NCBI GenBank assembly: GCA_030737835.1
Contig: JAUJYN010000019.1
Span: 1,944,433-2,008,432 of the forward strand
Direction: 5' to 3'
Length of the DNA stretch: 64,000 nucleotides
From: Acorus gramineus
Taxonomy: Eukaryota > Streptophyta > Magnoliopsida > Acorales > Acoraceae
Shown here: positions 1 to 64,000 of the stretch, in pieces
Layout: each line of letters opens with the position of its first letter
Numbering within the stretch: the stretch's first letter is position 1
Notes under the pieces: generated by a model
The model's database searches: none
Told to the model about the DNA's origin: nothing
Seen by the model: the letters and a program-made list of their open reading frames with translations, nothing else
Made by a program: the position numbers and the translations under genes

Positions 1-1698
1 AAGAGCTTGACATATTTGCAGTCCCAGCCGGAGCTCAACATGCGTCAGAGACATTGGGTTGAGTTCCTGACGGACTACGATTGTGACATCGCTTACCATC
101 CGGGTAAGGCGAATGTCGTGGCAGATGTGCTCAGTAGGCAGCCCTTGGGCATGGCCGCCCATATGGCTGTCCGTCGTTGGAGGCTTCTGGAGGAGGCCGC
201 TTGCTGGATCAGTGTTCGAGAGACTCCTGTGGGTGGCTTTTTGGCCAGGCTGGTGGTGCAGCCAGTCCTTCTCGACGATATCCGCACGGCTCAGGCTCAG
301 GATCCGCATTTTATAGTCCTCTCTGAAGCCGTGGCCCGGGGCGAGCGTCCGGACAACCAGATGCGCGCGGACGGGATCCTGCGATTCAGAGGCCGAGTGT
401 GCATTCCCGACGACGCAGAGCTGAAGCGGAAGATTCTGAATGAGGCCCATCGTTCGAGGTACACAGTGCATCCTGGTGGCACGAAGATGTACAGGGGCCT
501 TCGTCGTGGCTACTGGTGGCGCGGGATGAAGACGGATATTGCCCGTTTCGTTGCCCGATGCCTAGTATGCCAGCAGGTGAAGTCAGAGCATCAGCGCCCT
601 GTGGGGAAGCTGCAATCCATTGAGATCCCTCAGTGGAAGTGGGAGCAGATCACCATGGACTTCGTCTCGGGTTTGCCGAGGTCACGTTCGGGTCGCGATG
701 CCATCTGGGTGATCGTTGACCGGCTGACGAAGTCTGCTCATTTCCTCCCCATCCGACTCACCGATTCTCTGGACACCCTGGCGCAGTTATTTGTCTCCGA
801 GATTGTCCGTCTCCATGGCACTCCCGTCAGCATCATTTCCGATCGAGACGCGCGTTTTACTTCGAGGTTCTGGCGTAGCCTCCAGCACGCCCTTGGTACG
901 AACCTCCATTTCAGTACAGCGTTTCATCCGTAAACGGACGGCCAGTCGGAGAGGATGATCCAGACTCTTGAGGATATGCTGCGGGCCTGTGTTCTCGATT
1001 TTGGGGGCAGTTGGGAGAGGCACCTTCCGTTGGTGGAGTTTGCCTACAACAACAGCTACCACTCGAGCATCCGGATGGCTCCTTACGAGGCGCTCTATGG
1101 CCGCAGCTGCAGGTCCCCCTTGTGTTGGGACGAGGTCGGAGAGCGCCAGTTGGAGGGACCAGAGATCATTCACCAGACCTCAGAGATGGTGAAGACGATT
1201 CGCGAGCGTATCCGAGTCGCTCAGAGTCGTCAGAAGTGCTACGCCGATCGTCGTCGCCGTGAGCTCACCTTCGAGGTTGGTGACCATGTGTTCTTGAAGG
1301 TGTCCCCGATGAAGGGCATCTTCCGATTCGGTGTGCGGGGCAAGCTGAGTCCGTGTTTCATTGGGCCGTTCCTCATCCTCGAGCGAGTTGGAGAGGTGGC
1401 CTATCGCATAGCTCTGCCCCCACAGTTGGCTCAGGCTCATGACGTCTTCCATGTCTCGCAGCTGAGGCGATACGTCCATGATCCTGCTCACGTCATCCCG
1501 TTCGAGCCGGTCGTCTTCGAGCCGGACTTATCTTACGTTGAGCAACCGATTGAGATCCTGGACCTCTGCGAGAAGAGGCTCCGCACCAAGACCGTCCTGC
1601 TGATCAAGGTGCGATGGCAGCACCGTTCCGATGCCAAGGCCACTTGGGAGCTCGAGGACGCCATGCGTGACGCGTATCCGCATCTTTTCCCTTCTTAG
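1..1698 (+). pseudogene. Ty3/gypsy pol 3' part: RNase H end, integrase, chromodomain-like tail
   Basis: The reading frame is open from base 1, so the 5' part of pol lies outside the window. Numbering from the Met at 7, the RNase H end is seen at [11 protein letters not shown] (30-40). The integrase zinc finger has His148, His155, Cys185 and Cys188. The integrase core has Asp218 (TMDFV) and Asp279 (SDRD), and the Glu of GQSE lies 35 residues further on, a DD35E arrangement. The tail (VHDPAHVIPFEP, then ILD, TKT, KVRW, TWE, YPHLF) resembles the GPY/chromodomain end of Tekay/Del chromoviruses. A single in-frame TAA at 931-933 falls in AFHP-stop-TDGQSE, where the family normally has Gln, so a CAA-to-TAA change explains it. 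The frame is otherwise intact to the TAG at 1696-1698, so the loss is recent. A polypurine tract and the 3' LTR follow directly. Confidence 0.93.
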
Positions 1699-1733
1699 AT
1701 GTTCTTGTATTTATTTTGAGGACAAAATTTTCT

Positions 1734-1746
1734 AAGGGGGGGAGAA
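1734..1746 (+). other. Polypurine tract of the first element
   Basis: An uninterrupted purine run (AAGGGGGGGAGAA) lies directly against the TG of the 3' LTR. It is the expected plus-strand priming site, and the same arrangement recurs at 37237-37249 and, on the minus strand, just above 6367. Confidence 0.85.
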
Positions 1747-2795
1747 TGTTATATATGTGTCACTTTTTAGCCTTCTGGTAACCATTGGAGCATTCTGGCA
1801 GTTTTTGAGTTTTTTTCGTTTTTCGATCGGAACCGCTAAAATTTTGGACTGTTAGCTATCGTCTTGAGCTAGAGGACTCCGATTGAAAATCTAACTGCAT
1901 ATTATGTGTCCTGGTGCCATTCTAAGCCACTCACAAAAATTTTATCGAATTCCGGTAACGTTTCTGAAATTTCACAGTTCCGTGGCGTATCCGGGTTTTG
2001 ACCGAGCGAGAAGTCATTGGGAGAGTTGACTCGGTCAAAGTGGGCCCATGACTTGGTCAACCCTTTTTGTTTTTTTGTGTGGTTGGGTTGACCCAAGTCA
2101 AAGCCCACTTAAACTCATTAATCAAGCTTAAAACCCTAATTAACCTTGATTACCCTAATCTAAGTGAGTTGACTATTTAAGTGAGAGCAAAAATTTGCCC
2201 CCCACTATTCATCTTCTTCCCCAACTCATTTTCTCTCTCCCCCTCTCTCCTTTTCTTGGTTTTGAGCCACCTAGAGTTCTTGAAACTCAAAACTCAAAAC
2301 ATAGAAAGGTTAGATCCGGTCCCGATCTATCCCCCGGTGTTCTCGGATATGAGTTCCAACAAGTTTGGCCCCCTCTAACCCCTTCTATTCTCCCCTGTTT
2401 TCAGCCCTTTTTGAGGTAGGAAGAGGTCTTGGTGGTGGAGATCCTTGGGGAGGCGTTTCGGTGCACGAAGAGCCTCCGGTTCCCTTCCTTTCCTCTCCTT
2501 TCCTTGGGTAAGGGTTCTTTCCTTCTTTTTCATGTTTAGATGCATGTTAGGAGGGTGGGGTTGAGTGTGGAGGGCGGCTGGTGGCTGTCGGTGGTGGTTG
2601 GGGGCGGTCGGAGGCCATTGGTGGTCTGTGGGTGGTGGTAGAGGTGCTTGGGCAGGGTGGTTGTCTGCCCCAGGTAGGATGGCAGCACAGGCGCAGCAGG
2701 CAGCGCAGCAGGCGTGCAGTGGCAAGGCGCGCGCGCGCGTGCGCGCGGACGTGCGCGCCGGCGTGCGCTCGGGTGGCGCAGGCACGGGTGTGCTG
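1747..2795 (+). mobile_element. 3' LTR of first element, 5' portion (long-LTR Tekay-type family)
   Basis: It starts TGTTATATATGTG right after the polypurine tract. It holds a TATTTAAG-type TATA-like site near 2173, a pyrimidine-rich leader with CTCTCTCC runs, a GTAAGG splice-donor-like site at 2508 preceded by TTGG, and then the beginning of the alternating GC core. It is cut at 2795 by the end of an oppositely oriented LTR. The missing middle is gone and the 3' remainder is the fragment at about 8516-9213, so the second element landed inside this LTR and the junction was later deleted. Confidence 0.85.
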
Positions 2796-5700
2796 TGTCA
2801 CGCCCCGGGCATCCCCGAGACGCGGCAAGTGTATATATAATATCAGAATCTACACAGGAGGTCAATAATATCATACACAAGCAGCCAAAATGACACACAG
2901 ACAACAAAAGCAAGACTGACAGGATATATACACCAAATGCGGATAACTAAGACTGAATCTGTAATCAAAACACACTACAGACTCCATACATAATCACATG
3001 TCCTGTGAGAGCCAATATACATACAAAGACGTCCAAATACAACACAAACGCTTTCCCAAGCACGGAAAATAATACATACTGGTACAAGGGATGCTGATAG
3101 CCTCTGCAACTCGCGGGACGTGGCGCTACTCCGCTACTGATGAAGTCCCTCGGGGAGCTCCTCCTCCGGATCCGACTCAGATGGCACTGAAGAAAATATT
3201 ATGCGAGGGGTGAGCCACACGCTCAGTGAACGGCACAACCCATGCATCACAGACAATATTGACCACAACCAGATATCCTTATAATCCACAATTCATATTA
3301 CTTAATCCACAAATGATAGCACAACTCAAAGCCGTGGGTTGCTCAATCGCCAACCCACTACACCCTCACCCTCACCCTTCAATGGGCGACAAAGGATATT
3401 GGGACTGGCTACACATAACTAGCGGGTCGCTTCCGCCAACCCGCCACACCCTCACCCTCACCCTTCAATGGGTGACATAGGATATTGGGACTAACTGCAC
3501 CAAAAACCAACGGGTCGCTTCCGCCAACCCGCTACACCCTCACCCTCACCCTTCAATGGGTGACATAGGATTTTGGGACTTACAAGCATCCAATCACAAC
3601 TCCAGTGGGTCGTTCATCGCCAACCCACTACACCCTCACCCTCACCCTTCAATGGGTGACATAGGATTTTGGGACTGACTAGGCTGTCGGTCACCCTTGG
3701 TCCACCGATAGTCTCTCCTCCACTCCGTAGGCCGCCTGGTCTACTCCCACATTCAGCACAGTCCGAACCAAATCAGGAGGTGCCTACTGATGGGAGCCCT
3801 CTGTCAGGAAGGCCTGTCTAACGCTGGGGTAGTCTCTACCGGATCCAACGAAGGGAACAGAACAGCCTACCCATCGCATATGATCCACTTGGATCCGCAG
3901 ACGGCACATTATAACAACACTAATGTTCTGAATTCCTCAGAACCCACCAGGGCGCATAACTACGATGCGGGGAACATGCATAAGGTTATAACAAGGTGGA
4001 ATATCGTTGGGGAAAGAAACTCGGGAGGGCAGCGTGAGTTCCCGTTATAGGACACCCCGACAACCAAACAAGGAACACGGTGTACCCTAACCCGGGTCTC
4101 ACCGCTGTCCTCGCAAGGCCCCTCCCCTATAATATTCACTATAACATGCATTTTAACATTTACTAGCATTTAATTTAATAAATAAACTAGTAGGGCACAT
4201 GCATCGGCCGGGCTTCCTAACATGGAACCAGGGGACATGCTGCATGGCTCATACACATATCCTAAGGGTGCAAGTCCCTAACATGTAAAGTCTAGGGTAA
4301 CATGCATTCTATAATTAAATCATGCTCGCATGATATACATATCATTGCAGGTTAATATTTATCCATGACGCCCCAGGAGAGGTCGGTATACGCCCAAATG
4401 CGTATGACCCCTCTCTACTGGGTTGGATTGTCCCACTCACCGGTATCAGGGTCGTCGCGCGACCGTCCGTCTAGATCTGCAAGACAGACATTCAATATGG
4501 TGAGAACAATGCATAAAATACCCAAAAATACATCTAAAATACCCAACACTCGGACAAACGTACATACGGCCCGTACGCACGTGTATCCGAGCATCCCGAG
4601 CGCACAGCCGAGCCTCGGCCCGCGCGCCAAGGCGCACTGCCGAGCCCAGCCCGCATACCCGGACACCACCGGTGCACTGTCGCACGCCGGCCCGCGCGCC
4701 CCGACGCACCGCCGCACGCACGCGCACACTCGCGCGCGCCCGCGCGCACCGCGCTCCAGCCAAGCGCGCCCCCGCGCGCACTGCACGCACGCCCCAGCAC
4801 GCGCACGCACTGGCCCCCAGCACCGCACGCACTGGCCCCCAGCACCGCACGCACTGGCCCCCAGCACCGCGCGCACTGGCCCCCAGCACCGCGCCCAGGC
4901 GCATGCCCAGGCGCCCTGCCCAGCACCCAGGCGAAGTGCCCAGGTGCCCTGCCGCGCGCGCGCACGCTCGGCGCACGCCCGCGCGCACCCGCGCGCACTC
5001 CCGCGCACACCCCCGCTCGCGCCAGCACCCGCGCGCACCCGCGCACCCACTCCGCGCGCACCCGCGCACCCGCGCGCACGCACCCGCGCACGACTGCGCG
5101 CCCGACTGCGCCCGCCAGCGCCCAGCACCCGGCACCCGCGACCCAGCGCTCAGCGCCCAGCGCCCAGGACCCTCACCCACGCGCACGCCCGCGCAACACG
5201 CGCCCAGCGCGCCTGGCAGCACGCGCCCAGCGCGCCTGCCAGCCTGCCCGCGCTGCTGCCCGCGTTGCCTGCCTGCGCGCGTCGCCGAGTGGCCCGAGCA
5301 CCGCTCGCCTGCACGCCCGGGGCACTGCCCGCCTGATGCCCGAGCGCCCCTGCACCCCCCGAGCGCACGCCCGCGCGCGCGCCCGCGCGCACGCGCTCGC
5401 GCGCCCAGCAAACTGGTGCCCTGCTCCCAGCCTACCCAGCTAGCCCTGCCAGCCTAGCACCCGACTAGCCCTGCACGCCCAGCACCAGGCACGCCCAGCG
5501 CCAGCCCGAGCGCACGCCCGCGCGCACGCCCGCCGCACGCACGCGCGCCCTGCCAGCGGCCCTGCCTGCTGCGCCTGCGGCTGCTGCGCCTGCTGCTGCT
5601 GCCCTGCCATCCTGCCCGAGCCCGAGCTCCTCTACCACCCACCTCCGACCACCACCACAGCCTCCGACCGCCTCCCACAGCCCTCCGACGGCCACCCACC

Positions 5701-6367
5701 GCCGCCAACCGCCTCCCAACCACAAAACCACCCCCCTAGCATACATCTATGCAAGAAAAAGAGGGAAAGGAGACTTACCGAGGGGAGGGAAAGATGTTCG
5801 GTGGCTCTTCGTGCGCCGAAACCTTTCTCAAAGGCTCTCCTACGCCCCGATCTACCTCCACCGCCGAGATGGCTCAAATCAGGGACGAAGAGGGGGCGGA
5901 AGGAGGGGCAAATCTTGCCGGAATCGAGATTTGAAAACACCGGAGTGTAGATCGGGACCCGATGTACACTTCCCGTGCTTTAGGTTTTAAGCTTTGAGGG
6001 CTCTAGGGGGCTCAAACGGAAGAAAAACGGAGGAGAGGAGAGAGAGAGAGCAAGTCGTAGGGATGATGAATAGTGTAATTAGATATTTTTGATTCCTTTA
6101 TATAGTGTGCGACTTAAAAACCCAGATACGTCCCGGAACTACAAAATTTTTGCAAACGATGCCGGAATTCGAAGAAATTTTCATGAGTGGCTTAAAATGG
6201 CACCAGGACACCAAATATGCAATTAGATTTTCAATCGGAGTCCTCTAGCTCAGACGATAGCTAACAGTCTGAAATTATGCGGTTCCGATCGAAAAACCCT
6301 AAAAATTTTAAAACTGCCAAATGCTCCAACGGTTACCAGCAGGCTAAAAAGTGACACATATATAACA
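2796..6367 (-). mobile_element. Long LTR, minus strand; 3' LTR of the second (deleted) element
   Basis: Read on the minus strand it starts TGTTATATATGTG (at 6367) and ends GGCGTGACA (at 2796); length 3572 bp. On the minus strand a polypurine tract and chromodomain-like coding sequence sit immediately upstream (6368 and above), so this is a 3' LTR. In LTR order it contains the leader, a ~1 kb GC-rich alternating core (about 4560-5640), the 36-nt segment at 4441-4476 next to ACTCAC, the hairpin region, a 130-bp variable module (about 4010-4128), four direct ~75-90-bp repeats (3345-3680), and the 53-nt segment at 3134-3186. It is nearly identical in plan and length to the solo LTR at 9280-12852. 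The long reading frames on both strands of its GC core are compositional. Confidence 0.9.
3345..3680 (-). repeat. Four-copy tandem repeat inside the LTR (CCCTCACCCTCACCC units)
   Basis: Four direct copies of a ~75-90 bp unit each carry ACACCCTCACCCTCACCC, then a GGGYGACAWAGGATWTTGGGACT block and a GGGTCG..CGCCAACCC half-palindrome. The same block has four copies at 9833-10162, two copies in the LTRs at 32355-32547 and 39587-39786, and one in those at 22173 and 55672, so copy number varies between LTRs. Confidence 0.85.
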
Positions 6368-6378
6368 TTCTTCCCCCC

Positions 6379-6980
6379 TTAGGAAATTTTGTCCTCAAAA
6401 TATGCAAAAACATCTAGGAGGGGAAAAGATGCGTCACACCTGGCATCCATGAGCTTCCATGTGTCCTTGACACCGGAACGGTGCTGCCATCGCACCTCGA
6501 CCAGCTGGACGGTCTTGGTGCAGAGCCTCCTCACGCGGCGGTCCATGATCTCAATCGACTGCTCCACGAATGACTGTCCGGCTCAGAGACAAGCGGCTCG
6601 AACGGGATGACGTGAGCAGGATCGTGGACACCTTTACCCAACTGCGAACCCACCACTCCAAGACGGAGAGGTAAGAATTGGCGCTGAGGTGAGCCTCCGA
6701 GTAAACTCCAGGAAGCTCTCCTCGCAAGAAGGGGACCACTCGAACCGGACATCTTCCGAGTAAGGCGGTTAAGAGGAACAGCTATTTTCGAGAGTCCCTC
6801 GTCAAGCTTCCTACAATAACCCGCCAAACTCGAGAAGCTCCGTATCCTTGCGGGGTTCGACGGCCTACGCCAATTCGACATAGCAAGCGTCTTACCCGGG
6901 TCCACAGATATGCCTTCACCAGAAACCACTCAGCCCAAAAGGCCTTAACCTCTAACCAAACTCGCACATGATCTCTCATC
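6379..6980 (-). pseudogene. Reverse transcriptase C-terminus fused by deletion to chromodomain-like tail
   Basis: Minus-strand reading shows VVSGEGISVDPGK and a following RSF..LAGY block, the connection between reverse transcriptase and RNase H in gypsy pol. After about 90 residues this runs directly into VHDPAHVIPFEP, which in the first element belongs to the integrase C-terminus, so RNase H and integrase were lost. The tail (IEIMDRRVRRL..TKTVQLVEVRWQH) lies in another frame, showing a frameshift near 6560. It cannot produce a working enzyme. Confidence 0.8.
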
Positions 6981-7007
6981 TATCTGATGCTTCCATGGCA
7001 TCCCTTA

Positions 7008-8020
7008 CCTGGGAAAAGAAACCTCGGGAGGGCACCATGAAATCCCGATATAGGATACCCCGACAACCAAACAAGGAACACGAAGTACCCTAGCCCGGGT
7101 TTCAACGCCGACCTCACAAGGCCCCTTAATCCAGAAAGGAACACTGGAAGAAGACATCATTTAAAAGAACACCACTAACCCCTCCGGATCATCTACCTCT
7201 AGATGATCACCCAACGATGTCATTCAACATCCTTCTCAAGACCGGACCCAACCTCTATGGGAACGGTCGAACCACGACCGAGTCACGAGGCGACGCGTCT
7301 TTGTCTCATCCACACCCTCACTCCCATCAGGAGACTTAGACTGTTCTTCACCCCTGGTCCACCGGTAGCCTCTCCTCCACACCGTAGGCCGCCTGGTCCG
7401 CTCCCACAATTCAGCACAGTCCGAAACCAAATCAGGAGGTGCCTACTGAGGGGAGCCCTCTGTCAGGAAGGCCTCTCTAACGCTGAGGAGTCCCTACTCG
7501 GGTCCAACGAAGGGGAGAACGATTCCATACTCGCGACATCATCCATTACAGGACCGAACCCAACATCATCGGGAATGGTCGAATAAACCATTTGGTCACG
7601 AGCGACCCGTCTTCGCCTCATCCACACCCTCACTCCCGAAAGGAGACATTTTGGGACTTTGGGAGAGACTTAGACTGCTCTCTACCCCTGGTCCACCGGT
7701 AGCCTCTCCCCGCTCCGTAGCTCGCCTGGTCCTCTGACCGGGAGCCTGTCTAACGCCGGGGCTGTACTACGCGGATCCGACGAAGGGGAGAGCGATTTCC
7801 ACGCTCGCGGCACCATTCATTAATCCTCTTCCGGGTTAGCCCCTACCTGGCATACTCCGACGATCAGTACCCCTCCGACTGCATCGGCGGCACCTACGGA
7901 TGGGAGCCTCCTGCCAGGACAGCTACAACCCGGCCTCTTTAACTCGAACAACCACACTCATTACCCGCTCATCGAGATAACACACACAATGCTTAACAGC
8001 AACCAACACACATATATTCA
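7008..8020 (-). repeat. LTR-like sequence lying inside the internal region
   Basis: On the minus strand this stretch matches the middle of long LTRs, not coding sequence: blocks such as GGTTGTAGCTGTCCTG, CTCCCATCCGTAGGT, GGATCCG and GGTGGACCAGGGGT, then the 130-bp module from ATTAAGGGGCCTTG to TTTCTTTTCCCAG. It joins gag to the reverse transcriptase relic. The element at 29985-40301 has the same two blocks in its own internal region. Confidence 0.7.
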
Positions 8021-8503
8021 TAGGCAGCTAGGGAACAAAACATTACTTCGAACCATGACGCCCGAAACCTGCGCCTCCTCAGCCGAAAGCGCTGCAACCC
8101 TGCCTTGAACAAACTGCGGCAGAGGAGCAAGAGCACGCCCCGCCGGCTGCCGCTGCTGAGGTAGCACTCGGGGTCGGCCAGCATCAGGGCAATTGTATCT
8201 AATATGCCCGATGCGCTGACAATGGAAACAGCGCCGCTTTTCTGGCCGCCAGGACTGGATGGGCACTGCCGCAATGGGTGCTGGATCCCACGCTGGCACC
8301 GCATCCGCTGGAGGAGAGACAGCCGCTGACTGATCAAAACGGGGCCTCCTCCTCTTGCGCTGCCCCAGGTCCCGACTCCCGAAAGGACCCTGATTTGCAG
8401 ATGGGGTCGGAACCCCCACGATGATCCCGAGGTCTCGCTCGACTGTCTTCGCCCGAGACACCAAGTCGGAGAACCTCGAGAAAGCCTGGGAGGAGACATG
8501 CAC
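8018..8503 (-). pseudogene. gag C-terminal half with CCHC zinc knuckle
   Basis: The open frame holds a classic C-X2-C-X4-H-X4-C knuckle, CFHCQRIGHIRYNC, after a basic Pro-rich linker. This is the nucleocapsid part of a gypsy gag that binds RNA during particle assembly. After the knuckle the sequence (AQVSGVMV) reaches the gag-protease border and then stops where LTR-like sequence begins. The capsid half upstream is missing because the element is broken at ~8515. GC content is well above the surrounding AT-rich DNA but typical of this element family. Confidence 0.88.
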
Positions 8504-8515
8504 CCGAATGGCGGG

Positions 8516-9213
8516 CTATCGGTGGACCAAGGGTGATTAACAGCCTAGTCAGTCCCAATATCCTATGTCACCTGTTGAGGGGTGAGGGTGAGGGTGTATG
8601 GATGTGTATGGATGATTATAAGTCCCAATATCCTATGTCACCTATTGAGGGGTGAGGGTGTGGTGGTTCGGCGATGTAACGAACCACTGGAATTATGTTG
8701 TTAAGCCACTTTGAGGCTGGTTGTTGATTAATTGTGGTTAATATAGCTGTGATGCATGGGTTGTGCTGTTCACTGAGCGTGTGGCTCACCCCTCGCATAA
8801 TTGTTTTTCTCCAGTGATTACTGAGGCGGATCTGAAGGAGGAGCTCCCTGGGCGACTGCACCAGTAGCGGAGTAGCGCTACGTCCCTCGAGTTTCAGAGG
8901 CCATCAGCATCCTTTTGATTGTATGTATATATATTTCCGTGCTTGGGCACCCAGTTGTGTATTATTTGGATGTATGTGTGTATATTGGCTCTCACAGGAC
9001 ATATGATTATGTATCGAGTCTGTAGTATGTTTTTGGATTACAGACTCAGTCTTTTAGCTTCTGCTATCTGTGTATATATCATGTCAGCCTTGCTTTCATC
9101 TGTGTTGTTGTCATTTTAGTTGTTGTTTAGAGTGATTTATTGATTCCCTGTATAGTTGCTGATATCATGTATACACTTGCCGCGACCCGGGGACGGCCGC
9201 CTAGGGCGTGACA
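8516..9213 (+). mobile_element. LTR 3' portion, remainder of the first element's 3' LTR
   Basis: It begins within CTATCGGTGGACCAAGGGTGA and ends in GGCGTGACA, the family's LTR end. It carries the repeat unit with GGGTGAGGGTGAGGGTG, the conserved 53-nt segment at 8815-8867 after CTCCAG, and GGCTCTCACAGGACA. Orientation and content continue what is missing from 1747-2795. Confidence 0.82.
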
Positions 9214-9279
9214 TGCATGGTCCTCCATATGATGTTCCTCAATCATATTCTGTCACCCAACTTCAAATTCATCAATTGT
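9214..9279 (+). repeat. First copy of a ~94-bp direct duplication, split by a solo LTR
   Basis: The sequence from TGCATGGTCC to CATCAATTGT recurs at 12928-12995 with a single clear difference. The first copy continues after the solo LTR (12858-12881) with the same CACTACTACAATTTTTCACA start as the CACTA element, so the duplication predates the LTR insertion. Confidence 0.85.
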
Positions 9280-12200
9280 TGTCACGCCCCGGGCGTCCCC
9301 GAGACGCGGCAAGTGTATATAAAATATCAGAATCTACACAGGAGGTCAATAATATCATACACAAGCTACTAGAATGACATACAGACAACAAAAGCAGGGC
9401 TGACATGATATATACACCAAAATGCGGATAACTAAAGACTGAATCTGTAATCAAAACACACTACAGACTCCATACATAATCACATGTCCTGTGAGAGCCA
9501 ATATACATACAAAGATGTCCAAATACAACACAAACGCGTGCCCAAGCACGAAAAATAATACATACTGGTACAAGGGATGCTGATAGTCTCTGCAACTCGC
9601 GGGACGTGGCGCTACTCCGCTACTGATGAAGTCCCTCGGGGAGCTCCTCCTCCAGATCCGACTCAGATGACACTGAAGAAAATATTATGCGAGGGGTGAG
9701 CCACACGCTCAGTGAACGGCACAACCCATGCATCACAGACAATATTGACCACAACCAGATATCCTTATAATCCACAATTCATATTACTTAATCCACAAAT
9801 GATAGCACAAACTCAAAGCCGTGGGTTGCTCAATCGCCAACCCACTACACCCTCACCCTCACCCTTCTATGGGCGACAAAGGATATTGGGACTGGCTACA
9901 CATAACCAGCGGGTCGCTTCCGCCAACCCGCCACACCCTCACCCTCACCCTTCAATGGGTGACATAGGATATTGGGACTAACTGCACCAAAAACCAACGG
10001 GTCGCTTCCGCCAACCCGCTACACCCTCACCCTCACCCTTCAATGGGTGACATAGGATTTTGGGACTTACAAGCATCCAATCACCACTCCAGTGGGTCGT
10101 TCATCGCCAACCCACTACACCCTCACCCTCACCCTTCAATGGGTGACATAGGATTTTGGGACTGACTAGGCTGTTGGTCACCCTTGGTCCACCGATAGTC
10201 TCTCCTCCACTCCGTAGGCCGCCTGGTCTACTCCCACATTCAGCACAGTCCGTCCTAAATCAGGAGGTGCCTACTGATGGGAGCCCTCTGTCAGGAAGGC
10301 CTGTCTAACGCTGGGGTAGTCTCTACCGGATCCAACGAAGGGAACAGAACAGCCTACCCATCGCATATGATCCACTTGGATCCGCAGACGGCACATTATA
10401 ACAACACTAATGTTCTGAATTCCTCAGAACCCACCAGGGCGCATAACTACGATGCGGGGAACATGCATAAGGTTATAACAGGGTGGAATATCGTTGGGGA
10501 AAGAAACTCGGGAGGGCAGCGTGAGTTCCCGATATAGGACACCCCGACAACCAAACAAGGAACACGGTGTACCCTAACCCGGGTCTCACCGCTGTCCTCG
10601 CAAGGCCCCTCCCCTATAATATTCACTATAACATGCATTTTAACATTTACTAGCATTTAATTTAATAAATAAACTAGTAGGGCACATGCATCGGCCGGGC
10701 TTCCTAACATGGAACCAGGGGACATGCTGCATGGCTCATACACAAATCCTAAGGGTGCAAGTCCCTAACATGCAAAGTCTAGGGTAACATGCATTCTACA
10801 GTTTAATCATGCTCGCATGATATACACATTACAATATGTCAATATTTATCCATGGTGCCCCAGGAGAGGTCGGTATACGCCCAAGTGCGTATAACACCTC
10901 TCTACTGGGTTGGATTGTCCCACTCACCAGAGATCGGGGTCGTCGCGCGACCGTCCGTCTAGATCTGCAAGACAGACATTCAATATGGTGAGAAACCACA
11001 CAATTTATACATAGAAATGCGTAGAAATACCCAAAACTCGGATAAGCATGCATACGGGCTCGCACGCATGCGAGCGCGCGTGTACGCACGCGAGTCCGAG
11101 TGCCCCGACACCTACCCGAACCCTCGGGCAGCCATTCGCATGGCCCCCTGCATGCGCACGCACGAATGCGCACGCACGCACACACCCCGGCACCATCGGC
11201 GCACTGCCGCGCGCTTGCCCGCGAGCCCAGACGCGCACCCGCACGCATGCGCACGCTCGCGCGCGCCCACGTGCACCGCGCGTCCAGCCCGCGCCCCTCG
11301 CGCAGCACCCCGCGCACTGCCCCAGCACGCCCCAGCATGCCCCAGCACGCCCCAGCGCGCGCACGCACGCGCATGCACGCGCGTGCGCGCACTGGTTCCC
11401 TGCCCAGCGCCCAGGCGCACTGGCCGCGCGCGCGCACGCCCGCGCACCCCCGCGCGCACCCGCGCGCACTCCCGCGCACACCCCCGCTCACGCCAGAACC
11501 CGCGCGCACCCGCGCGCCCGCTCCGCGCGAACCCGCGCACCCGCGCGCACGCACCCGCGCGCGACTGCGCCCGCCAGCGCCCAGACACCCAGCACCCTCG
11601 GCCAGCACCCGGTACCCGCGACCCGCGCCCAGCGCTCAGCGCCCAGCACCCGGGACCCTCACCCAGCGTCCACGCGCACGCCCGCGCAACACGCGCCCAG
11701 CGCGCCTGGCAGCACGCGCTCAGCGCGCCTGCCAGCCTGCCCGCGCTGCTGCCCGCGTTGCCTGCCTACGCGCGTCGCCGAGTGGCCCGAGTACCGCTCG
11801 CCTGCACGCCCGGGGCACTGCCCGCCTGATGCCCGAGCGCCCCTGCACCCCCCGAGGGCACGCCCGCGCGCGCGCCCCCGCGCACGCGCTCGCGCGCCCA
11901 GCAAACTGGTGCCCTGCTCCCAGCCTACCCAGCTAGCCCTGCCAGCCTAGCACCCGACTAGCCCTGCACGCCCAGCACCAGGCACGCCCAGCGCCAGCCC
12001 GAGCGCACGCCCGCGCGCACGCACGCGCGCGCCCTGCCAGCGGCCCTGCCTGCTGCGCCTGCGGCTGCTGCGCCTGCTGCGCCTGCCCTGCCATCCTGCC
12101 CGAGCCCGAGCTCCTCTACCACCCACCTCCGACCACCACCACAGCCTCCGACTGCCTCCCACAGCCCTCCGACGGCCACCCACCGCCGCCAACCGCCTCC

Positions 12201-12852
12201 CAACCACAAAACCACCCCCCTAGCATACATCTATGCAAGAAAAGGAGGGAAAGGGGGCTTACCAAGGGGAGGAGGGGAAATCCGGTGGCTCTCCGCGCGC
12301 CGAAACCTTTCCCAAAAGCCTTCTCACGCCCCGATCTAGCTTGTCCCTCGGAATGGGCCAAATCAGAGGACGAAAAGGGGAGGTCAGGGAGGCTAGGATC
12401 GTCGGAATTCGGATTTGAAGACACCGGAGCGTAGATCGGGATCCGATCTACACTTCCCGTGCTTTAGGTTTTTGGTTTTGAGGGGTGTAGGGGGCTCAAA
12501 CGGAAGAAAAACGGAGGAGAGGAGAGAGAGAGAGCAAGTCGTAGGGATGATGAATAGTAAAAAGATATTTTTGATTCCTTTTATAAAGCGCGCGACTTAA
12601 AAACCCGAATACGCCCCGGAACTGCGAAATTTTTGCAAACGATGCCAGAATTCGATGAAATTTTCATGAGTGGCTTAAAATGGTACCAGGACACATAATA
12701 TGCAGTTAGATTTTCAATCGGAGTCCTCTAGCTCAGACGATAGCTAACAGTCTGAAATTATGCGGTTTCGATCGAAAAACCCTAAAAATTTTAAAACTGC
12801 CAGAAATGCTCCAACGGTTACCAGCAGGCTAAAAAGTGACACATATATAACA
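9280..12852 (-). mobile_element. Solo long LTR with 5-bp target duplication ATTGT
   Basis: It is 3573 bp, starts TGTCACGCC and ends ATATATAACA on the plus strand. It is flanked by ATTGT at 9275-9279 and 12853-12857, and no internal sequence adjoins either end, so it is a solo LTR made by LTR-LTR recombination. It contains the 53-nt segment (9620-9672), four-copy repeat (9833-10162), 130-bp module (10497-10611), the 36-nt segment (here 37 nt, 10928-10964), a GC-rich core (about 11050-12110) and the pyrimidine-rich leader. Close similarity to 2796-6367 suggests recent spread. Confidence 0.93.
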
Positions 12853-12995
12853 ATTGTCACTACTACAATTTTTCACATTGATAATACTGGCACTCACCGA
12901 TGACGATCCTCGTACAAGGAGTTCAACCATGCATGGTCCTTCATATGATGTTCCTCAATCATATTCTGTCACCCAACTTCAAATTCATCAATTGT

Positions 12996-13430
12996 CACTA
13001 CTACAATTTTTCACATTGATCATGGTTAGTTTGATCTCTGGTTTTATAAAAAAAAAAGTTATTTTTAATGAACAGCTCATTCTGTCATGTGAATTGAATT
13101 ATAAGAGCATGTAAAATCAACATCTGAAATTGGATAATGGTTCAGTGAATTGCTATTTATATAATTTAAAGATCATCTATTATTTTTAAAGTGTTATCTT
13201 AAATAATATAAAGATCACATAGTATTTATAAAATGTGATCTTAAATAATATAAAAGTCACGGTTCTAAAATACAACTATGATAATTTCTCAGTTATGATC
13301 AGGCTTTAAAATCGTGGTTAAAAAATATGATATAAACGATCACACCCTCAAATATCACAGTTTAAAAATGTGATTAAAAGTCTTTAATCACGATTTTACA
13401 CCATATTCAATATAAAAAATTATAGTAGTG
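12996..13430. mobile_element. CACTA-type MITE
   Basis: The left end CACTACTACAATTTTT and the right end AAAAATTATAGTAGTG are near-perfect terminal inverted repeats. A 3-bp direct repeat TGT flanks it (12993-12995 and 13431-13433), the length expected of CACTA elements. The interior is AT-rich with repeated ATCACR / GTGATY motifs like subterminal transposase sites, and no coding capacity. A fragment of the same terminus lies at 12858-12881. Confidence 0.88.
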
Positions 13431-13927
13431 TGTAAAACAATCATAGACAAAATTGCAAAAAGAATCCTTCAAGTCTTTGTACCTTACAACCTAACTATAA
13501 GTAATGCACATACCATTAGTAACGGAATATGCATCTTCATTAGTTCAGCCTTTGAGAATAAATGAACTACTTAAAAATATGAACATACTGAGGTATATGC
13601 TCAATTAAACATTGCACGTGACATATAAACTAGTTAAATACTTATTCATGTTTATTACAAATAGCCAAGTTCAGAACGTAAAACATCACCTTACGAAGCT
13701 TTTCTAAAACTTTTTTTTAGGATGTACAAGAGACAAAGATGATGCTTAGACATGGACCACTTCTACATTCTAGAAGCACGGATCCCAATACAAAAATTAG
13801 TATATGCGCTATTTGAAAGAGCATGTACTTCAAATAACGAGGGATGTACTTTGTACTACCAATATGCCTGTATGCATGCCTAAATTCACTTGTCACAAAA
13901 ACAGCAACTCATGTACAAAAAACCCAT
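13431..13927. other. AT-rich stretch without recognised features
   Basis: This is about 500 bp of AT-rich, non-repetitive-looking DNA between the MITE and the terminal codons of the minus-strand pseudogene. It could hold that gene's old 3' untranslated region. No coding potential is seen. Confidence 0.5.
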
Positions 13928-15987
13928 CACAACCTCAATCGATCTGAATTATCGTTACCACCACCATCAGCTACAGCCATGATGAGGTCCTTTGGAGACC
14001 CCTGATTGAATTTTTAAGTTGTTATTAATTACCGCAAGTGCACAGATCATTACAGAAGTATAGATCTAGCAAATACGGGTCGATCCCACAGAGAATTGTT
14101 CAAATTAAATTATTAATTGATTTACCTAATCGAATTAGACAGGAAGATTGATGAAGGTTTATTTTTTTATTTTTATTTTTTTTTTAAGAAAATAAATATT
14201 AATATAAAAAGATAACTAGGGTTTTAGAATCCACCATACAATACCAATTTAGGGGTTATATTCAAATGTGAAACTCCACCATATATCTCAATCAATATTG
14301 ACGTTAGTCAAATACCAATTGGAAATTAAATATTTAAAATCATATTAATTATTTCATAAAATGATCTATCTCCCTTCCCTTTATAAAATCTACCAACTCA
14401 ATAGTCAACTTGTTAAGAAGAGCATAAAATATCATAGAACCTAATCAAAGCATATTTTATCAAATCAAATACAAGAGATTTTTGAAGAAGGTAAAAAAAA
14501 ATTCACATGAAAGGTTTTAAAAGAGAATTGAAGGAGAGATTGATATTCAATAAAGCAAACAATATGGAGAATTCAGATCTAAATATAAAATCCTAAACTA
14601 GCATTGCATGGTTTCATCTTCAACCCTAGTTGAAGATTTAGCTACTAGAAAACATGATCAAGCTAAATAAAAAATAAAATACATCATATTATTGAAAAAT
14701 TCTTGAAAATAAAAATACTAAAGTAATATTAAAATTCAGATCTAAATATATACAAACATCCAAAGATATGAGATGAAAAGAAAAACAAAAACAAAGCAAA
14801 ACTCTTGAATCTTTCTTCTCCTTTTTGTCCCTTTGCCTCCTCTTTTTATTCTCTTTTCTTTGCTTCATATGTGTTCCTTTTATAGCCTCCAGCCTTGAAT
14901 CTTTACCATTGATTTGCAATGAATTGGATGGTTAAGATTGGCCATCAACCTTCCTCATATGAATATTTGACAATTTTAGCAGGTAAAATCTTTCATTCCC
15001 GTCATTAATTTTCTGCAGAATCTTCGGATGAATTTTTTACCCTAATAAGGTGGAATTGCAAAATATTCATGAAACATTGATTTGTAGATCTTGAAAATAT
15101 CTTTTCAACGCCATATTTTGGGCCAAAATACAATATTTGAGGCAAAGGTTATGGTCAAAATAGTGGGACGGTTTTAACATTGATTTGAAGAACATTTGAT
15201 TGGATTTTGATTGATTCTCTCTTCACCAAATCTTTATCTAGCATAATTTTGGATCTTCAAGAATCCTCTTGATTCTCCTTCATATCTTTAAATGCTTTAT
15301 AGAATATTTTGCATTGATAATCATCATTTATCTCAATTACCTGTAATAACAAATAAATTCTGAATATTAGTCATTATTACACATAAAATTAGGAAATAGA
15401 AAACTAAATTAAGGGGATTAAATGTGCAAATAATACGCTTATCAACCCCAGACGGGGAGCTTCAACAGAGACTGCGTCACCCTCTCCTCCTCCATCACCA
15501 ATGCCTCTGTCACGTCACACAGATTCTTCATCTCCCCAATCAACGCCGCCTACATGTCCACCTACAACAAACAAATGCATCATTAGCGTCGACAATTCCA
15601 TTCACACATTTTATCAAACACATTGTGATCACCACCGGCAACAGGAGCTCATCAATGGATGGTCTGGCGATGCTCAACATTGTCTGATCGGATGGTGGTG
15701 GCGGAAATGGAGGCGGTGGGGATAGCTAGGTGGAGGGGATCTTGGATTTCATGTTGGCGAGTGTCGAAGAGAGGGACTCCCACATGTCGAGCTCCTGGCG
15801 GTACCTCTCTATCACACTATTCAATGCCCTTTTTTTTATTTCCTTACGCCGAATCCTCTCCTCTGCCTCCCCGTCTGCGGCGACAGAGGATGGTGGTGGT
15901 CATCATCGTCTAGGTGGTTCAGCGGTGGAGTTTGTACACGAAGTCGTCAGTGATGTGGACCTCCCACTTGGTCTCCCTTGACCACAT
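13928..15987 (-). pseudogene. Plant gene relic (coiled-coil protein of unknown function), split by a solo-LTR-like repeat
   Basis: Minus-strand reading from 15987 gives WSRETKWEVHITDDFVYKL. After a frameshift comes a charged, helix-prone block (GEAEERIRRKEIKKRAL, then ERYRQELDMWESLSSTLANM). A Pro-rich linker and IDELLLP follow, then a ~75-nt intron with GT and TTGTAG ends near 15640-15565. The next exon reads GEMKNLCDVTEALVMEEERV, then SLLKLPVW. The coding sequence resumes beyond the 14003-15444 insertion (SPKDLIMAVADGG) with a 1-nt offset and ends at a TGA (13928-13930). Damage includes early stops, a TAG in the second exon and the insertion. From memory it resembles a plant hypothetical family starting with a 'W-V-I-DDFVYKRKKR' type motif; the family name is unknown to me. 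Retained intron means it is not a processed copy. Confidence 0.6.
14003..15444. mobile_element. Solo-LTR-like repeat (TG..CA) with target duplication ACCCC
   Basis: It starts TGATTGAATTTTTAAG and ends ATACGCTTATCA, with ACCCC on both sides (13998-14002 and 15445-15449). TG..CA ends and a 5-bp duplication fit an LTR. The 1442-bp interior is AT-rich and noncoding, with GCAAGTGCACAG and GGGTCGATCCCACAG near the start. The lineage is unknown to me. A related copy begins at 18274. It interrupts the last exon of the pseudogene above. Confidence 0.75.
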
Positions 15988-16608
15988 TTTTTTTGTGGAT
16001 TTTTTTTTTTGAAGTTTTGAATTTGGGTGATTTAAGGGGGGTTCAGGATTGGTATTGTCACATGAACTTGGGTGAAAACTTTGTGGGGGGAAACTTTTCA
16101 CAGGATTTTTGAGAAGTTGACTTGGAATATAAAAAAAAAAAAAACAAATTCCACATGGATGGGTTGAAGTGGGGTCTGGGATATGGACTGAGTTTATAAC
16201 TTAGTGTAGCAGCACTTGAGTAAATATGGGTGAATCTATTTATTGGGCTTTCAAATTTGGCCTTTTTTATTTTCGCTCGTCACTTGATCCAATGTATTCT
16301 TGAATCTGATTTTAAAAAACATTGTTTTTCTTGATTTCCTTGAATATTTTCAACTTTTCTGGAGTGGTTTTCTTGGAAATGTTAAAAGAGATCATCAATC
16401 TTGGCATTGTTGTTTGCATGGGTCATATGAACGAGTGAAACAGGAGCAACTTCCACCCAACTTCACAAATCCATGGCTTCACCATCTCAATCACCATTGC
16501 TCATCTGGGTTTCTGTTTTTATGAGATTTGGAGTCCCAAAACCTGCCCAACAACAAATTCTGTATTCAAAAGCACATATTGGCTTCTTGGAACCGCCTTC
16601 ACAATCAG

Positions 16609-16799
16609 TATTTTTTTTATATTAGAGGAACCCCCTGGCTGAACTTACTGTCAAACTGGGGATGCTACCTCTGCCTGTTTGTCCCGATCGCATGGAAAAT
16701 TCTTTCGAATAATCGCAATACACAGGTAGGTAAGCTAGTGCCAAAACTCGAATCCAAGACCTACCCTTAACACAGATAAACCATGAATCGTTGTGCTGT
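16609..16799 (-). mobile_element. tRNA-derived SINE with 14-bp target duplication
   Basis: GCCTTCACAATCAG flanks it on both sides (16595-16608 and 16800-16813). A T-run at the left edge is the 3' A-tail of a minus-strand insertion. About 50 nt in from the other end, the minus strand has GGATTCGAGTTTTG, a degenerate pol III B box. Length, tail and duplication are all typical of plant SINEs. Confidence 0.72.
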
Positions 16800-16869
16800 G
16801 CCTTCACAATCAGTTGCAGACACATCAATTGTTAGAGAGTAGAAGAAAAAATGGCCTTCAGTCCTCATA

Positions 16870-17130
16870 TTTTGGTGGTCTCTTTCTTTCACTCTCACCA
16901 CCCTCACCATCACTACCCACTTCATTTCAAACCCAATTCACATTGGATTCTTCTTAGACTACTTGCCTCTGCCAACCTTTGCTGATTTCATCACCTCCCC
17001 ACTCGTTCTATACCTCTTCATCAATGGCTTCGCCATGAATTGTGGCCCCCAAAAGCCTCCATGCTTGCTCGGAAAGCCATTGTTGGTCGGAGAGAGAAGC
17101 CAGAGAATGAGGGTATGGATAAAAATGTGA
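16870..17130 (+). pseudogene. Possible relic of a small plant membrane protein gene
   Basis: An 86-codon open stretch without an in-frame ATG reads FWWSLSFTLTTLTITTHF, then hydrophobic blocks (HIGFFLDYLPLPTFADF and SPLVLYLFINGF) and ends at TGA 17128-17130. Two probable membrane segments precede a short polar tail. An ATG 18 nt upstream is in another frame, so either one base was lost or this is chance. I do not recognise the family. Confidence 0.3.
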
Positions 17131-17936
17131 TGATCGATGGGGGAGACTATAACTGGCTGGTAGAGAATGAGGGAGATTGTCACGTCAGTGTTTGGAGTGA
17201 GGGCAAGCCGCCCAAAAATGGTAGAGAAGCAGAAGGTCTAGCTAGTGTTTTGAAAAGAAAAAAAGTCTGGTTGGGTGAAACTTGAAAGAATCAGGTGAGG
17301 AAATGGATGAAAGTGACAGAGTTAAAATCGTAATTTAATTATGTGTAGTTAACTTAACTACAGTATATTTAAGGGTGCAAATCAATTTAAGCAATACAAT
17401 CAGGATGATTATATGGATTTAAAAAAAAAAAAAAAGGGATTTCAGGGGATTATACACATTTTCACTTAAATTTAACGTGTTAACATTTTTTTCAAGAGGT
17501 TGGTTAAATTTATTTAAGAAATTGATTTTTATTGAAAATTTTATAAAATTTGTTAAAAAAGTGGTACACCCATTTTGAGAAATCTAAGCGATAAAAAATT
17601 TCAACCACTACATGGCTTTACAAGATTTTTTTTATGGGTAAAAAGAAATGTGTATTGCTATTAGTAGATAGTTACATGCAAAGAATTACGAAATTCACAA
17701 AAAAGAGGACGAAACATCTTTTGATAGGCTAGAATATGATGGATAAAACCAGAGGGAAATTCCAACAAAGTGACACTGCATCCCATTAGCACTTTATTTA
17801 GAATGGGCTAGGCTATCCTGCTTATCCACTCACAAAGGTCTAAACTTTGGTTCGCTCAATGAAGTTACCATATTCGGGTAGCTCTGAAGGTCTCCCTTTA
17901 ATCATTCCCGGACTGACTAAAGCTCCTCTACCGTTT
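17131..17936. other. AT-rich intergenic DNA, no recognised feature
   Basis: AT-rich DNA with A and T runs. Nothing with coding potential or repeat ends was recognised. Confidence 0.5.
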
Positions 17937-18240
17937 TCATTTGATTGATCTAGTGTACCTCTCTCCAGCAGCATCCTTGGTTAGAATAAGTTGGAGAGAT
18001 GCATCAAATTGATCCAAGAGGAGGGATGTGCACTTCGGAGATGTTCGCATCGCTGCTAAGTAATCGGCAGCTTGATTCCCTTCTCGAAAGACATATTAGA
18101 TCCTTCATTGATGGAGGGAAGTAAGGATATGCTGAAATTCTTTTTATGCCCTTAGAACCTGCCATGGCAAGCAATATTTGCCCTTTATCCATGCAATTGC
18201 AGTAGATAAGTCACTCTCAATGTGAATGTGAGTGATGCGT
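17937..18240 (-). pseudogene. RNase H-like tail of a non-LTR (LINE) retrotransposon
   Basis: Minus-strand reading shows HIHIESDLSTAIAWIKGKY, then CLPWQVLRA, a stop-ridden middle, then REGNQAADYLA. This order (xESDS..A..WI, then REGNxAADxLA) is the hallmark of the RNase H-like domain at the end of plant LINE ORF2 proteins and related domesticated sequences. Several stops and frameshifts make it a relic. The frame ends in a TGA at 17937-17939. Confidence 0.72.
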
Positions 18241-18273
18241 CTACGTTGACGCCATTGAAGATGTTGGTGGTTT

Positions 18274-19250
18274 TGATTGTCGTTAAAATTTCATCTTTGT
18301 CAATAAAAATATAAAACCCTTATCTAGATAGAAAGTGGTAGCAAGAGATCGAATCTACAGGGAGGCTATTGAAGCAAACGAATAAAAGTAAAAAGATTAT
18401 CAATTTTTGACAAAAAAGTTTAAAAACAAATTATCAATGATTGATTTAAGAAAACTAATTTAAAAGCTAAAGTTGAAACCAATGTATAAAAAAGATCACC
18501 AAGGATTGAAAATCCACCCCACGTGTATCGTGATAATTCTTTCTTTTGCATCTAATGAAAACAGAATATTTCAAAAATAGTTCACTTCTACTCGATTTAA
18601 AAATAGGGTTTATAAGGCATCAACCGTATCTCATCTAAGTAGAATGACGGAAGATCTAAAAATACCCATAATCAATATAATAGAAATCTAAGGTGAAGAA
18701 ACTCTATAAACATGAAACACAAATAAGAAATCATCAATGCACAAAGAAAAGAAATCAATCGTTCAAACGCATGGGGTGGAATCCTCTCCTTGATGGAAAG
18801 ATTTTCTAGCCTATCATGGTTGATGAAATTATAGAATAAACATAAAAATATTCCATGAAAACAAAATAACAATGCACTTTTATTGAAAACACAAGAGAAT
18901 ATATTTCTAATAAAAACAAAACAAAAACTCAAAACAGAAAAGAAATAACAAAAACTGAAAATAAATTCCTTCTTGGCTGAATGAAGAGATCTTCCTCTCT
19001 CTCTGGAGTGCCCTTTTTATAGGGGTTTTGAGGGTTGACTTAGTTGTAAATGCTGATTTGCTTGAGTTGTTAATGCTAATTTGCAAAATATGTTGGAGAT
19101 ATAATTACAAAATCTGTTAGAGATCTTGTTGATTTGTTGGAGATGTCAAAGCTGATTTGATTGAAGATTTTATTGATTTGGTGGATCATTTTTAGAAGTT
19201 TTGATGAAGCTTTGAATGCTAATTCCTTCTCCAATTTATAACCTGCCAAA
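18274..19250. repeat. Second, truncated copy of the TG..CA repeat seen at 14003-15444
   Basis: It starts TGATTGTCGTTAAAATTT and carries AGAGATCGAATCTACAGGGA, corresponding to GGGTCGATCCCACAGAGA of the first copy. It runs into an AACCTGCC stretch where an LTR fragment begins. The two copies are quite diverged, so the family is old. No coding capacity. Confidence 0.5.
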
Positions 19251-19254
19251 TTTA

Positions 19255-19376
19255 TGTTATGCCTGTGTCATTTGGAGCCATTTCGGTTAAGCCTTGGTCA
19301 CTTCTGGGTCATTCAGGGGCTTTTTAATTTTTCGATCGGAGCCGCTAAAAATTTGGCTTTTAGCCACCCGCGGAAC
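19255..19376 (+). repeat. 5'-end fragment of a long LTR
   Basis: The sequence TGTTATGCCTGTGTCATTTG, then CGATCGGAGCCGCTAAAAAT and TTTAGCCACC, matches the start of the LTR at 50983. It stops after ~120 bp at the left arm of the fold-back element. Confidence 0.75.
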
Positions 19377-19384
19377 ACCCAATT

Positions 19385-20135
19385 TTTTTTTTTACCCCTA
19401 CAGCTAACACTTAATTTTTTTTTTACTCTCATCCCTTTAATTCCCCCAGCCCCACAAAATCAAAATTTCCCCTTGTAAGTGCATATATGTTTTCTGTAAC
19501 TTGAAGAACACAAAATGTAATTTCTGTAAATATTATCTACAAATGCATTATTATGTTATGTAAAAATCGTAACTTGCAAAACACTAAAGAAATATACATT
19601 AATGCATAACATTATTATATATGTGGTTCTTATATTGTCATGAAGTACACACTTATTGGTGTTTGATTTATTTGGGTGTTTGACTAATTGTTGCATCTCT
19701 AATATAGTTTAAATTGCGCTTTCCTCCTAATGTTGTACGCTTGCTAACTTGGATGAGTAACAATATATTCGATTTTAGCCAAAATGACATGAAAATGATC
19801 CGAGGAAATACAACATCTCAGTTCATTAGGGTAGGAAAAGAATGTTGGAATGCAAACATTCGATGAATTCAAGTGCTTTGATGTTTGTGATAAAATATTT
19901 TCAGGTGTTGTGCATTAACATATGTTTTTCTAGTATTTTGTAAGTTACCATTTTTACATGACATGCATAATAATGCACTTACAGATAATATTTACAGAAA
20001 TTACATTTTGTATTCTATAAGTTACAGAAAACATACATGAACTTACAGGGAAAAACTGCGATTTTGTGGTGCTGGGGGAAGGGAGGAGGGTAGAAAAAAA
20101 TTAAGTGTTTGCTGCAGGGGTCAAAAAAAAAATTT
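19385..20135. mobile_element. Fold-back element with ~225-bp inverted repeat arms
   Basis: The left arm (about 19385-19608) is the reverse complement of the right arm (about 19909-20135). Matching landmarks are ACCCCTACAGC / GACCCCTGCAGC, AACACTTAATTTTTTT, ACAAAATGTAATTTCTGTAA and ATTAATGCATAAC. The ~300-bp centre shows no coding. Long arms and a noncoding core suggest a Mutator-like or fold-back MITE; terminal duplications could not be fixed because of T-runs. Confidence 0.75.
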
Positions 20136-20219
20136 CAAAAGGTGGGGGCACAGGAAATATTGGGGTTGGGCAGCAGGGGTTTGGGCAATTGACCCTTCTT
20201 TTTTCCATTAACTTCACAT

Positions 20220-20964
20220 TTGACCTCACATTTCACGCGCACTTTCTCCCATCGACGGGCTTGGCGGTCGGATTGGGTGGATGATAATATGTGGCGCATC
20301 CGTCCTAACACCTTGGGTGCGCTAGAGGCCCCTTTCGAGGAAGCAGAAATTAAACATGCTATATTCAGAGCGGAGGGGGACAAGGCTCTAGGCCCTGATG
20401 GGTTCAGATTATGTTTCTACCAAAGTTACTGGGACATGGTGGCGCTCGGGCATCCTAGATATATTTGACGAACTCTTCATTGGCCGCGGCACGTTAGGCT
20501 GCATCAACTCATCCATGTTTGTTCTTATCTCGAAGAAGGAGGGCGCATCATCAATCAATGACTTCCAGCTTATCTACGTGGTTAACAACTGTTACATGCT
20601 CCTCTCCAAAGTCCTTGCAAATCGTATGAGGATTGGGTTCGCTTCTGTTTCAGGAGTCTCAATCGACATTCATCCCGGGGTGGGCATTGCAATACAACTT
20701 CATAATGACGTTGGAGTTAATCTCGGACGTCTTCAAGAACAACCATACCGGTGTTACTTTGAAATTGGACTTTGCGAAGGCAGTGTTGATTTCTCGGAGG
20801 AAGGCAGTGTTGATTGAGGTTTTTTATTTCATGTATTGTGGTTGCATGGGTTCTCGGAGGATTGGTTGCGCATGATTGAACAATGTGTTTCGACTGCAAA
20901 AGCATTGATTGTCCTAAATGGTGAGATGCATGGGTTCTTCCCCATCAACCAGGGATGTCTATAA
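20220..20964 (+). pseudogene. L1-type LINE reverse transcriptase fragment
   Basis: The first frame has APFEEAEIKHAIFRAEGDKA and GPDGF, the conserved N-terminal reverse transcriptase block of plant L1 elements, and FYQSYWDMV. A frameshift near 20450 moves the homology to LDIFDELF, ISKKEGASSINDF and LLSKVLANRM. Further shifts lead to LKLDFAKAV and, near the end, IEQCVSTAKALIVLNGEM. The block order matches an L1 polymerase, but the catalytic region beyond is missing. It is a 5'- and 3'-truncated relic. Confidence 0.82.
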
Positions 20965-21757
20965 TGTTTATGTATTTTTCAATATTATATATTTTTTTAA
21001 AATATATAATGAAAATTTTAATTAAAATTTAGTTATTTGATTTTTATTTTCAGTATTGGCGGTGGACCAAATGGGTTTAATTTGATTTATAATTATAATA
21101 ATTATAAATTGATATTGAAATATTTATTTTATATTTTTCTGGAGATTTTTATAGTCTTAAGAAACTTTGGTTGAAATTTTGGTAAGATTCGGAGTTAGGG
21201 AAATTAGGTTTTTTAGGATTTTGTGTTTACTTATTGGGCCCAGAGATCTAGTTGCGAATCTAGAAAATCTTTTAAATAGCCTTCAGGGATTTGTTTATAA
21301 AACGGATAGGAATCTATTTGTAAATCAAATAGGGACCTAGTTGTAAACTTAGAATACTTAAGGGATCATTCTGTAATTTTGGTAAAACCTCTTTAAATAT
21401 CACGTTGTGGGTTAGGGTTTTCATTCAAATCGCATAAGGCATGAAGGGTGGTGATAACCTAACCCTACCCGTCGAGTACCACAAGGTGAGAAATCATTCT
21501 CTATTGATTTTGTTGTTTAGTGTTTTAATTTATTTTTGGTTAGGAGATGATTGTGTTAATCGATTATTTCGGGAAGAAGGTTAATGGATTAGGGTTAGGG
21601 TTTGATTGATTTTAATTAGATAATTATTTGATTAGATTTTAATGGATCTCAAAGGATTTCTTAAGATCAAATTAGATTTATTGGTTTTGGGATTAAAGTG
21701 TTATTTTCGGGTTACCTGGATGTTAAATCGAGTTTTTGACCTTGAAGAGATCATTTA
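20965..21757. other. AT-rich DNA, no recognised feature
   Basis: This region is AT-rich with short ATAATTAT repeats. I see no gene, no terminal repeats and no LINE homology beyond 20964. Confidence 0.5.
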
Positions 21758-22956
21758 TGTTAAGACCGTGTCACATTTTGGTTGTAAAATATCGTATTTT
21801 ATTTATTTTAAAAAGTTTGAGCACTCAGTTTAAAAATCTGATTGCATATTTACTCTCGCAGTACTGGCATTGGCATACCTGAAAATTTTCATCGCATTCT
21901 GAGATTGTTTTAGAAATTACGCAGTTCTGACTGGTATCTGGGTTTGATTTTTACTGGATTGAAAAATGGGTGAAATTGATGTTTCATCTTTCATTAACGT
22001 GCCAAGCAAGCCACCCCCATTTTTTAAATCACTATTTGGTGAGTGATACTTGCATACACTCACCCCCCTAACCATCTCATTACACCAAACTCTCATTTAA
22101 GCCTTTTTATCTCCATCTCTCTCTTTGTGTTACGACCAGCAGAGAATGAGAAGGAGAGAAAGTGAAGGAAAGTGTTATATATGTGTCACTTTTATCCTTC
22201 TGGTCACCATTGGAACATTCTGGCAGTTTTTTTCAACTTTTTTGTTTTTCGATTTGAACCGCTAAAATTTTGGACTTTTAGCTATCATCCTGAGTTTGAG
22301 GACTCCGATTGAAAATCTAACTGCATATTATGTGTCCTGGTGCCATTTCGAGCCACTCACAAAAATTTCATCGAATTCCGGTAACGTTTCAGAATTTCGC
22401 AGTTCCGAATCGTATCCGGGTTTTGACCGAGCGAAAAGTCTTTGGGAGACTTGACTTGGTCAATGTGGGCCCATGACTTGGTCAATTGATTTTGGATTTT
22501 AGTGTGGTTGGGTTGACTAGGGTCAAATCTCACCTAAGTGCACCTAAACCTAGCCTAAACCTAATTAATTAGCCCTAAGTGAGTGGGTGTGAGAGTGTGT
22601 GGTGTGTGTGTGAGCATAAATAAATCCCACGACAACAAAAAGCTCCCCCACTATTCATCATCTCTTCCAACTCTCTCAAGCTCTCTCTCCCTCTCTTTAT
22701 TTCCCCCTTTGGACCTAGTTCAAGTGTTCAAAAGAAGAAGCCCTAAGAAGAGAAAAGATAGGTATTGTCCCGATCTATCTTCCGGTGGTCTCGGATTCGA
22801 GTTCCCTCTTGTGTGACCCCCTCTCATAGCCTCTTTTCTCCCCTGTTTTCAGCCCTTCCTTGGCTGAGAGGAGATCTTGGTGGTGGTGGTCTTGGAGGTG
22901 GCAAATCGGTGCGCGAAGAGCACCCGTTCTTCCTCCCCTTTCCTTCCTCTCCTTGG

Positions 22957-23876
22957 GTGAGTTTCTTTCCTTCCTTTTCTTGTTTAGATACTTTATTAGG
23001 AGATGTTTTTGGGTATGCATGGCTTTCATGGTGGTTTTGGGTGGCTGTCGGTGGCTGTTGGTGGCGGTTGGGGTGGTAGAGCCGGCTCGGGCAGTGCGGG
23101 CTCATCGGGCCTGCGCGCGCGGGCAGGCAGGCAGGCAGACAGCGCAGGCTGGCAGGCGCTGGGCAGGCGCGCTGTCGGGCGAGCTGGCAGGGCACGCTGG
23201 CGTGCGCGCGGGTGCTGCGCAGGGGGCGCAGTACACGGGTTGAGCGAGTGGTGTGCGGGTGCTGCGCGCTGGGCGCCGTGCGGGGGCGCGCGTGCGGAGC
23301 GCTGCGCAGAGGCGCAGTGCGTGTTGTGCGCGCGGGGCCGCGTGCGGGTGATGCGCGCTGGGCGCCGTGCGGGGGCGTGCGCGCGGAGCGCTGCGCAGAG
23401 GCGCAGTGCGTGCTGTGCGCGCGGTGAGGCGAGCGAGGAGTGCGTGCGGGGCACTGCGCCGGGGCGCAGTGCGGGCGGGGGTGCGCGCGAGGCGCTGCGC
23501 TGGGTCGCAGTGCGCGCGGGTGCATCCGGGCCTGGATGCACGGTGCGCACGGGCGCACGCGTGCGTGCGCCCGTGCGCACCGTGCGTGCGCCCGAGCATG
23601 CGGTGTGTCGGGGCGCGCGGGCTGGGCTCGGCAGCGTGTCCGGGCATGCGGGCAGGGGGCTCGACAGTGCGTCTGGGCGCGCGGGCTGGGGCGCGGCTGT
23701 GCGCCCGGGGCGGGTGGCCGTGCGTATGGCTGCCCGGGGGTTCGGGAGTGTGTCGGGGTGCTCGGACTCGCGTACGTACGGGCCGTATGTACGTTTGTCC
23801 GAGTGTTGGGTATTTTTAGTGTATTTTTGTATGTATTTGTGTATTTTACTCACCGTGTTAAATACCTGTCTTGCAG
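22957..23876 (+). other. Predicted LTR intron 1 (GTGAGT..TTGCAG) with GC-rich core
   Basis: The stretch opens with TTGG/GTGAGTTTC and ends CCTGTCTTGCAG/ATCT. Equivalent pairs occur in other copies: GTGAGC 30808 to CAG 31574, GTAAGC 46665 to CAG 47589, GTGAGC 51668 to CAG 52376. The interior is an alternating G/C tract that differs widely in length and sequence between copies. Splicing is inferred from signals and conservation only. Confidence 0.5.
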
Positions 23877-23912
23877 ATCTTGACGGACGGTCACGCGACG
23901 ACCCGGGTATTG
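23877..23912 (+). other. Conserved 36-nt putative microexon of the LTR
   Basis: It begins ATCTTGACGGACGG and lies between CTTGCAG and GTGAGTGG. In the frame starting at its third base it reads LDGRSRDDPGI. Exactly 36 nt also at 4441-4476(-), 31575-31610, 38810-38845, 45883-45918, 47590-47625, 56993-57028(-), 26089-26124 and 52377-52412; 37 nt at 10928-10964(-). Copy differences fall mainly at third codon positions (CTT/CTA/CTC, CGG/CGA, TCA/TCG, CCG/CCT/CCC/CCA). Confidence 0.55.
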
Positions 23913-24750
23913 GTGAGTGGGACAATCCAACCCAGTAGGGAGGCGCTATATGCACTTGGGCGTATACCGTCCTCCCCTGGGACACCATAGTTTAATATTA
24001 ACTTGTATAATATGTAATCTATGCAAGCATGATTAGTATGTAGTATGCATGCCACCCTAGACCTTGTATGTTAGGGACTTGCACCCTTAGGATATGTGTA
24101 AGAGCCATGCATCCTGACACCATGTTTTCATGCTAGGAAAACCTCGACCTATGCATGTGTCCTATTAGTTTAATTTATTAAATTAAATGCGAACTTATGG
24201 TATTTTTGCATGCCTTAGTAAATATTATAACCTGGTGGTTATAATATATGTTCCCCGCATCTTGGTTATGCGCCCTGGAGGAATTCTGAAGAATTCATGA
24301 CATTAGAGTTGTTGAGATGCGTTGCCGACGGATCCGAGTGGATCGTATACGTGTGGATAGGCTGTTTCTTTCCCTTCGTTGGATCCGTATAGAGACTGCC
24401 CCAGTGTTAGACAGGCCTTCCTGACAGAGGGCTCCCATCAGTAGGCACCTCCTGATTTGGGTTCGGACTGTGCTGAATTGTGGGAGTAGACCAGGCGGCC
24501 TACGGAGTGGAGGAGAGACTATCGGTGGACCAAGGGTGATTAACAGCCTAGTCAGTCCCAATATCCTATGTCACCTATTGGAGGGTGAGGGTGAGGGTGT
24601 GGTGGGTCGGCGATGTAGCGACCCACTGGATTGTGTAGTTCCTGCCACTTTGAGGCTTTGAATAATTATTTGTGGTTAATATGAATTGTGATGCATGGGT
24701 TGTGCTATTCACTGAGCGTGTGGCTCACCCCTCGCATAATTTTTCTCCAG

Positions 24751-24803
24751 TTATCACTGAGTCGGACTTGAAGGAGGAGCTCCCCGAGGGACTTCATCAG
24801 TAG
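24751..24803 (+). other. Conserved 53-nt putative terminal coding exon of the LTR
   Basis: After TTTTTCTCCAG it reads ITESDLKEELPEGLHQ and stop in the frame continuing from the 36-nt segment. The length is 53 nt in all eight copies: 3134-3186(-), 8815-8867, 9620-9672(-), 24751-24803, 32670-32722, 39911-39963, 48679-48731 and 56018-56070(-). The TAG is kept in all. The acceptor is CAG except at 48676-48678, where it is CTG. Confidence 0.55.
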
Positions 24804-26400
24804 CGGAGCAGTGCCACGTCCCGCGAGTGTTAGAGGCCATCAGCATCCTTTCTTTTGATTGTATGTATTATATTTCCATGCTTGGGCACTCGTTTGTATT
24901 ATATTTGGATGTATTCGTGTATATTGGCTCTCACAGGACAGTTGATTATGTATCGAGTCTGTAGTATGTTTTTTAATTACAGACTCAGTCTTTTAGCTTC
25001 CGCTATCTGTGTATATATCATGTCAGCCTTGCTTTCGTCTGTGTTGTCATTTTAGTTGTTGTTTAGAATATGTTATTGATCTCCTGTATAGACTGCTGAT
25101 ATCATGTATACACTTGCCACGTCCCGGGGATGGCCGCCCTGGGGCGTGACAGAAAGGAAGCAAAGTGGTGGAGTGTAGGAGGAGAAGGTAGTGTGTGTGT
25201 GTTTGTGCTTGTGAAACCAACCCCTCTTCTTCCTCTTCCTCTCAAAGGTCATTCCTTTTCCCCCTTATTGGTGTTGTTTGTGTGTCCGTTTGTGCTGAGA
25301 AATAGTGGCTGAATGTATGTGTATTATTTGTTTGTGAGAGGGAGTGTGTGTAAGCTTGGTAGCATGTGATGGTGATGGTGGGAGCCCTTATGTGCACCCT
25401 CTTCTCTTCTTCCCAAGGTATTTTCACCTCCCCTTTGTACCATGTAGATGTTAGTGTTTATGCTTCAAAGAAGTATGAGTGTTGCTATCTAGTATTTTGG
25501 GTGGTCAGCAAGGATGTACAAGTCCTGTTGTATGTGTTTTTCCCCTTTCTTGTTGTTGGGGGGTTTTGTGTTGTTGTAAGGCAGATTTCTGTCTTGTGAA
25601 AATCCTTATGAAATTAGTACCTAGATGCATGTTATGAAGATTATTATGTCTGCATGTGATTTGATCATCCAGGTGTCTAGATGCTATATATGAAATTTGG
25701 TGTCATAATATTACCTGTGTTGTAAGCTATAACCTGTTTTGCAATGACTGTCCAGATTCGCGTAAGAATTGACCAGTTTATGAAAATATTTTATTTCATT
25801 AATTTAGAGATTAACTAAAGTTATGATATCTTCACGGATTATGATCCCAACATGTCGTAGAATGTGTGTGACGTATGTCAGAATTTTAGGATAAGCATTT
25901 GGTGCCATGGAGACCAACATTTAGGGCTGGTTGTAGTAGATGTACCAGTTTTTGCATAATTATGTGTCAAAAAAGAGTTATTATGCATGGTGTGGGCAAT
26001 ATCAGGAGTTGTTGTCTTCATGAAGTAGGTTTGTATATGTGTTAGGATGCTTTATATTTAATTGAGCATCATTGGTTGTGTGTTGCAGATCTCGTAGACC
26101 GGATAAGCGACGATCCAAGTACCTGTGAGTGGTTCGATCCACCCTTTCGGGAAGCGCTCGATGCACATAGTCGTGCATCGCATATACCACCTAATGCTAA
26201 CAAATATGGATCTAATATATCAATAATCTACCAATCATAATTGAGTATAACTAGGGTATCTTATATATCATGAAGTATAGAGTATGGCATGCCATAGGTA
26301 GTCTTTTGTAGTGTTGTCTTCATATTAGTAAATGCTTAGTATGATTGTGTCATATTTAGCCATGGTATGACATTTATGCTAACTTACTAGTAGGCCTATG

Positions 26401-27317
26401 TTGAATTGTATAAAGTGTGTATACATGGTTTATTCATAGGTTATTTGGACATGTGGTCCACATACCTCTCTTGTGATAATTGTGCGTATATTTAGTGGTT
26501 TGACTGTCACACTTATGTAGTAATATGCATGTTATTTACTGTTGATCTCTATATACTCCAAAAGCATATTAACATGTACATATTAGCTAATATTGTGGTG
26601 TAAACTTTTAATGCGATATCAATTGTTCACTTGTTGGGAAGTTCTATGCCGAGTGACTTTTCTATTGCTTGAACACATATAGTTTTGGAGTATCAGTTGA
26701 ACGATTTTGGGGAGTTGGGAATTTGAGGTGCTTTTGTTTTATTCAAGGTCTTCCACTACATGCATGGCTATATGAACCAATCATGTCCTCTCTAGGGTTT
26801 GATATATTTCAATTGAAAGAGGTTTTTATACTCGAAAAGGAGATAATATGAAGTGATTTGTAATACAATTCTTCTTCGTTGATATCATTTTTTTTTACTT
26901 AATTTAGTTCACATTTTTTTGTGTTTGGGTGAAAGCTTCAACATTATAATTGAAACCGTCTCTATCGAACAGTGATGATAATGTTATTCATTATTTTATG
27001 TATATAGACATTTAGCATATGTTCTACTGGTAGCTATATGTACCATCTTTTGGTGGGTACTGAACATTGAACCATGTTCATCGCAGAATCATTTATTAGG
27101 GTGCACTTGTGTTATCTTATGTTGCTTGCTATGTTTTCATATGGTTCATGTACCTCTTATGAGGTAGAATTTCTTCATGTTACATTTGATTTATGTAATA
27201 TTATTGAGTATGATGGAGTTGTAGTAGTTTATCTGCCCTACATCCATGTGAGGCTCTCATATGGGAGCCTCACATGGGAATTCGGGATAATTCCTTTATT
27301 GTATTGGTGTTCGTTAG
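26401..27317. other. Unassigned AT-rich DNA
   Basis: Possibly the rest of the old LTR or flanking sequence. Only short chance reading frames occur and nothing was recognised. Confidence 0.45.
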
Positions 27318-28974
27318 TGTAGATACCCCAATTTTGACTGTCCAAAAAGACAAAAATACTTCAAGTAATACTTAGGAAAGAGCACATTTGGACATCTAAT
27401 AGAAGACCTCTTTAGAAACCAAAACCGGAAACCCTAGTCCAAACACTTAGGAAAACCTGAGACATGGACAGGGGTGACTACTATCAAGTAGTCGCCCCAT
27501 ATTGGGCGGCTAGTTTCAACTAGCCGCCCCCAACCGACCCCAAACCGCCTTCATGGGATGGGACATAAAGCAGCATGATTGCGGTAGATTGTCCCTTTTA
27601 GCCACCTCATCTCGGCCGGTTCAATCTCAGTAACCGACCTAAGCCACCGCTTGTCAGAGATGGGACGTTTGGCAGGTCATGATGGGGGCGGCTACTTGAT
27701 GAGAATAGCCGCCCCTCACCGGGCGGCTAATTTAAACATGCCGCCCCTCACCTGAACATTGCCAGAGAACAAAGATCTAATGGAAGGTCAAATCGAACAC
27801 CTTATTACCCATTTTGATCTATTGTCTAGTGGACACTCACCTATCCCTTTTTTACAATAAATAGGGGCCATTCCCAAACATATCCATAACAATTCATATC
27901 CATATCAATATCACCATTCCCAAACCATTCACATTTCCATACCCCCACCACCACTTCAAACCCCTTGAGAGAGAAAGGGAGTCCTATTTGTGGGTATAAA
28001 AACCAATTTTCCTACTCCAAATTATCTTCCAAATCCACTGTCCAAAACCCTGGTTAAACTTAGTTTAACTTCAGCCAAACACCCAAACCAAACCCTGCCC
28101 AGGCTCTGCCCAAATAGAGCCAGGCACCAAGCGGCTACTCCTAACTAGCTGTCCCACACCAGGCGGCTAAACCCAACTAGCTAGCCCTTCTTCTACCCCT
28201 GATTCCCAAACCTCCTTTAGTCAAGTTCCCGGAGCAGAAGAGGATTCCTGTTTTCACCTCTGTGTACGGCATGCCCACAAACTCCCCCACGAAGGCGATC
28301 AAATCCGTCCAAACTTTTCCTGCTTTTGAGAAAGCACGTAGCGATCACTACCCTTGAATCCTCCTGAGGACCTGTCGGCTGCCTCAGCCAGGAACCAAAA
28401 AACCCCCACCACCCTTCCGAGAGACGATCAGATCGAGCCTGCCAAGGCACGAGCCAAACCTCCAAAGAACCCCCACACATGCAACCGGACCAAACCCGGA
28501 ATGTCATCTTTTCTGGAGGCCACCCGCACGCCGCGCCCAGGGCCGGGGAACCTTTCCGAAAAACGATACCGATAGCCTGGCAATCACGGTGGGACATCCC
28601 ACTTGAAAACAACCTCTAGAATGCCATAACTTGACTAGAATGCCATCATCCCTCCATAACTTGACCAGAATGCTATCACCCCTCTAGGAAAGCTAGGATT
28701 TCCCACCCCTCAAGTCTGACCCTCCTCTACTTTGCGTTACAACATCCTTTACTGCTTTAAGCCACACACAGCTGTGCACCCTTTTACCGCTTTAATCACA
28801 TCTCTTTACATCTTTAAGCCGCACACAATTGCGCACCCTTTACTGCTTTAAGTCTCGCACAGCTGCGCACCCTTTACTGCTTTAAGCCGCACACAGCTGC
28901 GCACCCCATTTACCGCTTTATTTACTGCTTTAAGTCTGCATTCATTTACACCTAGGCTTTTCCATATTCACACC
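27318..28974 (+). mobile_element. 5' LTR and leader of an older gypsy element
   Basis: It begins TGTAGATACCCCAATTTTGA, a start I associate with plant gypsy LTRs of the Tat/Athila group. A TATA-like ACAATAAATAGGGG lies near 27855. It contains several GGCGGCTA / TAGCCGCC hairpins, the best at 27504-27529. The LTR end and primer site could not be placed. It leads into gag at 28975. Confidence 0.6.
28741..28945 (+). repeat. Short tandem repeats in the gag leader
   Basis: About five imperfect ~40-bp units contain TTTACTGCTTTAAGCCGCAC and ACAGCTGCGCACCC. ACAGCTGYGC is partly self-complementary. They sit just upstream of the gag ATG at 28975. No function can be assigned. Confidence 0.75.
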
Positions 28975-29984
28975 ATGGAGGCATAGACCCAGGAGAAAAT
29001 AGTAGAGGAGAAAGACAACTAGGGAGACCAAACCACTTAATTCCTCAACCACCTAGAGGAGAGGATGGCTACACTAGGATACCAGTCGGTCGAGGACATG
29101 TTCAATGACCTCACCGACTATCACCAGACCAAGGCCTTGAAGCAGGAAACTCCTGCTAAGACCCCCAAGGCTTGCCCCACCCCCAATACACTACCAACAC
29201 CTGGTTTCTCGGTTAATATGATCCCATACCCCTTTTCTCCCCCCACCTTTTCCTCTGCCACACCTTCCCCCGTGAACCCAATATTTCCTGCAGCTTCTGC
29301 CCCAAGCCCTTACTAGGCTACATCCAACCCAGGGCCACTAAACTACCCACCCAAGGTAGAAACCCTGGACGAAACCATCCGGAGAATCCTCTCCGAGTCT
29401 GGCCCTTCTGCCCCCAAACACATGTCTCTACACAACTTGAGACAAATCCCGTCAGTCAACCTACCGGAGGGATTCAAAATCCTGAAATTTCACCGGTACA
29501 ACGGTCGTGGAGACCTAGACATTCATTTAACTGATTTTTATCTAGATCCCCTATCCTTTCTAGATAATCAACCCCTGTTAATCTTCCTTTTCCAAAAATC
29601 ACTCGAAGGAGGAGCACTACAATGGTTCTCCACACTCCCTGTAGACCACTTGTCGAATTTCTCGGCTGTAAGCGAGAAGTTTTTAGGCCGCTACGGTTAC
29701 CAGAGGATTAGGACCCCCTCTATCTCAGACCTGACCGTAGAAAGAATGAGGCCTAGGGAGGAATTTGAGCAGTACGTGTCTAGGTGGTGCACCCTCGTCC
29801 ACAGAACTAGCCTACAACTTAACGGAATGTCAAGAAATTGACATGATGTCACAGAGTTTGAGTCCAGAACTTCGTACGAGTCTTTCGTACGGAGACTGTA
29901 CCACGTACCAACTTCTAATTGACCGCCACAACAGGATTTCCCGTTGTGCAGCCCAGTAGTCCAGACCCAGTCCCCACCTATCAG
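28975..29984 (+). pseudogene. gypsy gag, N-terminal part, split by the complete element
   Basis: One frame runs from the ATG at 28975: a coiled N-terminus (FLNHLEERMATLGYQS), a Pro-rich linker, then the capsid block (NLPEGFKILKFHRYNGRGD, LEGGALQWFSTL, FLGRYGYQR, RPREEFEQYVSRW). This is the Retrotrans_gag fold that builds the particle. In-frame stops at the 4th codon, shortly after (KDN-stop, QTT-stop), at 29314-29316 and at 29839-29841 break it; most are TAG or TAA where Gln is expected. The gene continues at 40302 after the inserted element. The gag type and its protease fit a non-chromoviral (Tat/Athila-like) element, tentatively. Confidence 0.85.
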
Positions 29985-32900
29985 TGTTGTGTCTGTGTCA
30001 TTAGGAGAGCTCTGTTTGAAGATTTGGGTACATAATTTTTTTTCCTAAGTTATGTATTCCTGATTTGGTATTTGGATTTGATTTTGTTAAAATCCAAGAT
30101 GAAGAGGTTTAATTATGATTTTATTATGAGATGTCCAGTTTTGAGTTAGCTTTCGCACAGAAGTGGAATTAGATCAACTGGATTCTTGTAGTAAAAGTTA
30201 TGGGTATTTTTCCAAGTATACCCCGGGGATGGAAATTCTGGCAGCAGCCCTGTTCCATGTTTGGCTCTAATTTAGGAATAGCTGGAGGGATTATCTGATC
30301 TTTTCATAAGCATGAAAGTTGTAGATAATCCTCTTAGCTTTCCATCGGTTTTGGAATTGAGCAATTCGGAGCTGTATCGGGGAAGTTATGGCTGTTCCAG
30401 TGAAGCTTGCGCAGAATTTCTAGTCGAAGGGCGACTTAGTAATTCCCCCTTAAGATATTTGTTGATAAATATCTCTTCTCCTCTCTCTCTCCCCTCCCAA
30501 AAATCCCACAAGTAGCTTTTCTTGCCTCTCTTTCTCTTTTCATTTGCCCCCCCCCCCCCCCAATGTGTTTGATGAAAGGTCTCAAAGAGAAGGAAGAGGT
30601 GGTGGAGGAAGTGGTGGTTGATCTTGTGTTCTTGTGTTGATGTTGTTTGTTCCCCTCTCTCTCAAGCTCTTTGCATGGAATCCCCCCCCCCCCCTGTTTT
30701 GCTGCCATGGAGGGCTGAGGAGGCCGAGGAGAGGTGGTGGTGGTCCCGGTGGCGGCGTTTCGGTGCGCGAAGGGCCCCTGAACCTCCCCTTTTGTCCCCC
30801 CTCCAAGGTGAGCTCCTCCCCTTCTTTTCTTGATTTTCTTGGCTTAAGGGGTTGGTTGGGGAGTCATGCATGCTAGGTAGAGGTGTTAGGGTGTGTGTGA
30901 GGGGTTTGGATGGGTGAAAATGAGGTTGGGATGGCTTGGGAGCGCGCTGGGGGCGGTCTGCGTGCGTGCGCGCGCAGGCGCGCGGGCAGGCGGGCACAGG
31001 CAGGCGTTGGCTGGCACAATCCGGCGCGCAGTTGCGCGCGGGTGAGTGCGCGCCGGTGCGCGGGTGCGCGCGGGTGCAGGCGCGAGCGGGGGTGCGCGCG
31101 GGCGTGCGCGCGAGCGTGCGCGCGCGCGGGCAGGGCGCTTGGGCACTGCGCCTGGGCGCGAGGCAGGGCGCCTGGGCACGGAGCTGGGGACCAGTGTGCG
31201 CGCGTGCGTGGGCATGCATTCGTGCGCGTGCTGGGGCGTGCGCGGGGTGCTGCGCGTGGGGCGCGGGCTGGACGCGCGGTGCGCGCGAGCGTGCGCGAGC
31301 AGGCGCGTGCGTGCGGCAGCGCGTCGGGGCATGCAGGCAGGCGCGCGGCAGTGCGTCGATGGTGCCAGAGTGTGTGCGCGCGTGCACATTCGTGCGTGCG
31401 TGCGCGTGCGGGTGGCCATGCGTATGGCTGCCCGGGGGTTCGGGAGTGAGTCGGGGTGCTCGGACTCACGTGCGTACGGGCCGTATGTACGTTTGTCCGA
31501 GTGTTGGGTATTTTTAGTGTATTTTAGTGGTATTTATGTATTTTACTCACCGAGTTGATTACTTTGTCTTGCAGATCTTGACGGACGGTCATGCGACGAC
31601 CCGGGTGTTGGTGAGTGGGACAACCCAACCCAGTTGGGAGGCGCTATATGCACTTGGGCGTATACCGTCCTCCCTTGGGGCACCATAGTTAATATTAACT
31701 GATTTATATGAAATCTGTGCAAGCATGATTAGTGTGTAGAATGCATGCCACCCTAACCTTATATGTTAGGGACTTGCACCCTTAGGATATGTGTAAGAGC
31801 CGTGCATCCTGTCACCTTTTTATCATGCTAGGAAAGCCTCGACCTATGCATGCGTCCTATTAGTTTGATTTATTAAATTAAATGCAGACTTATGATATTT
31901 TTAGCATGCCTTGGGGAATATTAAGGGGGCCTTGCGAGGTCAACATTGAGACCCGGGCTAGGGTACTCCGTGTTCCTTGTTTGGTTGGCGGGATGTCTTA
32001 TATCGGGACCTCAGGTTGCCCTCCCAAGGTTTCTTTTCCCCATTATCATCTTATATGTTCCCCGCATCTTGGTTATGCGCGCTGGAGGAATTCTGAAGAA
32101 TTCAAGACATTAGAATTGTTGAGATGTGTGTCAGCGGATCCGAGTGGATCATATGCGATGGATAGGCTGTTCTGTTCCCTTCGTTGGATCCGTGTAGAGA
32201 CTGCCCCGGCGTTAGAAAGGCTGTCCTGTGCAGGGGCTCCCATCAGTAGGCACCTCCTGATTTGGGAAGGACTGTGTTGAATGTGGGAGTGGCCAAGCGG
32301 CCTACGGAGTGGGGAGAGACTATCGGTGGACCAAGGGTGACCAACAGCCTAGTCAGTCCCAATATCCTATGTCACCTATTGAGGGGTGAGGGTGAGGGTG
32401 TGGTGGGTCGGCGATGCAGCGACCCACTGGTTTGTGTAGTTGTGGACCAAGGATGATTAACAGCTTAGTAAGTCCCAATATCCTATGTCACCTATTGAGG
32501 GGTGAGGGTGAGGGTGTGGTGGGTCGGCGATGTAGCGACCCACTGGATTTGTGCAGTTCCTGCCACTTTGAGGCTTAAATAATGAGGTTGTGGTTAATAT
32601 AAATTGTGATGCATGGGTTGTGCTATTCACTGAGCGTGTGGCTCACCCCTCGCATATATTATTCTCCAGTGTTGTCTGAGTCGGATCTGAAGGAGGAGCT
32701 CCCCGAGGGACTTCATCAGTAGCGGAGTAGCGCCACGTCCCATGAGTATCAGAGGCTATCAGCACCCCTTTTTGATTGTATGTATTATATTCCGTGCTTG
32801 GGCACGCTGTTGTATATTTGGATGGTGTTGTATATATATTGGCTCTCACAGGACAGTTGATTATGTATCAAGTCTGTAATATGTTTTTGAATTACAGACT

Positions 32901-33060
32901 CAGTCTTTTAGCTTCCGCTATTTATGTATATATCCTGTCAGCTTCATTGTTGTCTGTGTTGTCATATTGATGTTGTTTAGGGTATGTTATTGACCTCCTG
33001 TTTAGACTGCTGATATCATATATACACTTGCCGCGTCCCGGGGATGCCCGGGGCGTGACA
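29985..33060 (+). repeat. 5' LTR of the complete element
   Basis: It starts TGTTGTGTCTGTGTC, ends GGGCGTGACA, and is 3076 bp. It has a C-run (about 30548-30560), an ATG at 30675 opening a frame to the donor-like AAG/GTGAGC at 30808, a GC core (about 30945-31430), the 36-nt segment 31575-31610, hairpin 31636-31674, module 31919-32041, two repeat units (32355-32547) and the 53-nt segment 32670-32722. Confidence 0.94.
30675..30807 (+). other. Candidate first coding exon of the LTR small reading frame
   Basis: The ATG at 30675 opens a Pro/Trp/Arg-rich frame (MESPPPPVLLPWRAEEAEE, then WWWSRWRRFGARRAP) that reaches the donor-like site in the phase needed to join the 36-nt and 53-nt segments in frame. 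The solo LTR at 22173 has the same phase, but the 3' LTR copy and most others do not, partly through C-run length changes. This first exon is therefore uncertain. Confidence 0.3.
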
Positions 33061-33065
33061 AAAGT

Positions 33066-33077
33066 TGGTATCAGAGC
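33066..33077 (+). other. Primer binding site for tRNA-iMet
   Basis: TGGTATCAGAGC, complementary to the 3' end of plant initiator methionine tRNA, starts five bases after the 5' LTR. This is the standard minus-strand priming site of plant gypsy elements. Confidence 0.95.
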
Positions 33078-33179
33078 CTGGTCCTGTCAGAGCCAATGGT
33101 CTTCTTTTCGTAGAGATGAGTCCTAGGATTTCTATATGAGTATTCTGATCCTAGTGTCTGGTTTTCTTGGGTTGTTGAT

Positions 33180-33397
33180 ATGCTTCCTCGTGGAGGACGG
33201 CGCGGACATGGTCCCTCTCGACCTTTGGAGGTTTCTGGACCTATCAAAGGCGAGGATGCTACTGGAGAGTCCACGGCTGTGAGGCCAGGATCAGCGCAGG
33301 AGCCTCCTGCATGGGAGCGCGTGTTCGCTCGGATAGCGGATTTGGTGGAGACTCAGACGAGAGCATTAGAGGCTAATATGAGTGTGTTGGTTGTTGT
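33180..33397 (+). pseudogene. gag N-terminus of the complete element
   Basis: An ATG at 33180 opens MLPRGGRRGHGPSRP, a basic start like that of Tekay-type gags, and continues to ARIADLVETQTRALEANMSV. It then runs into LTR-like sequence, so capsid, zinc knuckle and most of protease are missing. Confidence 0.75.
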
Positions 33398-33838
33398 TAT
33401 GCAAGTGTGTGGTATCTCGATAAGCGAGTATCGAGAGTGGTTGTCCAAGTTGAAGAGGCCGGGTTGTAGCTGTCCTGGCAGAGGGTTCCCATCCGTAGGT
33501 ACCACCGATGCAGTCGGAGGGGTACTGATCATGGGAGTATGCCAGGTAGAGGCTACCCGGAAGAGAGTTAATGAATGATGTCGCGAGCGTGGAATCGTTC
33601 TACCCTTGTTGGATCCGTGTAGTACAGCCCCGCGTTAGACAGGCTATCCTGTACCAGGTAAGCTACGGAGCGGGGAGAGGCTACCGGTAGACCAGGGGTG
33701 GAGAGCAGTCTAAGTCTCTCCCCATAAGTCCCAAAAGGCTCCCTTCGGGAGTGAGGGTGGGGGTGAGGTTGGTCGCGCCGCCGCGTGACCCAGTGATCAT
33801 TGGGTTTCTACCCATGTTTTCCTTGAAAAAGGGAACTG
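33398..33838 (+). repeat. LTR-like block between gag and pol
   Basis: Blocks GGGTTGTAGCTGTCCTG, CCCATCCGTAGGTACCACC, GGAGTATGCCAGGTAGAGG and TACCCATGTTTTCCTTGAA match the LTR at 53600-54430 in the same order. The second element has a related block (7150-8020, minus) at nearly the same place. Replacement of gag-protease by LTR sequence is the likely event. Confidence 0.75.
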
Positions 33839-33841
33839 ATT

Positions 33842-34897
33842 TTGTGTAATTTGGTTTCGAAGCATGGGTTTCCAGTGGAGTTGGTGGAGCTCGCGATGAC
33901 GGACTTTGATGCCATCCTGGGAATGGATTGGCTTGCAGCTAGTCATGCCAGCATCGACTGTTTTGCCAAGTCGGTGTCTTTTCACCTTCCGGGTCGGAGG
34001 TCTTTCCAGTTCGTGGGCGATCGTGACGTAGCCCCGTTAGGGTTCATGTCGTCCATGCAGGCGTGGAGACTCCTTCAGGGAGGATGTGAGGGCTTTCTAG
34101 CGTACATTGCTCAGGAGGATGCACCGCTGCAGGCAGATATCAGTCAGACTCCGGTCGTGGCAGAGTATCCCGAGGTTTTCCCCGATGATCTTCCGGGATT
34201 ACCGCCGGATCGCGCGATCGAGTTTGAGATCAATCTGATTCCGGGGACCGAGCCGATTTCGAGAGCTCCGTACCGGATGGCCCCTGCAGAGCTGAGGGTG
34301 CTCAAGGAGCAGTTGGAGGAGTTGCTGGAGAAGGGCTTCGCACGTCCGAGTGTTTCTCCGTGGGGAGCCCCTGTTCTGTTCGTCCGGGAGAAGGACGGTT
34401 CGCTGCGGCTTTGTATCGATTACAGGCAGCTGAACAAGCGGACAGTGAAGAACAAGTACCCCTTGCCGCGGATCGACGATCTGTTTGACCAGCTCCAGGG
34501 AGCACGTGTCTTTTCCAAGATCGATCTCCGTTCGGGGTACTATCAGCTGAAGATCCGGGAGTCAGACATTCCGAAGACGGCCTTCCGTACCCGGTGTGGG
34601 CACTACGAGTTCAGAGTACTGCCATTCGGGTTGACGAACGCGCCGGCGGCCTTCATGAATCTAATGAACCGGGTGTTTCGGCCCTTCCTCGACTCCTTTG
34701 TGGTAGTATTCATCGATGACATATTGGTGTACTCGAGGAGTCTTGAGGAGCACGCTCACCATCTTCGCACTGTCTTGGAGACTTTGGCCAGACATCAGTT
34801 GTTCGCCAAGTTCATCAAGTGCGAGTTTAGGTTGGAGCTTCTTCCCCGTGTATCGGTATCGCTGGTAACCATGGGTTCGCGTGTGGCGCCAGTGTAA
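33842..34897 (+). CDS. Protease C-terminus and reverse transcriptase segment, open frame
   Basis: This is a 351-codon open stretch with no ATG of its own at the start (first codon TTG), so it is a truncated polyprotein piece. [12 protein letters not shown] (21-32) is the protease end. Reverse transcriptase follows: [53 protein letters not shown] with Asp218, [11 protein letters not shown], and FIDDILVYS with Asp282-Asp283, so the catalytic triad is present. After KCEF (316-319) the frame drifts from the family and stops; RNase H does not follow. It copies RNA into DNA in autonomous elements. Here it is flanked on both sides by LTR-derived blocks, and a decayed copy of the same domain lies downstream. 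Confidence 0.9.
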
Positions 34898-34962
34898 AGT
34901 GTTGAGGATGTGGTGTATTGCTCATTAAGGGATGATGTCTTCTTCTAGACTTCCTACTACGG

Positions 34963-35093
34963 ATTAAGGGGCCTTGCAGGGTCAGCGTTGAGACCCGGGC
35001 TAGGGTACTCCGTGTTCCTTGTTTGGTTGTCGGGGTATCCTATATCGGGACCTCATGGTGCCCTGCCAAGGTTTCTTTTCCCAGTCAAGGAAT
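34963..35093 (+). repeat. 130-bp LTR module inside pol
   Basis: ATTAAGGGGCCTTGC, then GAGACCCGGGCTAGGGTACT, GTGTTCCTTGTTTGGTTG and GGTTTCTTTTCCCAG match the module present in most LTR copies, for example 31919-32041 and 39159-39283. The second element has it in pol at 7008-7132(-). Confidence 0.85.
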
Positions 35094-35774
35094 ACCTTAG
35101 AAGCATCAAATTAATGGTGGATTTTTCCCTCTCACTTGGAAGGTGCTGTAGCGAGTGGTGATGCGTACGATCGGGATTGGGTGCATCCTATTGCAGCTTA
35201 GTGGGCGATCGCTTGTGGACTGGGTTCCATAGTGACACCTGGAGTCGCTTCGATATATCATTTTGTGTTGTAGCTGCCCGGTTGAGGCCAAAGCCCTGTG
35301 GGGTGCTCCCAGATGCTGTGCTTGTTGGTGCGCCCATATGGCAGAGATAGCGGGCGGGGGAGGCTACCAGGTAGAGGCCACACCGGGAGAGTGCTGCTAA
35401 ATTATGTCGAGAGCGTGGACTCCCCGTGATGAATCTGCCCATGGAGTGCAGGATGCCGGAGTTCCAAGGGTTGTAGATGAGCGGCCTATCTCTGGCGGCA
35501 TGTAAGCACAGTTGAGGATACTGTCGCGTTTTGCCCCACATTGGTCGAAAATAAGGAGACGCGATGCTAGCGTTCGTGATGGGACTCAACCGCCTATCAG
35601 ATAGATGACGTCGCATAGGCATTGTCGAGGTTCGACGACCCCCCTTAATGCGTGTCTTGTGGATTAAGTACAGTTGAGCGGCTTACCTAGTGTGTAAGTG
35701 TTATCATGAGCGCCAACCATGCTCGAGGAGCAGAATCTGAACTTAATTGTTCGTGGTGTTGTTTTGATCTCCCC
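35094..35774 (+). other. Degenerate internal sequence with weak LTR similarity
   Basis: Around 35275-35440 there are worn versions of the LTR-like block (GGGAGGCTACCAGGTAGAGGC, GAGAGCGTGGA). No coding frame could be followed. Confidence 0.5.
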
Positions 35775-37135
35775 GTGGAGGTTGAAGATCAATTACCTTT
35801 GCCGCGAATCGATGATCTATTGGACCAGCTCTGGGAGCGAGTGTCTGCTGTTAGATCGATCTTCGCACAAGGGTACCACAAGTCGGAGATCCGAGAGTTG
35901 GACATCCCGTAGATGGCCTTTCGTGACCGTTCAGGCACTACGAGTTTTAAGTACTGCCGTCGAGGTTGACGAATGCGCCGGATGCCTTCGTGGATCTCAA
36001 AAGTTTTATTGGGTTTCCGAGGACTACTTTGGGGTAGTCTTTGTTGAGTTTGCTGTGGTGTGATGATAAGGTGATGTGGGTGACCTTGTTTCCCCAGGTT
36101 TGCATGCCCTCAGGCAAAGTTCGAGAATCATCATCGCGTGGAAAGCGTCAGTCCATCGAGATTCCTCAGTGGACGTGGGAGTGGGTTATCAGGGATTGTT
36201 GCAAACTCGTTAATGTCACGTTCGGGTCACGACGCCGTCTAGGTGATCATTGACCGACTGACTAAGTCCGCGTTTCCCTCCCTATCAGACTGATTGAGTC
36301 TCTGGACGCCTTGACGTGGGTTTTCACCTTCGCGATTGTTCGTCTTCATGGCACTCCAGTCGATGCTATTTTCGGTTGAGACGCGAGGGTTACTTTGAGG
36401 TTGTGGCGCAGCCTTTGGCGCGAGCCTCCATTTAAGTATAGCGTTTCATCGCCGATGGACAGCCAGTCAATGAGGACGATTCGGACCTTGGAGGACATGC
36501 TATGTGCCTGCGTGCTCGATGATGAGGGCAGTTGGGTGAGGCACCACCCATTTGTTGGGGTATGCCTGCAAGCGACTGCCATTCGAGCACCCAGATGGAT
36601 CTGTGAAGGGCACTCTACAGGCGCAGTTTCATACCTCCCTTGTGTTGGGACGGTTGTGAAGCGCCAGTTGGAGGGGCCATAAGTTAGTTGTTTGACCTTG
36701 CGGTGGCCTAGTTGGTTCGTGTGTATATCTGCACCTCCCAGAACCGACAGAGGGCTACCCAGGTCATCGTCGCCAGGGGCTTACCTTTGGGTTTTGGCGA
36801 CCATATTTTCAGAAGGTGTCCTGGTTTAGGGGCACCCTCTGTTTCGACGTTCGGGGCAAGCTGAGTTTGCTCTTTAATGGGACCATTTCTCGTCATTGAG
36901 TGGATTGGGGAGGTGGCTTATCATGTAGCCTTTCCCTTACAGCTGGTTCATGCCCACGACGTCGTCCTTGTCCCATGGCCGAGGCGTTATGTCCACGATC
37001 CTGCTCAGTCTTTCTGTTCGACCGCCTCATCCTCGAGGTGGATTTGTCGTTCGTGGAGCAGTGGATCGAGGTCAGGGACAAGCATGAGAAGAGGCTCCAC
37101 GCTAAGACTGTTCCTTTGATTGCAGTGGGTTGGTA
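35775..37135 (+). pseudogene. Decayed second reverse transcriptase, integrase and chromodomain-like region
   Basis: [13 protein letters not shown], then GYHKSEIRELDIP, repeats the reverse transcriptase block already present at 33842. Integrase traces follow: [48 protein letters not shown], then GPFLVIEWIGEVAYHVAF and RRYVHDPA of the C-terminus. Stops and frameshifts occur throughout. Integrase normally inserts the cDNA; nothing here could do so. Confidence 0.82.
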
Positions 37136-37236
37136 GCGCCAGTCCGGTGCGAAGACCACTTGGGAGCAAAGGTCTAAGCTTGATACTTTCGGTCTTCCCT
37201 TTTGGGTTTCCTTAAATTTCGAGGACTAAATTTCCT

Positions 37237-37249
37237 AAGGGGGGAAGAA
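37237..37249 (+). other. Polypurine tract of the complete element
   Basis: AAGGGGGGAAGAA directly precedes the 3' LTR. Confidence 0.88.
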
Positions 37250-40200
37250 TGTTGTGTCTGTGTCATTTGGAGCGCTCTGTTTGAAGATTTGGGTACATAA
37301 TTTTTTTCCTAAGTTATGTATTCCTGATTTGGTATTTGGATTTGATTTTGTTAAAATCCAAGATGAAGAGGTTTAATTATGATTTTATTATGAGATGTCC
37401 AGTTTTGAGTTAGCTTTCGCACAGAAGTGGAATTAGATCAACTGGATTCTTGTAGTAAAAGTTATGGGTATTTTTCCAAGTATACCCCGGGGATGGAAAT
37501 TCTGGCAGCAGCCCTGTTCCATGTTTGGCTCTAATTTCGGAATAGCTGGAGGGATTATCTGATCTTGCCATGAACATGAAAGTTGTAGATAATCTTCTTA
37601 GCTTTCCATCGGTTTTGGAATTAAGCAATTCGGAGCTGTATCGGGGAAGTTATGGCTGTTCCAGTGAAGCTTGCGCAGAATTTCTAGTCAAGGGGCGACT
37701 TAGTAATTCCCCCTTAGATATTTGATAAATATCTCTTCTCCACTCTCTTCCCCTCCCAAAAATCCCACGAGTAGCTTTTCTTGCCTCTCTTTCTCTTTTC
37801 ATTTGCCCCCCCCCCCCCCCATGTGTTTGATGAAAGGTCTCAAAGAGAAGGAAGAGGTGGTTGAGGAAGTGGTGGTTGATCTTGTGTTCTTGTGTTGATG
37901 TTGTTTGTTCCCCTCTCTCTCAAGCTTCTTTGCATGGAATCCCCCCCCCCCTGTTTTGCTGCCATGGAGGGCTGAGGAGGCCGAGGAGTGGTGGTGGTGG
38001 TCTCGGTGGCGGCGTTTCGGTGCGCGAAGGGCCCCCGAACCTCCCCCTTTTGTTCCCCCTCCAAGGTGAGCTCCTCCCCTTCTTTTCTTGGTTTTCTTGG
38101 CTTAAGGGGTTGGTTGGGGAGTCATGCAAGCTAGGTAGAGGTGTTACGGTGTGTGTGAGGGGTTGGGATGGGTGAAAATGAGGTTGGGATGGCTTGGGTG
38201 CGCGCTGGGGGCGGTCTGCGCGCGCGCAGGCAGGCGCTGGCGGGCACAGTCGGGCGCGCAGTCGCGCGCGGGTGCGTGCACGCGGGTGCAGGCATGAGCG
38301 GGGGTGCGAGCAGGCGCGCGCGGGCGGGGGTGCGCGCGGGCGTGCGCGCGCGCGGGCAGGGCGCCTGGGCACTGCGCCTTTGTGCGAGGCAGGGCACCTG
38401 GGCAGTGCGCCTGGGCGCGGAGCTGGGGACCAGTGCGCGCGCGTGCGTGCGCGTCCGTGCGTGCGCGTGCTGGGGCGTGCGCGGGGTGCTGCGCGTGGGG
38501 CGCGGGCTGGACGGGCGGTGCGCGCGAGCGCGCGCGAGCATGCGCGTGCGTGCGGCAGCACGTCGGGGCACACGGGCAGGCATGCGGCAGTGCGCCGATG
38601 GTGCCGGGGTGTGTGCGCGCGTGCGCATTCGTGTGTGCGCGTGCGGGTGGCCGTGCGTATGGCTGCCCGGGGGTTCGGGAGTGAGTCGGGGTGCTCGGAC
38701 TCGCGTGCGTACGGGCCGTATGTACGTTTGTCCGAGTGTTGGGTATTTTTGGTGTATTTTAGTGGTATTTATGTATTTTACTCACCGAGTTGATTACCCT
38801 GTCTTGCAGATCTTGACGGACGGTCACGCGATGACCCGGGTGTTGGTGAGTGGAACAACCCAACCCAGTAGGGAGGTGCTATATGCACTTGGGCGTGTAC
38901 CGTCCTCCCCTGGGGCACCGTAGTTAATATTAACTGATTAATATGTAATCTGTGCAATCATGATTAGTGTGTAGAATGTATGCCACCCTAGCCTTGTATG
39001 TTAGGGACTTGCACCCTTAGGATATGTGTAAGAGCCATGCATCCTGTCACCTTGTTATCATGCTAGGAAAGCCTCGACCTATGCATGCGTCCTATTAGTT
39101 TGATTTATTAAATTAAATGCAAACTTATGATATTTTTAGCATGCCTTGGGGAATATTAAGGGGGCCTTGCGAGGTCAACATTGAGACCCGGGCTAGGGTA
39201 CTCTGTGTTCCTTGTTTGGTTGGCGGGATGTCCTATATCGGGACCTCAGGTTGCCCTCCCAAGGTTTCTTTTCCCCATTATCATATATGTTTCCCCGCAT
39301 CTTAGTTATGCGCCCTGGATGAATTCTGAAGAATTCATGTCATTAGAGTTGTTAACATGTGTTGTCGGCGGATCCGAGTGGATCATATGCGTATGGATAG
39401 GCTGTTCTGTTCCCTTCGTTGGATCCGTGTAGAGACTGCCCCGGCGTTAGAAAGGCTGTCCCGTGCAGGGGCTCCCATCAGTAGGCACCTCCTGATTTGG
39501 GAAGGACTGTGCTGAATGTGGGAGTGGCCAAGCGGCCTACGGAGTGGGGAGAGACTATCGGTGGACAAAGGGTGACCAACAGCCTAGTCAGTCCCAATAT
39601 CCTATGTCACCTATTGAGGGGTGAGGGTGAGGGTGTGGTGGGTCGGCGATGTAGCGACCCACTGGTTTGTGTAATTGTGGACCAAGGATGATTATCAGCT
39701 TAGTAAGTCCCAATATCCTATGTCACCTATTGAGGGGTGAGGGTGAGGGTGAGGGTGTGGTGGGTCGGCGATGTAGCGACCCACTGGATTTGTGTAGTTC
39801 CTGCCACTTTGAGGCTTAAATAATGAGGTTGTGGTTAATATAAATTGTGATGCATGGGTTGTGCTATTCACTGAGCGTGTGGCTCACCCCTCGCATATAT
39901 TATTCTCCAGTGTTGTCTGAGTCGGATCTGAAGGAGGAGCTCCCCGAGGGACTTCATCAGTAGCGGAGTAGCACCACGTCCCGCGAGTATCAGAGGCTAT
40001 CAACATCCCTTTTGATTGTATGTATTATTCCGTGCTTGGGCACGCGGTTGTATTATATTTGGATGGCGTTGTATATATATTGGCTCTCATAGGACAGTTG
40101 ATTATGTATCGAGTCTGTAATATGTTTTTGAATTACAGACTCAGTCTTTTAGCTTCCGCTATTTGTGTATATATCCTATCAGCTTCATTGTTGTCTGTGT

Positions 40201-40301
40201 TGTCATATTGATGTTATTTAGGGTATGTTATTGACCTCCTGTTTAGACTGCTGATATCATATATACACTTGCCGCGTCCCGGGGATGCCCGGGGCGTGAC
40301 A
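37250..40301 (+). repeat. 3' LTR of the complete element
   Basis: It runs from TGTTGTGTCTGTGTC to GGGCGTGACA, 3052 bp. It carries the same ordered parts as the 5' LTR: GC core (about 38200-38650), 36-nt segment 38810-38845, module 39159-39283, repeat units 39587-39786 and 53-nt segment 39911-39963. Its C-run after GCATGGAAT is two bases shorter than in the 5' LTR, which breaks the candidate first exon frame. Confidence 0.94.
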
Positions 40302-41330
40302 ATCAGCTATAGGGTTGGACAACCGTCGAGAAAGCCGCAAACCCCCACGGTGGAGGGGATCACACAAGTCTCGGCACTATACCCGAACAGAGCGCGGGTA
40401 CTTGATCAAGACCATCTCCGAGACAGTATCCAACTGGCTCATCCGGATATATGCCGCCTCGGCAAACCAATCAAAACTTTACTCCCCGATCAGTACCCGC
40501 CCCCGTGCCGACACGACAAAGCCCGGTAATCCAAAGCCCTTCAGTCCAAAACCCCATATTTCAAAACCAGGGTCAATCCAGAACTCCCCCTACCTACTCT
40601 GCTCCCCCAAGAGCACAAAACTTAGCTCCTAGGCAACCTACAAAGGTCCCTGTCAATGAGGTCAACCCTCCAACATTTTATGGCCCAAGACGAGTAGGAA
40701 AGAGAGACTCTTACCCATCTCTCTCAGAAACCTTGACAAATATCTTTAGGGTAATGATGGACACCAACAGTGTCTCTCTCCCTATAGCCAACCCCCACTC
40801 CCAGAAGTTAAAACTACACGTTACTGCCAGTACCATCAACAGCATGGTCACCCTGTAGAACAATGCATAGTTTTTTGGGATTTTATCTACGATCTAAATG
40901 ATGACAGGCGCCTTGATTGGGCCATGATCAAAAGCCATCTAAGCCAGGGTAATCCCACTCGCCAAGCCACAAAGCCACTTGGCATATTCTCTAACCCTAT
41001 GCTAGATCACAACCAAGCTTCCACTTCCAGAGCCCACATTGTCAACATGGTTAGAAGGGGGAGACATCTGTCGCCAGAACCAAGCAGCTCGTAGAGCACC
41101 ACCGACGGTAGTTTGTCAGAAGGATTTGAGGAGGAAGGCCAAGAAGAACCTCTCCAGCTGAACCTCGACGATCACGACCTTGCCATATTATATGGTGAGG
41201 AGGACCAAGTAGTCCCTGCCATGGTTGAAGTCATCAACCTAGAATCAGATGAGAGCAGACTAGATAACCCAGAGGAAGAAGAAGAGGAGGAGCCATTCTA
41301 GGAGGTCCCCGAAGGAGCAAACAAAGAACC
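40302..41330 (+). pseudogene. gypsy gag, C-terminal part, continuing from 29984
   Basis: Starting with the duplicated ATCAG, the gag linker continues (SYRVGQPSRKPQTPTVEG) in several frames. A zinc-knuckle-like YCQYHQQHGHPVEQC is readable near 40829-40873, followed by FIYDLNDDRRLDWAMI and an acidic stretch (DNPEEEEEEEP). Frameshifts and stops separate the pieces. Confidence 0.75.
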
Positions 41331-41415
41331 CGAGGAGGGGGAATGTACTTCGGATGATCTGCATCCGGACGACAATGGGTCCTCCACTGATACAGTAGAC
41401 AGCCCCTGCTGCCCA

Positions 41416-42605
41416 ATGACCATCTCCTTTACCAACAAAGACCTTCCTGATCGAAGGCTACCAGTATATCCCCTCCATGTTTGCGGGGGACTCCAGGCCA
41501 TCCCACTAAACAACATTTTCATCGATCTAGGGTCAGGGATGAATATCATGACTTGTTCCACCTACCAGGAAATGCCCAAGCGAGGCCGCCCCTTTGTTCA
41601 GCCAGTACACTCCACTATCCAAGCTTTCAACCATTCTGGAAAGACCATCTACGGTCCCAGAATATTCGAGCTGGCCATTGGTCCCCTGATTTGCGAGACG
41701 GAGTGCTTTGTGGTTGACATTGACACGAGATACCCTCTAATGCTGGGGCGGCCATGGTTAGACAATATCCAGGCCATCTGCTCCCCAAGAAATCAATGTC
41801 TCCGACTACCATTCATGGGCCACATACTGACCATCTGGGGGGAAGCACGCCTCAGGTATGAAAACGAAGATAACTAGGTCTTACATAATATGTTTGCATT
41901 AACCTTACACCCAGGTATTGAGTCCGAAGGCAACATCCCACCCGGATCCCCTTACAACAACCACTTCCCCTTGGAAGAAATGGCCGGGGCCATGAACTCT
42001 GTAAGCAACCACGTACAATCCAATCTAATCGCCTTCCTCCCGCATGAAGTCGCCAGAACCGGGGCCCGCTCCGTGCCCCTCACAATCACTGCAAGTCTCG
42101 AAGGGAGGGAATTCAGGCACATTCCCATACATACGGGAGCGGAAACCAATGTCCTAATTTATTCCGCTTACCAAAAGCTTGAAGGCGAGGTCCCCAGGCT
42201 AGAACCATCGGATGAGTTCATCTATGCTTTTGACAGCACACGCAAAAACACTTGCGGGCTAGTTACTCTCTCACTTTAGATCGGCCCGGTAGCCACAATC
42301 GTCAACTGCATGGTCATGGACATCCGATCCCCTCATCCCCTAATTGTCGGAAGGACGTGGCTCAACAGCATCGAAGCTGTCTCATCTACCCAGCACCAGT
42401 GCCTCTGCTTCCCGTATCACAGAGAAGTGGTGTCTGTTTGGGGAGAGGCACACTTCAAAGGAGCACGAGTCCTCAACTGAACCATCTGCGCCACGCACAT
42501 CAAGTGGGAGATGTACTCGTACAGAATGAAGAATTACTCGCCCAAAGATATGCTTGATTAGGGGTGAAAACCCAAGAGGACAAGAGAAGAAGAAGGAGCT
42601 GAACC
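41416..42605 (+). pseudogene. Two tandem retropepsin-like domains of the older gypsy element
   Basis: The first domain (41416-41877) has IFIDLGSGMNIM where retropepsins have an Asp-Thr/Ser-Gly motif, then YPLMLGRPWLDNI and a CLRLPF / IWGEA end. The second (41890-42605) has IPIHTGAETNVL, with His in place of catalytic Asp, then after a stop at 42277 HPLIVGRTWLNSI and QCLCFPY / VWGEAHF. The parallel order of motifs shows tandem duplication of one domain. Neither has an intact catalytic motif. Protease would cut the gag-pol polyprotein. Reverse transcriptase of this element is absent because an LTR begins at 42606. Confidence 0.78.
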
Positions 42606-43923
42606 TGTTATATATGTGTCACTTTTAACCTTGTAACCGTTGGACCATTCTGGCAGTTTTTCATTTTTTTCGTTTTTCGATCAGAACCGCTAAAATTTTG
42701 GACTGTTAGCTATTGTCCTGTGTTTGAGGACTCCGATTGAAAATCTAACTGCATATTATGTGTCCTGGTGCCATTCTAAGCCACTCATGAAAATTTTATC
42801 GAATTTCGGTAACGTTTCAGAATTTCACAGTTCCGGGGCGTATCCGGGTTTTGACCGAGCGAGAAGTCATTGGGAGAGTTGACTTGGTCAAAGTGGGCCC
42901 ATAGACTTGGTCAACCCCTTTTTTTTTATTTGTGGTTGGGTTGACCCAAGTCAAAACCCACTTAAGTCACCTAATCCTCTCCTAATCCTAGTTAACCCTA
43001 ATTTAAGTGAGGTTGACTTATATAATGAGATCTAAAAAGTTGCTCCCCACTATTCATCATCTTCCCCACTTGTTTTCTCTCTCCCCCTCTCTCTTTTTCT
43101 TGATTTAGAGCTAGTTAGAGGGCTTGGATCTCAAAACCCAAAGAAGAGAAAGGTAAGGTGAGCTCCCGATCTATCCACCGGTGGTTTCGGATTTGAATTC
43201 CGGTGTGTTTAGCCCCTCCTCACACCCTCTTTTCTCCTCAGATTTCAGCCCTTCTTTGGCTAGGAGGAGATCTAGGTGGTGGTGGTCCTTGTGGAGGTAT
43301 TTCGGTGCCCGAAGAGCTCCCGGTTCCCTTCCCTACCTTTCCTCTCCTAGGGTAAGGCTTCTTCCCTTCCTTTTCTTGTTAGATGTATGTTAGGGGGTTG
43401 TTTTGAGTGAGGATGGCTATTGGTGGCAGTGGGTGGCTGTCGGCGGCGGTTGGTGGCCGTGGGAGGCCATGGGTGGCCGTCGGGCAGATAGGAGAGCTGT
43501 CCCGGGTGGGCTCGGGCAGCAGGCAGGGCTCGGGCAGCAGGTAGGCGGTGCTCGGGCTGGCAGGCGAGCAGTGCTTGGGCTCATCGGCAGTGCGCGCGGG
43601 CGAGCAGCGCGGGCAGGCTGGCAGGCGCACTGGGCGCGTGCTGCCAGACGCGTTGGGCGCGTGTTGCCGGGTGTGCGCGTGGGCGCTGGGCGCAGAGGTT
43701 GGACACGGATGTTGGGTGCTGGTCGCGAGCGCTGGGCGCAGAGGCTGGTCGCGGGCGCTGGGCGCAGAGGCTGGTCGCGGGTGCTGGGCGCCGGGCACGG
43801 GCGCTGGGCGCTGGGCGCCGTGCGGGCAGAGAGCGCGCGGAGCGCTGCGCAGGGGCGCAGGGCATGCTGTGCGCGTGGAGTGGTGAGCGGGTGGTGTGCG
43901 GGTGTTGCGCGGAGGGTGCGGTG
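42606..43923 (+). mobile_element. Truncated long LTR (5' portion)
   Basis: It starts TGTTATATATGTGTC, with a TATA-like TTATATAA at 43018-43025, GTAAGG after CCTAGG near 43353, and the start of the GC core. It is cut at 43923 by the start of another LTR in the same orientation. Confidence 0.85.
43018..43025 (+). promoter_or_regulatory. TATA-like box in LTR
   Basis: TTATATAA lies about 410 bp into the LTR, ahead of a CTCTCTCC-rich leader. The equivalent place holds TATATATAAG at 46331-46340. Position and sequence suit the element's RNA polymerase II promoter. Confidence 0.55.
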
Positions 43924-46279
43924 TGTTATATATGTGTCACTTTTAACCTTCTGGTAACCGTTGGGACATTCTGGCAGTCTTTTGATTTTTTCATTTTTCG
44001 GTCGGAACCGCTAAAATTTCGGGCTGTTAGCTATATCCCTGAGATTGAGGGCTCCGATTGAAAATCTAACTGCATATTATGTGTCCTGGTGCCATTCCAA
44101 GCCGCTCACGAAAATTTCGTCGAATTCCGGTACGTTTCAGAATTTCACAGTTCCGGGGTGTATCCAGGTTTTGACCGAGCGAGAAGTCATTGGGAGACTT
44201 TGACTTGGTCAATGGGGACCTTGACTTGGTCAATTGGTTTTGGCTTTTAGTGTGGTTGGGTTGACTAGGGTCAAACCTCACCTAAGTTAACCTAAACCTA
44301 GCTTAAGCCCTAATTAAGTTTGGTTAACCCTAATTAAGTGGGGTTTGACTTATTTAAAGAAAGCTAAAATGTGCTCTTCACTATTCATTGTCTTCTCCAA
44401 CTCTTTTTCTCTCTCCCCCTCTCTCTTTTTCAAGCTTTTGAGCCACCTAGGGTCCTCAAAGCTTAAAACCTAAATCATAGAAAGGCTAGATCGGGTCCCG
44501 ATCTACGCCCCGGTGTTCTCGGATTCGAATTCCGAGAAGTTTGGCCCCTTCATCCCCCCTCTTTTCTCCCCTGATTTGGGCCATTTTGAGGGCCAAGGGA
44601 GATCCCGGCGTTGGAGGCCTTTGGGGAGAGGTTTCGGTGCGCGGAGAGCAACCGAGCATCCTTGCTTTCCCTTGGTAAGCCCTTTTTCCTCTCTTTCCTT
44701 GCATAGATGCTTGTTAGGATGATGGATTTGGGGTTGGGAGGCGGTCGGTGGCTGTGGGTGGCTGTTGGAGGTGGTTGGGGGTGGTCGGAGGCCATGGGTG
44801 GCCGGTGGTTGGTGGTGGAGGTGCTCGGACAAGGTGTTGGGCTGTCCCGGGCAGGATGCCAGGAGTGGCAGTGCTGTTCCGGGCAGTTAGCAGGGCTGGC
44901 TGGGCTGGCTCGTGTTAGCTGTGCGCGCTGGTAGGCCGGGCAGGCAGGCTGCGCGAGCATGCAGGCAGGGCGGACCGGTTGGGCAGAGAGGTTAGTAGTC
45001 TCGGGTAGCAGGCAGCACAGGCAGCGCATCAGGCAAGCGGGCAGTGCTCGAGCAGCAGGCGATCGGTACTCGGGCCACTCGGCGATGCGCGCAGGCAGGC
45101 AGCGCGGGCAGGCTGGCAGGCGCGCTGGGCGCGCGTTGCCCGGCGTGCGCATGGGCGCTGGGTGAGGGTCTCGGATGCTGGGCGCTGGGTGTGCTGGGCG
45201 AGGGTGCTGGGGCGCTGGGCGCTGAGCACTGTGTAGGAGCATGCGCGCGGGGCGCTGGGCAGAGGCGCAGGCGTGCGCGCGGTGAGGTGAGCAGCGGATG
45301 CGCGCGGGTGGGTGCGCGTGCGGGGCACTGCGCTGGGGCGCAGTGCGCGCGGGTGCACCGGTGCGGGGCTGGTCGAGCGGAAGGTGCGAGGGGGCGGGGT
45401 GCGCGCGCGGGGCGCTGCGCTGGGGCGCAGTGCGCACGGGTGCACCCAGGGCTAGGCGAGCTGTTGGTCGAGTGGGTGATGCGAGCGGTGGTGCGCGCGA
45501 GGTGCGCGCGGGGCGAGGCGCTGGGCGCGCGGGGCATACGGTGTGCACTCGGGCCAGCGCGGGGCGTGCGGTGTGCGCACGGGTTGCTGCGCTGGGGCGC
45601 AGTGGACGCGCGGTGCACCCACGGAGCTCGCCGGCGTGTCCAGGCGGCGAGTAGGGGCCCGGCGGTGCGCCTGAGTGCGCGGGCTGAGGCGCGGCGGTGC
45701 ATCCGGGGGCGAGTGGCCGTGCGGGTGGTTGCCGGGAGTGTGGGAGTGAGTCGGGGTGCTCGGGCTAACGTGCGTACAGGCCGTATGTACATTTGCCCGA
45801 GTGTTGGGTACTTTTAGAGTGTTTTTGTGTATTTTGTGGTATTTGTGGATTATACGCACCATATTAAATACCTGTCTTGCAGATTTTGACGGACGGTCGC
45901 GCGACGGCCCAAATACCGGTGAGTGGGATGATCCAACCCAGTAGGGAGGCGTTACATGCACTTGGGCATGTACCGTCCTCCCCTGGGGCACCATAGTAAA
46001 TATTAACCTGCTAATATGAAAACTATGTAAGCATGATAATCTGTAGTATGCATGTCACCCTAGATCGTATGCTAGGGACTTATACCCTTAGGACCCGTAT
46101 AAGAACCATGCACCCTGTTATCATGTTTCCATGCTAGGAAAGCCCCGACCGACGCATGTTCCTATTTAGTTTAATTTATTTAAATAAAACGCGAGCATGT
46201 GATTATTAGCCTGTCTTAGTGAATATTATAGGGGAGGGGCCTCGCGAGGACAGCGGTGAGACCCGGGCTAGGGTACTCC
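43924..46279 (+). mobile_element. Truncated long LTR (5' two thirds)
   Basis: It starts TGTTATATATGTG. Order: leader, GTAAGC near 44673, GC core (about 44940-45740), 36-nt segment 45883-45918, hairpin, and the first half of the 130-bp module. It breaks off after CTAGGGTACTCC at ~46279 where another LTR's leader begins. Confidence 0.85.
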
Positions 46280-49076
46280 TCCTCTCTTAACCCTAATTAA
46301 GCCTAGTTAACCCTAATCTAAGAGTGGGATTATATATAAGTGAATCTAAAATATCTCCCCCACTATTCATCATCTTCCCCACTTGATTTCTCTCTCTCCC
46401 TCTCTAAAAAACCTTCTTTTGACCTAGTTAGAGAGCTTGGATCTCAAAACCCAAAGAGGAGAAAGGTAAGGGGAGCTCCCGATCTATCCACCGGTGGTCT
46501 CGGATTCGAGTTCCAATGTGTTTAGCCCCTTCTCACGCCCTCTTTTCTCCCCTGTTTTCAGCCATTTCGAGGGCTGAGAAAGAGCTCGGTAGTGGTGGCC
46601 TTGGAGGAGGTGTTTCGGTGCGTGGAGAGCAACCGAACTTCCCTTCCTTCCCTTCCTTCCTTGGGTAAGCTCTCTTTCCTTCCTTTTCTTGCTTAGATGC
46701 TTGTTAGGAGGGTGGTTTTGGGTGTGTAGTGGCTGTTGGTGGTGGTTGGTGGTGGTTAGGGGCCATTGGTGGCCGGTTAGAGGAGGTAGGGTGGCTCGGG
46801 CAGGGTGGTTGGCTGTCTCGGGTAGGATGGCAGCACAGGCAGCAGGTAGCACAGCAGGCAGAGCAGATGGCAGGGCGCGCGCGGGCGTGCGCGCGGGCGT
46901 GCACTCGGGTGGAGCAGGAGGGTGTGCTGGGCGCTGGACGCTGGGCTATGGTCGCGGGTGCTGGGCGCTGGGCGCGGGTGCTGGGCGCTGGGTGATGGTC
47001 GCAGGTGCTGGGCACTGGTCGCAGGTGCTGGGCGCTGGGCGCCGTGCGCCGGTGTGCGCGTGGGGCGCTGCGCAGAGGCGCGGTGCATGCCGCGCGCAGG
47101 GGGCCGCGTACGGGTGCTGCGCGCAGGGCGCCGTGCCGGTGTGCGCGATGGGGCGAGCGGTGGTGCGCGCGGGGTGCGCGCGGGGCGAGGCGCTGGGCGC
47201 AGGGCGTGCGGATGTGCGGGGTGGGGCGAGCCGGTGGTGCGCGCGGGGCGAGGCGATGGGGCGCTGGGCGTACGGGTGTGCGCGCGAGTCGCTGCGCTGG
47301 GGCGCAGTGGGCGCGCGGTGCACCTCGGGGGACTTGGCGGAGTGTCCGGGCGTGCGGGCTGGCTCGGCAGTGCGCTGGGCACGCGGGCCGGGGCTCGGCT
47401 GTGCGCCTGGGGCGGGTGGCCGTGCGGGCGGCTGTCCGGGGGTTCGGGAGTGAGTCGGGGTGCTCGGACTCGCGTCCGTACAGGCCGTATGTACGCTTGT
47501 CCGAGTGTTGGGTATTTTTAGCGTATTTTTGTGTATTTTTGTTGTATTTTGTGTATTTTACTCACCTAGTTGATTACCCTGTCTTGCAGATCTTGACGGA
47601 CGATCGTGCGACGACTCGGTTATCGGTGAGTGGGACAACCCAACCCAGTTGGGAGGCGCTATATGCACTTGGGCGTATACCGTCCTCCCCTGGGGCACCG
47701 CAGTTGATATTAACTTGTTATATGTAATCCATGCAAGCATGATTAGTGTGTAGAATGCATGCCACCCTAGACTTTGTATGTTAGGGATCTGCACCCTTAG
47801 GATATGTGTAAGAGCCATGCATCCTGTCACCTTGTTATCATGCTAGGAAAGCCTCGACCTATGCATGCGTTCTAGTAGTTTGATTTATTAAATTAAACGC
47901 AAGCTTATGATATCTTTAGCATGCCTTAGGGAATATTAAGGGGCCTTGCGAGGTCAACATTGAGACCCGGGCTAGGGTACTCCGTGTTCCTTGTTTGGTT
48001 GGCGGGATGTCCTATATCAGGACCTCAGGTTGCCCTCCCAAGGTTTCTTTTCTCCATTATTATTTTATATGTTCCCCGCATCTTGGTTATGCGCCCTGGA
48101 GGAATTATGAAGAATTCAAGACATTAGAGTTGTTGAGATGTGTTGTCGGCGGATCTGAGTGGATCATATGCGCATGGATAGACTGTTCTGTTCCCTTCGT
48201 TGGATCCGTGTAGAGACTGCCCCGGTGTTAGAAAGGCTGTCCCGTGCAAGGGCTCCCATCAGTAGGCACCTTCTGATTTGGGACGGACTGTGCTGAATGT
48301 GGGGGTGGCCAAGCGGCCTACGGAGTGGGGAGAGACTATCGGTGGACCAAGGGTGACCAACAGCCTAGTCAGTCCCAATATCCTATGTCACCTATTGAGG
48401 GGTGAGGGTGAGGGTGTGGTGGGCCGGCGATGTGGCGACCCACTGGATTGTGTAAGGATGATTATCAGCCTATTAAGTCCCAATATCCTTTGTCACCTAT
48501 TGAGGGGTGAGGGTGAGGGTGTGGTGGTTCGGCGATGCAACGAACGACCGGAATTGTGTAGTTCCTGCCACTTTGAGGCTAGTGATTTGATTAAATGTGG
48601 TTAATATAAATTGTGATGCATGGGTTATGCAATTCACTGAGCGTGTGGCTCACCCCTCGCATAATTATTTTTCTCCTGTGATTGCCGAGGCGGACTTGAA
48701 GGAGGATCTCCCCGAGCGACTGCACCAGTAGCGGAGTACCGCCATGTCCCTCGAGTTTTAGAGGCCATCAGCATCCTTTTGATTGTATGTATATATTTCC
48801 GTGCTTGGGCACCTAGTTTGGATTGTATTTGGATGTTTGTGTTCATATTGGCTCTCACAGGACATATGATTATGTATCGAGTCTGTAAAGTGTTGTTGAT
48901 TTACAGATTCAGTCTTTTTAGCTTCCGCTATCTGTGTATACATCATGTCAGCCTCTTTGTTGTCTGTGTTGTCTTTTTAGCTGTTGTTTATGGTATGCTA
49001 TTGATCTCCTGTATTGACTGCTGATATCATGTATACGCTTGCCGCGTCCCGGGGACGGCCGCCCTGGGTCGTGACA
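46280..49076 (+). mobile_element. Long LTR lacking its 5' end
   Basis: It begins mid-leader (CTTAACCCTAATTAAGCC) and ends GGGTCGTGACA. It has TATATATAAG at 46331, GTAAGC 46665, GC core (about 46870-47440), 36-nt segment 47590-47625, module 47937-48052, two repeat units and the 53-nt segment 48679-48731. No matching target duplication was found with 42601-42605, so the three-LTR block arose by recombination or deletion. Confidence 0.85.
46331..46340 (+). promoter_or_regulatory. TATA-like box in LTR
   Basis: TATATATAAG precedes the pyrimidine-rich leader and is placed as in the neighbouring LTR. Confidence 0.55.
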
Positions 49077-49118
49077 CTGAACTAACGGGATCCAATCCTG
49101 ACTAGATTCAGTCTCAAC

Positions 49119-50464
49119 AAAAAGCACTTCTTGATCTAAACACCATTTTTTGACCGACCGAGCATTTTTTCAACCTAAACAGTATTTTTTTACTAAAATA
49201 CAACCCAAACATCGTTTTTCGACCCAAACAGGATTTTCCAGCTCAATTTTCAATTTTCAAGCAAAACAACATTTTTTTGATGCAAACAACCTTTCACAGC
49301 ACAAACATGAAGCGAACAACATTTCTCAAACTGAACCGTATTTTTCTACCCAGAGTTCAATTTTTTCAACGCAAACAGCAATTTTCTACCAAAACACAAC
49401 ATACACATCATTTCTTTTACCCAAACAGTATTTTTCGACCACAAACACTATTTTTTTACCCAAACATGATCCATATGACAATTTTCAGCCCAACCACCAT
49501 TTTTCTCCCTGAAAAGCATTTTCGGACCAGAACAACATTTTTTGTCCCAAATAGCATTCTGTTGATCTGAACATCACCTTTCGACCCAGACAACATTTTG
49601 TGATCGAAACCCCATTCTTTCGACTCAAATGGATTTTTTTGAAACAAAGTTCAACCAAACGGCATTCTTCAAAACATCAATTTTTATCCAACAAACATAT
49701 GTTCGGCCCAAACGATATTTTTCAACGCAAAATGCATTTTTTGAGGAGAAAATCAATTTTCGACCCAAACGATATTTTTCAACGCAAAATGCATTTTTTG
49801 AGGAGAAAATCAATTTTCGATCCAAACATGACCCAAACTACACTTTTTCAACCAAAACAGCACATTTCGACCCAAACATAATTTTTGAGACCCAAAGGCA
49901 TTTCCCAACTCGAACAACATTTTTTCAACCCAAACAGCATTTTTCAACCCAAACAACATTTTTTCGATCCAAAGACCATTTTTTCTACATTAATATCAAT
50001 TTTAGAAGCAAACAACATTTTTTTGACTCAAACATCATTTTTGGACCCGAACAGCATTTTCTGACCCAAAACAACAATTTCCTACCCAAACATCATTTTT
50101 CGACCCGAACTTCATTTTCTTCCACCCAAACAAAACTTTCCCGACCACAAAAGTATTTTTCGACCAAGACAGCTTTTTTCGACTAAAACACGACCTAGTC
50201 ACTTTTTGTTCAACCCAAACATATTTGTTTTTGTACAAACAACATTTTGTCACCCAAATTGCATTTTAGACACAAAAACGGCCTAAAAAGCATTTTTTCG
50301 ACCCAAACAGCATTTTGTCAACCAAAACATCATTTTTTCTACTTAAGCTGCATTTTTTGACCCTACCCAAACAACATTTGTTGGCCCAAACATCACTTTG
50401 CGACCCATACCCTATTTTTTCAATGCAAACCCCATTTTCTCGACCCAAAAACCAATTTTTATTT
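49119..50464 (+). repeat. AT-rich satellite array, block 1
   Basis: Degenerate ~20-bp units of the type CATTTTTCGACCCAAACAA follow one another with indels. Landmarks of a longer period are recognisable: GATCTAAACACCATTTTTTGACC near 49130, ACATGAAGCGAACAACATT near 49304, GTTGATCTGAACATCACC near 49560. Reading frames rich in FF-PK or VW-K motifs on both strands come from the unit length being close to 21. Confidence 0.9.
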
Positions 50465-50809
50465 ACACCTGTCGGAGACCAAACTCATCAGAAGGATAAA
50501 TAAGGAATAAGGTCGTATAAGTATAAGAGTTAAACAAGAATAGGCCAATGATGATAAAAAAATGTTAAGGGTGAGGAAGCCCATGAGCTGAAATTCCCCC
50601 ACTGCACGTCGGGCCCACTTTTCACTATCAGGTCGGGCAAATGATTATGCCCGACCAGGCCGGATTGGATACAAGTATATGTCCGACCAGGACAAGTCGG
50701 ACATCCACTGAGAGATGGTTAACCATGAGTTTAACCGACTAGGAGCAGACACTGAACAACGCTCGACCTAAAGGGTAGACCGACCAGGATGTAATATCCG
50801 AATTGAAAT

Positions 50810-50858
50810 ACAGGTCGGCCATACAAACAGCACATTTCGACCTAGACCACATTTTTCT
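50810..50858 (+). repeat. Satellite-like patch next to the nested LTR
   Basis: CAAACAGCACATTTCGACC and CCACATTTTTCTAA are satellite units, bracketed by AATTGAAAT at 50801-50809 and 50859-50867. They are out of place inside the Tat-like LTR. Confidence 0.6.
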
Positions 50859-50867
50859 AATTGAAAT

Positions 50868-53800
50868 TGTTATGCCTGTGTCATTCAGAGCCTAATTTTT
50901 TTATCGGAGTCGGTAAAATTTTAGCTTTTAGCTGCCTGCGGGAGTTGGAGTGCTCTGATTGAAAATTTGGCTTCATAATTTTTGTTATGCCTGTGTCATT
51001 TGGAGCCTTATTTTTCGATCGGAGTGGAAAAAATTTTGGCTTTTAGCCACCTGTAGGAGTTGGAGCGCTCTGATTGAAAATTTGGCTACATAATTTTTCT
51101 CCTAGAAGTTATGTATTTCCGATTTGGTATTTGGATTTAATTTTGTTAAAATCCAAGATGAAGAGGTTTAAATATGATTTTATCATGAGATGCTCAGTTT
51201 TGAGTTAGCTTTCATACAAAAGTAGAATTAGATCAACTGGATTCATGTAGTAAAAGTTATGGGTATTTTTCCAAGTATACCCCGGGGATGAAAAATTCTG
51301 GCAGCAGCCCTGTTCAATGTTTAGCTCTCATTTCGGAATAGCTGGAGGGATTATTTGATCTTGGCATAAACATGAAAGTTGTAGATAATCTTCTTGGCTT
51401 TCCAAAGGATCTTGAATTGTGCAATTCGGAGCTATATCGTGGAAGTTATGGCTGTTCTAGTGAAGCCCGTCCAGAATTTCTAGTCAGGGACGATTTGGTC
51501 TTGTTTCCCCCCACCAACTCACTTTATTTCCATTTAAAGCCCCTTTTTTTGGTGGAAATCTCTCACTCTCTCTCACTCTCATCTCCCTCTCCCTCTCTGT
51601 TTTTTTTTGTGTGTGCTGTTAATGGAGGAAAGGATGAACAAGAAAGAGTGAGAAAGGGTGAGAAAAGGTGAGCATGTGTTGTTGTTGTTGTTGTTGTTTC
51701 TCTTCTCTCAATCCCCTTCTCATGCCCTTGCACCCCTGTTTTCTGCCAAGAAGGGCTGGTGGAGAGGCTGAAGAGATGGTGGTAGTGGTGGTGGTGGTTG
51801 AGGTGGTCGTGGGTGTGTCGATAACCCGCATCTCCCCATTTCCCTCCCCCTGTTTCGATAAGGCAGCTCACTGTCTTTTAAAGATCTCAGTGAATCTAGT
51901 ATTTAGAGGCATATTTTTAGGATTATGTCTGCTTATGATTTGATCAGCTATGTGTCTAGATGTTATATATGAAATTTGGGGTCATTATGATATCTGTGTT
52001 GTAAGTTAGAACCTGTTTTGTATGGCCTGTCCAGATTCGCGTAGGAATTGACCTGCTTCTGGAAATAATTTGTTTCGGGCTTGTAGAGGAAAAATTAGGT
52101 TCTAATGTCTTCATGGATTATGATCCCAGCATATCATAGAATGTGCATGATTTATTTCATAATTTTTGAAAGTGTATTGGGTGCTGTGGAGACCAATTAG
52201 TAGGGCTGGTTGCAGCAGGTTTGGCAGTTTTGCTTGGTTGAGTGTCAAGGAGTTGTTTGCATGTGTTTTGGGTGATAATATGGAAGTATCAGGGGTTAGG
52301 GACTTCATGAAGTAGGCTTATATGTGTGATAGGAGGTTCCATATTTTAATTGTGGATCATTGGTTGTGTGTTACAGATCTCGTAGACCGAACGCGTGACA
52401 ATCCGGGTATCTGTGAGTGGTTTGATCCAACCCCCCCCCCCCCTCGGGATACGCTCGACGCACGTAGTCGCTTGTCGCGCATCGATGGGGCCCCCCTAGC
52501 TATACTACTTGTGTAGATAAGTAGTATGGCCATGCTTAAACTATAATATGTTAGATATCTTGCATGCTAGGCTTATATACATGTATTGTATCCATGTATG
52601 AATGATTGTGTTGCATGCGCCCCTCTAGTATGGGCATGTATTTTTGTAATGTGTATGGATGTATAGAATATGGCCTGCCTTAGGTAGTATTGTAATACTA
52701 CTCCCACCATATTAATTGGAATATCCAGTATGATTAAGTCTGGGTTAATAACGGGCACTTGCCTAATATTCCCTTGCGATAAGACTCGAGAGCGTGGTGT
52801 AGTTGTTGCGCCCATGCTAATGGGGCAAAGCTATGACCAGCTTCATGAGATGATGATCTCTCTCGCCCTCTCCCTCTGAATGAACTGAGTAAGTAGATGC
52901 GATTTCCTACTCGACTTGGGTTCGTTTGGAATATTGGCATGCCCCTGTTAGTGCGCGAGATCGCGCTTGACCCTTTCTTTTAAGTTGGTGATATCCAACG
53001 CATGCTTAAGTTATGCCTTGTGTGCTTATATGATTAATGGCCACGTATGCATGTTTAAGTGGGCCATACCATGTATGAATGTTGTATGAATTGTTGTTTA
53101 TGATGTAAATCCATGTTAGGGGTCACCCTTATGGTCAATTATTAGATGATTGTGCATATCGTTCATGCACATAGCTAGATTTAATATATATATATATATA
53201 TATATGCGCATGTTAAAACTGATAGGCCTATCTGGAATAGGCGTGGGTACGACCCGTTGTCGGGTTGTACCTTATTAGTTAGAGCGCTAGCGATGTAATC
53301 ACCCCCGTGCATCCGAGCAATGCACTCGTTTGGAATTCAGGAGAATTCGTTATCTTATCAGTTTTGTTAAACCGGTAGTGTGGCATTAAGCTAGGTGTGG
53401 CATTAAGCTAGGCCTACCCGTGCTAAGTGTGTATATGAACCGCCTGTTGAGTTATGTGCCTTGGGATTATTTCTGCGTGAGAGCAGAGGAAATCCCCCCC
53501 CCCTGCGTCCGAGTGATGCAACCGTGTGGGAGTACAATAGTACTTGATAACATCGATTTGTGATTATCAAGAGTAGTTGTCTTTCCATTGGGTTCACTTT
53601 GCGAACATGGAATGTTTACTCCCAATGTCGTCCGAGTTGAAGAGGCCCGGGTTGTAGCTGTCCTGACAGAGGGCTCCCATCCGTAGGTACCACCGATGCG
53701 TTCGGAAGCGTACTGATCGTGGGAGTGTACCAGGTAGAGGCTACCCGGGAGAGGGTTAACGAATGACATTGCGAGCGTGGAATCGTTCTCCCCTTTGTTG

Positions 53801-54892
53801 GATCCGATGTAGGAACTTCCCGGCATTGGAAAAGCTGTCCTGACAGAGGGCTCCCATCCGTAGGTACCACCGAGGCGTTCGGAAGCGTACTGATCGTGGG
53901 AGTATACTAGGTAGTGACTACCCGGGGGAAGAGGTACCAGTGGACCAAAGGTGTAGAGCAGTCTAAGTCTCTTCCAAAAGTCCTATGTCACCTCTAAGGG
54001 GTGAGGGTGAGGATGAGGTGAAGACACGTCGCCGCGTGACCCATTTGTTGTTCGTCCGTTCCCATAGTTGTTGGGTCCGGTTGCGTATCGATGTTCAAAG
54101 ACATCGTTGGGCAGTTATCCCGATGTAGATGTTTCAGTAGCGTTGTGTGGACCAGTAATTTCGGGTCTCGTCGACCAACGGTATGGTCTCTCCCCAAGAG
54201 ACCCAAGAGTCTCCCTCCGGGAGTGAGGGTGAGGGTGAGGTTGGTGATTCAGTAGTGTTGTGTGGACCAGTAATTCCGCGTCTCTTCGACCAACGGTATG
54301 GTCTCTCCCCAAAAGTCCCAAGAGTCTTCCTCCGGGAGTGAGGGTGAGGGTGAGGTTGGTCGCGCCGCCACGTGACCCTGTTATCCATGGGTTTCCACCC
54401 ATGTTTTCCTTGAAAGGAAATTGCTTTAGTATTGAACTGTTGTATGGTGATTGGTTTCCAGCCACTCACTGAGCTTGTAGCTCACCCCTCGCATACTGTT
54501 TCTTTTTAGGGGCAGTGTTGGGCGTGGAGCTGGAGCTTTCCTGTGGCGTGGTCTTATGAGCGTGGAGCGTTCTTCCGGCGGGTGGCGAGTGCGAGGCTGT
54601 CAGCAGTCCTAGAGTCATTTTATGTATTGTGAATCGTGCATGTGGCACAGGTTGTATTTTATTTGGACTAGACTTGGCTCTCACAGGACAGTGATTGTGT
54701 ATTCGAGTCTATTATAATGTTTTTGGTTTACAGACATTGTTTATATATTATGCTTCCGCTTTTCGGTCAGTTATCATTATCCTTGCTCTGCCACCTTGTG
54801 TGTTGTTGTTGGAGTCTTTATTGACCTCAGATATTGATAGCTGATATTTCATTATTGCCACGTCTCGGGGACGGCCGCCCTGGGGCGTGACA
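50868..54892 (+). mobile_element. Long LTR of a diverged subfamily, nested in the Tat-like LTR
   Basis: It starts TGTTATGCCTGTGTC, with the first ~115 bp repeated from 50983, and ends GGGGCGTGACA. It has donor-like AAG/GTGAGC at 51668, acceptor GTTACAG, 36-nt segment 52377-52412 with GTGAGTGG, a C-run, a TA repeat (53184-53205), two copies of a CTGTCCTGACAGAGGGCTCCC block (53657 and 53837) and three GGGTGAGG-type repeat units (53998-54360). No GC core. No target duplication matches (GAAAT left, TATAG right). Confidence 0.8.
53184..53205. repeat. TA dinucleotide microsatellite
   Basis: About eleven TA units lie inside the nested LTR, followed by TGCGCATG. Confidence 0.9.
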
Positions 54893-54935
54893 TATAGCCA
54901 CTCCACAAGCCCCATCTCGGCCCGCCTCTCTCAGG

Positions 54936-54944
54936 TATAAAAGG
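54936..54944 (+). promoter_or_regulatory. TATA box of the Tat-like LTR
   Basis: TATAAAAGG is a consensus-quality TATA box, ~330 bp before the LTR end. Confidence 0.7.
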
Positions 54945-55272
54945 GGGATTTCATCCCCCTCTCAAGGTATGCGAGCATCCTCTCAAAAAAGCTTTAGTCC
55001 TCAAGAATTCTAAGTATTTCTTTTTCCTAAGGAAGATAACAGTCTTGAGCGTCGGAGGGGCGTTAACCGGCACCACACGAGTGTGAGTTTCAGGTACCCA
55101 AAGGATGAAGAAGAAGGACGATAACGGTGACTGAAGTCGAAGGTCTACCTTAGGTCGTCGAGGAGAAGGAGAGGTTCGTCATTAACATCATCTCAAACAT
55201 CCAACAAAAGCTCGGATCAGAGAGGATCTGACCCCAGGAGGTTGAAGACCTGATCTCACCTCCCACAACACC

Positions 55273-55671
55273 AAAGCTGAATTTTTCTAACTAAACAGCA
55301 CTTCTCGATCTAAACACCATTTTTTGACCGACCGTGCATTTTTTCAACCTGAACAATATTTTTTACTATAACACAACCCATACATCATTTTTCGACCCAA
55401 ATAGGATTTTCCAGCTCAAATTTTCATTTTGAACCAAAACAACATTTTTTTGACGCAAACAACCTCTTTCGACACAAACATGAAGTGAACGACATTTTTC
55501 AAACTGAACCATATTTTCCTACCCAAAGTTTTTTTTTTTCAACCCAAACAGCCGTTTTATTCTAAAACACGACATAAACATCATTTTTATGACCGAAACA
55601 GTATTTTCCGACTACAAACACTATTTTTTGACCCAAACACGATCCAAATTACATTTTTCGGCCCCACCACC
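55273..55671 (+). repeat. AT-rich satellite array, block 2
   Basis: It repeats the landmark order of block 1 (AAACAGCACTTCTCGATC, GACCGACCGTGCATTTTTTC, ACATGAAGTGAACGACATTT). It is cut by the solo LTR at 55672 with CCACC duplicated. Confidence 0.9.
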
Positions 55672-58586
55672 TGTCACTCCCCAGGGCGGCCGTCCCCGGG
55701 ACGCGGCAAGTATATACATGATATCAGCAGTCTACACAGGAGATCAATAACATACTCTAACAATAGCTAAAATGACAACACAGATAAAAGCAGGGCTGAC
55801 ATGATGTATACACCAATAGCGAAAGCTAAAAGACTGAGTCTGTAATTCAAAAACATACTACAGACTCGATACATAATCAACTGTCCTGTGAGAGCCAATA
55901 TACACACATACATCCAAATATAATACAACGAGTGCCCAAGCACGGAAATATAATACATACAATCAAAAGAAAGGATGCTAATGGCCTCTAATAGTCGCGG
56001 GACATGGCGCTGCTCCGCTACTGATGAGGTCTCTCGGGAAGCTCCTCCTTCAAGTCCGACTCAGTATATACTGGATAAAAATTATGTGAGGGGTGAGCCA
56101 CACACTCAGTGAATAGCACAACCCATGCATCACAATTTATATTAACCAGAAATAATCATTAAAAGCCTCAAAGTGGCAGGAACTACACAAATCCAGTGGG
56201 TCGCTACATCGCCGACCCACCACACCCTCACCCTCACCCCTCAATATGGTGACATAGGATATTGGGACTGACTAGGCTGTTAATCACCCTTGGTCCACCG
56301 ATAGTCTCTCCTCCACTCTGTAGGCTGCTTGGCCACTCCCACATTCAACACAGTCCGAATCCAAAATCAGGAGGTACCTACTGATGGGAGCCCTCTCATG
56401 GGACGGCCTTTCTAACGCTGGGGCAGTCTCTACACGGATCCAACGAAGGGTACAGAAACAGCCTATCGATACGCATATGATCCACTCGGATCCGTCGACA
56501 ACACATCTCAACAACTCTAATGTCATGAATTCTTCAGAATTCCTCCAGGGCGCATAACCAAGATGCGGGGAACATATATAATATTATTGGGAAAAGAAAC
56601 CTTGGGAGGGCACCATGAGGTCCCGATATAGGACATCCCGACAACCAAACAAGGAACACGGAGTACCCTAGCCCGGGTCTCAATGTTGACCTCGCAAGGC
56701 CCCTTAATATTCCCTAAGGCATGCTAAAATATCATAAGTTCACATTTAATTTAATAAATTAAACTAATAGGACGCATGCATAGGTCGAGGCTTCCTAGCA
56801 TGAGAATAGGGTGACAGGATGCATGGCTCTTACACATATCCTAAGGGTGCAAGTCCCTAACATACACGGTCTAGGGTAGCATGCATACTACATATTAATC
56901 ATGTTAATAATAAACCACGGTGCCCCAGGGGAGGACGGTACACGCCCAAGTGCATATAGCGCCTCCCTACTGGGTTGGGTTGTCCCACTCACCGATAACC
57001 GGGTCGTCGCGCGACCGTCCGTCAAGATCTGCAAGACAGGGTAATCAACTCGGTGAGTAAAATACACAAATATATACAAAAATACACTAAAATACCCAAC
57101 ACTCGGACAAGCGTACATACGGCCCGTACGCACGCGAGTCCGAGCACCCCGACTCACTCCCGAACCCCCGGGCAGCCGTACGCACAGCCACCCGACCCAG
57201 GCGCACAGCCGCGCCCCAGCCCGCGCACCCAGGCGCACTGCCGAGCCCCTGCCCGCATGCCAGGACACGCCGCCGAGCCCCCCGGGTGCACCGCGCGCTC
57301 ACTGCGCCCCAGCGCAGCAACCCGCGCGCACACCCGCACGCCCTGCGCCCCAGCGCCGCACCCAGCGCGCACCACCGGCTCGCCTCACCGCGCGCGCGCG
57401 TACAGCACGCCTACGCCTCTGCGCAGCTCTCCGCGTGCACGCCCCGGCACGGCGCCCTGCGCGCAGCATCCGCACGTGGCCCCCTGCGCGCGGCACGCAC
57501 TGCGCCTCTGCGTAGCGCCCCTCGCACACGCTCCCGCACGGCGCCCAGCGCGCAGCACCTGCACACTCCTGCTCAACCCGAGCGCACGCCCGCGCGCACG
57601 CGCGCATGCCCTACCAGCCTGCCCGACAGCGCCCTGCCAGTCTGCCCGACAGCGCCCTGCCCTGCGCCTGCCATCCTACCCGAGCCAACCTACCACCCCA
57701 ATCACCACCCACAGCCACCAACAGCCACCCAAACCACCATAAAAGCCATACACACCCAAAAACACCTCCTAATCAAGCATCTAAACAAGAAAGGAAGGAA
57801 AGGAAACCTCACCCAAGGAAGGAAAGGAAGGAAGGGAAGATCGGTTGCTCTTCGCGCACCGAAACACCACCTCAAGGACCACCACCACCAAGATCTCCTT
57901 CAGCCCTCGAAATGGCTGAAATCAGAGGAGAAAAGAGGACATTAGAGGGGGTCACACTTGAGGGAACTCGAATCCGAGACCACCGGAAGGTAGATCGGGA
58001 CAAAACCTAACCTTTCTCTTCTTAGGGTTTTTGATTTCAAGCCTTTTAGCTAGGTCAAAAGGGGGAAAAAGAGAGAAAGAAGAGAGAGGGTTGAGTGGAG
58101 AAGATGATGAATAGGGACTTAAATGTTGTCATGGGATTTCTTTATACTCACACCCACTCCACACACACTCACACCCTCAATTAGGGCTAATTAATTAGGT
58201 TTAGGCTAGGTTTAATTAGGTTTAAGCTAGGTTTGACCCTAGTCAACCCAACCACACAAAAAGCCAAACTCATTTGACCAAGTCATGGGCCCACTTTGAC
58301 CAAGTCAAGTCTCCCAATGACTTCTCGCTCGGTCAAAACCCGGATACGCTTCGGAACTGTGAAATTCTGAAACGTTACCGGAATTCGATGAAATTTTCGT
58401 GAGTGACTTGGAATGGCACCAGGACACATAATATGCAGTTAGATTTTCAATCGGAGTCCTCAAACTCAGGATGATAGCTAACAGTCCAAAATTTTAGCGG
58501 TTCCGATCGAAAAACGAAAAAAAACTGAAAAACTGCCAGAATGGTCCAATGGTTACCAGAAGGCTAAAAGTGACACATATATAACA
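55672..58586 (-). mobile_element. Solo long LTR with target duplication CCACC
   Basis: On the plus strand it runs from TGTCACTCC to ATATATAACA, 2915 bp, with CCACC at 55667-55671 and 58587-58591. It carries the 53-nt segment 56018-56070, one repeat unit, module 56588-56707, 36-nt segment 56993-57028, GC core (about 57130-57680) and leader. Inserted in the satellite, it postdates the array. Confidence 0.94.
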
Positions 58587-61500
58587 CCACCATTTTTTGT
58601 ACCGAACAGCATTTTCGGACCAGAACAACTTTTTTTTGTCCCAAACAGCGTTCTGTTGATCTGAACATTACCTTTTGACCCAGTCACCATTTTTCAACGA
58701 GACCCCATTCTTTCGACTCAAATGGATTTTTTCAAAACAAACACGAACCAAACAACATTTTTCTTCCTAAACAGCATATTTGAACCCAAACAGTATTTTT
58801 TTGACCCAAACATCATTTTCTATCCAAAAACCATTTTTTTTTATCCAAACAGCATTTTTCAACCCAAAATGTAATTTTCGAGGCAAAAATCAAATTTCAA
58901 TCCAAACATCATTTTTTTTTTTCAAAACAACATTTTCCGACCCAAAAAACATTTTGTCCACCCAAACATCATTTTTTCTACCCAAGCTGCATTTTTCGAC
59001 CCAAACAATATTTTTTGACCCAAACATCATTTTCCTACCCAAACTGCATTTGTCTGCCTAAACATCATTTTTCGACCCGTACACCATTTTTTCAAAGCAA
59101 ACACCATTTTCTCAATCCAAAAACCATTTTTTTTTATACTAAAGCTGCATTTTTTGACCCAGACAATATTTTTTCAACCTAAACATCATTTTCCTACCCA
59201 AACAGCATTTGTTAGCCCAAACATCATTTTTCGACCCGAACACTATTTTTTCAAAGCAAACACCATTTTCTCAATCCAAAAACCATTTTTTTTTATACTA
59301 AAGCTGCATTTTTCTTACTAAACATCACTTCTCGACCTAAAAGCCATTTTTAGACCGACGAGCATTTTTTTAACCTGAATAGTATTTTTTACTAAAATAC
59401 AACCAAAATATTGTTTTTTGGCCCAAAGAGGAATTTCCAGCTCAAATTTCAATTTTCAACCACAACAACATTTTTTTGACGCAAACTTGAAGAGAATGAC
59501 ATTTTTTGAACTGAACCAAAATTTTCTACCCAAGGTTCATTTTTTCAACCCAAAGTGCATTTTCATCTAAAACAAGACATAAACATCATTTTTTTTAAAC
59601 CCAAACAGTATTTCCGAAACAACATTTTGTTGATCTGAACATAACCATTCGACCCAAACACCATTTTTTTTTGCCCAAAACCATTTTTTGCACCAAAACA
59701 ATATTTTCCTACACAAATAGAATTTTGTCGACCCAAACATCATTTGTTCTACCCAAGCTGCATTTTTCAACTAAGACAAGATTTTTTTGACCCAAATATC
59801 ATTTTCCTACCCAAACAGCATTTGTCGGCCCAAACATTATTTTTCGTCCCATACACAAATTTTTCGATGCAAACACCATTTTCTCGATCCAAAAACCAAT
59901 TTTTATTATACAAAAGCTGCATTTTTCAAACTAAACAGCACTTCTCGATATAAACAGCATTTTTTGACCAACCGAGCATTTTTCAACCTAAACAGTATTT
60001 TTTTTACTGTTTATTAGAAAATGATATTTGACCCAAACAGGATTTTCCATTTCAAATTTCAAATTTCAACCAAAACAACATTTTTTTCACACAAAAAACA
60101 TTTTTCGACACAAAGATGAAGCGAATGACATTTTTCGAACTGAACCGTATTTTTCTACCCAAAGTTCATTTTTCTCGACTGAAACAACATTTTTCTTCTA
60201 AAACACGACATAAACATCATTTTTTTTTTACCCAAATAGTATTTTTCGACAACAAACACTATTTTTTTTTTATCCAAACACAATTCAAACGACATTTCAT
60301 GGCCCAACCACCATTTTTCGTCCCAAACAGCATTTTCGGACTCGAACAACATTTTTTGTCCCAAACAGTATTCTGTTGATCTGAACAACATATTTTGAGC
60401 TAGACAGCATTTTTTCACCGAAACCACATTCTTTCGAACCAAACAACATTTTTCTTTCTAAAGAGGCATATTTCAACCCAAACAACATTTTTTCGACCCA
60501 TACAACATTTTTCATCCCAAAATGCAATTTTCGAGGCAAAAATCAATTTTCGATTCAAACATGACCAAACTGCACTTTTTCAACCCAAACCTAATTTTTG
60601 AGACCCAAACGGCATTTCTCAGCTCAAACTAAATTTTTTTCGACCAGAACAGCACTTTTCGACCCAAACAACATTTTTTCGATCCAAAGACCATTTTTTC
60701 TACAATAATATCAATTTTAGACGCAAATAACATTTGTTTTTACTCAAACATCATTTTTATATCCGAACAACATTTTCGACCCAAAACAACTATTTCTCAC
60801 CCGAACATCATTTTTCAATCCACACAGTATTTTGTCGACCGAACAACTTTTTTTGACCAAGATAGCTTTTTCGTTTAAAACACGATCCAAATAACACTTT
60901 TTCGACCATAAAAGTAGTTTTTTTTATAAAAAAACTTTTTGTCACTCAAATTGCGTTTTAGACACAAAAACAAAATAAATATCATTTTTTCCACCAAAAC
61001 AACCTTTTTTGACGCAAACATCATTTTCCTATCCAAACACCATTTGCCGGCCCAGCCATCATTTTTCGACCCAAACGCCATTTTCTCGACCCCACAAACA
61101 CTATTTGTTTTTTACACCAATGCCTCATTTGTCTAACTGAACGGCACTTCTCGATCGACCGAGCATGTTTTCAACATAAACAGTATGTTTTTACTAAAAC
61201 AGAACCCAAACATCGTTTTTCGACCCAAACAGTATTTTCCAACTCAAATTTCAATTTTCAACCAAAACAACATTTTTTTGACGCAAACAACCTTTTTCGA
61301 CACAAACATGAAGCAAACGACATTTTTCAAAATGAACAATGTTTTTCTACCCAGACTACAAATTTTCAACGAAAATAACATTTTATGACCCAAATGCAGT
61401 TTTTTTAACCAAACCCCTTTTTTTTTTTACCCAAACAGCACTTTTTCGACCCAAACCGCACATGTTGACCGAAAGAACATTTTTCAACCCAAAATCAATT

Positions 61501-64000
61501 TTTTCTTCCCCAAACAACATTTTGCGACCCAACAACATTTTTCGACCCAACCAACATTTTTTTTGAAAAGAACAATATTTTTCATCCAAAACTTCGTTTT
61601 GTCAACCCAAACACCATTTTTTTCTACCCACTCTGCATATTTCAACCAAAAACAACATTTTTCGAACCAGACAGCACTTGTCGACCCAATGACATTTTTC
61701 GACCCAAATAAAATTTTTAGATCCAAACAACATTTTTCCAAACCAGTGTGAAATTTTCTACGCAAACAACATTTTCCGACTCAATCAACGATTTTCGACC
61801 CAAACAGTAGTTTTGAACCCAAAAGACAATTTTCAATTCAAACTGCGATTGTCGACATTAACATAATTTCTTGAACCAAACCCGACCCAATCATAAAATT
61901 TTGACTCAAACATGACCGAAACACCATTTTTCGACCCAAAAAACATTTTTTTGACCCACTCATCAATTTTTCTACCTAAACTCCATTTCTCGTACAAAAC
62001 AGCTTTTTTCACCCCAAAACACAATTTTTTCCAAATTGCATTTTTCAATCCGAGCATGACCCAAACCTCATTTTTTCAATTTTTTTTGATGCAAAAACCA
62101 TTTTATCTACATTAATATCAATTTCAAACCTAAATATTATATTTTCGACGCAAACACGATTTTCTGTAGCCAAACAACATTTTTTCCACCCAAGCTATAT
62201 TGTTCGACACAGACATTATTTTTTAGACTGAAACATCATTTTCCTACCCAAACACCATTTGCCAGCCCAAACATCATTTTTAGACCTAAACACTATTTTT
62301 TCAAAACAAACACCATTTTCTCGACCCAAACACAATTTTTTTTTATACCAAAGCCGCATTTGTCTAACTGAACGGCACTTCTCGATCTAAACATCATTTT
62401 TTGCCTGGCCGAGCATTTTATCAACCTAAACAATATTTTTTTCCAAAAACACAACCCAAACATCATTTTTCGACCAAAACAGTATTTTCCATCTCAAATT
62501 TCAATTTTCAACCAAAACAACATTTTTTTTATGCAAACAACCTTTTTCGACACAAACATGAAGCAAACGACATTTTTCGAAACGAACCGTGTTTTTCTAC
62601 CCAGACAACAAATTTTCGACGAAAATAGCTTTTTTCAACCCAAACTTTGTTTTTCGAACCAAACACCATTTTTTTTTTACCCAAAGAGCACTTTTTTGAA
62701 CCAAACCGCACATTTCGACCGAAAGAACATTTTTCAACCCAAACAACATTTTTTCTTCCTCAAGCATCATTTAGCCACGCGAACAACATTTTTCGACCCA
62801 ACCAACATTTTTTTGACAAGAACAACATTTTTCATCCAAAATTTCGTTTTGTCAACCCAAACACCATTCTTCTACCCACTCTACACATTTTGACCTAAAT
62901 AACATTTTTCGAACCAGACAACATTTTTCGACCCAGACATCATTTTTGACCCAGACAGCATTTGTCGACCCATCAACAATTTTCAGCCAAAATATCATTT
63001 TTAGACCCAAACATCATTTTTCAAACCAAACTGAATTTTTCTATGCAAACAACATTTTGTGACCCAATCAACGATTTTCAACCCAAACACTATTTTTGTA
63101 CCCAAAAGACAATTTTCAACACAAACTATGATTTTGGACTAAAACATAATTTTCGAACCAAACACGACCCAACCGTAAAATTTTGACTCAAACAAGATCG
63201 AAACACAATTTTTCGACCCAAACAACATTTTTTCGACCCGCATATTATTTCTTTTTCGAACCAAACTCCATTTCTAGTACCAAACATCGTTTTTCACCCC
63301 AAACACAATTTTTTTACCCAAATAGCATTTTTCGATCCAAATACGACCGAAACCTCATTTTTCTACCCAAACAGCATATTTCGACCAAAATAATATTTTT
63401 TCGATCGAAACAACATCTTTCGACACAAAAAACATTTTCTCGACCCGAACATCATTTTTCAAACCAATCTGCATTTTTCGATGCAAAGTAAGATTTTTGG
63501 CCCGAACTCCATTTTTTTGACACAAACCGCATTTTTCGGACAAGAAAACCATTTTTCAAAACAAACATCATTTCGTCGACCGAAACATCAATTTTTCTAC
63601 CCAACCAGCATTTTTCAACCAAAACGCATTATTCGTCCCAAACATCAATTTTCGTCCCAGGGAGCATTTGTTGACCCAAACAACATTTTTCAAACCAAAC
63701 GGCAGTTTTGGACGCAAACAACATTTTTTGACTCAAACAGTGATTTTCAACCAAAACAACATTTTTTTTACCCAAAGTGCATTTTGTACAACGCAAATGG
63801 TATTTTTCGACCACAAACATTATTTTTTGACACAAACACGATACGAATGACATTTTTCAGTCCGAACCCCATTTTTCGACCCAAACAGCATTTTCGGACC
63901 TGGGCAACATTTTTTTTGTCCCAAAACTGCATTGTGATGATCCGAACGTCACCATTCGACCCAGGCAACATTCTTTCGACTCAAATGGATTTTTTTTCAA
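58587..64000 (+). repeat. AT-rich satellite array, block 3, with higher-order periodicity
   Basis: The same ~20-bp units run to the window end without a break. The landmark ACTGAACGGCACTTCTCGATC or variants recurs near 59327, 59932, 61137 and 62374, and GAAGCRAAYGACATTTTTC near 59485, 60115, 61307 and 62559. Spacing is about 0.6, 1.2 and 1.25 kb, so a ~1.2-kb higher-order unit with one half-length copy fits. No gene is seen. Confidence 0.9.

Follow-up and report, generated by a model that had tools for sequence, protein, structure and literature searches.

Comparative anatomy points to a probable AUG-poor, spliced gag leader in the LTRs of an Acorus gramineus retrotransposon family

Introduction

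How one retrotransposon RNA can serve both as message and as genome is an open question. In the stretch of DNA analyzed here (64,000 nt from Acorus gramineus, hereafter the window), it is touched by two short segments that recur, at almost constant length, inside long terminal repeats (LTRs). A first-pass annotation had joined these segments into a single reading frame and ascribed them to selection on a spliced, LTR-encoded peptide or protein tail. Are they parts of a protein, or exons of something else?

We read the segments in the first place as putative exons of an untranslated leader, the peptide claim being partly supported. The LTRs probably carry a three-exon, AUG-poor 5' leader that is spliced to gag, in which case the spliced RNA would be a message without primer binding site (PBS) and the unspliced RNA the genome. 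Comparison of sequences establishes the predicted splice-site anatomy and its conservation across subfamilies, and shows that the scarcity of ATGs coincides with the predicted exons and that the PBS falls inside predicted intron 3.

Results and Discussion

The LTR family and its copies in the window

The genome of this one species (398.6 Mb) was searched and about 300 kb of sequence, mostly from a single contig (C1), was sampled from it. The flank of the predicted intron 2 donor, immediately downstream of the first segment, has roughly 12,000 matches in the genome (12127 at up to 2 mismatches, versus 0 for the reversed control). The element is of the Ty3/gypsy type, probably a chromovirus. Its domain matches are RVP_2, RVT_1 and SH3_Tf2-1, together with a weak Chromo match that does not reach the curated cut-off (E 0.0062). 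The length of the LTR and the sequence of its ends suggest that it may be a member of the Tekay/Del clade. In 8 copies, including one from a distant LTR family (hereafter the X family), the LTR is followed by the PBS, TGGTATCAGAGC, which presumably fits tRNA-Met; a CTAAGGGGGGGAGAA-like polypurine tract lies 5' of the 3' LTRs. The sense of the element is that given by the first-pass annotation, since a PBS follows the LTR ending at 33060 and an integrase frame and a polypurine tract precede the LTR at 1747. The one LTR examined for a target-site duplication (22173-25151) is flanked on both sides by the 5-bp repeat GAAAG. No Rfam family was recognized in the window at gathering cut-offs, and the exon 2 pattern gave 0 matches against viral contigs. 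Coordinates are collected in Table 1.

Table 1. Features of the predicted leader and related segments in the window; exons and introns are predictions from comparison of copies
Feature	Position	Strand	Remarks
TATA-like box, copy D	22614..22624	+	CATAAATAAAT; alignment by eye
Exon 1, copy D	22650..22956	+	307 nt, no ATG; start placed at conserved CACTATTCATC, ~30-35 nt past TATA box
Intron 1, copy D	22957..23876	+	920 nt, GTGAGT...CTCACC...TTGCAG, 11 ATGs
Exon 2, copy D	23877..23912	+	36-nt microexon; first segment of the first-pass annotation
Intron 2, copy D	23913..24750	+	838 nt, GTGAGT...GGCTCACCCC...TCTCCAG, 26 ATGs
Exon 3, copy D	24751..24860	+	110 nt, no ATG; first 53 nt, to TAG at 24801-24803, are the second segment
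Intron 3, LTR part, copy D	24861..25151	+	begins GTATGT; in complete elements would extend through PBS to just before gag
Solo LTR, copy D	22173..25151	+	TGTTATAT...GGGGCGTGACA; assigned from GAAAG duplication and sequence ends
5' LTR, copy E	29985..33060	+	start as first annotated; exon 1 ends 30807, exon 2 31575-31610, exon 3 32670-32777
PBS, copy E	33066..33077	+	TGGTATCAGAGC; within predicted intron 3
gag start codon, copy E	33180..33182	+	adjoining upstream acceptor AG lost in E
Exon 2, copy F	38810..38845	+	exon 3 begins 39911
Exon 2, copy G2	45883..45918	+	
Exon 2, copy H	47590..47625	+	exon 3 begins 48679, after CTG (48676-48678)
Exon 2, copy I	56993..57028	-	exon 3 begins 56070
Exon 2, copy C	10928..10964	-	37 nt; exon 3 begins 9672
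Exon 2, copy B	4441..4476	-	exon 3 begins 3186
Second segment in LTR 3' fragment 8516-9213	8815..8867	+	
Exon 2 homologue, X family	26089..26124	+	
Exon 2 homologue, X family	52377..52412	+	LTR ending 54892

Predicted exons 2 and 3

The first segment (e2) occurs ten times in the window, eight times in the main family and twice in the X family (at 26089 and 52377, both 36 nt). Nine copies measure 36 nt and one 37 nt, just as had been annotated, the homologues in the distant LTRs included. Every one of them is bounded by (C/A)AG upstream and GTGAGTGG downstream. Among 73 anchors from the sampled loci and the window, 69 have a CAG or TAG 32-40 nt upstream, which yields 63 segments of 36 nt, 4 of 37 nt and 2 of 35 nt, and the remaining 4 lack CAG or TAG at a suitable distance; donor conservation in this set is not independent evidence, because the anchor itself requires a near-intact donor. 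The flanks read TTGCAG before and GTGAGT after e2; of the 61 copies that could be checked, 49 also have a CTCAC lying 15-38 nt before the acceptor.

The second segment (e3) opens exon 3. In all eight window copies it runs 53 nt to a TAG, one of them being preceded by CTG in place of CAG, which confirms the earlier description for the window. For the wider set, 138 anchors were reduced to 108 distinct typed copies by leaving out 20 of the X family, 5 that failed the acceptor rule (one without acceptor, one unrelated and three with CAG followed by A), 3 duplicates and 2 that were too short. Acceptor 2 follows a variable pyrimidine tract and is CAG in 107 of these 108 copies and CTG in the other. 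The length to the homologous stop is 53 nt in 62 copies, 65 nt in 22, 42 nt in 11, 59 nt in 6 and 55 nt in 2, with one copy each of 50, 52 and 71 nt and two without an assigned length. Among the sampled copies, most share one segment length (63/69 for e2, 62/108 for e3), and the others fall into further length classes. The related claim, that the surrounding DNA varies by hundreds of bases, is borne out by intron 1 (602-1372 nt in 30 copies) and has to be qualified for intron 2 and the LTR 3' end, where several aligned parts are ∼88-92% identical among copies and others 66-79%; since parts of these regions are still so similar, e2 and e3 are not islands in random sequence.

Donor 3 is found ∼54-57 nt past the TAG in 105 of the 108 copies (GTATGT in 100, GTACGT in 5), so that exon 3 would measure 96-128 nt, and 106-121 nt in 90 of the 105. 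In most of 60 copies compared, no ATG follows the TAG until the one within GTATGT, which belongs to the predicted intron; in three window copies an ATG comes sooner. Both exons 2 and 3 contain more GC and less T than the intron ends next to them. As predictions, the junctions originally drawn in copy D (22956/23877 and 23912/24751) are well supported by the comparative anatomy. About 95 nt past exon 3 lies an inverted repeat (GAGTCTGTA...TACAGACTC, window 24955-24986), partly recognizable in X-family LTRs as well, that is perhaps a poly(A) or transport hairpin.

Predicted exon 1 and intron 1

Aligned window copies share a layout for exon 1, in which a TATA box (by eye clearer at the equivalent position in copies H, I and G1) is followed by CACTATTCATC some 30 nt on, then by a stretch rich in T and C, and finally by a conserved motif resembling TCGGTGCGCG and a donor. 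This donor, GTRAG, lies 40-52 nt past the TCGGTGC motif and is preceded by an invariant G at 32 of 32 motif sites, for 24 of which the exon 1 start motif was also located. Modulo 3, the distance from motif to donor is 0, 1 and 2 at 12, 3 and 17 of the 32 sites, respectively. In the frame of e2 and e3 the open part of exon 1 contains no ATG in 29 of 30 copies, copy E being the sole exception, so that the start codon which a small protein gene would keep in an open frame across subfamilies was not found; for 8 of the 30 copies the start was not located and 300 nt were used instead. Because the donor phase varies and an in-frame ATG occurs in just one copy of 30, exon 1 does not look coding. The annotated phase match of only two LTRs (22173-25151 and 29985-33060) hinges on this first exon, and thus on a phase that is not constant.

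The middle of intron 1 (window 23080-23760 and its equivalents) is extremely GC-rich and repeat-like; both of its strands contain long open frames, which are not the same from copy to copy. Exon 1 of the type seen in copies E and F is frequent genome-wide, with 3021 first-look candidates.

A predicted acceptor before gag

A further acceptor is predicted downstream of the PBS, 9-10 nt before the gag AUG. Around 110 nt past the PBS stands CTGAT...TTTTCTTAG, followed by GTTGCTGAT together with the gag start, either motif being replaced by a near form in some copies. Of 8 copies selected by their PBS, one of them from the X family, 7 carry the acceptor AG and window copy E lacks it. In a wider set it is present in 20 of 21 copies, a count that is not independent, as the regular expression required TTAGG or the form of the window and 12 of the 21 had been retrieved by a pattern lying over the site. 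Two upstream ATGs precede the acceptor, one at -63/-64 and one at -44, and 20 of the 21 copies have the former and 20 the latter; the ATG at -44 is out of frame with gag. The pattern spanning the site has 3318 matches in the genome. In the sampled copies, conserved donor/acceptor pairs follow one another in the correct order and end before the main AUG.

Scarcity of ATGs

Relative to dinucleotide shuffles, exon 3 holds 3 ATGs where 90.5 are expected (105 copies) and exon 1 holds 17 where 45.2 are expected (24 copies). By the same measure the intron ends are near expectation, with 577 versus 691 at the end of intron 2 and 334 versus 367 at the start of intron 3. Expectations from base composition give 6 versus 24.6 for e2, 290 versus 248 for intron 1 and 2146 versus 1299 for intron 2. 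As the copies are related, these counts are not independent events.

Leaders could be read through to gag in four copies (L007, L025, L026 and window copy E). Splicing in silico would shorten them from 2877 to 449 nt, from 3354 to 448 nt and from 3322 to 474 nt in the first three, and would take their upstream ATGs from 48 to 0, from 59 to 0 and from 53 to 1, respectively. Copy E, the sole window copy with gag after LTR exons, has an exon 1 of another type, whose start was not located, and is predicted to retain 7 of 58 upstream ATGs (5 in exon 1, 1 in e2 and 1 in exon 3). Site-by-site purging of ATG-creating changes found no support, 2 of 10 possible ATG-creating kinds being seen versus 52 of 149 others; likewise, a CpG change that creates an ATG occurs in 2 of 105 copies, versus 1-11 at other CpGs, and gives no signal of purging.

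A codon-like pattern in e2 and e3

In order to evaluate the claim that copy differences are mostly synonymous, parsimony changes were counted in three frames on trees of the flanking DNA, and whole sites were permuted among sites of the same base. In the annotated frame, codons 1-9 of e2 gave 41 synonymous (S) and 23 nonsynonymous (N) changes, with 20.3 S expected (p 0.0025); this cut was chosen post hoc, the last two codons varying freely, and over the full e2 p is 0.074. The 53-nt e3 gave 53 S and 61 N with 31.2 S expected (p 0.0025), and on internal branches 22 S versus 10.3 expected, a value as high being reached in 0 of 2000 permutations. The 65-nt class follows weakly (17 S, 12 N, 9.9 S expected; p 0.037; internal branches 0.23). 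No synonymous excess was seen in the other two frames of e2 and e3, and the earlier claim is upheld, on small numbers of changes, in the form of an excess over site permutation in exactly its own frame. This site-level test supersedes a permutation in which substitutions were placed singly (same frame, p 0.0006 for e2, 0.052 and 0.015 for e3). Of an initial 11 control windows in the flanks 2 reached p ≤0.05; the set was then widened to 212 overlapping windows, among which 6 reached p ≤0.05, 1 reached ≤0.01 and 0 reached ≤0.005. Six tests on the 36 nt past the TAG included one with p 0.023.

By codon, variation is mainly synonymous at Leu, Ser and Pro in e2, and in e3 at Asp, Leu, Pro and His; all four CTN and all four CCN codons are present at the conserved Leu and Pro of e2. 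A hand count found the joint frame to TAG intact in 45 of 61 linked e2+e3 pairs. The 16 broken pairs comprise six of -11 nt, four of +1, two of -1, one with a 1-nt loss and three with early stops, and the -11, +1 and -1 variants each occur at several loci. Of 106 e3 lengths, 92 equal 2 modulo 3, including the 50, 53, 59, 65 and 71 nt classes.

Candidate upstream coding extensions were tried and rejected. Retained intron 1, which offers a hydrophobic stretch in D-like copies, meets a stop within 5-16 codons in many copies. For a tail joined to pol, the last 260 nt of pol contain no GTRAG or GTATG in 5 of 7 copies, the other two, more decayed, having one GTGAG each; for a tail joined to Gag, a phase-1 GTGAGT 85 nt into gag exists in just 2 of 8 main-family copies, and a scan of gag in 6 copies revealed no donor common to all. 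One spliced model was compared with known proteins and no homologue was found, in a database that may not cover this plant group.

The X family

The 20 X-family anchors offer a comparison at greater distance. Fourteen could be typed for e2, which measures 36, 37 and 39 nt in 4, 4 and 6 of them, respectively. Fifteen of the 20 have CAG or TAG as acceptor; exon 3 is unlike that of the main family, with an ATG in 18 of 19 and GTATGT in 7 of 19. The two families thus have part of the splice layout in common, but neither the scarcity of ATGs nor the frame of e2 and e3.

The proposed spliced leader and its rivals

In the proposed leader, exon 1 (∼300 nt after the TATA box), the 36-nt microexon and exon 3 (96-128 nt) would be spliced by the host to a fourth exon that begins just before gag, at the acceptor described above. 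The product would be a capped gag(-pol) message with a leader of ∼450-475 nt, in which the gag AUG is first or nearly so and may be reached by scanning ribosomes. Since the PBS lies within intron 3, spliced RNA would be without it and could not prime reverse transcription; RNA escaping splicing would retain the PBS, dozens of upstream AUGs and the LTR sequence in full, and would act as genome. Were the poly(A) site located past donor 1, splicing would affect the 3' LTR as well. Genome searches for e2|e3 and e3|gag fusions returned 0 matches each, the e2|e3 search having been run without a positive control; such a result would follow if spliced RNA were never reverse-copied into the genome, and just as well if there were no splicing at all. 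Several observations run counter to the leader. The GC-rich middle of intron 1 is atypical for plant introns, a purely untranslated leader does not predict the synonymous excess in e2 and e3, copy E would keep some of its upstream ATGs and its type of exon 1 is common, and the X family has an ATG-bearing exon 3 and incompletely kept acceptor and GTATGT sites.

The codon-like pattern invites other readings. That e2 and e3 encode a peptide or protein tail under purifying selection, made from spliced RNA and started either within exon 1, at a codon other than AUG, or in a further upstream exon, retains from the first-pass annotation the synonymous excess, which is specific to this frame in each of the two exons and exceeds that of the 212 overlapping flank windows; the complete sets of CTN and CCN codons, the 45 of 61 pairs in frame, the 92 of 106 lengths and the in-frame exon 1 ATG of copy E speak for it too. 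We nevertheless consider it unlikely, given the absence of an ATG from the open exon 1 of 29 of 30 copies, the inconstant phase of that exon, the 16 broken pairs with their recurrent -11, +1 and -1 nt variants, the stops that follow soon in retained intron 1, the lack of a shared donor in the pol end (5/7) or in gag (6 copies), the want of a homologue for one spliced model in a database of possibly partial coverage, and an X family that keeps neither length nor stop. A more serious candidate, if short of an even chance, is that the pattern is incidental, GAG/GGA triplets and the splice-site phase being maintained by splicing enhancers of purine-rich sequence and by RNA-binding sites, and the free bases happening to be third positions. 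Enhancers alone leave unexplained the mainly synonymous variation at Leu, Asp, Pro and His of e3, yet e3 is made up of successive GAGGAG/GAGCTG-like words, the last two codons of e2 vary freely, one of the six tests past the TAG gave a low p, and the 59, 65 and 71 nt variants resemble steps of a 6-nt repeat. It seems quite improbable that the LTR leader is splicing switch and coding unit at once, a non-AUG-initiated micropeptide that ends at the conserved TAG tuning or reporting gag translation while removal of the PBS commits the RNA to message or genome. In the preferred model, the annotated frame itself lies within the proposed leader.

Other rivals concern the predicted splice sites themselves. 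Each LTR could be a full gene, with promoter, three exons and a poly(A) signal, producing an LTR-only RNA, coding or not, of which exon 3 would be terminal. The solo LTR does retain all of these parts, and T-rich sequence and the inverted repeat follow exon 3; this is highly doubtful in view of a GTATGT/GTACGT donor that stands, in 105 of 108 copies, exactly where the ATG scarcity ends, and of the acceptor before gag. Likewise, the conserved blocks could be signals in DNA or unspliced RNA that resemble splice sites by chance, GT and AG words being common and no spliced copy having been found in the genome. We hold such an absence of splicing to be very unlikely, since six predicted sites are conserved in the correct order amid varying neighbors and the ATG scarcity switches at the same borders.

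Relation to known systems

In retroviruses with a major donor in R or U5, spliced RNA lacks the PBS and makes env or accessory proteins, and gag is translated from unspliced RNA. The predicted leader resembles this layout in its donor within LTR/leader, its acceptor before a gene and the loss of the PBS on splicing. It differs in that the acceptor stands before gag, so that for gag the predicted arrangement is reversed.

A 2025 review describes plant LTR elements as generally intron-less, Ogre and EVADE being among the exceptions (PMC12786077). BARE1, a Ty1/copia element of barley, is described as having distinct RNA pools that differ by promoter and cap, and a 104-nt intron at the gag end whose removal gives a Gag-only RNA (PMC3735527). 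It has spliced and unspliced RNAs, and separate RNAs for translation and replication, as the family studied here would have; the predicted introns of the present family, in contrast, lie in the LTR/leader and would remove the PBS. Ogre, a plant Ty3/gypsy element, has an intron between gag-pro and RT that is spliced in a subset of transcripts; it joins coding regions internally and does not lie in the LTR/leader (PMC6317226, PMC3735527). For EVADE and the sunflower elements Tyran and Varan, splicing also yields separate messages, in the form of short-GAG isoforms, in part with early termination; there it is the coding part that is shortened, and the sections consulted mention no LTR leader introns (PMC12786077, PMC7730604). 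Judging by titles and abstract openings of the top-ranked papers, no report of leader introns within plant LTRs was found in the literature. If the leader is spliced as proposed, introns whose excision takes away the PBS along with most upstream AUGs at one stroke would be a simple physical answer to the question of message and genome, in a family with thousands of LTR copies.

Other observations in the window and on contig C1

Matches to the X-family motif AGCTCACCCCTCGCATA on contig C1 (∼24.4-31.6 Mb) are often 6-7 kb apart and, among the matches listed, the perfect ones beyond 24.4 Mb are all on the plus strand. The genome total at 1 mismatch is strand-balanced (7469 versus 7666), and the run on C1 raises the question of tandem arrays or of an orientation bias along an arm.

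Copies B and C (window 2796-12852, minus strand) lie on the same strand 6.5 kb apart, with just 2.9 kb between them, and possibly form a shortened, dependent element. The 2.9-kb interval contains the opposite-strand LTR fragment 8516-9213, and L025 has a similarly short spacing. In copy E, the internal region 33560-33775, after the gag start, resembles intron 2 LTR sequence of other copies, which suggests a recombinant or nested element. Finally, a 206-aa open frame at 49566-50186 (plus strand) consists of a degenerate repeat (STQ...F..K..F).
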